Below are positions 1 through 64,000 of a DNA stretch of 64,000 bases, one piece after another. Made by a program: the position numbers and the translations under genes. The stretch lies in assembly GCA_015039365.1 (NCBI GenBank), contig WION01000066.1, forward strand, positions 141,430 through 205,429, in the 5' to 3' direction. This DNA is from Amanita rubescens. Its lineage: Eukaryota > Basidiomycota > Agaricomycetes > Agaricales > Amanitaceae. The notes beneath the pieces are model-generated. The model worked only from the letters and a program-made list of their open reading frames with translations, had not been told where the DNA came from and made no database searches. Each line of letters begins with the position of its first letter. Within the stretch, counting starts at the first letter, position 1.

Positions 1-1487
1 GGTATCAAAATCATGCTTCGGCCGGATATATGGGATGAGCTTAACGGCGCCATTGATGTGAGGTGTCAGGATGGATAGTCTTCCAACCCACCGTTCACAA
101 GGACAATCACTCGTTCCTCAAGCCACCAGGTTTCGGGTGGCCAAACCGGTTCATTTCATCAAAACTCCAGCGGCGACCACAACCCATCGGGTCCTAGTCA
201 CAATGTAGGACTCAATATGGACTGGCCTTTTCAAACTCAAGCGCCTCAAGCCATCCCAACGAATGTAGTCGACCCATCCTGCGAATTACATAAACAAGAG
301 CCGTGGCTCGAAAAAGTCATACTGGAAGACGTTTTCAGAGCAACAGCTCCCGTGCGTATTACTCATTCTCGAGCTGCCTCACCTGATTGGGCTCGTAACA
401 TCAGCTTCACCCTTCCGATCCAATTAACGTCATGCTTCTACACTTGGTGAGATATCACTCATGATTCAGAATGCGGATTAATGACCCTGTTGAAACAGAA
501 ACCAGAGGCCAGTGTAGCACTCGTGCACGACAGCGTGTGGTGTGATCAGTTGCCGCCTGTAAGCACGAGCCTTTGGTAACGGGTTGCGAGATACTTAAGT
601 CCGCTGCAGGATTTTATGGAAGACCCTCTAAATCCTAAGATCGATCGCTTACTAGAAAACGTAAAGCGTTCTTACAAGGCAATGATCGACGAGTATGGTA
701 ATGTATTTTATTATCATTTATGACCAGGATGCTTACATTTTACGCAGAGAGCGTTGTTCTAATCAAGTAAGTCTACTTTCTGGCTTTATTTTACCTGCAT
801 TTGATCTATCATACCATTAACAGCATAGAATTAGACTCAAAACCGAAGGTAAGACAAACTTTTTATTTTTGAGGCCATGGTGTCTAAAATGGAAGGTTTT
901 TATGCAGTATGACTTCGATGCCTCTCACCCCATCATTGGTTCGTTTTTACTTTTGTTCAAGTTTCAAAAGTAACAAAGATAATAGGAGGTCAGGACGACG
1001 AGGATATTTTGATGACGGAACCACCATTACGAGGCTCTTACGTAACCTCGTTGAACGACCTCCCGCAGAGTTTGCCAGCAAGAGCGCCTACAATCCCCTC
1101 CGACTGGAAAAATAAATACATCGAGACTTCAGCAGGGAGTACTCTGGTTTCTAGTGTGAGTAATCTCCGTGATGATTTTTGCTTTGTATGGATCTCAAAG
1201 GCTAGCAGGACATTGGCACATGCTATCGCACGTGGCTTAATAACCACGCCGGAATGCAAAAATTAGGAAAAGTTGAATACATCAATGAAGAGACCAAAGA
1301 AGGTAGTCAACGCACCTGGAAGTCAACTGTTCAGAGTACGTCTTCCATCCGATGAGATGAACATTTTAATAATTTTGTTTCAGTGAACGGTAAATACATG
1401 GGCTCTGGGGAGGGCTCTAAGAAAGCGGAGGCCAAAGAGATGGCTGCTAAGCAAGCCTTGGTTAGTCTAGGCGTGAATATTGAATAG
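1..1487 (+). CDS. Orphan Agaricomycete core protein fused to a C-terminal dsRBD (5' end outside window)
   Basis: Function unknown. The start lies outside the window. The first codons encode the family motif KIMLRPDIWDEL, also present in the genes at 43.4 and 55.4 kb. Following paralogue-supported introns, the core continues through LHPSDPINVMLLHL, KPEASVALVHDSVWCDQL and DFMEDPLNPK to the family segment GGQDDEDILMTE. It then splices (donor at 1156, acceptor before 1209) in frame into a complete dsRBD: WLNNHAGMQKLGKVEYI, then GSGEGSKKAEAKEMAAKQAL, ending LGVNIE at 1485-1487. The dsRBD is interrupted by an intron at 1336-1383. One in-frame TAG lies at 76-78. A GTGAGG donor at 58 and a CAG acceptor ending at 129 would remove it as a 72-nt in-frame intron, so the gene may be intact or may be a pseudogene. 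If the core is dead, an ATG at 1012 could still express a 124-residue dsRBD protein. Confidence 0.6.
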
Positions 1488-2046
1488 TTGATTCCGTACT
1501 CTTGCTTTGCCATCTTGTAAGGAACTTTTAGCACGACTGCCGCCCACGAATTCGCTGAGATTCGGGAGTTCGGCAGAAGCACAGCCACAACAGATCCCGA
1601 GCCAAATATTGACGATTGTGGAACTCGCTTTGTCCTCAAGTGTCCAACCTCTTTCCTTTTCTACAAGCCAGCCTTACTCTCTCGACGTTCCATACACTTA
1701 TACATCTTTTAACAACGTTAATTCTACTTATTTAACCTCGAAAATCCAAGCACACAACGATCCAAAACCAGGTCCCACATGCGCCTACAGCGCAAACAAA
1801 CTTGTTTGACGCACCCCACATGATCACTCGATCACCTTATCATTCTACACGTTGTACTATGATACCATATCAGGCGACGTCAAAAAAAACGTGAACAAGG
1901 AAATACCCGATGCTGAGTCCCAGGATGCGGTGTTCGCACCTCTCTGTCCATTTTGGGGGTCATGAGGATTATGGGCCGTTGAGCCGTCCCACTTGTATAA
2001 ATTCCTGCCATCGTATGCCCAGCGTTTGAACGGAAAACCAGCCGCG
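1488..2046. other. Intergenic spacer with dsRBD-gene 3' repeat
   Basis: No gene is seen. The bases around 1515-1535 (AAGGAACTTTTAGCAC) recur about 170 bases after the dsRBD gene at 7331 (near 7850), so this spacer shares 3' flanking sequence with another member of the dsRBD family. The right part is the promoter region of the next gene. Confidence 0.4.
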
Positions 2047-3804
2047 ATGGGTATGTGTCCTTTCTTTCGACCTTTTTGACTTGTGCTAAAGTGATACTCG
2101 GACGCAGTTTGGCACGCGGATAATTTGAATCTAAGGGATAGGGCGATGCAGCTTGCGTTTGATATTAGAAAATTGCAGAGGAGTGCAAGGGAGAAACTCG
2201 TACCTGTTGAACGACTTGAACAGAAGAAACAAACGGCAGATCAAGTGGATAAAGTTGTGGCGGCGAATGGAGCGAGGGATTTTCCTGACCTCCAGAGAAG
2301 GTTGTTTGGTACTCTGACGCCGCAGGAAAGAGTCATGTATGAGCGCGTAAGTGTCTTTTCATGTCAATGTTCTTGTTCTTGACGCATATATGCAGTTAGT
2401 TGAAAGACTTTTACCTATCGGTCAAACCGTAGATCCTACCCTCGATGTCTATTCTATCCTTTTCTTATTCAGTAAGTCGTCATGTCTTTTTGTACCAACC
2501 TGGTCACTTACTCGTTAATCCAGGTGGATCCATTAATAAAGGTGGCTACCTATTGTGATCGGCAGTTACACGACATTCATTAAGTTTTGTCAGCTGTCAA
2601 CGTCAGCGAAGCCCTACACATAGGTATTAGCCTCTACTTAAGCGTCTGCGATGCTTGCTTACCTCCAATTGCAGCTCACCTCGTCGCAACCATGAGAGAC
2701 TACGCAAGTCAGTTACCCCGCATCTCCACATCTAGGTCCTTGACACCTCATAGGAGCCTTTGTCATCCTGTGCAAATACGGACTCGAGGCCGGAAAATCA
2801 GCTCTCGCTCCGGCCACTCAATCCGCTAAGCTCGTCAACGGTGAGCCTCATGCTCTCAACGCCGCTCCGCTCGAGTCGTGATTCCTTTTCTTCCTAGAAA
2901 TCATCCAAAACGAAGACAAATTAGTCAAGTACGCCTCTAGAGCGGCTTGCCTTCTCAAACTAGTCGCTATCGCCGGACTTGACCCCGACCCGTGGGTTTC
3001 CAACATCTCGGTACGATGCACGCCGTCCGAAAATTATGTTTGTTCTAACAATCTGGAAAGCAAATCTCCTCAGAACAGGTTCAAAAAGAGAAGCTGAAAG
3101 TTGCCGTACACGAGTTATACTTGCGGCGACTAGCTTCTTTGGTGAGTATCTCGCGCTCCCTCCCCCCAAATTCGTGAGCTGATTTGGCACGTCAAGTTCT
3201 TTGAACGGTTATGCGACGCGATCATGGTGTGCTTCCCCCTTCTTGACAAAAGCAAGCCTTCAAGTCTTAACCCTTGCTCATGGTAGCTGCACGACGGCCT
3301 ATTACTGAACTACCTCAACCACCTCACAGGGGGACAACCGATCCACGCCAACGAGGTAACGTGCCTCTTCTTCATCCATTACTAAACATTCTGATGTACC
3401 ACACGCTAGACCGCAAACCTGTTAATGAAAGCCATGATGAACGCATGGTGCAATATTGACATTGCTACATCCGTCAATATGATAGCCGGCACGGATTCGC
3501 GCCGCGATTCGTGGACAGACGCGGATCCTGTATCGTCTGAGGCTGTTCGCCTTTTAGACGAGCTCAAGGCTCAAATCGGGATTGCGCAAGGTTCTCAGGT
3601 TCATTGTGATTTGGCGGGTGTAGTGGGGAATTTGTATTCTGAACCTGATGATGATGAGGTGAGTGACGACGGGCTTGGTTGGTTTTTTGAACAAGGTGGA
3701 CTGACTTGAACGCGCAGACGTTGCCAAAGGAAGATTACGACGTTCAGGCGCAACTACATGATATAGATAGAGTTTTTGTCAAGTTTCTTCCGTATCCTTC
3801 GTGA
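2047..3804 (+). CDS. Uncharacterised soluble protein, 13 short exons
   Basis: I do not recognise this protein. Splicing gives about 360 residues starting MVWHADNLNLRDRAMQLAFD and ending VFVKFLPYPS. All 13 exons join in frame with GT-AG introns of roughly 43-65 nt. Three are tiny: the first exon is 4 nt (ATGG), the fourth is 18 nt, and the exon encoding FFERLCDAIM is 30 nt. The sequence is charged and mostly helical, with no signal peptide or membrane segment. A conserved-looking stretch near the middle reads LLLNYLNHLTGGQPIHANE, and an acidic SEPDDDE patch lies near the C terminus. The start was chosen because the ATGG exon joins the open frame cleanly. It sits between the dsRBD fusion gene and the GFA enzyme and shows no link to either. 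Confidence 0.75.
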
Positions 3805-3932
3805 AAGCATGGGTGTATATCAGAAAACGATGTCTATTATTGGGGTATTTCCGAGTTAACATGCCAGAACGTGTGTGAACATGAATATGGGGAAGAGCTA
3901 AAGTTTTGATTTAGCCTTTGTCGTAATCTCCT

Positions 3933-4452
3933 TTACCCAAGGCTTGCGGGCATGCGTGAACAACTCTCTTCGCGGAACTGCGCGCGTGCCACGTCAGAAT
4001 CGGTCTTTGCGCGGATAAACACCGATAACTCACTCCAATCACAAGAATCATCCACCACGCCCACAGGAACGCCTATAATATCTCCTCCGGGGTTACCAAT
4101 CAACACGTTAGCCCCGCACTGAGAGCAGAACGAGCGAAGAAAAGATCGGCCGCTTTTAGTCGCTTTATCTTCGTATCCAGAGATTTTGTCTTGACCTTGC
4201 GTTATGTGTACGTTCTTTGTCAAAAAATATTCAAATTCAAATTCTGCACGAAGAGAGGGGGAGGAGGGACGCGCGCTGACGAACCTTTGCTTTGAAAAAC
4301 GTATTTGACATAAACACCGACCCGGTTGCTTTTTGACAGTTGACGCAATGGCAGACCATGAAGGTCACCGGGTCACCGGTAATGTCAAACTTGACTGCCC
4401 CGCATAGACACGACGCAGAACGGGTCCTCGGGCCTGAATTTGATTTTGACAT
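3933..4452 (-). CDS. GFA/CENP-V domain protein (glutathione-dependent formaldehyde-activating-like)
   Basis: Predicted zinc-binding GFA-fold protein of 149 residues in two exons (4452-4285 and 4214-3933). The N-terminal exon carries the zinc signature CLCGAVKF, CHCVNCQKATGS, and the second exon carries SFCSQCGANVLI, the spacing typical of the family. The bacterial prototype binds S-hydroxymethyl-glutathione, but most fungal members have no proven substrate, so formaldehyde or another small thiol adduct is only a guess. The first AG after the donor (at 4244) gives a frame error; the next AG, ending at 4215, restores the family sequence FFKAKNVHITQGQDK, and I used that one. No targeting signal is visible. 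Confidence 0.85.
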
Positions 4453-5159
4453 TACGTATGTTGTGGGTGTGGGTGTGGGTATAACTGTTATAACTGTTTA
4501 CAACTGTAGGAGTTCCGAGAGAGTGGGGGGTGGAGGAACAGCTGAGCTATACGTGGTGGACGAAGGGGAGGGGTAAGAATCGCTGTGAGTAAGAATCCAT
4601 AGCCTGAGAGAGAGAGTAACCGGGAGAAATGAACCGTGAATTGCCGACCCTGCTAACCGTGACTCAGACGCCCACGTTCCCGAGAAAGGCTGGGGCCCCG
4701 TGCAAAGACAACCTGGCGCTTGGAACACAAACTCACGAAATTGGAATTTCTGAAAGAATGCAAAGAATGAAGAACGGATAGCTGAACTGCTTTCGAGGGC
4801 CAGGGTTACAAGAGCTCGGGTGGGTCACGGTACTAATGATTCTCTAGTTCTCAGAACTGTGGCTTTCCCCGCATTTCCTCGGAGCCTCCATATCGCCGCA
4901 AGTAGGTTTGCAGGTTTGCGATGACATGTGGGTCTACTAGTATCATCATTATTATCATTATCATGATAACCCACGAACGTTTGCCAAGTTGGAAATCGTC
5001 CACTGCCTGTCGAGGCATTTTTGCGTTCCCGTCGGTATGATCCGAAATGATGCACAAAGCAGGCAAGAATTAGTCCCGGTTTTGATTGGATTTTAAGATG
5101 CCACCGGCGATGAGTGATGCAACTAGTCTGTTTTTTATTTACGCGCGACTCCGCCGGGA
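4453..5159. other. Gene-free spacer
   Basis: No convincing coding sequence on either strand; short open frames lack composition or motifs of real proteins. Contains a short ATTATCATTATCATGATAA-like low-complexity patch near 4950-4970. The left end is presumably the promoter of the GFA gene. Confidence 0.4.
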
Positions 5160-6200
5160 CTGAAACAAGCTAGGAAAAGGGTGTGCTTTGTCCTGTGCTT
5201 GAACAAGCGCGGCGCTTAACAAGGCGCCCAGTTCGGGTCATGTGGGTGGAAATAGTGCGAAGAATGAAATAACAATTGCTACAAATGTCGAAACAAAGTG
5301 CACGGGAACAGGGTCGCGAGTGATATCGCTGTTACAGCCCCGGTAGGCTGAGTTTGCTTTTACATGTGATATTTTTTGCGATACAGATACAGGTTAGGAT
5401 TTCGAGCTCGATCGAGCTCATTCGATGTTTTTTTTTTGTTCTCCCTGGGCAAGCCTAATATCGGCACCGTAAGTCCGAGTTTCAGGTTATGAAATGAGTT
5501 CACTAGCCGGGATTTTAACAGCCGGGAATGGGCGTGCTCGAATCTCGCCCTGTGCTTGAGAACAAGAGCGCCGCCCAAAAGAGACGCTTCGGGTCACGAG
5601 CAGCGCGGAAATAATGCGAAGAATAATTACTCCAAAGCGAACTGCTTCGCAACAGTTCGCAGGTGGAGTTGCTGTTACAGCTCCGGTAGGCAGTATGCGA
5701 TACAGTCATAAGCTCTAAGGGCCAGTACTCGGAAACGGAGAGCTTGGCCCGCTCGAGATTATCTATGCTTTCTTCTCCTTTCCTCGGAGAGCCTAATATC
5801 AATGCCTTTAGGTACTGTACGTTCGACCGTGCTGTTCTGGGACATGAAATGGGCTCACTGGTCGGAACCGGAAAAACCGGAAAAGGGTGTACTTGAGTCT
5901 GGGCCCGTGTGGCCTCATCCTGTTCGAGAACAAGCGTAGCGCTCAAACAGCCACCCTCGAAATCACGAGGTGCGAAACAATGCGAAGAATGTAGAGAGGA
6001 GCGCGGTTTGATATACCTAAACTGCTTTGAATGTCTGTCTAAATGATTAAGTGCAGGTAGTAAGCCAAGCAGTCTGAAATGAGATTGCTGTAAAGTTCCG
6101 GCAGGTGACGTCTTTCGTTACACTTTATTGCGGTATAGTTACAAGCTAGGGCCAGGGAACTAAGGGGGGCTTCCGATATTCCCCTTGATACCGTAAGTCT
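5160..6200. repeat. Three decayed direct repeats of ~360 bp
   Basis: A unit of about 360-366 bp is repeated three times head to tail. Anchors: TGCGAAGAAT near 5256, 5615 and 5981; CTGTTACAGC (or a variant) near 5331, 5671 and 6090; a TCGG(A)CCGTAAGTC-type segment near the end of each unit. Copies differ at many positions, so the array is old. No coding capacity is seen. Parts of the unit (GATAGCGATAA near 6241 and 6485) appear again to the right, so a fourth, shorter copy may extend to about 6560. Confidence 0.6.
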
Positions 6201-7143
6201 AATTCGTGGGATATCATTTACGTGTGGTTCTATAGCATGATAGCGATAAGTGTATCCCGCGGACCATTATCGCATCTGAAACTGGTCCAGATGCGCTGTA
6301 GTTGTGTAGTGCGATGTTTTTACATCTCGATTTGCCCTAACAACAAGATCCGGAATGAAGAAATCCGGTCATTGTATGTTCTGGTATGTAAGATTTCCCT
6401 TTTCCGGTCGGAATTTAAATGCTCATTCGTTTTTTTTTTCGAAGAGCCTGACATCAGCGCCCATAGGTACTTTTCCCTAGCTTGATAGCGATAACCTATT
6501 CTCCGGAACATCATCGAACAATGTAAGCTGAAGTGGCAAGTAATCCACCGCCCACCGCAAGAAGGTGTGCCGTGTTGCATTTCGAATTCCCGGTCCACCG
6601 GGTAGTAGGATCCGAGAAACACGAATGTAACCATTGTACGTTGCAGCAGCCTGAGGCAAGAAGAAGTTCCGGCGGGAATGCGGTGCCAGGCGCCAAGCGT
6701 GGGGCGTCATGACGAGCGGTAAAGCGCCCCATGTACAAATCGGGCATCCGCCGACTGGCATTGCTGTACCACATTGTACAAAACGGGGAGACTTTGTCGG
6801 CCCGCCCTTTCCCAGTATATCTCCATTATACAACAATGGGGTAAATTCTAAATTCGGGTCCAGCAAGATTATGACGTCTGCCCGTATACGCATCACTGAG
6901 GTGATATCATCGGTTTGGCAAGCGTCTAACTCTCGGAAACCCGGGTTTCAATGCCCCGTATTACCCTTTTTTTGAGCTCAGCCTCGGAAAAAGTGCCAGA
7001 ATACCTGAATTTTCTGCACAGTGCTGTTACACGTTTCTAATAGCAAACTTAACGGGAAATGCATCATTCTTGTCCCATAACCGGACACCGGGAGGTGCAA
7101 CCGATCCTTCCTCAACCTCTCCCTGCAGCGGAACTATGCTGTA
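6201..7143. other. Gene-free spacer with partial repeat copies
   Basis: Two segments starting near 6231 and 6477 share GATAGCGATAA and the following 50 bases in altered form, about 246 bp apart. No supported gene on either strand. Confidence 0.35.
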
Positions 7144-7192
7144 GCTGCTATACTATGGTGTCCGATTTGAATGCTGTATGAGGGGTATATAA
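7144..7192 (+). promoter_or_regulatory. Promoter block of dsRBD gene, with TATA box
   Basis: The sequence GCTGCTATACTATGGTGT followed by TGAATGCTGTATG matches the block upstream of the dsRBD genes at 10861, 46420 and 48058. A TATA box (TATATAA) lies at 7186-7192, about 140 bases before the ATG at 7331. Confidence 0.5.
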
Positions 7193-7330
7193 CCTGGTCA
7201 ATTTTGAGGGTGGAAGTCATCTCAGCAAACGCTCCATTCGAAGACATCACAGTTAGTGTCTCATTCCAGCTCGTCGCAGCTAAAATCTCACTCCATTAGA
7301 AGCACCGACTCTATTCCAACGCGATACAAA

Positions 7331-7681
7331 ATGGCACTCGTCAACCCCAGGGGTCCCGAAGACAGTAAGGCATTTGACTTAACCACGGTAAAGAAATATT
7401 GAATCGTGTCAATCCAGACAACGTTAAGCGTCTACATGACTACTCTCGTGCAAAACACATCGGAAAACCCAACTATACTAGTGGGGCTTATAATGGCAAT
7501 CAATGGACGGCCACCGTCCAAAGTGAGTTCCCTCGACGTATCCCTTTCTGTAAAATGACCATGCATAGTCGACGGCACAGACCGTGGTAAGGGAATGGGT
7601 TCTTCTAAGGTGAAGGCCGAGGATGCCGCTGCGGCGCAAGCTTTGCAGACATTTGAAGTGGATTGGGTCGAACCTCGTTAG
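7331..7681 (+). CDS. Small single-domain dsRNA-binding protein (83 aa)
   Basis: Three exons: 7331-7364, 7418-7522 and 7569-7681, giving 83 residues. After a short N terminus (MALVNPRGPED) the protein is one dsRBD and nothing else: helix 1 VKRLHDYSRAK, the strand pair with QWTATVQIDGT, and helix 2 GMGSSKVKAEDAAAAQALQT. In dsRBDs the helix-2 start binds the dsRNA phosphate backbone with a KKxAK-like cluster; here it is SSKVKAED, so one of the usual lysines is replaced and binding may be weaker. Both introns are phase 1 and lie exactly where the other family members have theirs. No catalytic or second RNA-binding domain is present, so a role as competitor, sensor subunit or silencing regulator is possible but unproven. 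Confidence 0.85.
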
Positions 7682-9089
7682 ATGATTTTGACCAAAGATT
7701 ATTCCCGATTAATAGCTGAATACCGTATTGTTACTTAGTAGGCTTGTTATGATGGTTATTCTACATTCAATTTTATAGTAACCAGTTTGTTATCTCATCC
7801 ACTTGGGTCAACATTGGCCGTCTCGACTTCAATCGGACCTGAGTTGGTAAGGAACTTTTAGCACAACGGCTGATGCTGCATTATCTGGCATCTACCGTGA
7901 CGAGAATTTACTTGTATCACGCACTTCGCCATGATAGCCATGTTCTGATCGACTCGGAGGCAAACATGTTCATGTTTTATCAAGTCAGGTCCAACCGGGT
8001 TTTCAATTGAGCGGTCTAGAACCCAACTGAATCATAGCATAGCCTACAACAAGTTGAGCAGTCACACGCGGTATTCGCGGAGACCACTAGTATGGCGGCA
8101 TCATTCGGTATCTAAAAGATTGAAAAACACGGCCGAGGAGACCGGCCGCAGTCTTCTAGAATAGAGCGCAGACAAAGCTAGTAGTCCGGCGGTTAATATA
8201 GATAGCGGACTTGTTCATCGAGTGCTATTAGTATGATGCGGACTCGAACGGGAGTCGGTCACGCGAGGACCTGTCACCGGTGCGAGGTCCTATCATGCCG
8301 TTAATTAATTAATTGACATTACCCATTTCAACAGCTGCAGTACTGGTACTCAGTACTACACATCTTCCGTTCTTCGGGCTTCAAGTTGAACCCTGTACAG
8401 CACGAGGACTTCCGTCGGTATGATGGTCTTCACTAGTTGTGCCTTTCTTGAAAAGAGTTGACAGGCAGTGGGAACACATATGAGTCATATATCATATATC
8501 ATATGTGACTTGCGTAGGTATCGATGGGTATCGTGAAATGCAAAAATTGGCACTCCGCTAGGAAAGCGCTAGTATGGCGGCACCAGGCGGCACGCACAAG
8601 CATTTACGTAACTAGCGTCTCAGCGGTCCAGCCAGTGATTTTTTTGCACCTGAACTGTGGGCTCCACTCAGCTGCATGACAATTTTCCATTCTTCTTCCT
8701 AAACGGTCTTCAATATATCCCACAGGTGTCATGTTGATCCTCAAGAACATGGCAATCCTCGCCTGGATTCGCGTCAGGTATCAGGTTTTTTTTTTTTGCG
8801 GTCAATAAGCAGGTGAAAAGGTTCCATGGAAAGTGATAGTGCGAATTCCCGTACTATTTAGATCTCGAATGCGGAAACCAACACCAAAGTTTACATTCTC
8901 TGTGGTCTCGTCCACATTGCGACCGAAACAATTGTACATTCTATTGAGGTGCGTTGGCGGCAATAGATGCGAGTCCCTGCCTCGCGAGGTGCGCCACTGC
9001 AGCTTCGGTGAATATTGTAGGTCCCATTTGCAAGATAAATAGTGGGCTTTAGGATGGCTACAAACCATCGCTCCTAACGGCCTGGAAAC
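7682..9089. other. Spacer with duplicated upstream region of dsRBD gene
   Basis: No gene is supported. 7850 carries the AAGGAACTTTTAGCAC repeat shared with 1515. A palindromic ATCATATATCATATATCATATG patch lies near 8486-8507. From about 8640 to 9089 the sequence aligns with 12890-13280, the upstream region of the dsRBD pseudogene (shared ATGCGGAAACCA and AGGTGCGTTG words), so this is a duplicated promoter region. Confidence 0.45.
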
Positions 9090-9448
9090 ATGAGCGAACA
9101 GCAGCAGCAGCAACAACAGGACCGTGAGTATCCTATATCATCGAAGCTAGCCAGATCGGCTAAGGATTTATATCCTTTGCCATAGACTATCGCATGTGGC
9201 TTAATAACCACGCCGGAAAGCAAAAATTAGGAAAAGTTGAATACATCGATGAAGAGATCAAAGAAGGTAGCCAACGCACCTGGAAGTCAACCGTTCAAAG
9301 TTCGTCTTCCATCCGATGAGATGAACATTTTAATAATTTTGTTTCAGTAAACGGTACAGACATGGGCTCTGGGGAGGGCTCTAAGAAAGCGGAGGCCAAA
9401 GAGATGGCTGCTAAGCACGCCTTGGTTAATCTAGGCGTGAATGGTTGA
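9090..9448 (+). CDS. Small single-domain dsRNA-binding protein (82 aa)
   Basis: Exons 9090-9123, 9186-9299 and 9348-9448 encode 82 residues. The N terminus is MSEQQQQQQQDH, a glutamine run, followed by a full dsRBD: RMWLNNHAGKQKLGKVEYID, KSTVQINGTDMGSGEG and SKKAEAKEMAAKHALVNLGV. The SKKAEAK cluster at the start of helix 2 is the canonical dsRNA phosphate-binding motif. Exons 2 and 3 and the intron between them are almost identical to the dsRBD tail of the fusion gene at 1209-1487, which marks a recent duplication or conversion. Its paralogue at 46420 is more diverged. No other domain is present. Confidence 0.9.
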
Positions 9449-10860
9449 TTTCGTACTCTTGCAGCGATGTGACCGATGTCGTTGCATCGGTGTTTTCTTG
9501 TGTCTCATTACCGCCTCAGTATACGCACATATATCTTGAATGAATACATTTACTTTGACGAACAGGATTCTCATTCAGGCGCATCAGTAATTATCACTCC
9601 AAGTGATTTGCCTGCAAACGAAGGTCTGAAGGCCAGAGAATGCCTTCACCGACAAGAGACACGCATAGATAAAGTTGGGACGTATCAGTCGGATCGCCAG
9701 CTTTTTGGAGATGCCGTAAGAACGAGCCCGAGTTTATTGCAACTTGAAGCTTTACGTTTGTCCAGTTGAGTGATTCATAAAAGCATCGATGACGCTTAGG
9801 TAGGGCAACCATTGTGAGAAGTCGTGAGCTGGAAGAAAGGGTATACTACCTACTGACAGAGCTTAGAGTAAGCAAAGGAATGACCGTGTTGAGAAGAGTC
9901 GGTGATGCGCATCACACTATCATCGAACCTGCCATAAACTTCGAACTGCCGCTTGCAAGCTTATCATGTTCGCTGGTCCCTTGTTTTCCAAAGCTACATA
10001 TTCAGTTGGCGCATATGCTGGGACCGGTGCGATTGATGTCACATCGTGACGCCTTACTTGACCGGCCCGATCCGGGACCCAAAAAAATCCATTTTGATTA
10101 GCTGTGGTTAATTAACACGCATAACATATCGTTATCAGCGGACTGCCAAGCATTGCAACCTGAAGAGGTAGGTGGTCTATCCAGTGCGGCCACCCACTCA
10201 TTGCAAGATCCGAAAAACCCCACAGAGCACCGGCCCGGGAGGCGGGAATGTGATGTGCAAGCTTCGGGTTGTGTAGCTATGAATGATAACCGACAGAGAA
10301 GGCTGATACATACCACCTCGGATACAATTTGGGGTTTCTCCGCCAAATTGCTGTGTCGTATCATAAGAAATGTGAATCTTTTATATGGCGCCCCCGTCGC
10401 TCTTTCCCGATATATGTACGGCGCATCGAGGTCCAATCAAACACTGCTATGGACAAAATGACGAAATCTATATACAACTTATCAGAAGTGACTCGGACGC
10501 CGATGATCATGGCCTCGATGACTTGACTGGACCGGATCCACGAAGTACCGACCTCGGAATTCCACAGGGCTTGCACTGTTGAGTTCGACGCTCCCAAACA
10601 GGTCCGGAATATCTCGATTTCCTGCTGTTATTCACCTCTATAGCATGATTTATTGCGAATCAATTTTTTTTCCTGTATTGGACACGGGACGTAAAATTCA
10701 TTCTTACCCGATCCTTCACTGCAGAAAAATCACGACTGTAAGTTGCTATAATATGATGTATCGAAAATTCTAATGCTGTAGCATGGTCAGGTTATATAGC
10801 TCGCAAATTGGTAGCAGGAATGTTCAGAACACCAAGAGAAACCCCAGAACGTCAAGATAA
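9449..10860. repeat. Duplicated ~1.4-kb spacer (left copy) upstream of dsRBD gene
   Basis: The spacer matches 46777-48057 over most of its length. Shared landmarks include GTGTCTCATTAC near 9503, GAATGCCTTCA(C/G)CGACAAGAG near 9638, GGATACAATTTGGGGTTTC near 10320 and the promoter block at 10741-10800. A shorter third copy is at 45560-46419. No open reading frame in it is conserved among the copies, so I take it as non-coding. Confidence 0.6.
10741..10800 (+). promoter_or_regulatory. Conserved dsRBD-gene promoter block
   Basis: TGCTATAATATG, then CGAAAATTC, AATGCTGTAGCATGG and a TATA-like GTTATATAGC, ending about 60 bases before the ATG at 10861. The same 60-nt block lies before the genes at 46420 and 48058. 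Confidence 0.5.
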
Positions 10861-11183
10861 ATGACCTCAGCAGACAGTAAGGCATCCCAACACGTCTTCA
10901 ACGATGACGAGCTAAACCATCATCTTCACAGCATACCGTAGCATGCTTCACGACTGGACCCGTAAGATGCACATGAAAACACCAGAATATGAGGACAAGT
11001 GGAACGGCAAGGAGTGGAAATCCACTGTCAAAAGTGAGTACACCGGTGTATATTTGCGTGCAGTAAACTGACCATGCATCAGTTGATGGCACCACTGAAG
11101 GCGAAGGAACGGGCAATGATAAGAAGGCTGCTAGGGATAGTGCCGCCGAAGCCGCATTGCGAAGGCATAGAGTCCCGGCGTAG
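10861..11183 (+). CDS. Small single-domain dsRNA-binding protein (72 aa)
   Basis: Exons 10861-10876, 10932-11033 and 11083-11183 give 72 residues: MTSADT followed at once by the dsRBD YRSMLHDWTRKMHMKTPEYE, WKSTVKIDGTTEGEGTG and NDKKAARDSAAEAALRR. The acceptor at 10932 was preferred over a closer AG because the same exon start holds in the paralogues at 12027 and 48058 and keeps the frame. This is the second dsRBD subtype of the island (MSS/MTS type, LHDWTRKM), distinct from the MSEQ type at 9090. It lies 1.4 kb downstream of the 9090 gene, and the pair is duplicated at 46420/48058. Confidence 0.88.
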
Positions 11184-12026
11184 AGAATATTGCACCACCT
11201 TCGGTCAATCCACTACTAGGTGCCTGACCGGATCTGCTCACGTAGCGACCGATGTTTTTAGTTTATGCACGCATTTCTCTAATTGAATATATTGTGTTAT
11301 CATAATCATTTGGGACAACTTCAGTCTGATTTGAAGTCATAATGTGGTGTAGGCGAACTTGGACATTGCAATGTCCTTTCACTAATCTTCGTAGCATTCT
11401 CTAAGTCAGGTCCATGAGGCCAATTTCAGGGAGACACGTATGGTCTAGAATGTGCTCGAGCTGGGCGGATTAAGTAAATGCTCGGCGAGCGGCCATTTTG
11501 ACAGCCGATTCGGTCAGCTCACAACATATTATCACATTGTGGGAGAAACTGCGGTAGTTACACGCCCTCTGTTACACTTCAGGCTTAGCGACCGAGCACG
11601 GCAGGGGGTGAAACTGAAGCTAGTGCTAGTGATTTCTACCTGGGACTCCCGGCCCGAAACGCTGGGGGTCGGCAAGGCGAGAGGCTGTGAGCGCGGGTGA
11701 GCGCCGAGCAGCTTTCGACAGCGCGTCGGATTAAGAAGGAGGGAAGACGTCTTGTCTTCCTTAAGAGAGGGAGCGACAGGTGGGGCGTGAAAAGATCCGG
11801 ATGCTGCTGTAACAGCTCTAATGGCGCGTCACGAGAGCGAGGCACAGCCACTTCGCTACCATACATGGACTATGACGTTCTTCGCCACGCCTGTGCCTTG
11901 GCTAGCTTAGAATTGCCACCTGGCCGCCTAAAGCGGTAGGTCAGTTGAAACTCAGTTAGGACCTAAATGCGCGCTAACGCCTAGTACTTATAGCTAGACA
12001 GCCCGATACACCCCAGATCAAGATAA
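11184..12026. other. Spacer, left copy of a local tandem duplication
   Basis: No gene is supported. 11280-11620 aligns with 12460-12790 (shared TTGAATATATTGTGTT, GGGACAACTTCAGTCTG and GGCCATTTTGACAGC). 11640-11870 aligns with 14610-14820 (shared GCGCCGAGCAGC and AAGAAGGAGGGAAGA). The region is therefore a mosaic of duplicated non-coding segments. Confidence 0.45.
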
Positions 12027-12358
12027 ATGAGCTCAGCAGACAGTAAGGGTAAGGCATCCCAACTTGTCTTCAAAGACGACGAGCTAAACCATCGTCTACA
12101 CAGCGTACCGTTACATGCTTCATGACTGGACCCGTAAGATGCGCAGGGAAGTACCAGAATATGAGAATATCTGGAATGGAAAGGAGTGGAAATCCACTGT
12201 CAAAAGTGAGTACACCGGTGAAGATTAATTGCTTGCGGTGAATTGACCATGGATTAGTTGGTGGCACTATCGAAGGAGAAGGAACGGGCCATGGTAAGAA
12301 GGCTGCTGAGGAGAATGCAGCCGAAGCCGCGTTGCGAAGGCGTGGAGTCGCTGTGTAG
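12027..12358 (+). CDS. Small single-domain dsRNA-binding protein (72 aa)
   Basis: Exons 12027-12042, 12104-12205 and 12258-12358 encode 72 residues: MSSADT, then YRYMLHDWTRKMRREVPEYE, WKSTVKIGGTIEGEGTG and HGKKAAEENAAEAALRRRGV. It is the nearest relative of the gene at 10861 and arose by local tandem duplication. The match upstream stops a few bases before the ATG (AAGATAAATG is shared), so this copy has lost the shared promoter block and must use another promoter or be silent. The coding frame is intact, which argues for selection or recent origin. Confidence 0.85.
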
Positions 12359-13280
12359 AGAAAGTTCTATGTCACCACCTTCGGTGCAATCCACTAGTGT
12401 TCGACCGGATCTGCTCACGTATCAACCGATAGTTTTAGTTTATGCACGCATTTTTTCTAGTTGAATATATTGTGTTCAATATCGTTATCATTTGGGACAA
12501 CTTCAGTCTGGACTGAGGGTGTAGGCGAACTTGAACATTGCAATGTCCTTTCACCTTCGTAGCATTAGGTCCATTAGTCCAGTTTCAGGGAGAATGGTCT
12601 GGAATATTGCGATAGAGCTGCGCGGAATAGGTAAATGCTCGGCGAGCGGCCATTTTGACAGCTGATTCGGTCATCTCACGACATACTATCACATTATGGG
12701 AGAAACTGCACTAGCTACACGCTACGATTCAGGTTTGCCTTGTACAGCTTAGCGATCGAGCACTGGAGGGGCGAAACTGAAGCTAGTATGTACTAGTGAT
12801 CTCTGCCTGGCAATGGGGTGAGGCAAGTGCCAAGCATTTACGTAAATGTCTTACTAATAGTAGAGCCTTCCCACGCTCTATTGTTTACGCTGAACTGTGG
12901 GTGTCCGATTTCCGCTCTTGTTATTCCTCTAAAACCTTCACATAATAGTAAGTGACATTGCAATCCTGTGTACGGCAATGCACATCGTACTGAATTCGCG
13001 TCAAAACGTATTTGCTAGATGTGGGTTTCTACGTTCAATGGGTCAATGTGAAAATCCCGGCCCTGACTCTCATGATGCGGAAACCAGTGTCTTTCAAATG
13101 GTCTCTGCCATATCGCGATTGAAATAGTACATTATGATCCAGGTGCGTTGTGTTAATAGCTATAAGGTGTTGCAGTCATTGCCATTACTAGGAATCATTG
13201 TAAGCTTCGCTGCTAGTTAAATAGCAAGCTTTCAAACGGGCGTGGCCCATAAACTAACCGACCACTGATGTCCTGCAAAC
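12359..13280. other. Spacer, right copy of the local duplication
   Basis: Aligns on the left with 11184-11620 and on the right with 8640-9089 (the upstream region of the 9090 gene). No gene is supported. Confidence 0.4.
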
Positions 13281-13638
13281 ACGAGTGCCCAACAGCAACC
13301 GACGTAGAACCGTAAGCGTCCTATATTCTAAACGGTTTTACATGGTCGCTGTCCTTTTCCCGTAGATTATCGCCGATCCGCATGTGGCTGAATAACTACG
13401 TCAGAAAGCATCAATTAGGCGTGGCCGTATACATTGATAAAGAGATTACAGAAGGTGGCAAATACGTCTGGACATCAACCGTTCAAAGTATGTCTTCCAT
13501 TCGATGAGCTGAATAACGAAATAACAATGATTAGTAAACGGTACGGACAAGGGTTATGGGGAGGGCTCTAAGAAAGCAGATGCTCGGGATAAGGCTGCGA
13601 AGCAAGCCTTGGCTAATCTACTTTGCGTGAATGGTTGA
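13281..13638 (+). pseudogene. dsRBD gene of the MSEQ subtype, degraded 5' part
   Basis: Homologous to the gene at 9090, with the same exon-intron layout. The start codon reads ACG (13281), exon 1 contains a TAG four codons before its end region, and exon 2 carries an 8-nt insertion next to TATCGC that breaks the frame. From an internal ATG at 13382 the frame is open to the stop at 13636-13638 and spells an almost complete dsRBD: MWLNNYVRKHQLGV, VWTSTVQINGTDKGYGEG and SKKADARDKAAKQALANL. Either it is a pseudogene or it is expressed as a protein lacking the first turn of helix 1. The preserved second half suggests a recent break. Confidence 0.75.
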
Positions 13639-15195
13639 TCCTGTGCATAGCTACAAGCTCTCGTCCCCTTACCTCATGCGGTGTCCGCGGAGATGTTTCT
13701 TAACTTTAAATAATGTTCACTTCTTGGAATTTTTTCGTTGATGGGTTGTATTGGATTGGACGGTGGACCGCTAGTAGTATTCATATATACCCGCAATTAT
13801 CTTTTTGAATGACTTTGTTTGCTTTGTTGGTCGCTGATGTAGAGAATAAATAATGTTTTGTCTATACACTTCCTTTGATTCGACAGCCTACCTGATACAG
13901 GCTTGCATCCGACACCCGGCTATGGTCCAGGGTCCCCTGCAATTTGGTTGGGCGTAAAAACACCCCTGAGGCCAAAGCAATGTCGAACTCAACCGATATA
14001 CAGTCGACCGGCTGCATGACCTGTTGACGAAATTTATGCATGTTGCCGGCGTCACATACCACGGTAATAAATTACACGTACTCTCATAACTGTCATCATT
14101 ATTCTCTCTACCTTTGCTCGGAACGACGTATTGAACTTGTGATCACGCCCGCAGACACAGGGAACCATACCCAGTTCCTGCAATTTGATTCTTCCAACTC
14201 CAGACGTGAAAAAATTGTTTCTAGAGTTTCTGAGGTTCGTGACGATGGAGGAGGCATCGACGACATTGCATATGGAGCTGAACTTCAATAAGAGGGCGCT
14301 ATATGTAGTACGATATGGATCAGGGGGCGAACAATGGGACATAGAAACGGTATTGAATGCTCACTGGCTTAATAAAATTAGCCCAATACAAGGCTCAGCG
14401 GCTGGGTGCGTGCGAGGGAAATGGATATCAGGGTCGGTTTTCCCGTGACATTGACATCCGAGTCAGGATAGAAGCCTTAAGTATTCGCGTGAGGGCGAAT
14501 GTCCTTGACTTTGATTTGCAATTGCAAGATCTTGGAGGTTTCCAAAGAAAGGTGCAGGTTCCAGTTGGATTCGCACGAGTCGGTAACGTCCATAGTTTTA
14601 ATGTTTCAGAGGCTTGTACCACTGGGGGTCGGTAAGGGGAGCTGAGGGCGCGGCGGGCCAGCGCCGAGCAGCCTTTCGACCATTCGACAACGCGTCGGAC
14701 TAAGAAGGAGGGAAGATGACTGAAGGACGCAACCGAGCAGCTCTAACGGCGAGGTGGCGGGGAAGGAGAAAGGAGACCGCGACAGCGCGACACAGCCACT
14801 TCCGAGCCATCTCACACGTAGACTGCATTCTACCGAATCGGGAGAGAGGAGAGAGAGATCAAGAACATGGTGAGCGAAAGACGATGACGAGCGAGCGAAA
14901 TCGATTGGTGTGTCTGATCAAACGGTTGAGAGCGCGCACGACTATAAAAGTTCACGAGGTTGCGGAACCGGGTTGCTCTCAGGCCCATCGCCTTCTTCTA
15001 TTCAACAGACTCTCAGCTTTCTTGGCAAGAACTTGTTCACGTGTGATGTGGTTTGTCCGCAGAGGGTTATCGTGCCCATATGTGATAAAATTAGGTCATG
15101 GAGTACGCAATCGATTAATCACGTCGACGTCGTAAGCAGCTGGCAAAAGAAATGCGACTTCCGGGGATAAATCTTTAATCGTTAAACTATCTTTG
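13639..15195. other. Gene-poor spacer
   Basis: Holds a second copy of the 11640-11870 segment near 14610-14820. A stretch near 14250-14560 shares words with 18770-19010 (CATCGACGACAT, AAGAGGGCGCTA, CAGGGTCGG), so both may be relics of one unidentified repeat. No open frame carries a recognisable domain. Confidence 0.35.
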
Positions 15196-16671
15196 CTAAT
15201 ATAATTTGCTGTCTGTCTCATCAATTCCGTGCCCACGATTCCACCATTGATAAAAATGCAGCTCATGCAGCTCGTATGGCCACCAACACCTCAATGACAC
15301 CCCTAGCGCTTGCAACTGCTCCCGCTCTTCCGCATCCCACTGTGGTGTACCTGCACCATGACAATACTCCAGCTCTCTTATACCACTCGCCCGAAGCGCC
15401 TCAACCAGCGTGGATCCACTCATCGGAAAGTTGCAATTCATAAAAACAAGCCTCTTGAGTGGAATCATCTGCTGGCATGCAAACCTCTTCAATAATTGGT
15501 CATCAAACCCACCACGCAGATAGTCATATTTTATCCCGTGCAATGCAATGCTTTCCAGCTTTGGGAACGGTGGTCCGCTCCCATCCTCTGAGCCGAACAG
15601 AATCCAGTCCCATCCAGTCCGTCTCAAATCCTCCGCCAAAAGTGCCAACCGCCGCACACTTCGACATCGCCGTGCCAAGCTTCTTAACACAGTTTCCATT
15701 GATCTGATCCTTCGATCACTCCAGCCTTCGTCCGAGTCTGACGGCGTGCTTTCAACAGCAGCATCAGGGTCACGTGAGTCATCCAAATGTAAATCCTCCA
15801 GAACAGGTGCCGCAATGAAAGCAATCAGGTTGTACATTATCCCAGGTACCGACACCGCAAGTCGCTTCAGCTTCGGCAGCCTTATGTCTTGCAGAATTCC
15901 CGACCGGCCCTTGATTGTGCCCCAATCGCTAGACAGACCCACGTCATCAAAGGTGTGCCATAAAAAGTGCTTAATCCATAATGTCTCCAACTGTGGCATG
16001 CAATTGAGGAATGACGCGATGAGTTCTGGGGAAGGAATGTTACTCTCGAGCGCTCCATCAAGAACAAGCGTGCAAAGGTTTGGAAAGGACGCAGATAGGG
16101 GCAACATCGGTACTGAGTCGTAAAAAATGTTCATAAGAAGCTTTTGGATGTTTGGAAACATGGCAGCGGCGTCTGCGAGCACCAAGTCCAGTCGTGGCCA
16201 GACAGCATCCAGCGGGTCAAGTACCTCACTGTCTGACAGGATAGAAAGCAGCTTGAGCGCCGGGAATGCTTTCGTGTTTGGAAAGACACCATGAACGACA
16301 GCCCCCGCCACCATGGCTGTGTCCGTGGTTAACTCGAAACTGTGGATTTGGTCATTATACTCTTCCAAAACCTTGCACAACGCAGAGACCTCTGCTGTGT
16401 ATTCCTCGACGAACGAAAAGGCCACGTGGAGCAGTGCACTCCTCGTACGCAAGATGCGCGTGCGAAGAAAATTGGGTCCGTCGTTGGTGAATTGATGAGG
16501 ATGGAGGTTCACCATCGTCCATAGCCGTGGTGTAGAGAATGCGATAGTAGCGAACAATTTGCAGGTTTCTGACACGGCTGCCAGATTCAAGATGTTGCAT
16601 TTGATTATAATTTCTGTCAGAACTTCGGCGGGCAGGTCGGAGATCTTGAGGCCTAGTACGTTCTTGTCCAT
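15196..16671 (-). CDS. F-box protein, intronless (491 aa)
   Basis: Single-exon protein with an N-terminal F-box (about residues 9-50: ISDLPAEVLTEIIIKCNI, then AVSETCKLFATIAFSTPRLW). The remainder shows loosely spaced leucine-rich stretches such as FPNLCTLVLDG, MPQLETLWI and PKLESIALHGI, in the manner of the expanded F-box/LRR families of Agaricomycetes. The expected role is substrate recognition in an SCF ubiquitin ligase, with the F-box contacting SKP1. An acidic insert (STPSDSDEGWSD) lies near residue 310. The start is the first ATG, preceded by stops. The absence of introns contrasts with the neighbours and is common in this family. Confidence 0.85.
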   Translation of the reverse strand: MDKNVLGLKISDLPAEVLTEIIIKCNILNLAAVSETCKLFATIAFSTPRLWTMVNLHPHQFTNDGPNFLRTRILRTRSALLHVAFSFVEEYTAEVSALCKVLEEYNDQIHSFELTTDTAMVAGAVVHGVFPNTKAFPALKLLSILSDSEVLDPLDAVWPRLDLVLADAAAMFPNIQKLLMNIFYDSVPMLPLSASFPNLCTLVLDGALESNIPSPELIASFLNCMPQLETLWIKHFLWHTFDDVGLSSDWGTIKGRSGILQDIRLPKLKRLAVSVPGIMYNLIAFIAAPVLEDLHLDDSRDPDAAVESTPSDSDEGWSDRRIRSMETVLRSLARRCRSVRRLALLAEDLRRTGWDWILFGSEDGSGPPFPKLESIALHGIKYDYLRGGFDDQLLKRFACQQMIPLKRLVFMNCNFPMSGSTLVEALRASGIRELEYCHGAGTPQWDAEEREQLQALGVSLRCWWPYELHELHFYQWWNRGHGIDETDSKLY

Positions 16672-19600
16672 CGGGTGTAACCGTGTACTGTGTTACGTCA
16701 CATGTCACATGCTATGATACATTGCCGCTATGGCCGCTTCACACTCCGCTCGGACAGGCTGCGCCCCCTTCGCCACCGACAAGTCGGTTGTGGGCCACCG
16801 CTTCGCGTGGCATGGAGGCCAGGCACTACAGGCTCATATATAGCAGCACATGGGTCATTTGTCAGCATAGGGGGGCAAGGGCAAACAACAACCTTTTCTT
16901 CAGCTGGGGCCAAGTCTCAGGTTGCATCGCCTATCTCGCGAATTGCCGTGCGCTGCATGGCGTTGTATCGCCGCTGCGTGTAGCCATTGCCTCACCAACG
17001 TTTCGTGACCTTTCAGGCCTCGGAACTTTAAAATTTTACAGACTTCTGGCCGCTATGGACCATATTCAGATAAATCGCAAACTTGGCCCAACACCTGGCA
17101 TTACGGCGTCCCATCTAAATTGCTGAGAGTATTCAACCCCGTCACTGGCAAGTCATCTTCCTCATCGTCCTCATCATCGTATCTCAAAGCAACATCGAAC
17201 TCATCAAGGCCCATGAACGAGGATACGAACCCAGTAGTATGTCTTTCATTTCCGGAGGTACACTCTGATGAAGCGGCATTTGGGCATGTTGCCACTTTCC
17301 AAGACACAGTATTCACCGATGTGTCAGTCATAATTGTCGATTTGTGGAGGGTCAGCCTCTGAGCAGATTCTCTAAGATTGAGAACGAGTCTGAATTCGAA
17401 CAATGAGCTTCATCTTCTATCTCTCGATTGTTTAACTTTACCGGGCTACTAAAACGGTGGAAATCCTAAATCGCGTTAGTCGGTCGATTCAGATGCTGGA
17501 GCACGATACTAATACTGACATGGTGGCAAAGGGAGCATTTATGGCGCTCAGATCAGGCTGGAATAATAAGCATGATACTGGTAGGAATGCAGGAAGCATT
17601 TACTATCTTACCGTTGCGAACTAGATTTGAAATGAATTTTGGCATGACAATAATTTAGACACGCACCGCCAGGAGAAATACGTTGACAAGGTTCACCACA
17701 AAAATAACCCTATAAATAAGGTTTAGTATCGGTCACCGATTCGAGCCTGGTAACGTCAAAACGTACATAAAGTACAGAGTGCCGTCTCGTACGACCAACG
17801 TCAACAGAGTAAGATTCTTTCTACTCGAGACGCTCATGAATAATGCTCTTGATAGAGTAAGCAAAAATATAACTGTATCAAAAATAAGCGCGGCGATGAA
17901 CATCGCAGTCAGGCCTGCGAAGCAACAATCACTTCAAGGAGACGAAGACATGTACTTAAACCTCACGTCGTCCAGTCCCTGGCTCTTCAACTGGAATACA
18001 TCCGACGAATCCAGCTGGCATTTTCGCTGGGACTCCAGATGGAATAGACCACTAAAGGGCGTCAAAATATTACATATCACCCGCAAGAGCTGCCACGTAC
18101 GCCCATTACTATCAGTTCTCCAAGGTAAACGGGAACAAGTACGGCTAGGATCCACTTTGCTATGCCCGTGTCGGTATCAGCGAAACGTGAAAATCATCAC
18201 AGGTCACATACAACGGGAATAGATAGCATGGACTCTCATGACTGTAAACGCTCGTTCGGTGTCTGGTCTTTAGATTGACTTGAAACGCACCGAGAATGAC
18301 TGGTTTGTTGTGATCACGATTAAAAGCGGCTACCAGCATTGCAGACCGACGTACCTCCCGTAGTGGCGTTCGTAATCATGGTAGTGGAGACGGGCAACCA
18401 TATCCAATTGCGGCAAATTGAACCGGTCCAACGTGGGTCGTGCTCGGCAACCAGGTTGAGTAGAGTGACAATCAGAGTGAAATAGCGGAAGGTTATAAAC
18501 AAGCAAGATGGAATGTTTTTCTTTCGGTTCCAGATATAAACCCGTTCTTGCTACGGGGGTGTTAATTAGTCGCAGACTTGTCAAATGAGCAAATTAACAC
18601 ACCTCGAATGTGAGAATTTGGTCGTATACCAGCATTACACATGAGGCTAGTACATAGTACTTCGTCGATACTCTTTCGAAGGTGATAGTCATGATCAATT
18701 CTCACGACAAGCAGAGTTAAGCACTCACAAATGGGAAAAGGCCGTGTCAGAGGTCTGTTGGACATTTTGAGGCGGAGGGGACATCGACGACATCACTCAT
18801 TGAGTCGAGCGGTAAGAGGGCGCTAAGTATATATGGGTGATGAAGATCAAGTCACGAATAATAAAAGGTACCATGGGGCATGTGGACAGTGAATTTGCAT
18901 TGAATCCTGGCCAACTCAATGAAGATTAGCTTCGATCTTTAATAGAACGCAGCTAAACGCCACCATCATCTTGAAAGTGAAATTGGGAACAGGGTCGGCT
19001 TCAACCGCGAATACCGCGTGGGTCTGGAGCCCTCAGCATCATATATAGCTTCCAAGACAAAACGTTTACTTGCCCTTTGTCAGTGGTTGCTGCATAATGA
19101 CTCGAACGTCGACGGTGATGCTATTCTGAAGTTTGAAGTTGCATGTTCCAGAACGCTCATCACGGTGTCAGGTTCGCGCCGTGAGAACTCAGATGAGCTT
19201 CGCCTCTTTCATCCATGTCATGCTACAACCGTGCTTATTCAGTTTCCTCTCACACTGTTTGGTCCAAGTTACCTTCTTCATGATCAGGCCCGTCAAGAAT
19301 GTGGTGCCACGACAACCAGCCTAAGTCTCTTTAAGCGCTCAGGGTGTTGACTACCGTGCCTAGCAACACCACCACAACCGTTGGATACTACTTCAACTTG
19401 GAACTAAAAAGTATCAGCGAATCTGATAGTAGGCTTCTATGACTGTTTCTGTAATGTCGTTATTGATGTTGATAGATTTAGTGGAACACCTACGCTCGTC
19501 CTCCCCGTGCTCCAGACACGCTCGCCTTCATCGTCACTGTAACCTTATACGTAGCCACGCTCGATTGAGGACTGGAGAAATCACATACGTCGCTACTCTT

Positions 19601-19857
19601 ATGGGTCTATCCAAACGTTCTGTATTGCAGCAGGGAGTGGCAAAACGTCACGGAACACGACTCACGGTGAACTTCAAAACGACCATATCATTCCCTGTTA
19701 CCGCCGTAGCCCTGGTAAATCATCACCCCCGCAATTAAGATGAGCATCTCCATGGGTGCCTGGCGGGGCCGATCGTGACCGGCAACTTATGACTCGATAT
19801 ATGCTGATTCGATATATAGTCCCCATCTCTCACGTCGAGGACTCGTCACTCAGGGCC
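16672..19857. other. 3.2-kb region without a supported gene
   Basis: The longest open frame (17779-18222, + strand, 147 codons) has no recognisable domain, no paralogue in the window and no good splice partners. 18770-19010 resembles 14250-14560. A CTCATCGTCCTCATCATCG low-complexity patch lies near 17160. The last 100 bases, with GATATATGCTGATTCGATATATAG near 19795-19820, are probably the promoter of the oxidase gene. Confidence 0.35.
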
Positions 19858-21470
19858 ATGACTGCGATACATGACTTGAAAATACAAGGCTCAATCATAA
19901 CCCCTTCATCCCCTTCGTATGAAAAGGCCATCGCTCGTGTGTCGGAAGTAGCAGTCCGTCGCGCCGCCTACGTCATATACCCAGCGCTCCCCTCGGATAT
20001 TGTCGAGATCCTCCGTTTCGCGCGCTCCCAGAGCCCTCCACTTGATCTTGCCGTGAAGTGTGGTGGGCACGATCCGTCAGGTGCATCATCATCTGAGGGA
20101 GGAATCGTCATTGATCTGGCTAGGATCAACCACGTTAAGGTATCTGAAGACAAGAAAACAGTTGCCGTGGGTGGCGGTGCTTTGTGGGGTGCCATATATG
20201 ATGAGGTTGAAAAGCATGGCCTTGAAGTTGTAGGTGCCGGCTTTGGGAGCATCGGAGTGGGAGGCTTTACCGCAGGCGGAGGTTATTCGACAATTTCAAG
20301 TCGTCGTGGCTTGGCGCTCGACAACGTCGTCCAAGCAACTGTTGTCCTCGCTAATGGAAGTGTCGTGACGTGTAGCGCTGAAATTGAAGCCGATCTATTC
20401 TGGGCTATCAGAGGTATGTTTGTTCGGATTTAACTTTTAACCTTGCATTTCATGATGACTAGGGGCGGGAAGCCAATTCGGCATCGTCGTTGAATTCGTG
20501 CTAAAAGCATACCGCTCTTATGGGCCAGTTCAAATGGGCATTCTGGCATATCCTGGGACTGAATTACCAACTATACTGCAAGCGCTTAGAGTGAGGCTAT
20601 GTATTGATAGCAAACTTTTCTTGCCTTCTGACGTCAAATAGGAGTTTGTGACGTCGCAACAGCCAGGATCTAAATTGGTGTTATGCTTTTGTAGAAGACC
20701 GCCCAATTATGCCGTGAGTGCAGCTGCATAGCCTAGATCTGTCAAAGTTGAATGATTATTACGTTTTCTAGCCAAGCCTCGCTATTATACCCTATATTGA
20801 GGGATCTACCGAGAAGGCAGAACAGATTTTATCCCCTTTCCGCATGCGTCTTCAACCTGTGTTCCAAAGCATGGAGACGGTGCCAGGATTGGCCGCTTTC
20901 GCCCACGCGAATGATCATTCGTTTGAAAGTATGACCGGTCCGCGCCGTTTTGTTACATGCCAGGCGTCGTTCGTTGACTTGTGGGACGACGTCGTTACCG
21001 CAATTTATGATGACTGGGTCTCCTTCACCAGCACCGAGGAACGCAAGACAGGGACACTTCTATGGGAATTCGGATGTCCTAAGAAAATTGCCGAGGTGGC
21101 GGTGGAAGCCACGGCCTTTCCGACTAGGGTACCGCATTACTACGTAGTAATCACAAGCAGGTACGTGTAAGGTTGTTGGATGTTATCAGCCTTATTAATA
21201 TCTTCAATGATGACGAGCAGTCATTCTTCTCCCCAGGATGACCCCGCTGCGTACGAATGGGTAGCCAAAACCTCGAGTTATATCAAGAAGGCAAATGTTG
21301 ATAAAACAGGAACCAGCGTTCCAACACCAGCATACACTGCTCTGCAAAGCCACGAGGATGTTGCTGATGTCTATGGGAGAAACTATTCCAGACTGAGGAG
21401 GCTGAAAGCCAAGTACGATCCTGAAAAGGTTTGGAACAAAGGGTATACCATATCACCAGACTTTGAGTAG
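19858..21470 (+). CDS. BBE-like FAD-linked oxidase
   Basis: Predicted flavoprotein oxidase of the berberine-bridge/6-hydroxy-nicotine-oxidase group. Five exons or more join in frame. The FAD domain is clear: YPALPSDIVEILRFARS, then VKCGGHDPSGASSS with the histidine that usually carries covalent FAD, then TVAVGGGALWGAIYDEVE, and GGFTAGGGYSTISSRRGLALDNVV. The C terminus has the BBE hallmark YSRLRRLKAKYDPEKVWNKG. The first in-frame ATG with good homology is at 19858 (MTAIHDLKIQG). No signal peptide is visible, so it may be cytosolic, unlike many secreted members. Exon 1 ends at 20413 and exon 2 begins at 20463, with the rest to 21470. A P450 gene lies 1.8 kb downstream on the same strand, so a small oxidative cluster is possible. 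The substrate is unknown. Confidence 0.85.
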
Positions 21471-21803
21471 TTCAATTCTCATAAGCTTATCCATGATGAG
21501 CCATGATCTAAATTTAAACGTAGCGTTTGACCTCCGTCACCCGTGCATGCGCGCTGGAAGTGTTGTTGGAAACTTGCCTGCAAGGCGATGAAATCCGAGT
21601 CAGCTCATCAGGTTCCCACTTGCACGTTTGATCGCAGTTTTTTGCAGCCCCTTAAGCGTGTTTTCCTTCCATATGGAGGAACCTGAGTGTCACCTGCACT
21701 TTTCTAGATGTCGCTCTCCGTACATGTCCCTGAGAAAACGGGATTCGGTATAGGCATCCAGTAGAATGGCGGTACAACAATGGTTCAACGTTCAACCACA
21801 GGT
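21471..21803. other. Spacer left of the transposon
   Basis: No gene is seen; 3' flank of the oxidase gene. Its last eight bases (21796-21803, CCACAGGT) are the left copy of a target-site duplication. Confidence 0.4.
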
Positions 21804-21984
21804 AGGACCCGTGCGAATACCCTAGGAGGTTGGAATCCAGATTCGGAAATTTTTGGTCAAAATTTGGTTGGAGGTCTGAGGCGTGTTCGGAAATTTTGAT
21901 TCATTTTTGTCCTGATCTATGAGGTCGGATTCGGATTTTTTCGAGGTCCTGATCAGATGGTCTAAATCGGCAGTTCGGAGAAAA

Positions 21985-22067
21985 GCATGTTTGGTCTAAC
22001 TGCTATGCCAGGGCACCTGGGTATTGCGGTCATACTCACGCGTTTGGGTTCGATTCCCAACGGAAGT
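21985..22067 (+). other. tRNA-like segment with Pol III A and B boxes
   Basis: A-box-like TGGTCTAACTGC at 21992-22003 and a perfect B box within GGGTTCGATTCCC at 22046-22058. The T-arm pairs TTGGG with CCCAA, and a short GTAT/ATAC stem encloses a 7-nt loop. The bases after the T arm (CGGAAGT) find no partner upstream, so there is no acceptor stem and this is not a functional tRNA. A T run follows at 22070. It may be a SINE head or a decayed tRNA carried by the transposon. Confidence 0.4.
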
Positions 22068-22200
22068 ACTTTTTCTACTTGCCTGTACTACTCGCCTGTA
22101 CTATCACCCGTCGTGATCATAGTAGCGCATGAGTCATATTTATTGAAATTCTCTTTTTTTCGTTGCGTGATCGCACCCCCAAGGCAGCTCAGCACCAAGA

Positions 22201-22577
22201 ATGGCATCTAATCTCTTCGATCCTACCCTTTGGATTGGACAGGGGAAGAAATACATTGTCGAACAATTACCAGACTACGTCATAGACAGGAAATGTGATC
22301 TCCTAAACTTACCACAAGATGCCGAAGACTGTCTACTGTCAGCGGCTCACTGATCTTCTCAAACGAGACAGAAAGGACAGCCTTGCTACGAGTATCCGAG
22401 TTTGCTCACATCTATTCTTACCAATTCCTCTTTCTTGTAGCTGCCAGTGTTCTCTCAGACTCAGACGAGATAATCTTAGCGGCGGCAGATGGTGGATACT
22501 TTCACCTATTGTCGCAGCAGACTGCAGGCTCTAGGATTGGCAATGAAGCAGTTCCGCAAGCGAAACCAATCAGATGA
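22201..22577 (+). pseudogene. Frameshifted captured reading frame inside the transposon
   Basis: Two overlapping frames look like one broken protein. The first starts with an ATG at 22201 (MASNLFDPTLWIGQGKKYIV) and stops near 22351. The second continues in another frame with TERTALLRVSEFAHIYSYQF, then a hydrophobic LFLVAASVLSD, to a stop at 22575-22577. I do not recognise the protein. It may be a captured host exon or the element's own former gene. Confidence 0.35.
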
Positions 22578-22862
22578 ATAGTTGCAACTACCCGTAGAAA
22601 TCTCATTTATATCTTACCCAAACCATTACAATAGTCTTCTAATACATAAAAAACAAATCTACGAGGGTTAACAGAGCAAAATTTGGGTGTTTTGACGCGG
22701 GCGAGGTCGGAATTGGAGTTCGGAAATTTCACCCAGCCTCAACAGGAGGTCTGAGGCCAGGTTCGGAAATTTTCGTCCAAAACCCAGATTTTCGGTTCGG
22801 ATTTTTGGTCCCAAAAGTTGGGATTTTTGATTCCTACCTCCAGGGGTATTCTCATGGGTCCT

Positions 22863-23283
22863 CCACAGGTCCACGACCAACGTTGAGGGAACATTTCACG
22901 TAGTTGGGACGTCGGTAACTGCCGTAAAACGTCGGCCAAACCGGAACAAAGAAATATGCATCCGTCGTCATCTGATGCTAGACTAGCTATACGGCGTTGG
23001 ACATTCCTGAGCCACTCCTGCGCCGTAGTGCCGAAGAGCAGCGAGACACGTCAGTATCAAACTCAGCCGGGCTCCAAGTGAGCATGACTAGCTGGCCGAC
23101 GTGACGAAACCTTGTTGACAACTACGGGCCACCCGCAAAAGATTTTTTGCAAATTTGTCGATATAAAATGATTGATATAGGCCCGACATGACTCATCATG
23201 ATTATTGTCGCTTTTCCCGGCCTCCCGTATGCTTGGCTTAAGTAGCTCTGCTACGAGCCTACGACAGCCCATAGTAACCATCC
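22863..23283. other. Spacer upstream of the P450 gene
   Basis: Begins with the right copy of the 8-bp target duplication (22863-22870). No gene is seen; presumably contains the P450 promoter. Confidence 0.4.
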
Positions 23284-25341
23284 ATGGACGCAAAGATCAC
23301 CTTTGTCTTTGCGGTCGCCATTTTGTTCTCGTGTTTTTTGTCCGCTTGGAAAAAGCATAGGAAGGTACGCATAGGCCCTTCTTATGCAGTGAAAATCGTC
23401 ATCTGTAGCTAAATCATGCTTGCAGTTGAGCGGAATTCCGACTATCGGTCCCTCTGGAATCCTGGGTTCGTACATAGGTGCTTTACGATTTCTGCGAGAT
23501 GGAAGAGCAATGGTGCAGGAGGGCTACGACAAGGTGAGTATGTATAAATGCCGATGACGCGTTTTGGACCATCATTCACAGTATCGTGGATCTATCTTCA
23601 AAATACCCATGATGACACAATGGATGGTTGTTGTCACTGGTCCTCAATTGTTCGAAGATGTTCGAAAAGCATCTGACGACGAACTTTCGTTCCTAGACGC
23701 CGCTGCCGAGGTAATGTATCTTGCACATCCATGCGATGTTTATTTGCTGATGGCTGTGTAGATGATCCATACCGACCTTCTTCTTGGACGCGAGACGCAT
23801 GAAGATACTTCTCATATCGACGTCGTTAGGTCACATCTTACACGAAATATTGCCGCCCGGTTTTCGGATGTTCAAGACGAGATCGCTGCTGCCTTTCCCG
23901 AATACATACCTACCAAAGGAAACGGTACGCGCATTTGATTCTCACAGAGAATGACTGCTGACTATCATCAGAATGGACAACCGTTACCGCGCGCAAGACC
24001 ATTTTAGGTATCGTGTGTAGGGCAGTCAATAGGATGCTCGTCGGGTTACCTTTATGTGAGTACCGTCCGTGACTGAACATCCGGACATGCCTCACGTTTC
24101 GTAGGTCGTGATCCTGATTACAGGTTATTAAATGAGAACTTTACTGTTGACATAGTGATCGCGGCGAGCATTATCAACATGTTTCCAATCTCCCTCAGGC
24201 AGTCAGTAGTTCCTCTTCTAAATACGATTAGCATTCTAACCTCTCGCAGCATTGTTGCTAAGTTCTTACGGAAGGTTCCAAACGGTATTAAGCGTGGAAT
24301 ACAGCACCTACAACCTTTGATCGAGGAACGCATCAAACAAGAGGCGCAATATGGCAAAGATTGGCCAGACAAACCAGTCAGTACTTATTCAACGTCGCAT
24401 TCGAAAAAATTCACACTCTACTAAAGAACGATGCAATAAGTTGGCTATTAGACGTTGCGAAAGAACCACACAGGCGGAGTAGCAAGAACTTGACCATCCG
24501 CATATTGCTTCTGAATTTTGTAGCTATTCATACTACAACGATGGTATGTAAATCTCTGGCTCGAGCGGACAAAAACATTCATATGCATTATCAGGCTGTC
24601 ACCACTGCACTTTTTTACCTGGCTACCCATCCTGAATATGTGCAACCGATGCGTGAAGAAGTTGAGACTGTTATAAATGCAGATGGTTGGACGAAAGCTG
24701 CCGTCGGAAGACTATCGAAAGTGGATAGTTTCCTGAAAGAGTCGCAACGATTATCTGGGGGAGGACTCCGTATGTTTCGCACTTCGCCCGCTACCGCTTT
24801 CTTTTCTCACCTCTAGCTGTTAAGTTACCGTGACGCGCAAAGCAGTGAAAGATTTCACGTTTTCGAACGGGATGACGATCCCCGCGGGATCTCTGATCAG
24901 TGTTCCTCATCGTTGTGTCCACCAAGATGCAGTTCGTGTTCGATTTACCAGGTTTTTAAACATTTGGAACATTTTTGTCTAGGAAAACTATCCAGATCCC
25001 GACATCTTCGACGGGTTTCGATTTGCGAAGAAGCGCGAACAGGAAGGGGAAAGCACAAAACATGGAATGGCAACACCGACACCCGATTTCATGGTTTTTG
25101 GCCACGGTCGCCATGCATGGTACAAATTACCGCTTGATAACAGGCACCGTCTGATATGCTAACTGAATCTAGCCCTGGCCGATTTTTCGCCGCTAACGAG
25201 ATCAAGGCTATGCTTGCGTACATTCTGTTGAACTACGACGTTAAAATGGCGAATGACCGCGGACTTCCAGCTGAATGGTGGTTTGGATCCAATTCTTCAC
25301 CGGATCCTACAGCAGAGGTGATGTTCCGCAAGCGGGTATGA
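23284..25341 (+). CDS. Cytochrome P450 monooxygenase
   Basis: Haem-thiolate monooxygenase, ER-anchored by an N-terminal hydrophobic helix (FVFAVAILFSCFLSA). About 13 exons join in frame. Key sites: I-helix segment NFVAIHTTTM, K-helix ExxR in KESQRLSG, PERF-like DPDIFDGFRF, and the haem loop FGHGRHACPGRFFA. The haem cysteine codon is split by an intron (TG at 25118-25119, C at 25173), so the unspliced reading appears to lack it. A second trap is the exon starting LLTVTRKAVKDF: the nearest AG gives a stop, but the AG eight bases further on keeps the frame. The I-helix wording resembles the ent-kaurene-oxidase-like fungal group. The substrate is unknown. The neighbouring BBE oxidase could act in the same pathway. 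Confidence 0.85.
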
Positions 25342-26250
25342 GGTTCATCTTAACCTAGAGTGTAGTCGCGCTCCATATGTACGCTTACGTGATTACGTGA
25401 CCGCTTGTAACTCAGGCTCTTCATTAATTCACCAGCGCGCAAGGCGGACATAATACTTTGTAGCCTGATTTCCGACTGCTTGTGTCTTACCTTTCAATGC
25501 CGTACGACCTAATGCTAGTAACTGAAATATCACTTAAACCAATCATAGGACCAGTTATGGGACTCAAGTATGCGACATTCAATGTTAGTTTTGTTTTTTC
25601 GATCCTATCGGATTATGGGTTAGAAAACAATTTCCTTCGTCTGGACTTGGTTCCTGTTGCATGTTGTCCCTGAACCTCGATTTTTGAGCTTCAGCAAGGC
25701 ATACTTCACTTGAATTGTATTGGAACTAGCACCAGCAACTGATCGGCATCTGATCCAGCCCCCTAATGCTGTGCAAGGCAATTCTTGAACATAAACCCTG
25801 TCGCAGACGCACAGCAATAACTTTATTTCGCAAGACTGTCATTCGGGGCATCCAACATGAGTTTGTAATCACCGTGACACATTGCCTCATGGACCAATAT
25901 CCGCGTTGCAAACGTGCTTCAGGCCCTCCTTGTCCGCGATGAGCGATGGTGGATTGCATGTCAGCGGCAGCGTCGGTCGTAGCGCTGGCTGCACGTATCG
26001 GAAATTTTCATCATGAAAGTGTGCGCTCCGCCCGTTGAAACATCGTCATTGAGCGAAAACGGCGGAGAGACACATGCTGCACGGTCAACCAATACCGGTG
26101 ACACAGTATATCCCACTCGTGTCGATAGGCAATGTCCTTTCCCCGATGTTAGAGTCGTGTTTGGTAATATAATAAATTCCATTCCTCGCCCTACCGTTTC
26201 GCCACTAGCCAGCACAGGAAATGGGAAATATACACAACGGTCTGCGAGGG
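25342..26250. other. Spacer without a supported gene
   Basis: Short open frames on both strands have no domain and no splice support. Confidence 0.35.
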
Positions 26251-26258
26251 TATAAAAG
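26251..26258 (+). promoter_or_regulatory. TATA box of dsRBD gene
   Basis: TATAAAAG, 82 bases before the ATG at 26333. The surrounding sequence does not match the promoter block of the other dsRBD genes. Confidence 0.5.
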
Positions 26259-26332
26259 ATGGCATACCTGAGAGAACATCAACACGCGACATATCTACCC
26301 TTGAGCACTCGGATACGAAGAGAAATCTTGAC

Positions 26333-26678
26333 ATGGACAATACACAAAGTGAGTGATCCTCTTTCTCAGGCTTTCCGGGCCTGACAAGCGATTCAAGCAT
26401 GGCGAACCGTCTTGCACAACCGCTGCAGGAATCGTGCTAGACCCACCTATTCCCAGAAATCATACCAAGGCCCAGATCATAATCCCGTCTATACGTTTGA
26501 TGTTCAAAGTAGGCCCTATACCCATTGACTTGAGGACGACGCTGAAAACTTGACTTTGTCAGTAAATGGAACAACTTGGGGAACAGGAATTGGCCGTAGT
26601 ATGGCGTCGGCAATGGATGCAGCAGCACGAAAAGCTTTAGAGTTCGGAGAGCGAACAGGGGCCTTTGACAAGCTTTGA
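26333..26678 (+). CDS. Small single-domain dsRNA-binding protein (83 aa), divergent
   Basis: Exons 26333-26348, 26389-26508 and 26563-26678 give 83 residues. The domain reads AWRTVLHNRCRNRARPTYSQ, PDHNPVYTFDVQINGTTWGT and GIGRSMASAMDAAARKALEF. Intron phases and positions equal those of the other members; the first intron is only 40 nt. The helix-2 start has GRSMASAM in place of the usual KKxAK, so the main phosphate-binding lysines are missing and RNA binding is doubtful; it may instead mediate protein contacts, as degenerate dsRBDs often do. It is alone here, away from the 7-13 kb array, and has its own TATA box. Confidence 0.82.
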
Positions 26679-26899
26679 GTAGGAAGTTGAACTTCCTTCG
26701 GCACGAAACCAAGTTGTACACTTTTTCCTCCCTAGAATTTTAGATGACAATAGATGCCGGAACGTAGACTAGACGAGGGGTAACTGTGAATGTATACGTA
26801 CGTAGATCTCATTGGCCAAGCAGATAAACATCGTGGGATGTTCGCTGAATGGGAATGACAAGTAATATGATGTTCAGAAAGTGGAAGCATTAAGGGCGG

Positions 26900-27173
26900 A
26901 TGTCACTTGGAGAAAACGTTTCTAAAACCTACGAGGATGATAAGCAGAGGCTGTGCCGTGTCCTTGCCGAAGTGGATACTGTGATTTACCACGGTATGAC
27001 AGGCTCCATCGTATCAACGCTGGACGTGGGTAAGTAAGTCCCGGAAGGCCGAATCGAGATTCGAGAGGGAGGCCAACGCATCGTAAGTATGAGCGATTGA
27101 CATGTGTTCCGTTGCTATCACATCAGCCATGAACTTGGCATTACATCAGTATAGGCATCGCTGTCGTATTTAG
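26900..27173 (+). CDS. Possible small protein (58 aa), two exons
   Basis: An open frame MSLGENVSKTYEDDKQRLCR runs from 26900 to a GTAAGT donor at 27030, and an acceptor ending at 27126 joins it in frame to a short exon ending at 27173. No domain is recognised, and it could be a relic or chance. Confidence 0.22.
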
Positions 27174-27647
27174 CAATGGCAGAAGGATGGTGCATGCCTC
27201 CAAGAAGCTGCACACGTGTTGTCGAAAATGAAGTCATCAATAAGCACGCGATTCCAATGCGCGGCTGCACCAAGGATTATTACCTGTTTTTATATAACAC
27301 CGCCGAACGCCCACGCTGGTGGGCGATTCCCTCGGCCTCCGAGAGGCGCTTATCCTGAACGTGGTATATCATTCCCTCGCCATATCGTTGTAAAATGACT
27401 AGCATGTTCCAGAAACCATATAACCTAGCGGAGACGAAGAAGCCAAAAATGGAGGTCAAGTGGACATAAATGATACCGTATACCCCTCATTCTTATGATC
27501 TACAACTGTCATTGTCAATACTAAAATCGCTCGAATCCTTAAAATAGTGCGTTCCTGTTTAATTTTGCTGATAAAGTTTTCCGATACGACCTTAATAAAT
27601 CGCGTCGGGACTGTAAAAGCCGACTTCCAAGTGGCCCCCCGGGAAAG
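27174..27647. other. Spacer upstream of the 7-TM gene
   Basis: No supported gene; presumably includes the promoter of the gene starting at 27648. Confidence 0.35.
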
Positions 27648-29024
27648 ATGGCTTTCCCAGCAGACGAGGTATACGTCTGTCAATTCGTTCAATTCAACGT
27701 CCCTCATAGCATCAATTGCAGGCAAAACTTGTATCTATCTTTGTACAAACGCTTCTTTATGGTTTGAGCCGCTCAAGATCTCGCCCGCTCGTATTTAACG
27801 GATTTTTACAGGTGCTTATACGGTGCTATTCGTTATCACGACCGCCCTCTTCTTAGGAGGGAGCGGGCGATCGGTCTTGCTAGCAGCTCGTAGACGCATG
27901 TTTCTCGTATCGATCTTGCTATTCGTGATCGCAACCACAGTGCGTGAGCATCGACGCTCGTTTTGATTCTTTCACTTATGCCAAATGACTCGGAAGCACA
28001 TTAGCGTCAACTTTACGCGAATCATCAAAGCGTTTATTATATATCCTAATGCACCGGGAGGACCTTCGGCGTTCTTCAACCGACTTTCGGAATTTACCCA
28101 GATGTTCGGAAGTACGCTGTATGTAGCGCAAACGCTCCTTGGCGACGCTCTAGTCGTAAGTTTTCCGCAAACATCGAACCACGCCCTGATTTATCGGCAG
28201 ATATGGAGATGCTACCTTGCCTGGGATAAGAACATTTTCATCGTTGCCTTTCCTATTCTCCTTTTACTAGGCAGCACGGGTAAGCCAGCCATCGAGAACA
28301 AAAGAAAATACAACACACATCGCTGATTTTTATTCCGGTTAGCGACCGGCATCGGGATTCTTTATTACTTTGATCGCGTTGTCCCCGACTCTGATATATT
28401 CGTAACTCAACTGCAACAATGGATCGTCTCCTTCTTTTCGATGACCCTGGCGACGAATCTTATTGGGACAAGTTATGCATATGCTTTTGTCTTTCTTTTT
28501 TGTACGGATCGGTGTTAACACGTCGTAGGTCTCGTCGCTTACAGGTTATGGCAGATCAACAACAAAGGAATCAGGCGTTCCAATAAACGATTGTATCCCG
28601 TCTTACTCCTCATAGTCGAATCCGGAGCAATATACTCAGCAGCCCTCTTGGTTCTGCTCATACTCTACAAGTCTGATTCATGGTTCCAATACATCATCTT
28701 GGATGCTGTCAGTACCACCCCTCTTTTTTTTTCCCTTTTTTTCTAAAAAAAAAACTCATTCGTCGTCCTCTTGGCGCTAGATTTCCTCTCTTGTCGTAAG
28801 CACCACCTATCTACGACCCGTTTCATTTCTAAAACTTATGTAATTATTAGGGCCTTGTATTCTCCGTCATTATGTATCGCATTTTGGCCGGAGTCACTTC
28901 TGTTAGGGGTGAAACGCAACTCTTGGGAATGGACAATATGGATTTAGGTGGCACGTCTCACATTCATAGTGTGGACGGAAGCAAAGTCGATCGTGCCTCG
29001 AGTTTAGGTGGTTTCAATAGCTGA
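27648..29024 (+). CDS. Agaricomycete 7-TM membrane protein (paralogue 1)
   Basis: Predicted integral membrane protein with about seven helices and an extracellular N terminus, of unknown function. Nine exons join in frame from MAFPADE (exon 1) through AKLVSIFVQTLLYGAYTVLF, LAARRRMFLVSILLFVIATT, the loop FIIYPNAPGGPSAFFNRLSE, IWRCYLAWDK, DIFVTQLQQWIVSFFSMTLA and GLVFSVIMYRI to a hydrophilic tail ending ASSLGGFNS. The RCYLxW motif after helix 3 is typical of this large family, which has no assigned ligand. The start was fixed by the match of exon 1 and its intron to the paralogue on the other strand. It converges with that paralogue, with only 123 bases between the two stop codons. Confidence 0.85.
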
Positions 29025-29147
29025 TGATATTTGTGCGGTAATTACAATTGGGTAGGCTGTCTAAGTCTGTGAAGAGAAGTAAAGCAAAAGCAATCGAACG
29101 AAATTTTGATCAGATGTCAGTGTCTTCGGGTTCTGTATATATCCATG

Positions 29148-30622
29148 TTATATCAAGAAAGAATGGTGAATGTGATGGTATGACATACTCTTATCCGATA
29201 GTTTTTTATCCTCAAATTCATTTGCACTACCAGCATCTGGGCGAGAAAATTCCGTGTCTACGAAGATGCTCTCGTTGGGCGCCGCTCTGAAAGGCCCAAG
29301 CTCTATTTGATCTGCGAAACCCATCGGTGAGGTTTCCGTCTCTGACGAGCGCCAGCCTCTGGAGGAGACGATTGTCTCTCCTGCAGGCGTTGTGATACCC
29401 AGACCAATCCGGATAATGATCATGGAGAATACAAGACCCTAAATGGTGCCATGGTCACGCTCGGTCCTCGATGACAAATGGGGTAAATGATACTCACGAC
29501 GATCGCGGAGACCTGTTATCGGAGAATGATTGATTAACGAGTGATTAGCAGCTGAAAGACCTAGGACGTACCGCATCAAGTACGACATATTGAAACCAAG
29601 ATTGAACTTTGTAGAGGATGAGAAGGACAAGGAGAGTTAGGGAATACACGGCGCCGGACTCTACGACGAGGAATATGACAGGCCGCATGCTATATCCAGT
29701 GAATACGATAGTTTGTCGGTTGATAAACCATATACGAAATGCGACGAGTGCTACATTTTCAAGTGAGCCACGGTTGGGGAGTGAATTTCTTGTAGCTCAC
29801 CTGTACATATGACGTTTGTAGCGAACGTGGTGATGAAGAACGAAATGATCCATTGCTGGAGTTGTTGCACGAAAACAGGAGCATTTGGTACAATTCGGGC
29901 AAAGGAGTAAAGAATCCCGACGCCAGTGACTGTAAAAGACCGTGAGAGTTGATTTCGAGAAACTAAAAAAGGGTAGGAGACTGCCATACCGAAGCTGCCC
30001 ACAAGTAGCAGACAAGGAAAGGCAATGATGGCAAATTTCCTGCCCCAGACGAGATAGCACCGATAAAGCTACGACGATCACTTGATCTGAATCTGAGACA
30101 CTTGGCAGGTATAAAATCAACATACCACAACACCATCACCGACCAGAGTCTGGGCGACGTATATCGTGCTTCCGAAAAGTTGAGTAAAGTTGGAGAGCTG
30201 GTTGAAGAAAGCTGGTGGTCCGCCTGGTTCATTTCGGTAGATTATAAATGCCTGTATTATTCGCGTAAAATTGACACTGATGTGCTAAGTGGGCTTAATG
30301 AGATTTTGGCTTGCCAAGATGAATAAGCGATAGACACTCACCATCGTAGCCAGGATGAACATGACCAAAGAAATCCCAATCATCGTCTTGAGCACCGGAC
30401 GACCCCTTTGTCGGCGATAAATCAAAACCCATGACGTTAAAACAAAAAGGACAGTATAGGCTCCTACGGTACGTTAGTACTCAAATTTCTCGATGGAAAG
30501 CCTCCGCACCGTATAGTACAGATTGAATATAGATGGATATTAATTTTGCCTGTGAGTACGTTCAGCCATCGGGGTTTATGGTGCGGTTCTGTGAGACTGA
30601 CCTCATCGGGCCCTATAGTCAT
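29148..30622 (-). CDS. Agaricomycete 7-TM membrane protein (paralogue 2)
   Basis: Inverted paralogue of the preceding gene with the same exon order: MTIGPDE, then AKLISIYIQSVLYGAYTVLF, LKTMIGISLVMFILATM, FIIYRNEPGGPPAFFNQLSN, IYRCYLVWGRKFAIIAFP, VFVQQLQQWIISFFITTFAT and GLVFSMIIIRIGLG. The cytoplasmic tail is longer (about 85 residues; SSRGWRSSETETSP and a SxxFVDTEF segment) than in paralogue 1, and is rich in possible phosphorylation sites. Function unknown. The tail-to-tail pair probably arose by inverted duplication, and transcripts may overlap at their 3' ends. Confidence 0.85.
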
Positions 30623-31223
30623 CCTACGGGAAGGGACTAAGATACAACGATATCGATACGCAGTGGGGGTGGCTTTGAGGGTGTTTCGAGAATTCGGATG
30701 GTTATAATAAAGAGTCCACGATGGATCTCCTCATATACGTCTAACATGCGAACGAGTCCTTCCCAGACCCTGTGGATGGTAACGGTTTACGATTATTAAT
30801 ATATGTCCCTTGGCGAAACTGGGAGAGAGGAGGAGTGGTGTGGATCGTTTCACCGCCCAGGCAAGGTAAGTAGGGTATTTGCCTGTCCGGGAGGGAGTAT
30901 AGTTGGAAAGAAAGAACACATGGAAAGGTTTTCTTCCAAAGTCTAAATGTGACGTAACGTTGGGTTCTTTGCTGTAAAGCCACGCGTGCACAAGCCATGC
31001 TTCCACGCCACGGGTTACACGCATACACAATATTTATTTACCATGTCTGGCTTCGTCAGCTTTGTAGGGTTTCGTGGTGGGTCATGGGAAAAACTAGTGA
31101 AGCTCTGAACTTTCCTTTCGTCGTCGGCGGAGCGCCGGAAGTGCGGCAATGTTGAACCGGCCTTTTCCTTACTAGCACCGAGAGGCTAGATCCCTATACA
31201 CATGGTCCGAAATCTAATCTATC
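30623..31223. other. Spacer between the 7-TM and reductase genes
   Basis: No supported gene; it combines the promoter of the 7-TM gene with the 3' flank of the reductase gene. Two open frames of 95-99 codons on the minus strand overlap each other and lack coding character. Confidence 0.35.
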
Positions 31224-32439
31224 CTAAGAGGTCCTTGGCACAATCCCGCCCGTGACCATGTCCCAACCAAGCTGTTCATAAGTCCAACCAAAACACGATC
31301 CACCCAACTTGGGCGAATGAAACCCACAAACGGACTTGTGCATCCCAGGCTCTTCATGAATCCCATCCAAAATGCGCATATCTTCGTCCGAGAGTTCCAC
31401 CAACTTTAGGCACCCGTTAACGGAACAAATTCGTAATGGTTGGGTAGGTGACACACACCTTGATATTTTCTTTCATCCTGTCTTCTCTTTCTGTTTTTGG
31501 AATGACAGCTGTACCTCGTTGGACACCCCAGCTTAGCAACACTTGGGCCGGGGTGACACCCCTCCGCCGCGCAACGCCCATGAGCGTTTCGTTGTTCGCT
31601 AGTTTGTTCTTGGCAATAGGAGAGTACGCCGTCACCACTATCCCTCTCTCCTTACAAAATTGAATCAACTCGTGTTGAGGGAGACTGGGGTGTGCTTCGA
31701 TTTGGTTAACAGCTGGGATGATTTGGGTTTGACAGTGAGATAAGAGCTCTTTCAAGGTCTTTACGCTGAAATTTGATACGCCGATGTTCTTGACTTTTCC
31801 TGGCGTCAGGTTAGCTTTTTCAGGGAAGGAACGAATGCATCCATACCGCTTGCGAGCAGATTTTGCATCGAAACCCACGTTTCGATAAAGGTGGGACTTT
31901 GATCTGGGGCATACGCGTCACCTAAGTCTATTATAAGTTTGATATTATTATACGTAGTTTAATAAGATACCATTTACTTTCAGGGCTTGAGGCCAGTGCA
32001 TAAGGTACAAATCGACATATTCAATGCCTAGTTTGCGGAGGCTGATATCCAAGGCTTGAGCGACGCGACTATGGTCTTCACCTCTAAAAAAGTGAGGAAA
32101 CGCGACGGAAGCGGATGAATGCGGACTTACGCAAGCTTGGTAGTTATGAATAAGTCATCACGCGTCAAGGTTTAATGAGTCTTCTCTCTTTTTTACAATA
32201 CAAAGTAACAATAGCCGTACCGTAATTCGCAGCCTTGGGTTTTTCCTTTTTTGAGTCTGATGCTAGCATGTGATGAGGCACAGACTTGCCGTATCGATGT
32301 GTCTATATCCGATTTGTAAGGCGCTTTTAACCATGGAGGTGACGTGGTCGCCTTCGCCGACGTGCCCCATCCAACACCCTATGCCTATGGCGGGGATGGA
32401 GTTGCCATTGTTGAGTTTGAAAGAGGGAACCGAGGTCAT
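31224..32439 (-). CDS. Aldo-keto reductase, with a defective or unresolved exon near the active site
   Basis: NADPH-dependent aldo-keto reductase of the (alpha/beta)8 barrel fold. MTSVPSFKLNNGNSIPAIGI, HIDTAANYG (catalytic Asp and Tyr), FITTKLA (Lys), YVDLYLMHWPQALK (His), KVKNIGVSNFSVKTLKELLS, NQIEAHPSLPQHELI, AYSPIAKNKLA and VIPKTEREDRM (cofactor loop) are all in place, ending GGIVPRTS. Exon 1 uses a GC-AG intron (GCAAGT donor near 32288). After HIDTAANYG the family expects about 20 residues beginning NE..VG; the sequence between 32230 and 32165 offers no in-frame exon for them, and the frame leading into LTRDDLFITTKLA contains a TAA. The gene may be damaged here or use an exon I cannot place. 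Confidence 0.7.
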
Positions 32440-32668
32440 GCTGTCAGTGTAAGTGGTATAGAGGTGAAGAAGGCATCACGTGGAGAGATTCAAAGAGTTT
32501 ATATCCGCCGTCAAAGAGGGTGAGAGATAACATTAGCTTCAAGCTGCGCCGCAGAGATCCGTAATGGGTCAAGGCTTTTCCTCGTCACCCGAGCATCTCG
32601 ACTTAAACTTTCCGCTCTCAAAAAACGTCTAAATGGCATTTTTCGATTTTAAAGCAGTCGTGGACACT

Positions 32669-33253
32669 CTATTGAATATTATAGCCAATCAAACTTCTGC
32701 GACCCATTATCTCCCCAATCTGCAACACCCACGCAATTCAGCACCAAGTCGAGAAACTCGGGGACGACGTACCTTGAATATACCATACGCCTCGAGACCG
32801 TACACTCCAATCCTCAAAATCTCACCACTCACAACGGCTTCTCTCCAAAACGCAGGACTAAGTGCCCGAGAAAAGAGGGTGGAGTAAGCGGATTGAATGG
32901 CTCCTAAGCTGGGAGGGCTAAGCCTCTCCGCGCGGTAGATGTGTTTGACCAATTCACGAGCCACGGCGAGGTTGTAAAAGAGTGGTTGCTGGTAAGCTGC
33001 GGATGTACAGGTGTTATGACAATGTAATTTTGGGTGGCACGGAACACTTACAACCTAGCATTCCGCCGAGCCTCTGACCAGCAGGCTCTAGCATCTTTTT
33101 TGAAGTCTCCCATATTTGACCTGCTTGTTTTTGTGCGCCGGAAAGAACGTCCTGGGCTTTCTTTTGAGCGCCGTCCGTCCCCGAAGACGCATTTCGCGTG
33201 AAAATACGTTGAACGGAGCGTCGAAGAGTAAACGAGGGGAGGGCGGGACGCAT
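32669..33253 (-). CDS. ATP20: Mitochondrial ATP synthase subunit g
   Basis: Small inner-membrane subunit of the F1Fo ATP synthase, needed for dimerisation of the enzyme and crista shape. Three exons join in frame. Residues 1-24 (MRPALPSFTLRRSVQRIFTR) form a basic, amphipathic mitochondrial presequence. The family region follows: SYQQPLFYNLAVARELVKHI, SPPSLGAIQSAYSTLF, REAVVSGEILRIGVYGLEAY and the C-terminal IGEIMGRRSLIGYNIQ, which includes the GxxxG-like helix-packing face. The first ATG (33253) follows a non-ATG codon in frame and gives the expected length. It lies in a compact row of core genes on the minus strand. Confidence 0.9.
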
Positions 33254-33419
33254 CGCGTAGTACAAGTTGAGAAAAAATAAAAATATTATTTAAAAATTAA
33301 TTTTTGACCCGGATTTTTCCGTATCTTATCTGCTATCCCTTTTTTCCGCGTAAAACCATTAACTATTATATTATAGGTGATAAAGGTATACACAGATCAC
33401 AGTTTACAAACGCCCTCCC

Positions 33420-34305
33420 TTACTCGTCCTTTTTGCCCACTCGTTTCTCAGCCTCGGCGATGGATGCAGCGTCCGTCTGTGGACCAGCTTGGACTGGGTA
33501 GGGTCGCGTGTTAGCGTGACTGCGGAAAGTGTGGGAGAACGAAAAAAACATACCACCAAACATGCTGGCGGCCTTGAATGGGCGTGCCAAGTCGCCCTCT
33601 GCAGCTTTGCCGAGGATATAGATGGCTACGAGTTTCGCGTCATACAAGCCTTTTAAGCCCATAAGTGCCTGGATGAACAGAGGTTGCGTGTATCCAAAGT
33701 ATCCGTGCATAACGGCCATCATGGCGATTCCGAGAAACACACCGCGCAGCTAGGGAAAGAAAGCTGTTAATGTCCGGAGTCGAATAAACGTGAGGGATAC
33801 TCACTAGTTTTGATGTCTCTGCAAGGTCATAGTCCCGGACGGTTGTTGTAACCAGCTGCCCTGGCTCTCCCGACTAAAAACCGAGGGTGTGAGAATATTC
33901 TTGGCGATGCGACAATTGATACTGACCATTGGATTCGCCGAATCCACTGCAAAAAGAAATTTATGAGTTCTTGGCAAGGTGTCTAGGATCATGGGTACTA
34001 ACCGTATTTCAACACTGTCTGATCGTTCTTGGCTTTTATCTGTTATTGTGGAATAAGGTCGCGTGGGCTAAATAGACTCATGGAGTGAGCTGACCTGAGA
34101 TGAGACGTAGTAGTAAACGCCGAGAACGACAAGCTGTGTGGCGGCGTAAGATACTCGGACGTAGAGGAGGACCTGGGGGTTATCAAAGGGTATCCTACGG
34201 GCCACTGATGAAGTGAGTATTGAAAGAGAAATATAAAATATAAAAGAATAAAATACATTGCATGACGCCGAGGGAAATGGCGAGGTTTTGGACGGCGCTG
34301 TTCAT
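33420..34305 (-). CDS. PHO88: PHO88 / SND3 ER membrane protein
   Basis: Small ER membrane protein first linked to phosphate transport and later to SRP-independent protein targeting (SND pathway). Seven exons: MNSAVQNLAISLGVMQ, then ARRIPFDNPQVLLYVRVSYA, the helix TQLVVLGVYYYVSSQ, IKAKNDQTVLKY, the stretch SGEPGQLVTTTVRDYDLAET, and the second hydrophobic segment VFLGIAMMAVMHGYFGYTQP followed by KLVAIYILGKAAEGDLARPF. The C-terminal exon ends AEAEKRVGKKDE. All features match the family. The start lies 140 bases from the start of the divergent SLM1-like gene, so the two share a bidirectional promoter. Confidence 0.92.
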
Positions 34306-34445
34306 GGCTCGTTACTAGTCTGTGCTTGAAAACTGGAACGTGACGAGGGTGACGTGTCGTGACCACGTTGTTTGGGTTGTTTGTTTGTGACGTCACTGAT
34401 CCAATAAAAGCAAATCATGTCTCTCTACGCTTGGCCTCAACCGCC
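34306..34445. promoter_or_regulatory. Bidirectional promoter between PHO88 and the SLM1-like gene
   Basis: 140 bases separate the two divergent start codons. It contains CGTGACGAGGGTGACGTGTCG and a TGACGTCA element (34389-34396), an exact CRE/ATF-type palindrome. Confidence 0.5.
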
Positions 34446-36368
34446 ATGAACAACTCCACCCCGCCCTCTCGTTCCGCCTCAATCTCCAGGGCGAGCAAGC
34501 ACGGTTCCTCAATTTCAAGATCTCAATCGCTCATCAAGAAAAATATTGCGCCTAATGACCTTAGACCATCAGATATTCTCATCGAACGATTCGTAGCTTG
34601 GAATGCCATTGTGAAACAGCTCATTGCTTACTTTGAGGTTCGTCGCGTATTCATTTTCTCATCTACTTACATGATGACCGCGCGTAGGGTGTTGCTGACA
34701 TAGAAATTAACACGGCACGCGAGCTTACGAAACTCGGCGCAGTCATTCAAGTTCCCTTTAGAGCCGGCAACCAGTTCCTCGGAGAAGGTGGCTTACAGGT
34801 ATGTTAAAGCTCCTCACACCGCTCACGTTAACGAAACGGCACTGTTAGGACGTGTTCTATGAGTTTAGAGACAGGACTCGCCACACCGCGGACCAACACG
34901 CCAATCTTGGCCGTACCATTGATAGCTCCATCGTTCAACATTTGTTGAAGCTCAGGGCGGAAATTAAGGCACATATCAAGGTACGCGTGCAGGCAGTCGC
35001 ATCCATGGATGATACCGATAAGTGACCGCTACAGAATGTACAAAACGACACTGGAAGGCTGGCAACCAGCGTGGCAAAGGAGCGCGAACTGTCCGTGAAG
35101 CTCGTTGCAGACCTTGCACACAGCATCTCGGCTTTCAAGAACGATCCGATGCACATCACCTCCAAGAGTGATCCGTTCGTTGCAAATCAAGCCGTGGCTC
35201 GTCAACTTATCAAGCAAGTGCATGAAGAGAACCTCTTGCAGAAATCCATCGTTATCATGCAGCAAAACAGCGCCCATTTTGAAGAGGGAATCGTTCGTGC
35301 GATCCAGTCTGCTTGGCAAACATTTGACGAATGGCAATCGCGTGCATCGGCCTCGGTACAAGACACCTACCGTAATCTTTCGAATCATCTCGGTTCTCTT
35401 CCACCCGATAAGGAATGGATATCCTTCGCGGCACGGTCTGATCATCTATTAGATCCTGAAACCCCATTGCGCAACCCCGAGACCATTATATATCCTAGTA
35501 AAGATGACCCAGCCGTGTCGGCTGTGCACACCGGTTTACTAGAACGGAAGAAGAGATTCACTCGAGCGTATACCGAATCGTATTATGTATTGACACCTGC
35601 CGGTTTCCTGCATGAATTCATGACGTCTGATCCAGCGGCGCCTGGTGGAACAACTCCCACTTTCAGCCTTTTCTTACCAGCATGCACTCTAGGCCCACCT
35701 TCTTCCGCACTCTCACGTTCTCACAAGTTCCACATCGAAGGCAGCAAGAACGGGACTGGCACTACCAAGACGGGTTCATTCCGTCTCAACAATGGAATCG
35801 CGTGGAGTTTCCGTGCACGTAGTCGAGAGGATATGATGGAGTGGTGGAACGATATACGCATGTTGTGCGCACGGTACCTTGTTGCAAGTGAACAGATTGA
35901 GCGTGACGGACCCGTAGCGGCTGCAGTTCGAGCTGCTGGCTATGTGAGTGAGGAAGAGGAAGAAGTTCCCAGCAGCGGTGACGAAGAAGAAGAAGGGTTG
36001 GGCGAGGGAGGAGACGAACTATACGTGGATGGCGCAGATGGAGGTCACGAGTACCCTCAGCCTGAGAAGCAGCGCGGAACAGAGATAGCGCTTAACGGAT
36101 ATGCTGTAAGTATGAGTTGATTATCAGCTCGTGTAAAGGGCTTACGTATGGGGTTGAGCACAAGGCCGGTTCCGTCGAGAATGGCCATGCGGAGGCAGTC
36201 AGTCCGGAGCGCAACGGAGGACCGAGCGGATTAAGTAGACGTCAACAAGAAAAAGCGCCGGATAATGGAGAAGGCGGATATGACGTTGACGGCGTCCAAC
36301 CTGATGGGGGACATCAAGTTGTTGGGGATCCAACCCTGGATAGCAGCAGGTTTACAGAAGAACTTTAG
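34446..36368 (+). CDS. SLM1/SLM2-like BAR-PH protein
   Basis: Eisosome-associated PI(4,5)P2-binding protein that in yeast is a TORC2 target. Exons: 34446-34637 (serine-rich N terminus and RPSDILIERFVAWNAIVKQL), an exon from 34688, two more short ones, then a long exon and a last one. The BAR-like helical region includes TRELTKLGAVIQ-type sequence and DVFYEFRDRTRHTADQHANL. The PH domain starts near KRFTRAYTESYYVLTPAGFL, HEFMTSDP, passes FSLFLPACTLG and ends SFRARSREDMMEWWNDIRML, which is the family signature. The C terminus is acidic (SEEEEEVPSSGDEEEEG) and disordered. It is divergent from PHO88 and shares its promoter. Confidence 0.88.
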
Positions 36369-38009
36369 GGCATGTAGGTGAACGTGGACGGTTATTATTC
36401 TTGAACGTTGCGAACGATACTATTATACTACTACTTTGTATTAATTATAATGAACACACGTCTCGAACGTTGTAAAAAAAACTTTTTTAGCTTGGAATGC
36501 ATCATGCACGTGTACAAGTTCGAGGAAAAAACGTGTTTTGGAACGAGCCCTTTGCCAACAAACGAGGTCCAGGGTGTGGGCGTACGGACACCCGCCCTAA
36601 CGTGATGGAGAATTAATATAACATTAATGAAATGAAAAACAGAATTTTCTGATATTCCACGCTGAACCGCGTAGTGTACGCGATGAAGACGGGATTTTGT
36701 TCGTCCGCTCTCTTGGTTTTTTATTGGTTGGATAACTTTGGGCCAGCTCAGTGCCTTCCACGTTTTGGGTTTGGGGATGTTTGGAGGGGTTTGGTAGTGA
36801 CCCCCCCCCGGGTTTGCGCGGCGCCGCAGTGATAGGAATGGTAGAAGACAAGGTTTCGACAGGCGGTGATGATGGGACGTCCCCACTGGCAACAGTATAG
36901 ATGGGTATAATAAGTAAACACAACTGGCAGGCTAAGGCACGCAACACCGGTAGAACCGCGACGCGACAAGGCGAAGTGTGATGGTGATGGTGTGATGAAA
37001 AAGCGGAGAGAAATGATGAACAACGGTGCTGTGCTTTACTGCGCCCAACACACAAGAGTGAGTAAAAGCAACAATGATGGAACTAAGAAGCTTGGAGCAT
37101 GTGAAAAAAACAAAAACAAAAAAAGCGATGAATATTCGGATGGAAGAAATGTCGTTATCGCCGAGATGCTGCCAGTGCCAGGTGCGATTCGGAATCGGAG
37201 ATGGAGCGGCAGAGATGTGAGGCGGGTGCGGTCCACGAGAGACTCGGTGAGAGGCGTAGTTATATTGCAAGGTTAATGTTAGCTGTCAAACAGTTGTCAA
37301 GCTAAGGGGGGAGGGAGGGTCATGGGACCACTCAGGCTGAGAACGGTATAGACGACCGCCGAGTGGGTGTGCACAGAACAAGGTTTAAGACTGAGGCACG
37401 CACGTAATGGTGACAGTTTAGCCGTACGTTCTATGAATACGATAAGACGATTGAATTGCGATGATGGGATTGGGTACTTGGCACGCCGCACTGCGTGTCA
37501 CTGGTCCTAGTCTGCAGTGGGTCCAAGCGGGAGTGGGGGGCGCAATCAATGTATTGAATGTTGGTAAACCGGTGCAGTGGATGGTTGCTAAGAGCGCATT
37601 GTCAAATTATGAACAGTCCTTGTCCTCTTTTTGAGGGCAACTCTTGCCTGCCTAATTCGACCGAAAGGCGAGTGGACGATCTGGACTGAAAGACGGGGAC
37701 AGTTACCAAATGGCGTAGTGTTCGGTCACGCGCTATACCGTTATCGGTGTTGGTGGGAGTTAAAGAAACCTGCGGTCGGTCAGTGAAAGTGACAAGTTTT
37801 CGTAGGTAAGAAGACGAAAGTTGGAGAATGGAGAGTCGACTCCGATACTGACAAGGAGAGACGTTTATAGGCCAAGATGCACGAGTCAAAGTCGAGGAAG
37901 ACGACAAGTCGTGCCCGATGGGAGATCAAGCGACCAAGTTACTGGGACCGACCTACCAAAAAAGACCGTCAAGGGGTGCATCGTGGCTGAGACTTTCTCG
38001 CACAGTTAC
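36369..38009. other. 1.6-kb spacer upstream of the HMG-box gene
   Basis: No supported gene. Contains a GACCCCCCCCCGGG run near 36803 and A-rich tracts near 37085-37130. Its length, unusual for this compact block, suggests a long regulatory region for the HMG-box gene. Confidence 0.4.
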
Positions 38010-38016
38010 TTATAAA
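38010..38016 (+). promoter_or_regulatory. TATA-like element of the HMG-box gene
   Basis: CTTATAAAG lies about 100 bases before the ATG at 38114, followed by a CT-rich tract typical of fungal transcription starts. Confidence 0.35.
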
Positions 38017-38113
38017 GTCAATATTGGGCCTCGTGGAATTCGCTCGTTTTATCGCCCCCGTATCGTTCCCTTTTACTGCTAACTACTATTCGCTCCTCTC
38101 TATCGAGTCGGCC

Positions 38114-39877
38114 ATGCCAGCGGAGAGGTCAAAGATATCTTCAAAGAGGACAAACGACGTCCAAGGTCAGTTGCGATCAACGATCGCTCTCCCCTCTCCA
38201 GATCGCGCTCACCAACGGCAATAAATAGCCACCCAGTTAGTCTGGGCCGTGGATTTCCCTGCGTCATATGCCTCCGCTATTGCACCTACAGACTGCAGCG
38301 TGTCCTTTACCGACAACGTAACCCATACTTCCTTTGACATCACACTATCACCTTCTTCCGAGTCTGCTCCCTCCGCAGACGACCTTCCGCCCCTCGTCGA
38401 TGCTCCGATTACATCCGAGTTTCAAATTTTCTCACCCAACGAGGATAACTCCTCCTCTACCAACTCCAGGCGTACTCCTCATTCAAAGAAAAAACCTGAG
38501 AACCATATCCCTCGTCCACCCAATGCGTTCATCCTCTTCCGTTCTTCGTTCATCAAGAGTCAACACGTGTCTGCAGAAGTCGAGACCAACCACTCGACCC
38601 TGTCCAAGATCATCGGTATGACGTGGCAAAACTTGCCGGAGGATGAACGTCAAGCCTGGCATGTCAAGGCCAGGGTCGCACTCGCTGAGCATCGGAGAAA
38701 GTTCCCCAAGTACACATTCCGCCCCACGCAGAGTAAAGTGAAGAGTAAAGGCGGTGGAGAAGGGGAACGAGCGACAGGGAAGCGCAAGGTGCGCGAAGTC
38801 GAACCAAAGGATCTCAAACGGTGCGCCAAGATTGCCGAGTTGCTCGTCGAGGGCAAGAAAGGCGCGGAATTGGACGCGGCTATTCAAGAGTTTGATAAGC
38901 ATCACGTTCCAGAGATTATCACTCGGTTCGAGGCGCCGATTACGGCGAGAGCATTCAGACGCTCGTCATCCGCTCCCATACCAGAAACGGAGAATTCAAA
39001 GAAGACTCAGACCTTCTTACCCGCCTCGCCCGTGATACAAACCAAAGATGGGAAGAAAAAGACGCCAAGACCGAGATTGATAACGAGTATACAACCCACG
39101 AGGTGCTCGACGCCCAAGGATGATGGAATCGATCAGATGGCGAATGCTACGCTGAAGCAAGAGCCGTCGATGGTACGTTAATTTCCCCTTTCGGACTACA
39201 GACGCTGACTCATTTGTGTACAGGATTTCAGCATCTTCTCGTTCACCCATCTTAGCCAACAGCCGACTCATGGGTTCGACTGCGATCCGCTGTCCCCCCT
39301 CACTCCGATACAAACGTCATCTCTTCTCCATGTCAACGACAGCTATACTGCCCCTGCCCCGCTAACCATACCGAATCTGCCTTCGTTCTTGATGGACGAC
39401 TGGTCTCAATCCTCGTCCCCCATCAGTCAATACGACCCATATGACAACCTATCCCCGGTTGACTCGTTTGACGCGCATTTCACATTTGACACGCACTCAT
39501 TCGAAACTCTTGATCTCGACTGCCATCAACAACATGGCAATGGTGCGGCAGCGTTTACAGTTACCGACCCAACGAGCATACCGAGCATAGACGACTTATC
39601 CTTGGGGCAACAATCGGAGTATGATCTCAGCGCCGGTGCTGAGCTCAATCTTCTCGACATGGGTATGGGTGGTGTGCCTGGTTTCGACGCAACGCAGTAC
39701 TTGGATTTGCTCACGCAGCCATCGTGCTCTCAGCAGCAGTACCAGCATCAACATCAGCCGGCGTTCATCCCGCAGCATCACCAGCAGCAACAACATCATC
39801 ACCACCATATCCCGCCGACAAATCTCGACCTCGATTTAACGGCTTTGATCGGCTCGCAGGCCGAGTTTGCGATTTGA
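38114..39877 (+). CDS. HMG-box transcription factor
   Basis: Sequence-specific DNA-binding protein of the MATA/ROX1/Ste11-type HMG family, expected in the nucleus. Exon 1 (38114-38165, MPAERSKISSKRTNDVQ) joins in frame to exon 2 at 38241, and a last exon starts after the intron at 39175. The HMG box is IPRPPNAFILFRSSFIKSQH, then HSTLSKIIGMTWQNLPEDER and QAWHVKARVALAEHRRKFPK YTF, complete with the three helices. A basic KGGGEGERATGKRKVR stretch follows. The C terminus carries an acidic/hydrophobic DLSLGQQSEYDL region and a Gln/His-rich run (QQQYQHQHQP, HHQQQQHHHHH), typical of activation domains. In basidiomycetes such factors act in mating, fruiting or repression; the target here is unknown. 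A decayed fragment of this gene lies at 44.9 kb. Confidence 0.88.
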
Positions 39878-40691
39878 ACTCGCCCGGATCCCAATCCCCT
39901 CTTCGAACTTCATTGATTTATCCCAAAAATATTCACCAAATAATTAACAAGAGCAACATACACGATACACATGTGCGAGCGAAACCGTCCTTTCTTTTTA
40001 CCTATCCCTCCTTTTTTCTTCTTTGTGTATACCTTGGTAACTTACACCATTTATTTTCAGCCAACCTTCGAAATTGTATCACTAGGTAGTCTTGAACCGC
40101 AAGACGTTTTTCCTTGCCTTACTTAAATTCGCCCCCCACTTTAAAACTTTTTTCTAATTTGTATGTATTTCTAACCGTTTTAGAAGCTTTTTTTCTTTCT
40201 TTTTTTTAAAGTTTCTTTTCTCTCCTTTGATTGTTGTTTGTTGGAATAATGACTTTATATCGTCAAAGGGCTGCCGCTTGGGTCGGCACGCACTTGGGGC
40301 GAAAAAAGTCGGGTAGGAATGGTGTTTTGATTATTGGGTCGAGGTGGCATACGTGTACGGTGAGTAGAATGTATGTGATTGGATTGAAGATCTACGTGCT
40401 TTGTTTCTTGCTTACTTGTATACGCTCATACCCCAGTGTTTTTACGTATTTCAATGCAATAGTATCATGGTTACGTTGCAATTGCGCGAGTGTCTACCCG
40501 TTAAAGATGCTACCATCAATGCTCAATGACTCGGATGAGTCACCGTTACGCAAAACCTCGAAACTGGGTTTTGCAAGGTGTTGCATTGCCTTAACCACCT
40601 TTCGAGCTAGGTAGCAAATTGCTCAGTGACCCTCATTAACGCGGAGACATAATATTTACCGATGAAATAGATGGAACTAAACGAACCGAGC
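39878..40691. other. 3' flank of the HMG gene and spacer
   Basis: Starts with the probable 3' UTR, with T-rich tracts near 40020 and 40190-40220. The open frame 40231-40614 lacks a good start and any domain, and I do not regard it as a gene. Confidence 0.35.
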
Positions 40692-43444
40692 TCAACGAAC
40701 ATCCGATTGAGAGGTTGGTTTGCAATTTTTGCGTTTCAAGTGCCTGCGTAACGCGCGCTTTCCGTGGAATGATTTTAAGCATATCGCACATTCGAGTTTC
40801 CGGTGGATTAGCGGGTCTTTCATGTGACGTCGCAGGTCCCTCTCCTTTTTAAAATACCTGCGACAGTCAACGCACTCTGGCCGGGTTTTGCGCGGGGTCA
40901 ATGCCATTACATTGTTGCCAGAAGTCATGGAGCCATGCTCGTCATTTTGCACTGGAGGCATACCAGACCATACCGGCTATAGGGATTAGCTTGTTGTCAC
41001 GTCAAACCAGAGGCCTTTGGGAGGTCACTTACATCAAAGCCTACCAGGTTAAATGGGGGTGGTTTTGTAGCGTCAGCCATAAGACTGTCCTCGTCATTTT
41101 GACCCGCCATGATGACATCACCCTCTGAGAGCCAGAAACTATCCGGAGACGAACTGATGACAAGGGCAGCGGTATGAAGCTCATGCTGCGCGAAAGTTTT
41201 CCAATTTAAGCTCTTTAACCTGAGATGAAAAATTACATCTTACTTGCGGTTTTGAGTCTAACTGTACGCTGTTATGGTAGATCAAAGCAGGAAAAAGAGC
41301 ACCGGGGGACAGATTTACTTCACTAGAACCACGCTGCCTATACAAATAATAAATATTCCGAAACTTACAACAAAATATACCAGATCCGTCACCATAAATA
41401 TCAGTCATTGCCTTGTACGACCGCCTCACGTTCTCTAACAAGCCATAGATGTTAGGATTTATAGGGTCGTCCATAAAATCCTCCAGCAGACTCAGTTTCT
41501 TGTTCATTAGGCAGGACGGTACGTGCTTACATCTGGTAACTGATCACACCATACATTGTCATGCACGAGAGCTACACTGGCCTCCGGTTTCTGTTTTGAT
41601 AAGGTCACAACTCCGCAATGAAAATAACAAGTAAATCCCACCAGGTGCAAAAGCATGACATTGATTGGATCGGAAGGATGGAGCTAATATAATGAGTTCA
41701 ACCAAATGAAGGAGCTCGAGCATAATATAGACGATACGTACGGGGACTGTTTCTTTGAATTCTTCCTTCAGTATAACTTGTCCGAGCCATGACCCTGGTC
41801 TATGTGGGTTCCCAAATGCCTCGGTCACCTTCGTTGTGATCGGTTGGAGTGCCACCGTATTACTATCGCTGCTCGGACTTTGATGGAGCAAATAGGTTTG
41901 GCTACTCTCCATCTTGTGCGTCCGAGAACGAGTTGTTGTCCGTGTGGATGGCGGAGGGGGGGACACTCCATCCTGGCATGTGACATCAATGGCATTTAAC
42001 TTGTCCCAAATGTCCGGTCGAAGCATGATTTTAAAGCCGCGCAAAAAAACACACTGATTCGGCTCATCATCGTCGAGGAGAACTATATCCTTTGGTTTCG
42101 GTCCTACTCTTGCATCTGTCTTGCCCCGATATTTCCATTGACACGTTTCTGAGTCGAAAATAGCGCGATGGTCATTATTGGCTACCGCATTCCCATAGAA
42201 GACCGCAATGCCCCAGTTCTTGGACTTGGTGCACTCCGTAACAAAATAAAGAGATCCGTTGGAGACATCCCTGCCGCCTTCGTTCAACGCATACTCGTAC
42301 CAACTGGCGGCACAACGAGCGGCCTGCCTCCCTAACTGACGGATATTCCTTGCTTCATAGACAGTGGCACCTGTAGGCAGAGCGAGAATGGCTCCTTTGG
42401 TTGAACATTGAAAAGCAGAAGACCTAGATACGCTCCTGAAAATGGCCCGTACACCATAATGTGTAATACGTACGAATCATGGTCGTCAATTTCACTGACA
42501 TGGGTACTGTGCAAACATATACCAGGATCGAACTCGTCTCTATCTCTCTTGACCGCATTGAACAACTGAAAGCCGTCAGGAAGTATGAATGGATTAACAC
42601 CGGCATCTGACGGATCATTGTGTTTGCAAGCGTTGAATAGAAAGTCGAAAGCACCGTTTGCGGTTATTATACCGACGTCTCCGACTCTTACTCCTTTCTT
42701 CCGATATCCGGCCGAGAGACCTCGGGATGGCGTGGGCATGTAGAGGGGGTAACCTGCCCCGTGAATCATCATCTCGAGGGAATAGACGTGACTACGGGTA
42801 TGGGCCCTGTATGAATATGCTTTCTGCACAATATGTAGGATGATCAAGCGAAAGGCTGAATCGATCACTTACCGAGCTACTCGCCTCTGATTCGAATGCA
42901 TTGTCGGGCTAAAACAATGTGTAACGCGAAATATAAGGTCACGAAATAACGGAAGACAAACATCAGGAGGTGTAGGGACGGGCGCTTGTGGTAGTCAGAT
43001 AGATAGAAGCAAAAAAGGACAAGGTACAGACTCGGTTGTCGAGCAACTGTAACCATAGGCTCTCCGCTACCGGACCCACTATTACCCTGGGCGGCGGATG
43101 TTTCTGGATGTTGACTCTGTTCATTAGACTCTGCGATCATATGATGATGGCGACAATGCCAGCCAGCATATCAGCAAATGTGGCCTCTGATAATTGACAT
43201 CGTCAGACAGACCTTGAGCACCCCCCTGGTCAATATGTGATACACTCGATATCAAACGTTCCAGTACGACTACAACGCCGGCATTGATGTGGTTTTCTGA
43301 TATATTCAACTTGTTATTGTCGCCCATGTCGAACATTGGGCAGTTGCTGACAATAAAATCTTTGGCATTATGCCACCAGTTGCGGCGCGTTTGGGCTTCT
43401 GCGGAGTCTGTTGAATGCTTCGCGCCGCTGTTGGAGTTTGACAT
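40692..43444 (-). CDS. Orphan core-family protein with C-terminal C2H2/C2HC zinc fingers
   Basis: Member of the same family as the left-edge gene. N terminus: RRNWWHNAKDF, DMGDNNKLNISENHINAGVV. Core: MMIHGAGYPLYMPTPSRGLS, GDVGIITANGAFDFLFNA, GAILALPTGATVYEAR, SWYEYALNEGGRDVSNGSLY, FVTECTKSKNWGIAVFY and GFKIMLRPDIWDKL. Every exon junction agrees with the copy at 55.4 kb. The core runs in frame (with a 30-nt intron at 41125-41154) into MAGQNDEDSLMADATKPP, and a 56-nt intron (40977-41032) leads to a different tail: CVDCRRYFKKERDLRRHMKD, ending in H, and CAICLKSFHGKRALRRHLKR followed by NC, i.e. one C2H2 and one C2HC finger. The tail suggests DNA or RNA binding. If the tail exon is separate, the ATG at 41111 would start a 120-residue finger protein. 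Confidence 0.72.
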
Positions 43445-43745
43445 ATGACGAAGACTTGTATAGTGATGTTAAGCCAAGGTGCACGAGGTTGGAGCATGCC
43501 AGGGCGATGTCAAGTTCCACATTTGGCTCGGATGAGCGTCTATTTCATGGGAACTTATTCCTAACCTGGAACTTATTTATTTACGGTTTGGCATTGTTCA
43601 TTTTATTTCCGTGATCGGTCATTTTGCGATTCAACACCGTATGATGGGGCACATACACTATCAAGACATCGTCGTAGTTACATGGCAGGAGAAAAACTCG
43701 AGTTACCAGTGACGCGCCAGTCGTAACGCGTGCCTCGGATGCCGT
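43445..43745. other. Spacer upstream of the core-family gene
   Basis: Presumed promoter region; no gene seen. Confidence 0.3.
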
Positions 43746-44531
43746 TCAAACATAATAATCGACTTTTGCCAACCAGCCACGAAATACAAATTTCATAGAT
43801 GATGGGCCTCTGTAGATCCTTGAGTTATCACCAACGATTCCATCGGAGGATGAAGATACCAAGGATGTTGAAGTCGACGAGTTCACGTTATCGGTAACGT
43901 CAGCCCTAGAATAACATTAGGACTAAGGAAAGATGGTGTAATAATGGAATAAACATACGTGTAGATGGCATAGTCGAAGTTGACGTAGGTCATGTTCGGC
44001 GCTCCGCTCGTCGAGATCACAAATTCGTGCTGAGAATTGCTTAAACCGCTACCGCTAAACACGATAGCATTGTATTGAATATCCTGAACAGCTTCACCAT
44101 CATTAGGCTGGTAAGAAAAAGCGCCCATGTGATTGCCATCGATGGTAAAACTGCACTCTGTGCTCGTCGGAACACTGAGTATATCACCCATGAAGAATAC
44201 CCAGATGGAAACGCCTGTGAAGGTTGGTAGGTATTCAAATCATGCAAAGTTGGGGAACCGCAAGCAGGGAGAGAAAGATTCGAACCTGTGAAAGAGAACG
44301 TGATGTTCATGTTCTTAGTGCTTGAACCATATACCGCAGCCGTCCATGCGTGGTCCTAGGCCAAGGACGTGGTTGGCTGAACGAAACATCGAGTCTCATT
44401 GCAGCTCGGACCAAACCAAATGTCGCTGAGCTAGTGGACCGGTTTTTGGCCCAGCCGAGAGGTCGCCATAAGTCGATGCTTCTGTTGACAAGGGCCGCCT
44501 GAGTCGCGCAGACAAGAAGGAGAATGATCAA
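43746..44531 (-). pseudogene. Relic of a secreted/TM protein family (ALVNR family)
   Basis: The N terminus MIILLLVCATQAALVNRSID is a signal peptide followed by the LVNR start of a common Agaricomycete membrane-protein family. The next part is in another frame (YGDLSAGPKTGP), and the segment after it (WFGPSCNETRCFVQPTT) runs into an in-frame TAG before DHAWTAAVYGSSTKN. The downstream exons are intact: MNITFSFTGVSIWVFFMGD, STECSFTIDGNHMGAFSY, HEFVISTSGAPNMTYV and FDYAIYT, with a donor near 43960. The family usually ends with a TM helix and a DEPPPxY tail; neither is found here. I read it as a frameshifted pseudogene. Confidence 0.6.
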
Positions 44532-44939
44532 ATCCTGAACGGCTCGTCTGACCGACGTGTATCGTGGTGGAAGTTAATGTCGCGAGCGCTGAGGGAGTTG
44601 AACAATCGCATAATGTAACTTGTCAAAGCGGAGACCAAAAGAGAATTGACTAAACTGGGCGACCGTTGATACTCAAGCGAAGTTTCCCGCCCGGCCGCAG
44701 GCAGATACGGTACCTATAAGGGAGCGCGTGCGACAACAGGATAGAATACGTGCTTTACCAGAGACGTTGACGTAATGGGCGATCGGGGGAAGACGCTGGT
44801 GCTGCGGACTGACTAGTACTGACTTCCTGAGCGATGTGGAAACACATAAAATTTATGAGGCAAGGTTCAAGCGGGCCGCTGCCGCTCGTCTATTGCGTCG
44901 GAGTTTCAACTTCATCCTTTTCCATTATTCTTTCACCGT

Positions 44940-45175
44940 ATGTCTGAACGCCAGACTCATCCTCTGCCATACCGAGCACGGTGAATTCAAAGAGTTACTT
45001 GCCGCCTAGCCTGTGATTCGACCTAAAGATGGGAAGAAGAAGACGCCAAAACCGAGACGCGCAAGAATCCCGAGGACTCTGATGGAATTGATCTGCTGGC
45101 ACCTGCTAAACTGAAGCAAGAACCATCGACGGTACGTTCATTACCCCTTTATGAACGACAGATGGCGATCTATTA
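44940..45175 (+). pseudogene. Decayed fragment of the HMG-box gene
   Basis: From TCATCCTCTGCCATACC near 44955 the sequence follows the 3' half of the HMG gene exon 2 (38965-39185): GAATTCAAAGA, GATGGGAAGAA(G/A)AAGACGCCAA, GA(T)GGAAT(C)GAT, CTGAAGCAAGA(G/A)CC(A/G)TCGA, and even the donor and first intron bases (GGTACGTT). A TAG interrupts it (GCCTAGCC near 45008), and neither HMG box nor start is present. It is a truncated duplicate. Confidence 0.7.
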
Positions 45176-45559
45176 TATTTCAGCACTTTCTCAATAATGA
45201 TATACACGAGGGAAATGTTTATTAGGTCGCCAGTCACCGGTCATAACTAGTAACTAGTCGTTAATCAAGTGATTTCAGAAATGGCTCTCCCGTTCCGACC
45301 TTAAATTAGCATTGATCGAGTCAAGGCTTTATGTCGGAACAGTCAAGATCGCCTGCCTACCATCTGATCGTGCTGCCTTTCCCTTTGCCAGCAGTCTTGT
45401 ATTAACTTATGGTGCTTAACAGTGAAACTTCCAGTTGAGGTGGACGGGCCCCCCAACATACCAACTTCATGATTTGTATTTCCTTCACACTAGCAGAAGA
45501 CCTCGTCATAAATCTGCATTCCATGTGCAGTCTAGTTAGGGCTCCAAAACATATTAAGC
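45176..45559. other. Spacer without a supported gene
   Basis: No coding sequence or repeat recognised. Confidence 0.3.
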
Positions 45560-46419
45560 CAAAATGGCCAGTGATTCAGGTCACACCGTGACCCGTCGTT
45601 TTTTCCTACTTGCAATCCCGACTCGGGACAAAAACCATTTTGATTAGCACGCATATTATTGATAACATGTCAGCGGACCGTCAAACACTGTTGTAACGTG
45701 AAGAGGTAGGTGGTCTATCTCCCTATAGCTGTACATATATAATGCGGCCACCTAAATCCAAAAAACTCCAATCTAGGCATTGAATGTTCCAACAGGAAAC
45801 AGTTGGACCGAGCACCGGAATGTGATGTGCAAGCTTCAGGTGTGTAGCTATGAATGATGACGGACGAGGAAGACTGAGACACATATCACCTCGGATACAA
45901 TTTGGGGTTTCGCTACCAAATTGCTGTATCGTAGAAATGTGAACCTTTTCTCGGCACCCCCGTCGCTCTTTCCCACTATGGAAGCCATTTTACATCGCGT
46001 TGAGGTCCAATCAAACACTGCTATTGATCAGATGACGAAATCTATACACAACCTGTCAGGAGTGACTTGGACGCCGATGATCATGACCTCGATGACTTGA
46101 CTGGACGGGATCCACGAAGTACCTACATAAGTTGGAATCAATCTTACCGACCTCGGGATTCTAGGGCTTGTATTCAATGAGTTCGACGCTCCCAAATAGG
46201 TTTGGAATATCTCGATTTCCTAGGCAATGCCGTTATTCGCCGCTATGCATGATCTGTCTGGGAATCAATTATTTCTTTCCTTCCTCGACTCTTCACTGCG
46301 GTGAAATTACGACTGTAAGCTGCTATAATATGGTGTATTGAAAATTCGAATGCTGTGGCATGGCCAGGTTATAAAGCTTGCAAACTGGCAGCCGGAATGT
46401 CCAGATCACCAAGAGCAAT
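45560..46419. repeat. Duplicated spacer (third copy) upstream of dsRBD gene
   Basis: Matches 47160-48057 and 10030-10860 over its length (GATTCAGGTCACACCGTGAC, GGATACAATTTGGGGTTTC, GGTCCAATCAAACACTGCTA). It ends with the same promoter block, 46321-46380, including TTATAAAG at 46369-46376. Here it precedes an MSEQ-type gene; elsewhere it precedes MSS-type genes. Confidence 0.6.
46321..46380 (+). promoter_or_regulatory. Conserved dsRBD-gene promoter block
   Basis: TGCTATAATATGGTGTATTG, GAAAATTCGAATGCTGT, GCATGGCCAGGTTATAAAG; TATA-like element 44 bases before the ATG at 46420. Confidence 0.55.
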
Positions 46420-46776
46420 ATGAGCGAACAGCAACAAGCGAAGAAGCCCGGTAAGTATCCTATATCCTATAAGATAGCCAGGATCGGTTAAGTATTTATA
46501 TCCCTTACCGTAGACTATCGCATGTGGCTTAATAACTACGCCGGAAGGCATAAATTAGGAACAGTTGAATACGTCGATGAAGAGATCAAGGAAGGTAGTC
46601 AACGCATCTGGAAGTCAACTGTCCAGAGTACGTCTTCCATTCTGTAAGATGATCATTTTAGTAATGTTGTTTTAGTAAACGGCACAGATGTGGGCTCCGG
46701 TGAGAGCTCTAAGAAAGCAGAGGCCAAAGAGATGGCTGCCAAGAAGGCCTTGGTTAATCTAGGAGTGTACTTGTAG
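46420..46776 (+). CDS. Small single-domain dsRNA-binding protein (81 aa)
   Basis: Exons 46420-46450, 46514-46627 and 46676-46776 encode 81 residues: MSEQQQAKKPD, RMWLNNYAGRHKLGTVEYVD, WKSTVQINGTDVGSGESS and KKAEAKEMAAKKALVNLGVY. It is the partner of the 9090 gene in the long-range duplication, with the same 3' flank (CTCATTACTGCCTCAG). Its upstream region, however, is that of the MSS subtype, so promoter and coding region were recombined. The KKAEAK RNA-contact cluster is intact. Confidence 0.9.
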
Positions 46777-48057
46777 CGATGTGGTCATATCGGCGTTTTC
46801 TTGTGTCTCATTACTGCCTCAGTATACGCGCATATATCTTGAATGAATACGTATACTTCTTGGAAAATTCTAACTGTGACCATATTAAACGACACGATTC
46901 AGCCTCATTCTAATTATCGTCTGAAGACTGGAGAATGCCTTCAGCGACAAGAGTCATGCATAGATAAAGTTTGGGCGTATCAGTCGGAGTGCCAGCTTAT
47001 AAGCAACCTTTTTGAGATTCCTTAAGAACGAGCCTGAGTTTATTGCAAGCTTTATAACTTGGAGTAAGTTCGGCCCGAGCTTGACAGGCATTTCCCGATG
47101 CGTGACGCCCGAGTTTTTCAAAGCTTACATATTCAGTTGGCGGGGACTCTAGATGACGTTGGCCACGAACCACACTGTGGTGCGATGATTCAGGTCACAC
47201 CGTGACGCATCCTTGCCAAGCCCGATTCGGGACAAGAAAGTCCATTACGCTATTGACGACATATCAGCGGGCCGTCAAGCATTGTAACCTGAAGAGGCAG
47301 GTGGCTCTATCTCCCTATGACTTTGCGGCCACCCACTGATTTCAAGATCCGAAAAATAGGCATTGAATGGTCCAACAGGAAATAGTTGGACCGAGCACCA
47401 GAATGTGATGCGCAAGCTTCAGGTGTGTAGCTATGAATTATGACTGACAGAGAAGGCTGATTAGTACGTATAACCTCGGATACAATTTGGGGTTTCCCCG
47501 CCAAATTGCTGTATCCGATGTCATAAGAAATGTGAACCTTTTTTGCAGCATCGGGCCCGTCGCTCTTCCCATAATGGGAACTATTTTACGTCGCGTTGAG
47601 GTCCAATCAAACACTGCTATCGAGAGGATGACGAGATATATATACAATCTATCAGAGGTGACTTGGACGCCGATGATCATCACCTCGGTGACTTGACTGG
47701 ACGGGATCGACAAAGTACCAAAGTTGGAAACAATCTTACCGATCTTGGAATTATAGGGCTTGTATTGTTGTCCGATGCTCCAAAATAGGTTTGGAACATC
47801 TCGATTTCCTTGGCGGTGCTGTTATTCACCGCTATAGCATGGTATATCGGGGGATCAATTATTTCTTTCCTGTATTGGATACGGGAGGTGAAATTCATTC
47901 TTCCTCGATCGTTCACTGCAGCGAAATCACGACTGTAAGCTGCTATAATATGGTGTATCGAAAATTCGAATGCTGTAGCATGGCCAGGTTATAAAGCTCG
48001 CAAATTGGTAGCCGGAATGTTCAGAACACCAAGAGAAACCCCAGAACATCAAGAGAA
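46777..48057. repeat. Duplicated ~1.3-kb spacer (right copy) upstream of dsRBD gene
   Basis: Counterpart of 9449-10860 with the same order of landmarks, ending in the promoter block 47941-48000 (TTATAAAG at 47989). Open frames differ among copies, so it is probably non-coding. Confidence 0.6.
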
Positions 48058-48386
48058 ATGAGCTCAACGTCGAACAGTAAGGCATCCCAACTCGTCTTCA
48101 CAGACGACGAGCTAAACCATCGTTTACACAGCGTACCGTCGCATGCTTCACGACTGGACCCGTAAGATGCACATGAAAACACCAGAATATGAGGACAAGT
48201 GGAACGGAAAGGAGTGGACGTCCACTGTCAAAAGTAAGTACACCAGCGTAAATTAACTGCCTGCAGTGAATTGACCATGCACCAGTCGATGGCACTTCTG
48301 AAGGCGAAGGAACGGGCAATGATAAGAAGGCTGCTCAGGAGAATGCCGCCAAAGCCGCGTTGCGAAGGCGTGGACTCGTCCAGTAG
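48058..48386 (+). CDS. Small single-domain dsRNA-binding protein (73 aa)
   Basis: Exons 48058-48076, 48132-48233 and 48286-48386 give 73 residues: MSSTSNT, YRRMLHDWTRKMHMKTPEYE, WTSTVKIDGTSEGEGTG and NDKKAAQENAAKAALRRRGL. Very close to the 10861 gene (same exon phases; most differences in exon 1 and the last helix). This copy also settles the exon-2 acceptor for the subtype, because only one AG is available here. Confidence 0.88.
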
Positions 48387-48592
48387 AGAATATGGCACCA
48401 CCTTCGGTGTAATCCTCCGCTCCCCTAGCGACCTATAGCTTTAGTTTATGCACGAGATGTTATTTGAATATATTGATCTTATATCTGTTTATCATTGCTA
48501 CTGAAGAGAACGTGAAACACATTTATTAATTATAAAATACAAACGGAACGAGCGGCGTACATCTAAACAAATATAGAGTATGCAAAAAACGT

Positions 48593-48802
48593 TCATGACA
48601 CTAAATCATATGCAGGCGGCGGTTCATCGGATAACCCTAGTGCCCAATCTGATGAGAGCTGCAATTGCAAGTGCTCAGTCTCGGAGTTGGGAGCTTGAAG
48701 TCTTTCTAAGCTTTGTCCAAGTTCATTGAACAAACGATCAAGCTTTCCGCTCCGAGTAACACGTGTCCAACTGGACTGCATTCGTTTGCGTAATTCATGA
48801 CG
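48593..48802 (-). pseudogene. C-terminal exon relic of a DDEPPP-tail membrane family
   Basis: An open exon after a T-rich acceptor reads RMQSSWTRVTRSGKLDRLF, then QLQLSSDWALGLSDEPPPAY and a stop. The DWAxGLSDEPPPxY ending is the common C terminus of an Agaricomycete TM family. No matching TM or extracellular exons are found upstream, so this looks like a 3' remnant next to the P450 gene. Confidence 0.4.
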
Positions 48803-48925
48803 ATCGACATTGCTAAAAAAACAGTAGTCATTGAGTGCATAACATCTAATCTATGTAATAAACATTGGTCGTCAAAATAATGTAAATAGGTTTGACCAAT
48901 AGACGAGTAAATGCGAGATTCAAAG

Positions 48926-50793
48926 TCAATCACGTCGCTTAATGCCAAGTCGGCAAGCGACCAGCTTCCTTAAAAATCCCTCCCATATTTCGACCTAAGC
49001 GTGACAGGTTAGGCACAAACTCCTCGATTTCTGGGGAACACTAACCTGTTCATCAGGTCGCTCAAGAACAAAGCTATACCGGCGGAAAAGCGAAGCAGCG
49101 ACAATGCGCATCTCCATCATGGCTAGATTGCGACCCACACAAGCCCTAAATCAAACGGTCAGAAAAATGGACGCAGCTTAGCGAACAAGAGCCTGCTCAC
49201 CTTGGACCGACAGAAAAGGTGTTGAGCGTCTTCTGCATAGCACTCTGGTCACGCTCGAACCACCGTTCGGGTCGGAAAACTTCGACATCTTCGCCCCAGA
49301 CATTGACATCACGATGGATAGTGTAGCTGGGCACGCTAAGAATGGTACCTTCGGCGAAGTGTTGACCTGACACTGTCAAGCCGCCCTTTGGAGCAACGCG
49401 GGGAAGGCCAATGCCAGAGGTGGTGTGGACACGTAGAGCTTCGTTGACGCAAGCGTCTAGATAAGGAAGGAGTTTGACCTGATCAGCGGGTGCGACAACA
49501 TCATCTTCCGCTCCAAGGTGGTCGTCCAATTCCTTTTGAAGTTTCGCCTGGACGCGGGGATTGCTGGCAATGTGATAGATAATAGCGGTAATTGAGCTAG
49601 GAAAGCGTAAGTATAGGTGCAGCATATTACTGTTTGAAGTTACTTTGCACTGCTATCCGAGCCGGCAATTAGGAAAGTTTGAGCTTCAGCTGTGAGTTCT
49701 TCCGCGCCCAAAGGCTTGCCTTCGTCGTCGCGACCGTTCTGCAGTTTGCTGAGCAAATCGTTACGATCGGTGGGGTTTGCCAATCGTTTCGCAACAGCCA
49801 TGATAGATATGCCAGCCAAGTACCGAACACAGTCGGTTCCAAATCGGTATCCAGGAAGTTTGCTCACGATCGGCCTCCAAGAGGCAGGCAGCACACCTAT
49901 ACACATCGAAAAGTCACCACGGCCATTCAGGATCTCAACAGCGGGAATGCCGATGACGTCCGAATTTATTTCCTGTTTGCCGTAGGAATTCATAAGGGCT
50001 TGTTGGCTGCCATGGTGTTTTGGGGCCATGGCGACATCTTTACCGGATTCTAACATTCCAAATGGAGCTCCGAATGACAGGTCCCCGATGATGTCAAACG
50101 CCAGATAGTTCACCCCTACGACGGCTCTTGTATCAGTTATGTGAACCATGTGTCATGAAACCAGAGCTTACACGGCAAGACATTCAGATAGAGTCGTCCG
50201 TCTCTACCTTCCCATCCACCTTCTCCATCGTTTCCGGACATGCCTTTGAGAGCGAGGTCGTGGAATTGATCCCATCGCTTGATGAGTTGAAGAACATGAC
50301 GCTTGAGGTGGGGCTCAAACTCAAGAACATTCTTTTGGGAGAAAATGTGCGAAATAATCTTGCGTTTACGTGTATGCTCGGGGCGATCACGGGTGTTGAA
50401 TACGCCGCGTCTTATAGAGACGAAAGCATCATAAAAGTCGGATTTCAAAGCACCGTTTCCGTGACCGTAGATGGAGTTCAGGGCCTCTGGGTCGGCGACG
50501 GAGATGTGGTTGGGAGCAATGCGAACGATGGGGCCTGTTCCGCAACCAAGTTAGCGAGCTAGATAACATATCGAAAAGGGATACACACCATATTTTTGGT
50601 GGGCTTTGTGGACGCTGTCAGAGCGATGTCCCATCTTGCTAACATAGCCTAACCAGAGATGCGAAAACTTTGCGAGGAAGGGGCCCGGATGGCCTTTTAC
50701 ACCACAAGGGTCTACGAGCCACGGAATAAAGTGGGCGAGGAGACCGATAGCGGGGATTGCGAGAGCTACAGTGTAGTAATTGATAGAAGACAT
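48926..50793 (-). CDS. CYP53-type cytochrome P450 (benzoate 4-monooxygenase-like)
   Basis: ER-anchored P450 with strong similarity to fungal benzoate para-hydroxylases (CYP53), which convert benzoate to 4-hydroxybenzoate. N-terminal membrane helix TVALAIPAIGLLAHFIPWLV, then HPGPFLAKFSHLWLGYVSKM, SDFYDAFVSIRRGVFNTRDR, HTRKRKIISHIFSQKNV, VNYLAFDIIGDLSFGAPFGM, I-helix FLIAGSDSSA, K-helix CVNEALRVH (ExxR), FRPERWF and the haem loop FSVGPRACVGRNLAMMEMR, with the splice between GPR and ACVG. The C terminus EGFLRKLVACRLGIKRRD needs the acceptor AG upstream of VEIW. Products could feed the beta-ketoadipate route in a wood- or litter-associated fungus. Confidence 0.88.
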
Positions 50794-52241
50794 CTTGCAA
50801 GGAACTGAGGAGACATTGAGCAGCGGGATTTGCTGGTTTATGTACTGCGTTGCTGAGGCCAGTGGTCATAATGGACATTGTTGACAACGTTGATGTTACC
50901 ATCGCAGCATCAGTAACCGTGACCGCAAATCTCCCAATGTGGCTGTGAATAAAACCATTTTCCGCACTTTCGCACTGTCGTTCTGACAGAATCTGACCGG
51001 AAATATGTGGTCTTCTCCCACAATCGGAAATACTGAGGTGTGGCAACATGTTTGGCGGTGGCGCACATTACTCAGTCCACGACGGTGACAGAACGAGGCC
51101 AAGATGAAATTGTCACGCCGTCACGAAATATCACGTCCTCATTTCCTTTCCAGGTATTCCTTTCCTTTTTGGCGGCAGCGCACATCCGAATTTCTCATCA
51201 CTCATTCCAGCAAATAGAAGTTGCCTGGTGCGTAAAAGTACACCTATCTCAGCCATTTGTTTACATATATCCACGACAGAGCGCCTCATCCCAGATACTG
51301 GTGCATATGTCGTCGTCGTACGGTTGTGCCAGAGTGAGGTGCATGAATCTGCAACCTTACGTTTCTTGCTCGTTTTAGGTGTCGGTAACTTGACAAGTAT
51401 CAACCCCCCTGCAGGCGATGCTGGCGTGAGTAACCATTAGACTTTTTCGTCCTTCTTTACAGTGCCACCCGTCACTCAGGGATAGGTACGTTGTTTTGGG
51501 CTTTGTCAGTGGTGACCTGATCACGTCCGCTCCTCTCGTCTCCTCATGCATATGATCACTGTCCATATAAGATGACTTGATCCCCACGGGGCCACCGGTA
51601 ATGGTAAGCAAATTTCGTTACCGATAAAGATCTGCACCTCGGTTTTCTATTTCCATCTGTCCCTTGTCACCCTGTAACTTGCTTAATAACCTCTCGCTTA
51701 CGCCCCAATAGGCAACCCGATCGGTGGATTAGCCTTTCCCAGTGCGTTTGGTCAACTCGAACAAACGCATGAGCGCCAGATAGTAGGCACCGTTTCATCA
51801 CCACTATCATCGCGAACGCAAGCTTAACAAGTGCTCTGCAGAGCTTTGTATCGGAGTTCCGGCCTGTTAGTGGGACTCCCTTTCATGTATGGCGGCCTTG
51901 GAAACACCGCAAGTTCTTCCGCTGCGCAACTGAGTAGGGTAATGATCGATTACTGGGTCTCATTGCGACATCTTTGAACCCGAATGATGGTCATAGGGTT
52001 TCACGTTCGTCCACCCTCGCAGCTCGTGGTTCGCTATGGCATGACCATTGTAAATTATTTATCCTTTTTTATATTATTAAGATTACGTCAATACAGCTGC
52101 ACCGTTGGTTTTTGGGGCTTTATGACTTCCTCTTCATCTTCATCGTCGACCCCCTGAATTGACTCGTCTGATTCACTTTGAATTCGAAAGTGGGAATAGG
52201 GTGAGATCTGTTCCAAGAACGCCTACCTGTGCGGTCTTTTT
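50794..52241. other. Spacer without a supported gene
   Basis: Contains the CYP53 promoter on the left. At 52120-52200 (minus strand) an acidic stretch encoding ESDESIQGVDDEDEEE lies just beyond the stop of the next gene and may be its former tail. Confidence 0.35.
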
Positions 52242-55200
52242 TCACAGACCTTTCGCAGGTGCTTTCCGGGTGGGTACCTTCGCAGCGGCCTTTGTGGCTG
52301 TCTTCCTTCCGATCCCAAAGCCTCGAAATGTGGAACCGTCGCTGGAATCGTCGACAACTTCGATGTCCATCATCGAGTCGTCCGACTGACAAGCAGCTTC
52401 ATCATCTTTGTTCCGAACCTTTCCCTGATGGAGCGTCAGTCCAAAAGGTTCCGAATTGAATGATGTTATCACCTTATCCCCAGTCGACTTTTCCTTTGCC
52501 CTCTCTACGTAGTCTTTCTCGTGTTGCTCTTTCGCTTGCAAAAGCTGTCACAGTTATGCATCGTACATATCGGCTTGAAAGTATACTATACCATGTCATT
52601 CAAACTGTGTTCATCGACGTCACCTTCTATTGTCTTTCCCCTGACGTCTTCCATAAGATAATCAAGCGCTTTCGTAACGTGCCTGTACAAAATTAAGCGC
52701 GTGGTAGTCCCGGGCGGTCATTAGACTGCCTCACGTTTCAATTGCATGCGTGTCGTCTTTGTCGACGAACATTTGAATCGCGTCAGATATTCCACGCTCA
52801 CCCAAGATCTGCAGTTCTTGAGTGGAAATGTATTCCTTTAAAAGGTCAATGGGTTGACGTTGAGGTTTAGCTTTCCGGTCATCGAGGGTTTCGGGTTCAG
52901 ACCCTTGTGAACGCGACATATAGACATCATTCATCTGTGAGAACTCAGGACGTCATCCCGAGGATATAGAGGACGTCACTAACGTTGAAACTTGATTGGT
53001 TCGATAACGATCTTTCGATAGCGTCGGACATAACAGTGTCATCGTCATTCTGACCTGCCATCCGTACTGTCACTTTTCGGAGCTAGAAGGAATGATGAAG
53101 ACGAACTGAGAATCGAGGAATATGCAGGAAGGTCATCCTGCGCAAAGGCTCCCTTTTCAGACTATGACTTTGGATGAGAAACTTCATATTACCGACGCTT
53201 TTGAGTCTAATTCCATGCTTTTAGAGTGTAGGATAGATTAAAATGTTTGTTTAAGCAGGCAGGCATTGGGGCAGACTCACTCCACGAGCACTGCGTTCCC
53301 TATATTACGTATAAATGGCTTTATAAGGAATGATATAAGGAAAAGGTTCCGTTACCATGCTGACCAACCACCGCCTTATACGCTTGCTTTACGTTCTCTA
53401 ATAAGCCGTAAACGTTAGGGCTGACAGGGTCTGCCATAAAATCCTGCAGCAGAGTCAGGTTTGCTGCTCGTTTCCCAGAGAGCAGGTGCCTACGTGTGGT
53501 AAATGATCACACCATACGCTATCATGAACGAGGGCAACGGTGGCTTCTGGTTTCTATTTAGATTAGCGCTAAATTCCGATACTTGAATCGTGAGTCAAAT
53601 CTTACCAGGTGCAAAAGCATCGCATTAATCAGATCAGATGGATGAAGCTGGTGTAACGTGTTCAACAAAGTAAAGGAACTCGGGGCTGAATGATGCGCAC
53701 GGGAACGGCTTCTCGGAAGTTGTCCTCTAGTATGACTTGTCCAAGAGACAACGGGTGATTGTTGGATGTTTCGACTACCTTCCTTGGGATGGCTTGAGGC
53801 ATGGGCATGTGTATGAGCTGGTTTGCGTCAAGTCTCGCATTGTGAGGTGAGTTATGACTGTCGCTCGTGCTTTGATGTAAATTGGCTTGGCTAGTACCCG
53901 ACATATCGTGAGTTTGAAAATGGGTGGTTCTCGTTGGGAAAGGCGCGGAGGAAGACTCTCCATCACGAGTTGTTACACCGATGCTGCTCTTTAGCTTATC
54001 CCATACGTCGGGTCGAAGCATTATTTTAAAACCGCGCAGGAAGACACATTGATTTGGTTCATCATCATCGGAGAGGACTATATCCTTTGATTTCGGCCCT
54101 ACTCTTGCCTCCACCTTGCCCCGGCGGCCCCATTGACACGATCCTTCATTGAAAATAACGCGCAAGTCATCGCTGGCGGTCGTGCGCCCATAGAAGACCG
54201 CAATGCCCCAGCTCTTGGACTTGATACACTCCGTAACGAAATAAAGGGATCCGTTGGAGACGTCCCTGCCTTCTTTCAATACATACTCGTACCAACTTGC
54301 GGCGTGGCGAGCTGCATGCGTCTCGAAATGAAGGGTATTCACTGCTTCATAGAGAGTGGCACCTGTGGGCAGAGCAAGAACGGCTCCTTCTGAAGCTGAA
54401 CATTGAAATGTATGCCTAGAAATGTTCTGGTAAACGGCCTTCACACAATTGGATTGGTCATACTTACGATTCTGAATCACAAACTTCGTTCACATGTTCG
54501 CTGGGAAGACATTCACCGTGATCGAACTGATCGTTAACTCTGACAACCGCCTTGAGCAACTCGAAGCCATCAGGAAGCGCGGCCGGATGAACACCTGCGT
54601 CTGATTTGCAAGCATTGAATAGAAAGTCGAAGGCGCCATTTGGAGTTATCATGCCAACATCTCCTATACGTATTCCTTTCTTCCGGTATGCAGCCGGAAG
54701 ACCTCTGTATGGCGTCGGCATGTAGAGTGGGTAACCCGCCCCATGCGTCATCATCTCGAGAGAGTATATGTGAGTTCTGGCACGAGAAGCGCATGGATAT
54801 GCTTTCTGAACGGTATGTCAAGAAACGACGAAGAGAAGGGCTATGAATAGCTTTCTCACAGGCCTATTTATAAGAATGTCGGGGTCCGCGTAATCAGCGG
54901 TTGCTTCCGGGTCGAACGCATTGTCGAGCTAAAACACCTTATTATTCTAAAAGTAAAATCGCGAAAGGGTGCAACATACATCAGGAGATGATGTGGAAAG
55001 GTCATTATTCTTCTCTAGGGTTCATTATCAAATACATCAAAGCAATAGATGAGAGGGTACGAACTCAGTGATTGAAGTGTAATCGGCGGCTCTTCATTTC
55101 TAGGCCTGGCATCGTCCTGGGCGACAGGTATTTCGGGCCCGCGACTCTGCTCATCGGCCTCTGATGACACATTCAACCAGTATGTCAATAAATGTAGTAT

Positions 55201-55443
55201 CCGATAATGGATACCGTCAAACGGACCTTGGAAATGCCCCAAGTTGTCAACACCCGATAGGCTCGTTATGACTACAACGCCGGCGTTGATGTGGTTCTCG
55301 GAGATGTTCAACCTGGCATTGTCGCCCATATCGTACATCCCGCAGTTGTTAATGAGGAAATCCTTGGCTTTTTGCAACCAATTGCGGCGCGTTTGGATCA
55401 CGCTGGAGTCTGCAGAAGGCTTCACGTCGCCGTTGTTGGGCAT
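52242..55443 (-). CDS. Orphan core-family protein with MRE11 C-terminal tail
   Basis: Third member of the orphan family. N terminus RRNWLQKAKDFLINNCGMYD and MGDNARLNISENHINAGVVV; core HGAGYPLYMPTPYRGLPAAY, GDVGMITPNGAFDFLFNACK, GAVLALPTGATLYEAVN, SWYEYVLKEGRDVSNGSLYF, VTECIKSKSWGIAVFYG and GFKIMLRPDVWDKL. A 34-nt intron (53073-53106) joins it in frame to MAGQNDDDTVMSDAIERSL, and an intron at 52935-52983 leads to a tail not shared with the other copies: LLKEYISTQELQILGERGIS, DAIQMFVDKDDTHAIETHVT, KALDYLMEDVRGKTIEGDV, then a charged region ending TATKAAAKVPTRKAPAKGL. This matches the C-terminal part of fungal MRE11, without its nuclease domain. Function unknown; an exon-shuffled DNA-repair module or a read-through into an MRE11 pseudogene are both possible. 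Confidence 0.68.
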
Positions 55444-56480
55444 GGAGAACTTGTGGATGGGTAATGATAACGAATCCCTTAGCTTGAGTGCAACGTGGTA
55501 AGAGGTTTTCCGGAATTGGCACGAGCGGCTAGCCTATGGGTATTCTTAATCTCAGGCTGGCACTGCCTTACGGTTTTCGTCGTTCGTCAACATGTGATGC
55601 GGTTGAAGCTGAGGCACTAGTCGATGTTCTGCTGAGCCAATCGGTTCTTCGGGCAATAGGAAGTAGTAGAAGCACCCAATCGATGGACATGTCTTCGTTT
55701 CTCGGTACCAGGCGAATACTGGTCAAAACGTGGCTGCATTGAAACTGAGCGGGCCGACCAGCCGTTATTTGGTCTAGTCAATAATAACTAATGTCAAATA
55801 CGCGCAAAGAGTCCGGCCCGGTCCGAAGCCACGGCGATTTCGCGTCGCGCGTCGGATTTAACGCTTATCCCAACATGAGACGCAAATCGCTCAACTACAT
55901 TGCTATTGACGTCTGGCAGGCTTTCGAGATTAAATCTCAGGTCCCTATCTATCCACTACGTCAACGAAATCAAGAAGGAATATACCCATCGACACCCTGG
56001 CAGCTCTACCGAATGCATCGGAACTGTCCGTGGAGTTTTAGTGGAACATTGCATGCGGAAGCTACGAGAGGATTGGCGGAGTAGAATCGCCTGAGATTAG
56101 CAATGCGCCGAGAACACTGGCGAAATATGATGGGTAGATGTAGATATGTCATAGTGTTGCCACATGGGTGCTCAAATGACGTTCTGTCCTTTCTAATACA
56201 TATTAGTCTTTTTTATGTTTACCTGACGACCCGAACGATTTCCCTCTGCAGAAAAGTGAAGAAATAAACGAGATGAGAGTAAAAAAGTCCAAATTATTAT
56301 CCAAGTTGCAGAACGATTATGAAAAACCTTATTTAAACTTCGGGCACACCGTGGTAGTATTGTCCAACTTGACCCCAAAACGGTTCTGTGGTGGAAAACA
56401 TTTTGCTCATCAACGTGGCCTCTGAGTCGGTTCTAACCCTCGGAATAGTAGTCGCAGTAGGTATGTCATCAGGATCCTAC
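55444..56480. other. Spacer upstream of the core-family gene
   Basis: One open frame, 55791-56084 (+; MSNTRKESGPVRSHGDFASR), has no recognised domain and no splice support; it may be a relic. Otherwise no gene. Confidence 0.3.
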
Positions 56481-56490
56481 GACGTTTGTA

Positions 56491-56760
56491 TCAGCACGCC
56501 AGCTCGAATGGCAATAGAAGAGGACTACGCACATAGGGGTTTTGAGGGACAGGCTGAGACTCCGATTGCGTAGGCGCGATAGGAGGGGAAGGTGAGGAAA
56601 GTATTGTAACTTCGCTTGTCTGTGGAGACTTTTGAGTGACGGGATGGGAGGATTTGTGGCTTGTATAGAACCAGACAAAAAATGTTGCGATGGTTGTTCC
56701 CAGAGCAACACCTCCGATCACGCTGCCTGCGATCGCGCCGGCGTCGGTTTTAAATGACTG
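56491..56760 (-). pseudogene. TM-segment relic of the ALVNR/DDEPPP membrane family
   Basis: The minus strand encodes DAGAIAGSVIGGVALGTTIA, a single TM helix (ATFFVWFY) and a SHKSSHP-type cytoplasmic start followed by a proline/serine-rich stretch. This is the juxtamembrane region of the family whose N-terminal relic lies at 58656-58905 on the same strand. The element at 56777-58122 separates the two, so it may have split one gene. Confidence 0.45.
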
Positions 56761-56776
56761 AGAACACCATTTTCAG

Positions 56777-58122
56777 CCCATAATCTTAAGACTATGCCTT
56801 GTTTTCATGGCACAGTTGTCTTAGACTTTCCCCTTGGGTTTTTGCATAGCTATTAGTCTAAGCCTACAGTAGTCCAACTCGCATGATAGTCTTAGCCTAT
56901 TACATTGATAATGATTAGGTGATAGACTGTCTTGGCCACAAAGTGATGTAAGTCTACCAGCAAAATCAAAGACGACCAACTTTCGCATCCACGTTTACGG
57001 TAGCGAGCCTAGTATAAAAGATGTGATTAGCCCATTCAGGGTTCTGGCGCAATGACGTACCACCCGGCCGTGCACGGGGTTTCGTTAGCCTCACCGGGTA
57101 TGGAATAGGCTCAGTACGCACTTGAGTGGGTGGCGGGGGGTGTGGTTCAGACCCTAGAGCTTTTTTGGGCTGTTTGGGGTGCGCGGAGCTTTGTTAACCT
57201 CGCTGGGCATGGAATGGACATGGTGCATACCTGGGTGGGCAGCGGTGGGGGGTTTCGGGGCGCATTGGGTCACACACGAGGCACTGTTTGCGCGGGACTT
57301 TGTTAGCCTCGGTGGGTATTGGGATGGATGCGGTACGCACCTGGGCAGCGGGGGAGCGGTTTGGGGTGGCAGCCTCTTGGGTGCGGGCGTAGGATGATAC
57401 ATTCCTGGTGAGCGGCGGGATGGGAGCGAGAAGGTGGTGGTGGCAGACTGAGAGAAACGCGAAGCACAAAGGACAACTGATTGGTGTCACATGTCACATA
57501 TCACACTTGCGATAGTTCTCTGACTCCGAGTCCACACCTGAACATCGCATCAAACGAAGCCCCGCGCGCCTCATACTCTCCTACCGCCCTTCAACAAAGC
57601 CCAAAACAGCCCACTGCAATGATCCAGGTGCATACAGCACCCACCCCTTCCCTGCTGCGATGCTAACAAAGTCCTGCGCACCCCAAACAGGCCACTGCCA
57701 CGAACAAAGCCTCAAGCTGCTCCCACTGCTGTCCAGGTGCGTACCACGTCTATCACAGGCCCAGTGAGGCTAACAAAGATTCGCACACCCCAAACAGCCC
57801 ACTGTGTGTGATCAAACGCATGCTGAAACCGCCCACCACTGCCCACCGCTGCCCACCAAGCCTCGTGTACCCTAAAACCTTGCACTCCCGGAAGCCCCAC
57901 ACCACCCACCAACCCTTCTGTGTACATCACCCATCCGGCCTGCTGTAATCAACTGTACCTTACACATAGCCCAAGACTGTAAATAAATATTATAAGTATA
58001 GTAGGCTAAGACTACCAGCTATATACTATTCACGTAGCCAAAAACATAGGCTAAGTCTGATATCGGAATACGGGGCTAATCTTAGATCATTGTTCCGTAA
58101 ATTTACGGGTGGTCTTGAGACT
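56777..58122. mobile_element. Fold-back-like element with internal ~109-bp repeats in opposite orientations
   Basis: Both ends are rich in short inverted words: TAGTCTTAGCCTA at 56887 has its exact reverse complement TAGGCTAAGACTA near 58003, and related AGTCTAAGCCTA and TAGGCTAAGTCT words flank them. Inside, a GC-rich unit of about 109 bp (GCTGTTTGGGGTGCGCGGA, CTTTGTTAACCTCG, ACCTGGG) is repeated three times on the left arm (57070, 57180, 57289) and inverted on the right arm (57590-57810, read as CAAACAGGCCACTGC and GCTAACAAAGTCC). No transposase is seen. Exact ends and target duplication could not be fixed. Confidence 0.5.
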
Positions 58123-58159
58123 ACCAACTGATATCACCGCTGAGAAGAGGAGTTCACTG

Positions 58160-58363
58160 TCGATAATGTTGACGTTGGGGTAGTCGGCGATGATATTGGT
58201 GTTGATACCGAGGGCGGAGCCGATGACGTTGACTTTGATGATGTGCGTGCTGATGTTGATGGTAAGGAACGGAGCGTGACATGGACGCTATGCGGGAGCA
58301 GATACGATCAACACCCAAATTGAGCAGTTGCAAATGCAGCTCTCGTCTGATTGGGCTCAAGGG
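58160..58363 (+). pseudogene. C-terminal relic of the DDEPPP-tail family
   Basis: The frame reads TQIEQLQMQLSSDWAQGLSD then EPPPAYY and stop at 58361-58363. The tail is nearly the same as that at 48593-48680. The upstream part is broken (frame change near 58285). It abuts the fold-back-like element. Confidence 0.45.
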
Positions 58364-58655
58364 CTGTCTGATGAGCCGCCACCCGCGTATTATTGATCGT
58401 CATGGACGTTTTTACATGTCGTTTTCGCTTCAGAGTCCATCTCTACTATTCTTCGTGCGTACATGAAGCGGCTGATACCCTGGTGGAAAAGGCACAAGTG
58501 TTACGGGTTCACTTGCCAAGCGAAATGCAGGTAAGCGGGTTATGCTACGTTGATCGCGTAAGATGTCTTCGAAGGGGCCCGAATTTGCATTATAAATAGA
58601 ATTTTGGCACGGCAGGTCGTTATTGCTCACTGTAACGTCATCGCTCTGGTGTGGT

Positions 58656-58905
58656 GGCCGATTGAAGGAGGTGTCAAGGACTGAGGCAATGAGCCTCCTC
58701 TGCTTATGTCGGAATCGGAATATGAGCCCTCCGGACCATACCGAGGGCTCCCAATGGGGTGGTAGACCGGTTCTTGACCTGTTGTAAGGTCACCGTAGGT
58801 GCGAGTCGTCGACACTGATATTGACAAGGCGTGCCTGGGTCATGCAGACCAAGAAAAGAGCGAGTAATGCAAGGAAGGCTTGTCTTGACCCAGATATGCA
58901 TCTAT
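58656..58905 (-). pseudogene. N-terminal relic of the ALVNR membrane family
   Basis: FLALLALFLVCMTQARLVNI and SVDDS match the signal peptide and LVNR region of the relic at 44531. A frame change follows, after which TYGDLTTGQEPVYHPIGSPR YGPEG continues the family. No downstream exons are found before the fold-back-like element. Confidence 0.5.
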
Positions 58906-60671
58906 CGTGGTAGAAGTTTTCATAGTTAGGAGCGCTGTTCACGGACGCCGCCGCGCTGCCACGCTGCCGTGACTCGGGTTCTGCGGGGATAGCTTACGTT
59001 TAGATCCCAAGTATATTCAAACGATAACTCGTTTCGCTAGTACTCGCACTTTCTCCTCTTCATCCACGTGAGGGATTTTGCTATTGCCCGTCTTGCACGT
59101 CCGATATAACGCCGGGGCGGACCAGAATTGCGACGCTCAGCTTCCCCATATTCACGAGCCCAACGCGACTCGATCCGCCGACTTCTCTGTTGTTTTGGTT
59201 TATTTACAGCGATTCTCTCCCACACGTGTCTGGCCATGCCTGTCCCTTGATGAGCTTCTCTTGAATACCCGCTGTTGCGTCGGAAAGGAGGATATTGATT
59301 TAGGAACAAGGAAGAAGGTGCGATTCCTTTCATTTCATTTGCCCTATCTTTGACACACCGAGTCATCTACTAAGGGACAAGCCATCCCGTATGTCGAGCC
59401 ATGATGAATATCCATGAAATGCGGGTATTGTTCCACCGTGTGCAATGTATCCACAATTGATCATACTACAGATCCTTTGCCGAATCCAACGTTCTCGGCG
59501 CTTTCCTGGTTTCGCATCATCTCCTCCTTTATCACTTGCAGGATCTCGTTTGTCATTTTCTCGGTTGATCCTCCTAGTGCCCTCATCCCTGTGCGCCTGT
59601 CCATTGTCTGAGCTTGAGGAATGTCGCTGTCATGGGACGCGGCAGCGTACGCATTATTAAAAGGCCACCGGACGTCACATGGGTGTCGATGTGCACATGG
59701 AACGCGATCGCTGACGCCCCGAAACGGTAAGATTTTCAATCGGTTCTGCACGAGAGGTTTCGATTACGCTCCTATCCTACTCTTCAAGCCACGTCCAACC
59801 TTTCCTCGTATTACGTCTCACCACGTTTAGGATGTGCGTATTATCTTGACGTGAATTTGGTAGACCAATCACCTCGAGTTTCACTAAAAGCCTCGGACCG
59901 CAAAATGCCTGGACAATGTAATTCGACCACACGATAAACATTATGTTTTACATTTCCTTATTCCGTTCATTCTCTCTAGTTGACTATATCGCCGTTTCTG
60001 TCACTAACAGGCTTCTAGACATTGTCCCGTGGGCCTCAATCTGCGCAAGTTGATAATTCGTGCTCTCGGCTCTTCTTTCAGAGGGGAGAGGACTCTACAT
60101 AACGTCGTCGTAGTCGATGTCTTCAGCAACTCGACAGTACTAAGGAACTTCCCGATGCGCAGGTGACTCTCGGAGTTTTGCATTTTTTTTACGCTGGAGG
60201 GCTACATTTTTCGATGCATCAGGAACGTCAACCTAGGTAGTGTGTGTATTGTCCACGTCGAATGAATGAAATGATTTTTCGTTTGGTGCGAGCTCATACC
60301 TTTCCGAAGGCCATAATGCTTATATCATGAATTTAGCTACTAGATGAACCCCAGCACTTAGTGAGCGCTCGTTTCCAATACTCCGTGACTGTATGCGCTA
60401 TGCGAGCGCATTATGTCCATTATCGCGATTCAGTTGTGCTTTTGTCTGCGGTGGAAGTTTAGGTACAAACTAGTCCTACGGCACAAGCACACATTATTCG
60501 ACGTAAAACTGTGCTGAATATAAAGTTTTTCCACTTGTCACCATACTCTAATGATTAGAATCTGGCTTTTCATCATAGGGCGGTGGTACTTTTTCAACAA
60601 AATATCTTCCGTATTTGACTTCGATTTTAATGTAATTGCCAGCCTGGGACTTGGGCTGCAAGGAGTGGTGA
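58906..60671. other. Spacer without a supported gene
   Basis: Several open frames of 60-110 codons lie on both strands without domains or splice support. AT-rich from about 59840. Confidence 0.35.
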
Positions 60672-61015
60672 TTAAGGCGCATCAAAATCAAATAAAAGGT
60701 TGCCACTGACGGATGTTTGACGCCACACGCCTTCTAATAGATATCCACCATGTTTTTCCAATGTAGATAATGGAAGCTTCGCCGGACGCCAATTCGGCGC
60801 GGAACGGGGCGGCGGCGGAGTACCATCGTCGTATAGAACCGCGGTGATAGAATTCTCGTCCCCCTCGAAGGTCAAACTAGAAGGTTTTGTTCTCTTCGGT
60901 TCCTTGTCACCTTACGTGAGATAGCAAGAACATGAGCTAAAAGTAATGAGATTTACCGTCTGCAAAATATCAGCATGGTGAGAGCTACGAGGAACAATAA
61001 CGCACTAGTATCCAT
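60672..61015 (-). CDS. Possible small secreted protein (87 aa)
   Basis: Exon 1 from 61015 encodes a hydrophobic leader MDTSALLFLVALTMLIFCRR and splices in frame (GTAAAT donor, CTTCTAG acceptor) to an exon reading LTFEGDENSITAVLYDDGTP, then WRPAKLPLSTLEKHG and LLFDFDAP at the stop. The leader resembles a signal peptide or a TM anchor. No domain recognised. It could also be a remnant of a larger ALVNR-type protein. Confidence 0.4.
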
Positions 61016-61314
61016 TTTGTATCATGTAGGAAGCCTGTCCGTGCAAGTAGTGTCTCGGTCAACCTCTTTTCCAGGGGAAGCGCCGTCACAAATGTGGCAA
61101 GCAGGAATAAAAGTAGTGGATATGAGAATAACATGATGGGAGTGATGCGGGACAGCAATGGGGAGACCAGCTCTGAGGTGGGTTGGGAAATCGCGCCAAT
61201 TTATACCGTTGGCTGCTGGACACGTGGCGTGCCATCAACAAAAGGTCTCGGTGATTGCCAAGAGAGTATAATCGGCTAATCGTGATTATGACCGATTTCA
61301 ATCAAGGTCGACCG

Positions 61315-62018
61315 TGTTGAACTTATAATATACGATATACATACAGTATATAGTAAATATAAGTGATATCATTAGTTTACACTAACTAATGTAATAACGC
61401 TCAGTTACTTACTCGTCTCTCAACCAATCATAATAGTGGATGATTGAGTGTGAGATAATATATGACATGAGAATATATTCGACATATTCTCATACTCATC
61501 TACCAATCATAATAGTGGATGATTGATGATGAGAACATATTCTGACATGAGAATATCCTGGAGATATTCTCATAAGATCATCCAATCATAATAGTGGAAC
61601 TATTGATGATGTGAATATATGTTGACATGAGAATAGAAGACATATATACGTTATGGTTATCGACCTATCACATTGAAGATTGATAATGTGATGAGTCAGT
61701 CAATATAATTGATGAGTCAAGTGCTGCGCAAAGCTATGCATTGCTGTACAATAGCTGTGCATTGCTGTGGAATGACACCTTATGAGTCAAATACCTTTGA
61801 CTCATACTGATAAGACTCTTTGTACTTATTTGTAGTTTAGTAGTATATAAACTGTACTCTAGTAGCGTCAATCCCTATCCTATTATCCTCTCTACTGTCT
61901 ACTGTTGAGCCCCAGCTCCAGTAAGCTCTTAACAACTCCACACCACACTCGGTAAGTAGTACATTCCATGTACTAAACTGCGCTGCTCGCTAGGGACTTG
62001 TTACCCCTAGTTTCAACA
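61315..62018. mobile_element. Solo LTR (704 bp) with 5-bp target duplication
   Basis: Begins TGTTGAAC and ends TTCAACA, the usual TG...CA inverted ends, and is flanked by a perfect 5-bp duplication GACCG at 61310-61314 and 62019-62023. It contains three copies of a CCAATCATAATAGTGGA word (61430, 61502, 61573) with following GACATGAGAATAT motifs, and a TATA box GTATATAAAC near 61842 that sets U3 to the left and U5 to the right. No internal retrotransposon sequence adjoins it, so it is a solo LTR left by recombination. Confidence 0.85.
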
Positions 62019-62222
62019 GACCGGACTCAGATTAGTCATGTAGATTATAATAGATTGCAATTGCATAGTTGTCACACCGTAAACAGGCAACACTATTATA
62101 TTTGACTACACGTAGATTACAATGTATATAACTAGAGTTCAAAATCACAAGAAAGGTTGTAAGTGCGAAACGACTATTCGATAGCAAGAAAGGGGCGCCA
62201 ACATGCAAGAAAACCGAAGCTA

Positions 62223-62681
62223 GAGGCCGTTGTCTTCATCATCGGCGTCATAGCCGTCGTCGCTCTCGAGGTTACTATGTCGATCACCGGAGCGAGGCGT
62301 ATAGACGCTATCGCTATCCTCTGCATCGGCATCGTAGCCTTCATCGTGCTCGATGGTGGTGCAGTATGGAGTACTGAACTGCGAAGCATCGGAGTTGGTA
62401 TCGGTATCGGTATCGCAACCGTCATTATCGCGTTCGACGTCGGCACTCTTCTTGTTACTGAACCGTACTATGTCCGTGTTGTGAGGAAGATGGGGCGCGG
62501 ACGCGTTTTCTGCGTGTAAAAGAGCTGGAGTGTTGAGTCCGCCAGACGAGGACGAATGGAGGACAGGCTATGATACCGTTAGCAAACTGACAGAAAACCA
62601 GAAACTCTAGTACTCACCGGGGAACCGTTACCGTGATTTTTTGTTTCCGCCGTTCTCTCGACTCGTACCTCCCCACGCATG
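62223..62681 (-). CDS. Acidic protein, C-terminal exons
   Basis: The minus strand has MRGEVRVERTAETKNHGN, a donor after GGTTCCCCG, and an in-frame exon (LHSSSSGGLNTPALLHAEN) running to an acidic repeat-like end: DTDTDTNSDAS, EGYDADAEDSDSVYT and ESDDGYDADDEDNGL. The repeated GYDAD motif and low complexity suggest a disordered tail. Could be the 3' end of the gene or element whose gag-like frames lie at 63205-63977 on the same strand, or a small separate gene. Confidence 0.4.
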
Positions 62682-63204
62682 CGCCCGAAGTCTGTGACCG
62701 TAAGAAAATTGATGTTACGAACTCGTTAATCTCAACTTAAGTTGCAGCGGCAACTCTAGTCACGATTACAAGTCTTAAGTCAAACGTTAAGATTATAAGT
62801 TCAATTCTAAGTCAAGACGTTGACTTAGGATCTGAGGACGATTGTGGTAGATGAGTTAAGAGTAAGGTTATATTGCCAGACGACAATAAACAGCTAAGTC
62901 GAACTTAGGGTTCGACTCTAGAATACATGCAGTATTTATACTAGCAAGTACAACGAGACGTACTAATTAATGAACAATGGTAAGTACAGAAGTAAGTATA
63001 AGGACGGTGTCATATGTGGAACAAGGGATGGTATAAACAAGTAAACGAGTTAGTCCATATGAATCGAGCATAAGGGGAGCGACGAATAAGGTATGCATAA
63101 AGAAAATAAACATGTCCGACGTATCATGTAAGCATAATGCGGGAGTCCGTACCGTGTTGTAACACTAGCTCTCCCCTACGTTGTTGACCGCAACAACAAA
63201 ACGT
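62682..63204. other. AT-rich spacer
   Basis: No gene recognised. Repeated GACTTAG/CTAAGTC-like words occur near 62740-62900 (AAGTCAACGTTGACTT-type palindromes). Confidence 0.3.
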
Positions 63205-63606
63205 TCAGGTGTTCATGTTGTGCATGGCGTTGTCGTCGTGCTGATAGCCGTAGTCGCCATAAAGGCCGCATGCGTCGTCGTCGGCTCCGTCGCACTGTCG
63301 TCCATTGACACATGCCTGACACTGTGATGCGTGGTGTGCCTTCTTCTTTCCCTTCTTCTTCGGCTGATGAGGGCGGCGGCTAGTGGAAGCGGGGGTATTG
63401 GCGGTATCTGTGGTAGCTCGAGAACGTCCTTTCTTCTTAGTGGAAGGACCGGGCGTCGGATCGTGTCGGCGCGTGGGAGCGTGTGTAGATAAAGTAGACA
63501 CAGGAGGAACTGTAGTAGCGAGATGGTGATCCTCAGAGGCATGTTTACCTCGGCAGTGAATGCAGCGGTTGTAGCGGTGGGGGCATTGGTTGGCGGCATT
63601 AGTCAT
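63205..63606 (-). CDS. Gag-like protein with CxxCxxxxH zinc motif
   Basis: A 133-residue frame, MTNAANQCPHRYNRCIHCRG KHASEDH, with a CIHCRGKHASEDH motif (C-x2-C-x4-H-x4-H) like the CCHC knuckle of retroelement gag proteins. A basic stretch (HQPKKKGKKKAHH) and a second Cys pair (CQACVNGRQC) follow. Its ATG overlaps the stop of the upstream frame as ATGA, a layout used for termination-reinitiation, though an intron ending CCCGCAG just upstream could instead fuse the two frames. Confidence 0.4.
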   Translation of the reverse strand: MTNAANQCPHRYNRCIHCRGKHASEDHHLATTVPPVSTLSTHAPTRRHDPTPGPSTKKKGRSRATTDTANTPASTSRRPHQPKKKGKKKAHHASQCQACVNGRQCDGADDDACGLYGDYGYQHDDNAMHNMNT

Positions 63607-63977
63607 ACTGCGGGTCGTAGGTCGTCGAGAAGGTGGAGAGTCGTTTCGTCGAGAAGTGGGGACAGGAATATTCCAGACTCCGTGGCGAATAACGGTGGTG
63701 GTTGGGGTGATGCGGATCGAGGAGGAGGAGGAGCCTTCTTATCTCGTTTCAGTTCTTCCTCAATGAGATCGCCTGTTGTACGGATTCGGCGATGAAGATC
63801 GAGATCGCTGATCGCATTATTGATCTGCGCAATGTGGTCGCTAGTGAGTTGATGCAGGGGAACTCCATCTGCGAATTCGGCTGTGGTCCATTCCGTGTCT
63901 CCTTGGATACTGGACAAGAGATCTCGGATCTTTCCGGTGAGGCACCAGATTTCTCTTGATTTACGATCTGTCTCCAT
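63603..63977 (-). CDS. Upstream frame of the gag-like pair
   Basis: A 124-residue frame, METDRKSREIWCLTGKIRDL, amphipathic and helical (TSDHIAQINNAISDLDLHRR), then a proline-rich KKAPPPPRSASPQPPP linker. The frame remains open upstream to the window edge, so the real start may lie outside. No retrotransposon pol region is visible downstream, and the pair could be a domesticated or orphan gag. Confidence 0.4.
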   Translation of the reverse strand: METDRKSREIWCLTGKIRDLLSSIQGDTEWTTAEFADGVPLHQLTSDHIAQINNAISDLDLHRRIRTTGDLIEEELKRDKKAPPPPRSASPQPPPLFATESGIFLSPLLDETTLHLLDDLRPAV

Positions 63978-64000
63978 AATGCATCTAGTTGCTCGGTGTC

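Follow-up and report, generated by a model that had tools for sequence, protein, structure and literature searches.

A gene family of Amanita rubescens carries one conserved N-terminal core that is predicted to splice in frame onto quite different C-terminal domains, and we read these tails as having been swapped by recombination in the linker of very short exons that joins them to the core. On this reading, to which we give a probability of roughly 0.55, the proteins would be intracellular scaffolds in which the tail sets the target. What would be new here is the combination of a core without a known domain, unrelated C-terminal modules, a visible zone of exchange and alternative tails at one locus; several queries narrow in scope among them, our searches of the open literature found no earlier description of this core with such tails.

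Three copies, A, B and C, lie in the window, by which we mean the whole stretch of 64,000 nucleotides analysed (C608:141430-205429, from an assembly of 75.7 Mb in 786 contigs). Parts of the cluster are repeated on C136, C352, C209, C640, C491, C518, C246 and C598, and we name versions by contig, so that A640 is copy A on C640. Not all contigs are independent haplotypes, since C518 and C608 agree at every one of 4366 bases. All gene models represent predicted splicing with GT-AG introns, in which the boundaries of the mini-exons were set by hand (Table 1).

Table 1. Positions of core, linker and tail features in the window, and tails found on cores elsewhere in the genome.
Feature	Position	Strand	Details
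Copy A core, exons 6 (part)-9	1-351, 405-446, 499-558, 610-697	+	exons 1-5 left of window
Copy A linker, exons 10-13	748-766 (19 nt), 824-848 (25 nt), 908-938, 986-1155	+	exon 13 has GQxDxD
Copy A, replaced tract in linker	687-1024	+	all 48 substitutions and 6 gap columns of C608 vs C640 linker
Copy A tail, dsRBD	1209-1335, 1384-1487	+	PF00035 E 3.2e-9
Copy A 3' flank	1600-2070	+	3/471 bases differ in C246, likewise in C640
Stand-alone dsRBD mini-gene	9090-9449	+	own ATG exon; 87% identity over 69 aa to copy A tail
Additional stand-alone dsRBD copy	13379-13638	+	more diverged
Stand-alone dsRBD mini-gene	46420-46776	+	own ATG exon; 76% identity over 68 aa to copy A tail
Copy B core, exons 1-5	43444-43213, 43130-43032, 42984-42962, 42908-42873, 42823-42474	-	within core span 41393-43444
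Copy B core, exons 6-9	42423-41742, 41683-41642, 41590-41531, 41480-41393	-	within core span 41393-43444
Copy B linker, exons 10-12	41337-41319 (19 nt), 41268-41244 (25 nt), 41185-41033 (GQxDxD)	-
Copy B tail, C2H2 finger and C2HC-like finger	40692-40976	-	PF12171 E 2.9e-9, two stretches
Copy C core, exons 1-5	55443-55227, 55160-55065, 55014-54980, 54928-54860, 54805-54468	-	within core span 53356-55443
Copy C core, exons 6-9	54415-53701, 53647-53606, 53553-53494, 53443-53356	-	within core span 53356-55443
Copy C linker, exons 10-13	53299-53281 (19 nt), 53217-53193 (25 nt), 53137-53107, 53054-52984	-
Copy C tail, MRE11 fragment	52934-52735, 52682-52592, 52544-52242	-	end of DNA-binding domain, RAD50-binding segment, C terminus
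C715 tail			F-box, E 1e-8
C146 tail			ankyrin, E 3.9e-23
C1 tail			MMR_HSR1 P-loop GTPase, 22.1 bits vs cut-off 21.9
C440			candidate tail with C2H2 finger, E 3.2e-6
C72 tail			Zn2Cys6, E 3.7e-7 with introns removed
D on C608 and C13			DUF6593-like tail, less certain, E 0.037
D on C246 and C598			finger-like tail, less certain, no C2H2 match over cut-off

Three copies of one core and their tails

Copies B (43444-40692; 13 exons, 697 aa) and C (55443-52242; 16 exons, 799 aa) each give an uninterrupted frame between ATG and stop, all introns being GT-AG. For copy A the first-pass annotation had given positions 1-1487; core and tail do lie there, but the gene, modelled with 15 exons, begins on C608 at window position -1429, beyond the left edge of the window, and is interrupted in frame by a TAG at 76-78. 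This TAG is present in three of the four contigs with the same tail (C608, C518 and C491); in the C491 copy, two inserted bases close to the end of the tail may be a sequencing error. A640 is intact at 728 aa, as is A246 at 693 aa, the latter with a different dsRBD as its tail. The core motifs and exon phases that had been described as common to the three window copies were borne out, with the first eleven intron phases (1,1,0,0,2,0,0,0,1,2,0) agreeing in A, B and C, and Pfam and PDB matches likewise upheld their three different tails: a dsRBD, a C2H2 plus C2HC finger pair, and the MRE11 C terminus.

Using 268 core residues as query, we obtained 75 exon-level matches at E 0.001 or better in the same genome, which we grouped by hand into 39 places, haplotig repeats counted in. 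Nei-Gojobori estimates of dN/dS for the core were 0.16 between A608 and A246 and 0.29-0.31 among A246, B and C; on these ratios, the core is under purifying selection. Neither the B core nor the non-tail parts of C and A246 gave a Pfam match over cut-off, and in a PDB search with full C the MRE11 part was the sole match. A 151-aa query from core exon 6 returned 49 matches among proteins of ~83-264 aa, the only ones that could be listed, and one of these was labelled Amanita brunnescens. AlphaFold2, run on this exon with 41 sequences (39 of the 49 homologues and two window exons), reached a mean pLDDT of only 45.6. At that confidence the model gives the scaffold role no direct support.

The tail of C matches MRE11 in two ways. 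PF04152 gave E 1.3e-3 with the tail alone and 0.021 with the full protein, both below the curated cut-off, while tail residues 31-110 match residues 9-86 of PDB 5da9 chain C (E 3.9e-6), described in PMC7407228 as an MRE11 helix-loop-helix bound to RAD50. By its sequence, the C tail is predicted to bind RAD50, like the same part of MRE11. A separate MRE11 gene, in which both the DNA-binding domain and the C-terminal part were found, lies at C1:940182-941368, and the C tail is 60-79% identical to pieces of it.

Two boundaries of these matches coincide with introns of the C tail, as could be expected of a core carried by a Helitron or Pack-type element that picks up exons from the host. The many copies on many contigs would fit such capture, as would an imperfect 21-nt inverted pair (81%) that closely flanks B, at 40651 and 43559. 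However, no pair like it surrounds C, neither B nor C is flanked in the window by an inverted pair of at least 60 nt, the core is under purifying selection, and the copies keep the same order on several contigs. We consider transposon-borne capture very improbable.

Alternative tails beside a shared flank

The strongest evidence for exchangeable tails comes from comparing sequences between contigs. In copy A, C608 and C246 differ at 80 of 2084 aligned core bases (29 gap columns) and at 73 of 335 linker bases (22 gap columns), yet at only 3 of 471 in the 3' flank. Between linker and flank the two contigs carry unrelated dsRBDs, whose best local match is 39% over 36 aa; that of A246 scores E 7.1e-5 alone and 3.4e-6 in the full protein. 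The order of a further core (D), the A core and three dsRBD places is common to both contigs, and their spacing is similar, except between the second and third dsRBD places (~4 kb on C608, ~10 kb on C246); an additional dsRBD match lies at 37.2 kb on C246. The D tails of the two contigs do not align either. We infer that C246 and C608 are alleles. The synonymous divergence of the A core, 0.119, exceeds the flank difference, which is what either long-separated allelic lineages or conversion by copies outside our sample would produce.

A second comparison, of C608 with C640, shows a replaced tract with sharp bounds in the linker. Copy A differs at 1 of 2110 bases in the core, 48 of 347 (plus 6 gap columns) in the linker and 0 of 457 in the tail (Fisher p 9e-45, linker vs core plus tail). 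The C640 linker has no exact counterpart among the 14 other family copies that we compared (87% at best, with C246) and is therefore no chimera of those 14. Together, these sequence comparisons make exchange of tails by recombination in the linker well supported.

A possible source of such tails is present in the window as stand-alone dsRBD genes, whose DNA similarity to A begins at about the start of the dsRBD exon. The earlier proposal of exchangeable ends on one scaffold is supported, and more strongly than its own evidence allowed, by these genes and by the alternative tails beside a near-identical 3' flank. Exchange is also not universal, since the copies of C on C136 and C209 show no tail variation relative to C608.

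Copy B on C136 shows a similar island of divergence, which runs from the linker to the 3' end. B608 and B136 are 97-100% identical in core windows from 43450 to 41300, 82-100% from 41250 to 40550, and again 97-100% in five windows beyond. Over linker plus tail they differ by 28 changes in 160 codons and by one in-frame codon, and B136 remains open to the same stop. The dN/dS of this part, 0.84 from those 28 changes, fits diversifying selection or mere relaxed constraint. B352 has an identical tail and a differing mosaic patch in the core, so mosaic patches are not confined to the linker.

These features could also arise neutrally, if a tandem family with frequent gene conversion gathered fragments of nearby genes, many of them decaying, and the tails had no selected role. 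Such birth-and-death would account for the stop in copy A, the mosaic patch in B352, the ratio of 0.84 in B and the state of the C598 copy of A, in which an element encoding a reverse transcriptase (RVT_2 E 3e-8), presumably of Copia type, has broken the gene ahead of the tail. It accounts less well for intact frames and whole domains in several tails, for two different intact dsRBDs at one locus, and for the fingers of B136, where 21 nonsynonymous changes across linker and tail have spared Cys and His and cost only one residue of their spacing. We consider the neutral account somewhat unlikely.

The linker and the point of grafting

Mini-exons 10 and 11 measure 19 and 25 nt in A, B, C, C1 and C146 (hand-set boundaries), and C715 retains the 19-nt one. 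A, B and C lose similarity at about one place, in or just after the GQxDxD exon, as the first-pass annotation had seen, and the intron-donor context that it reported there is real in B (41032) and C (52983), whereas that in A (~1050) is merely similar. Across the wider family, though, the breakpoint varies: the graft follows mini-exon 10 in C715 and mini-exon 11 in C1, C146 and C72, while A, B and C have it in or after exon 13, so that a single fixed breakpoint is ruled out. When we compared copies pairwise from the first base of exon 9, 27 of 28 pairs stayed similar for 92-494 nt (B and C146 gave no match); in distant pairs the loss of similarity may mark divergence rather than the graft. Two earlier models were dropped. 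A graft right after exon 9 in C72 was rejected given that this gene keeps an exon-11-like stretch (18/25 vs C1, 0/300 shuffles), and a C1 model with a 30-nt intron was replaced by one with the usual 19- and 25-nt mini-exons.

Do core and tail belong to one gene? In all eight genes examined, a stop-free path through GT-AG introns (44-66 nt, at most 5) connects exon 9 to the tail frame. Base-shuffled stretches reach this frame in 22-45 of 100 cases per gene, for a product of ~1e-4 (mononucleotide shuffle), and shuffled C1 under looser settings does so in 72 of 100. The tail frame is the sole reachable one in three of the eight (B, C and C146), and because all three frames are reachable in the other five, the test is weak gene by gene. 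Better evidence for fusion is conservation of sequence features: the mini-exon lengths, the frame shared by B136 and B608 (held through core and tail in three B copies), and the splice sites of A640, where the frame and 14 of 14 GT-AG introns survive the 48 linker substitutions.

Alternatively, the core gene could end in the linker, and the tails could be separate small genes or gene fragments lying immediately 3' of it. The fusions are known as predicted splicing only, the first tail exon of C opens with an ATG, stand-alone dsRBD genes exist, and the frame test is permissive, all of which would suit adjacent genes. Against this stand the frame reachable in every gene and the conservation in A640. 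In addition, the A model, in which a 53-nt intron precedes the tail, lacks the ATG exon seen in the stand-alone dsRBD genes, and the C tail takes up MRE11 only at a late point, close to where the DNA-binding domain ends. Separate neighbouring genes seem to us an unlikely explanation.

Under the reading that we prefer, the shared mini-exon linker would guide exchange, through homologous recombination or gene conversion.

The range of tails and known recognition systems

Across the family, the tails comprise two unrelated dsRBDs, C2H2 fingers, the RAD50-binding segment of MRE11, an F-box, ankyrin, Zn2Cys6 and a P-loop GTPase (Table 1). A Tle1-like hydrolase domain also lies 2-4 kb downstream, on the same strand, of cores on C363 (103k), C61 and C271 and is a candidate tail. 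A role in nucleic-acid sensing or genome defence had been suggested. With F-box, ankyrin, GTPase and Zn2Cys6 tails on other members, the tails are not solely nucleic-acid-related; nucleic-acid sensing as the function common to the family is not supported, and we reject it on the F-box, ankyrin and GTPase tails.

A constant part joined to variable ends recalls several known systems. A survey of Sordariales describes fungal NLRs with variable or integrated C-terminal domains (PMC12258605), and PMC10890737 cites het-E, D, R and Z as NLRs with variable C-terminal domains. The likeness extends to a constant part with a variable C-terminal recognition part, ankyrin or zinc-finger ends, arrangement in clusters, and, in NLRs, a C-terminal part that sets allele specificity. 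An NLR-like C-terminal repeat or integrated domain is present here as the ankyrin tail on C146, and the other copies carry single non-repeat domains. The family differs from fungal NLRs in that its constant part is N-terminal and of no recognised fold and its tails are single grafted domains from unrelated families; Pfam found no NACHT, NB-ARC or AAA domain to E 10 in the B core or to E 1 in full C and A246. In het-B (Bh) of Podospora anserina, allelic forms have a more variable C-terminal domain that sets specificity (PMC10890737), but that domain is a diverged version of one fold, whereas here unrelated sequences replace each other. No HET domain was matched by Pfam in the proteins scanned.

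Crinklers (CRN) combine a conserved N-terminal part, a recombination point and diverse C-terminal domains (PMC5289972), and bacterial polymorphic toxins diversify their C termini by recombination with stand-alone cassettes (PMC3482391). Given this shared plan, in which a zone of recombination separates a constant N-terminal part from variable C-terminal ones, our proteins might be effectors that are delivered to other cells and act through their tails. Yet the tails are mostly binding modules rather than toxins, and most are not enzyme-like. A hydrophobic N-terminal stretch is missing from all four models searched (top 12-residue hydropathy near the N terminus <=0.9), and LXLFLAK and HVLVXXP are absent from the A, B and C models by reading. 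Exchange here also passes through an intron-rich linker, unlike in Crinklers, and in contrast to polymorphic toxins the genes are eukaryotic and intron-containing. No toxin or immunity gene has so far been recognised among the tails, which are mostly of binding type, or with the Tle1-like domain downstream of three cores. We judge delivered effectors very improbable. By these domain and motif searches, the family bears the defining domain or motif of none of the NLR, HET and Crinkler systems tested, while the pattern suggests, by analogy, that it works like modular recognition families such as NLRs, het-B and Crinklers.

Returning to the scaffold reading, the tails would be baits or binding modules: in the most likely mechanism, a tail on an intracellular scaffold would bind or mimic a target, and selection for new specificity would drive exchange. 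Several observations count against this reading, namely the stop in the window's own copy A, the weak D tails, the sub-threshold Pfam match to MRE11 and a search for effector domains that found none. By the same analogy, we infer a role in nonself recognition or defence. It is tempting to go further and propose that the core is re-armed through the mini-exon linker with baits copied from host genes, namely stand-alone dsRBD mini-genes and MRE11, F-box, Zn2Cys6, GTPase and ankyrin genes, that the haplotype tails are idiomorph-like, and that the MRE11 tail serves as an integrated decoy against an attacker of the MRE11-RAD50 complex. We offer these steps, taken jointly, as a tentative possibility well short of even. 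An MRE11-type tail of this kind predicts binding of the host RAD50 and, possibly, a hidden attacker of DNA repair. The fungal recognition genes compared here belong mainly to ascomycete NLR and HET families; if our reading is true, the grafting of domains could be studied between haplotypes rather than between species.

As a separate observation, ankyrin matches occur ~3.3 kb downstream of the C363:131k core, but ankyrins are very common in this genome.

Stand-alone dsRBD genes

Small stand-alone dsRBD genes occupy four places in the cluster and its surroundings (table), and they form an expanded family in their own right. Two of them consist of an ATG exon of 10-11 residues followed by a single dsRBD. 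Further repeat blocks occur in the window at 10-13 kb and at 45-48 kb, both within these segments and shared between them, and they lie near the dsRBD genes.

Features of the window and of locus L054 on contig C598
Feature	Position	Remarks
Small stand-alone dsRBD gene	window 9090-9449	
Small stand-alone dsRBD gene	window 13379-13638	
dsRBD match	window 26403-26642	Pfam on six frames; internal TGA
Small stand-alone dsRBD gene	window 46420-46776	
Repeated blocks	window 10396-12722 and 45774-48376	62-91% identity
Element with reverse transcriptase (RVT_2)	L054 7274-8871 (C598)	within A-type core copy

Divergence, insertion and repeats in and next to the core copies

When the B core of the window (C608) is compared with its counterpart on contig C352, identity drops to 76-91% at 41850-42100, a low-complexity region that follows the second core block, against 94-100% over the rest of the core (windows from 43450 on). 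The A-type copy on C598 is interrupted internally by the RVT_2 element. On contig C61 (locus L069), tandem repeats of ~245 bases separate the core from the Tle1-like domain, and a related repeat motif lies likewise between core and Tle1-like domain on C363 (L052).

Neighbouring reading frames

Going by motifs only, we take four neighbouring reading frames to resemble an F-box/LRR-type protein (15196-16692), an FAD-linked oxidase (19744-21170), an HMG-box protein (38225-39181) and a cytochrome P450 (49197-50865).
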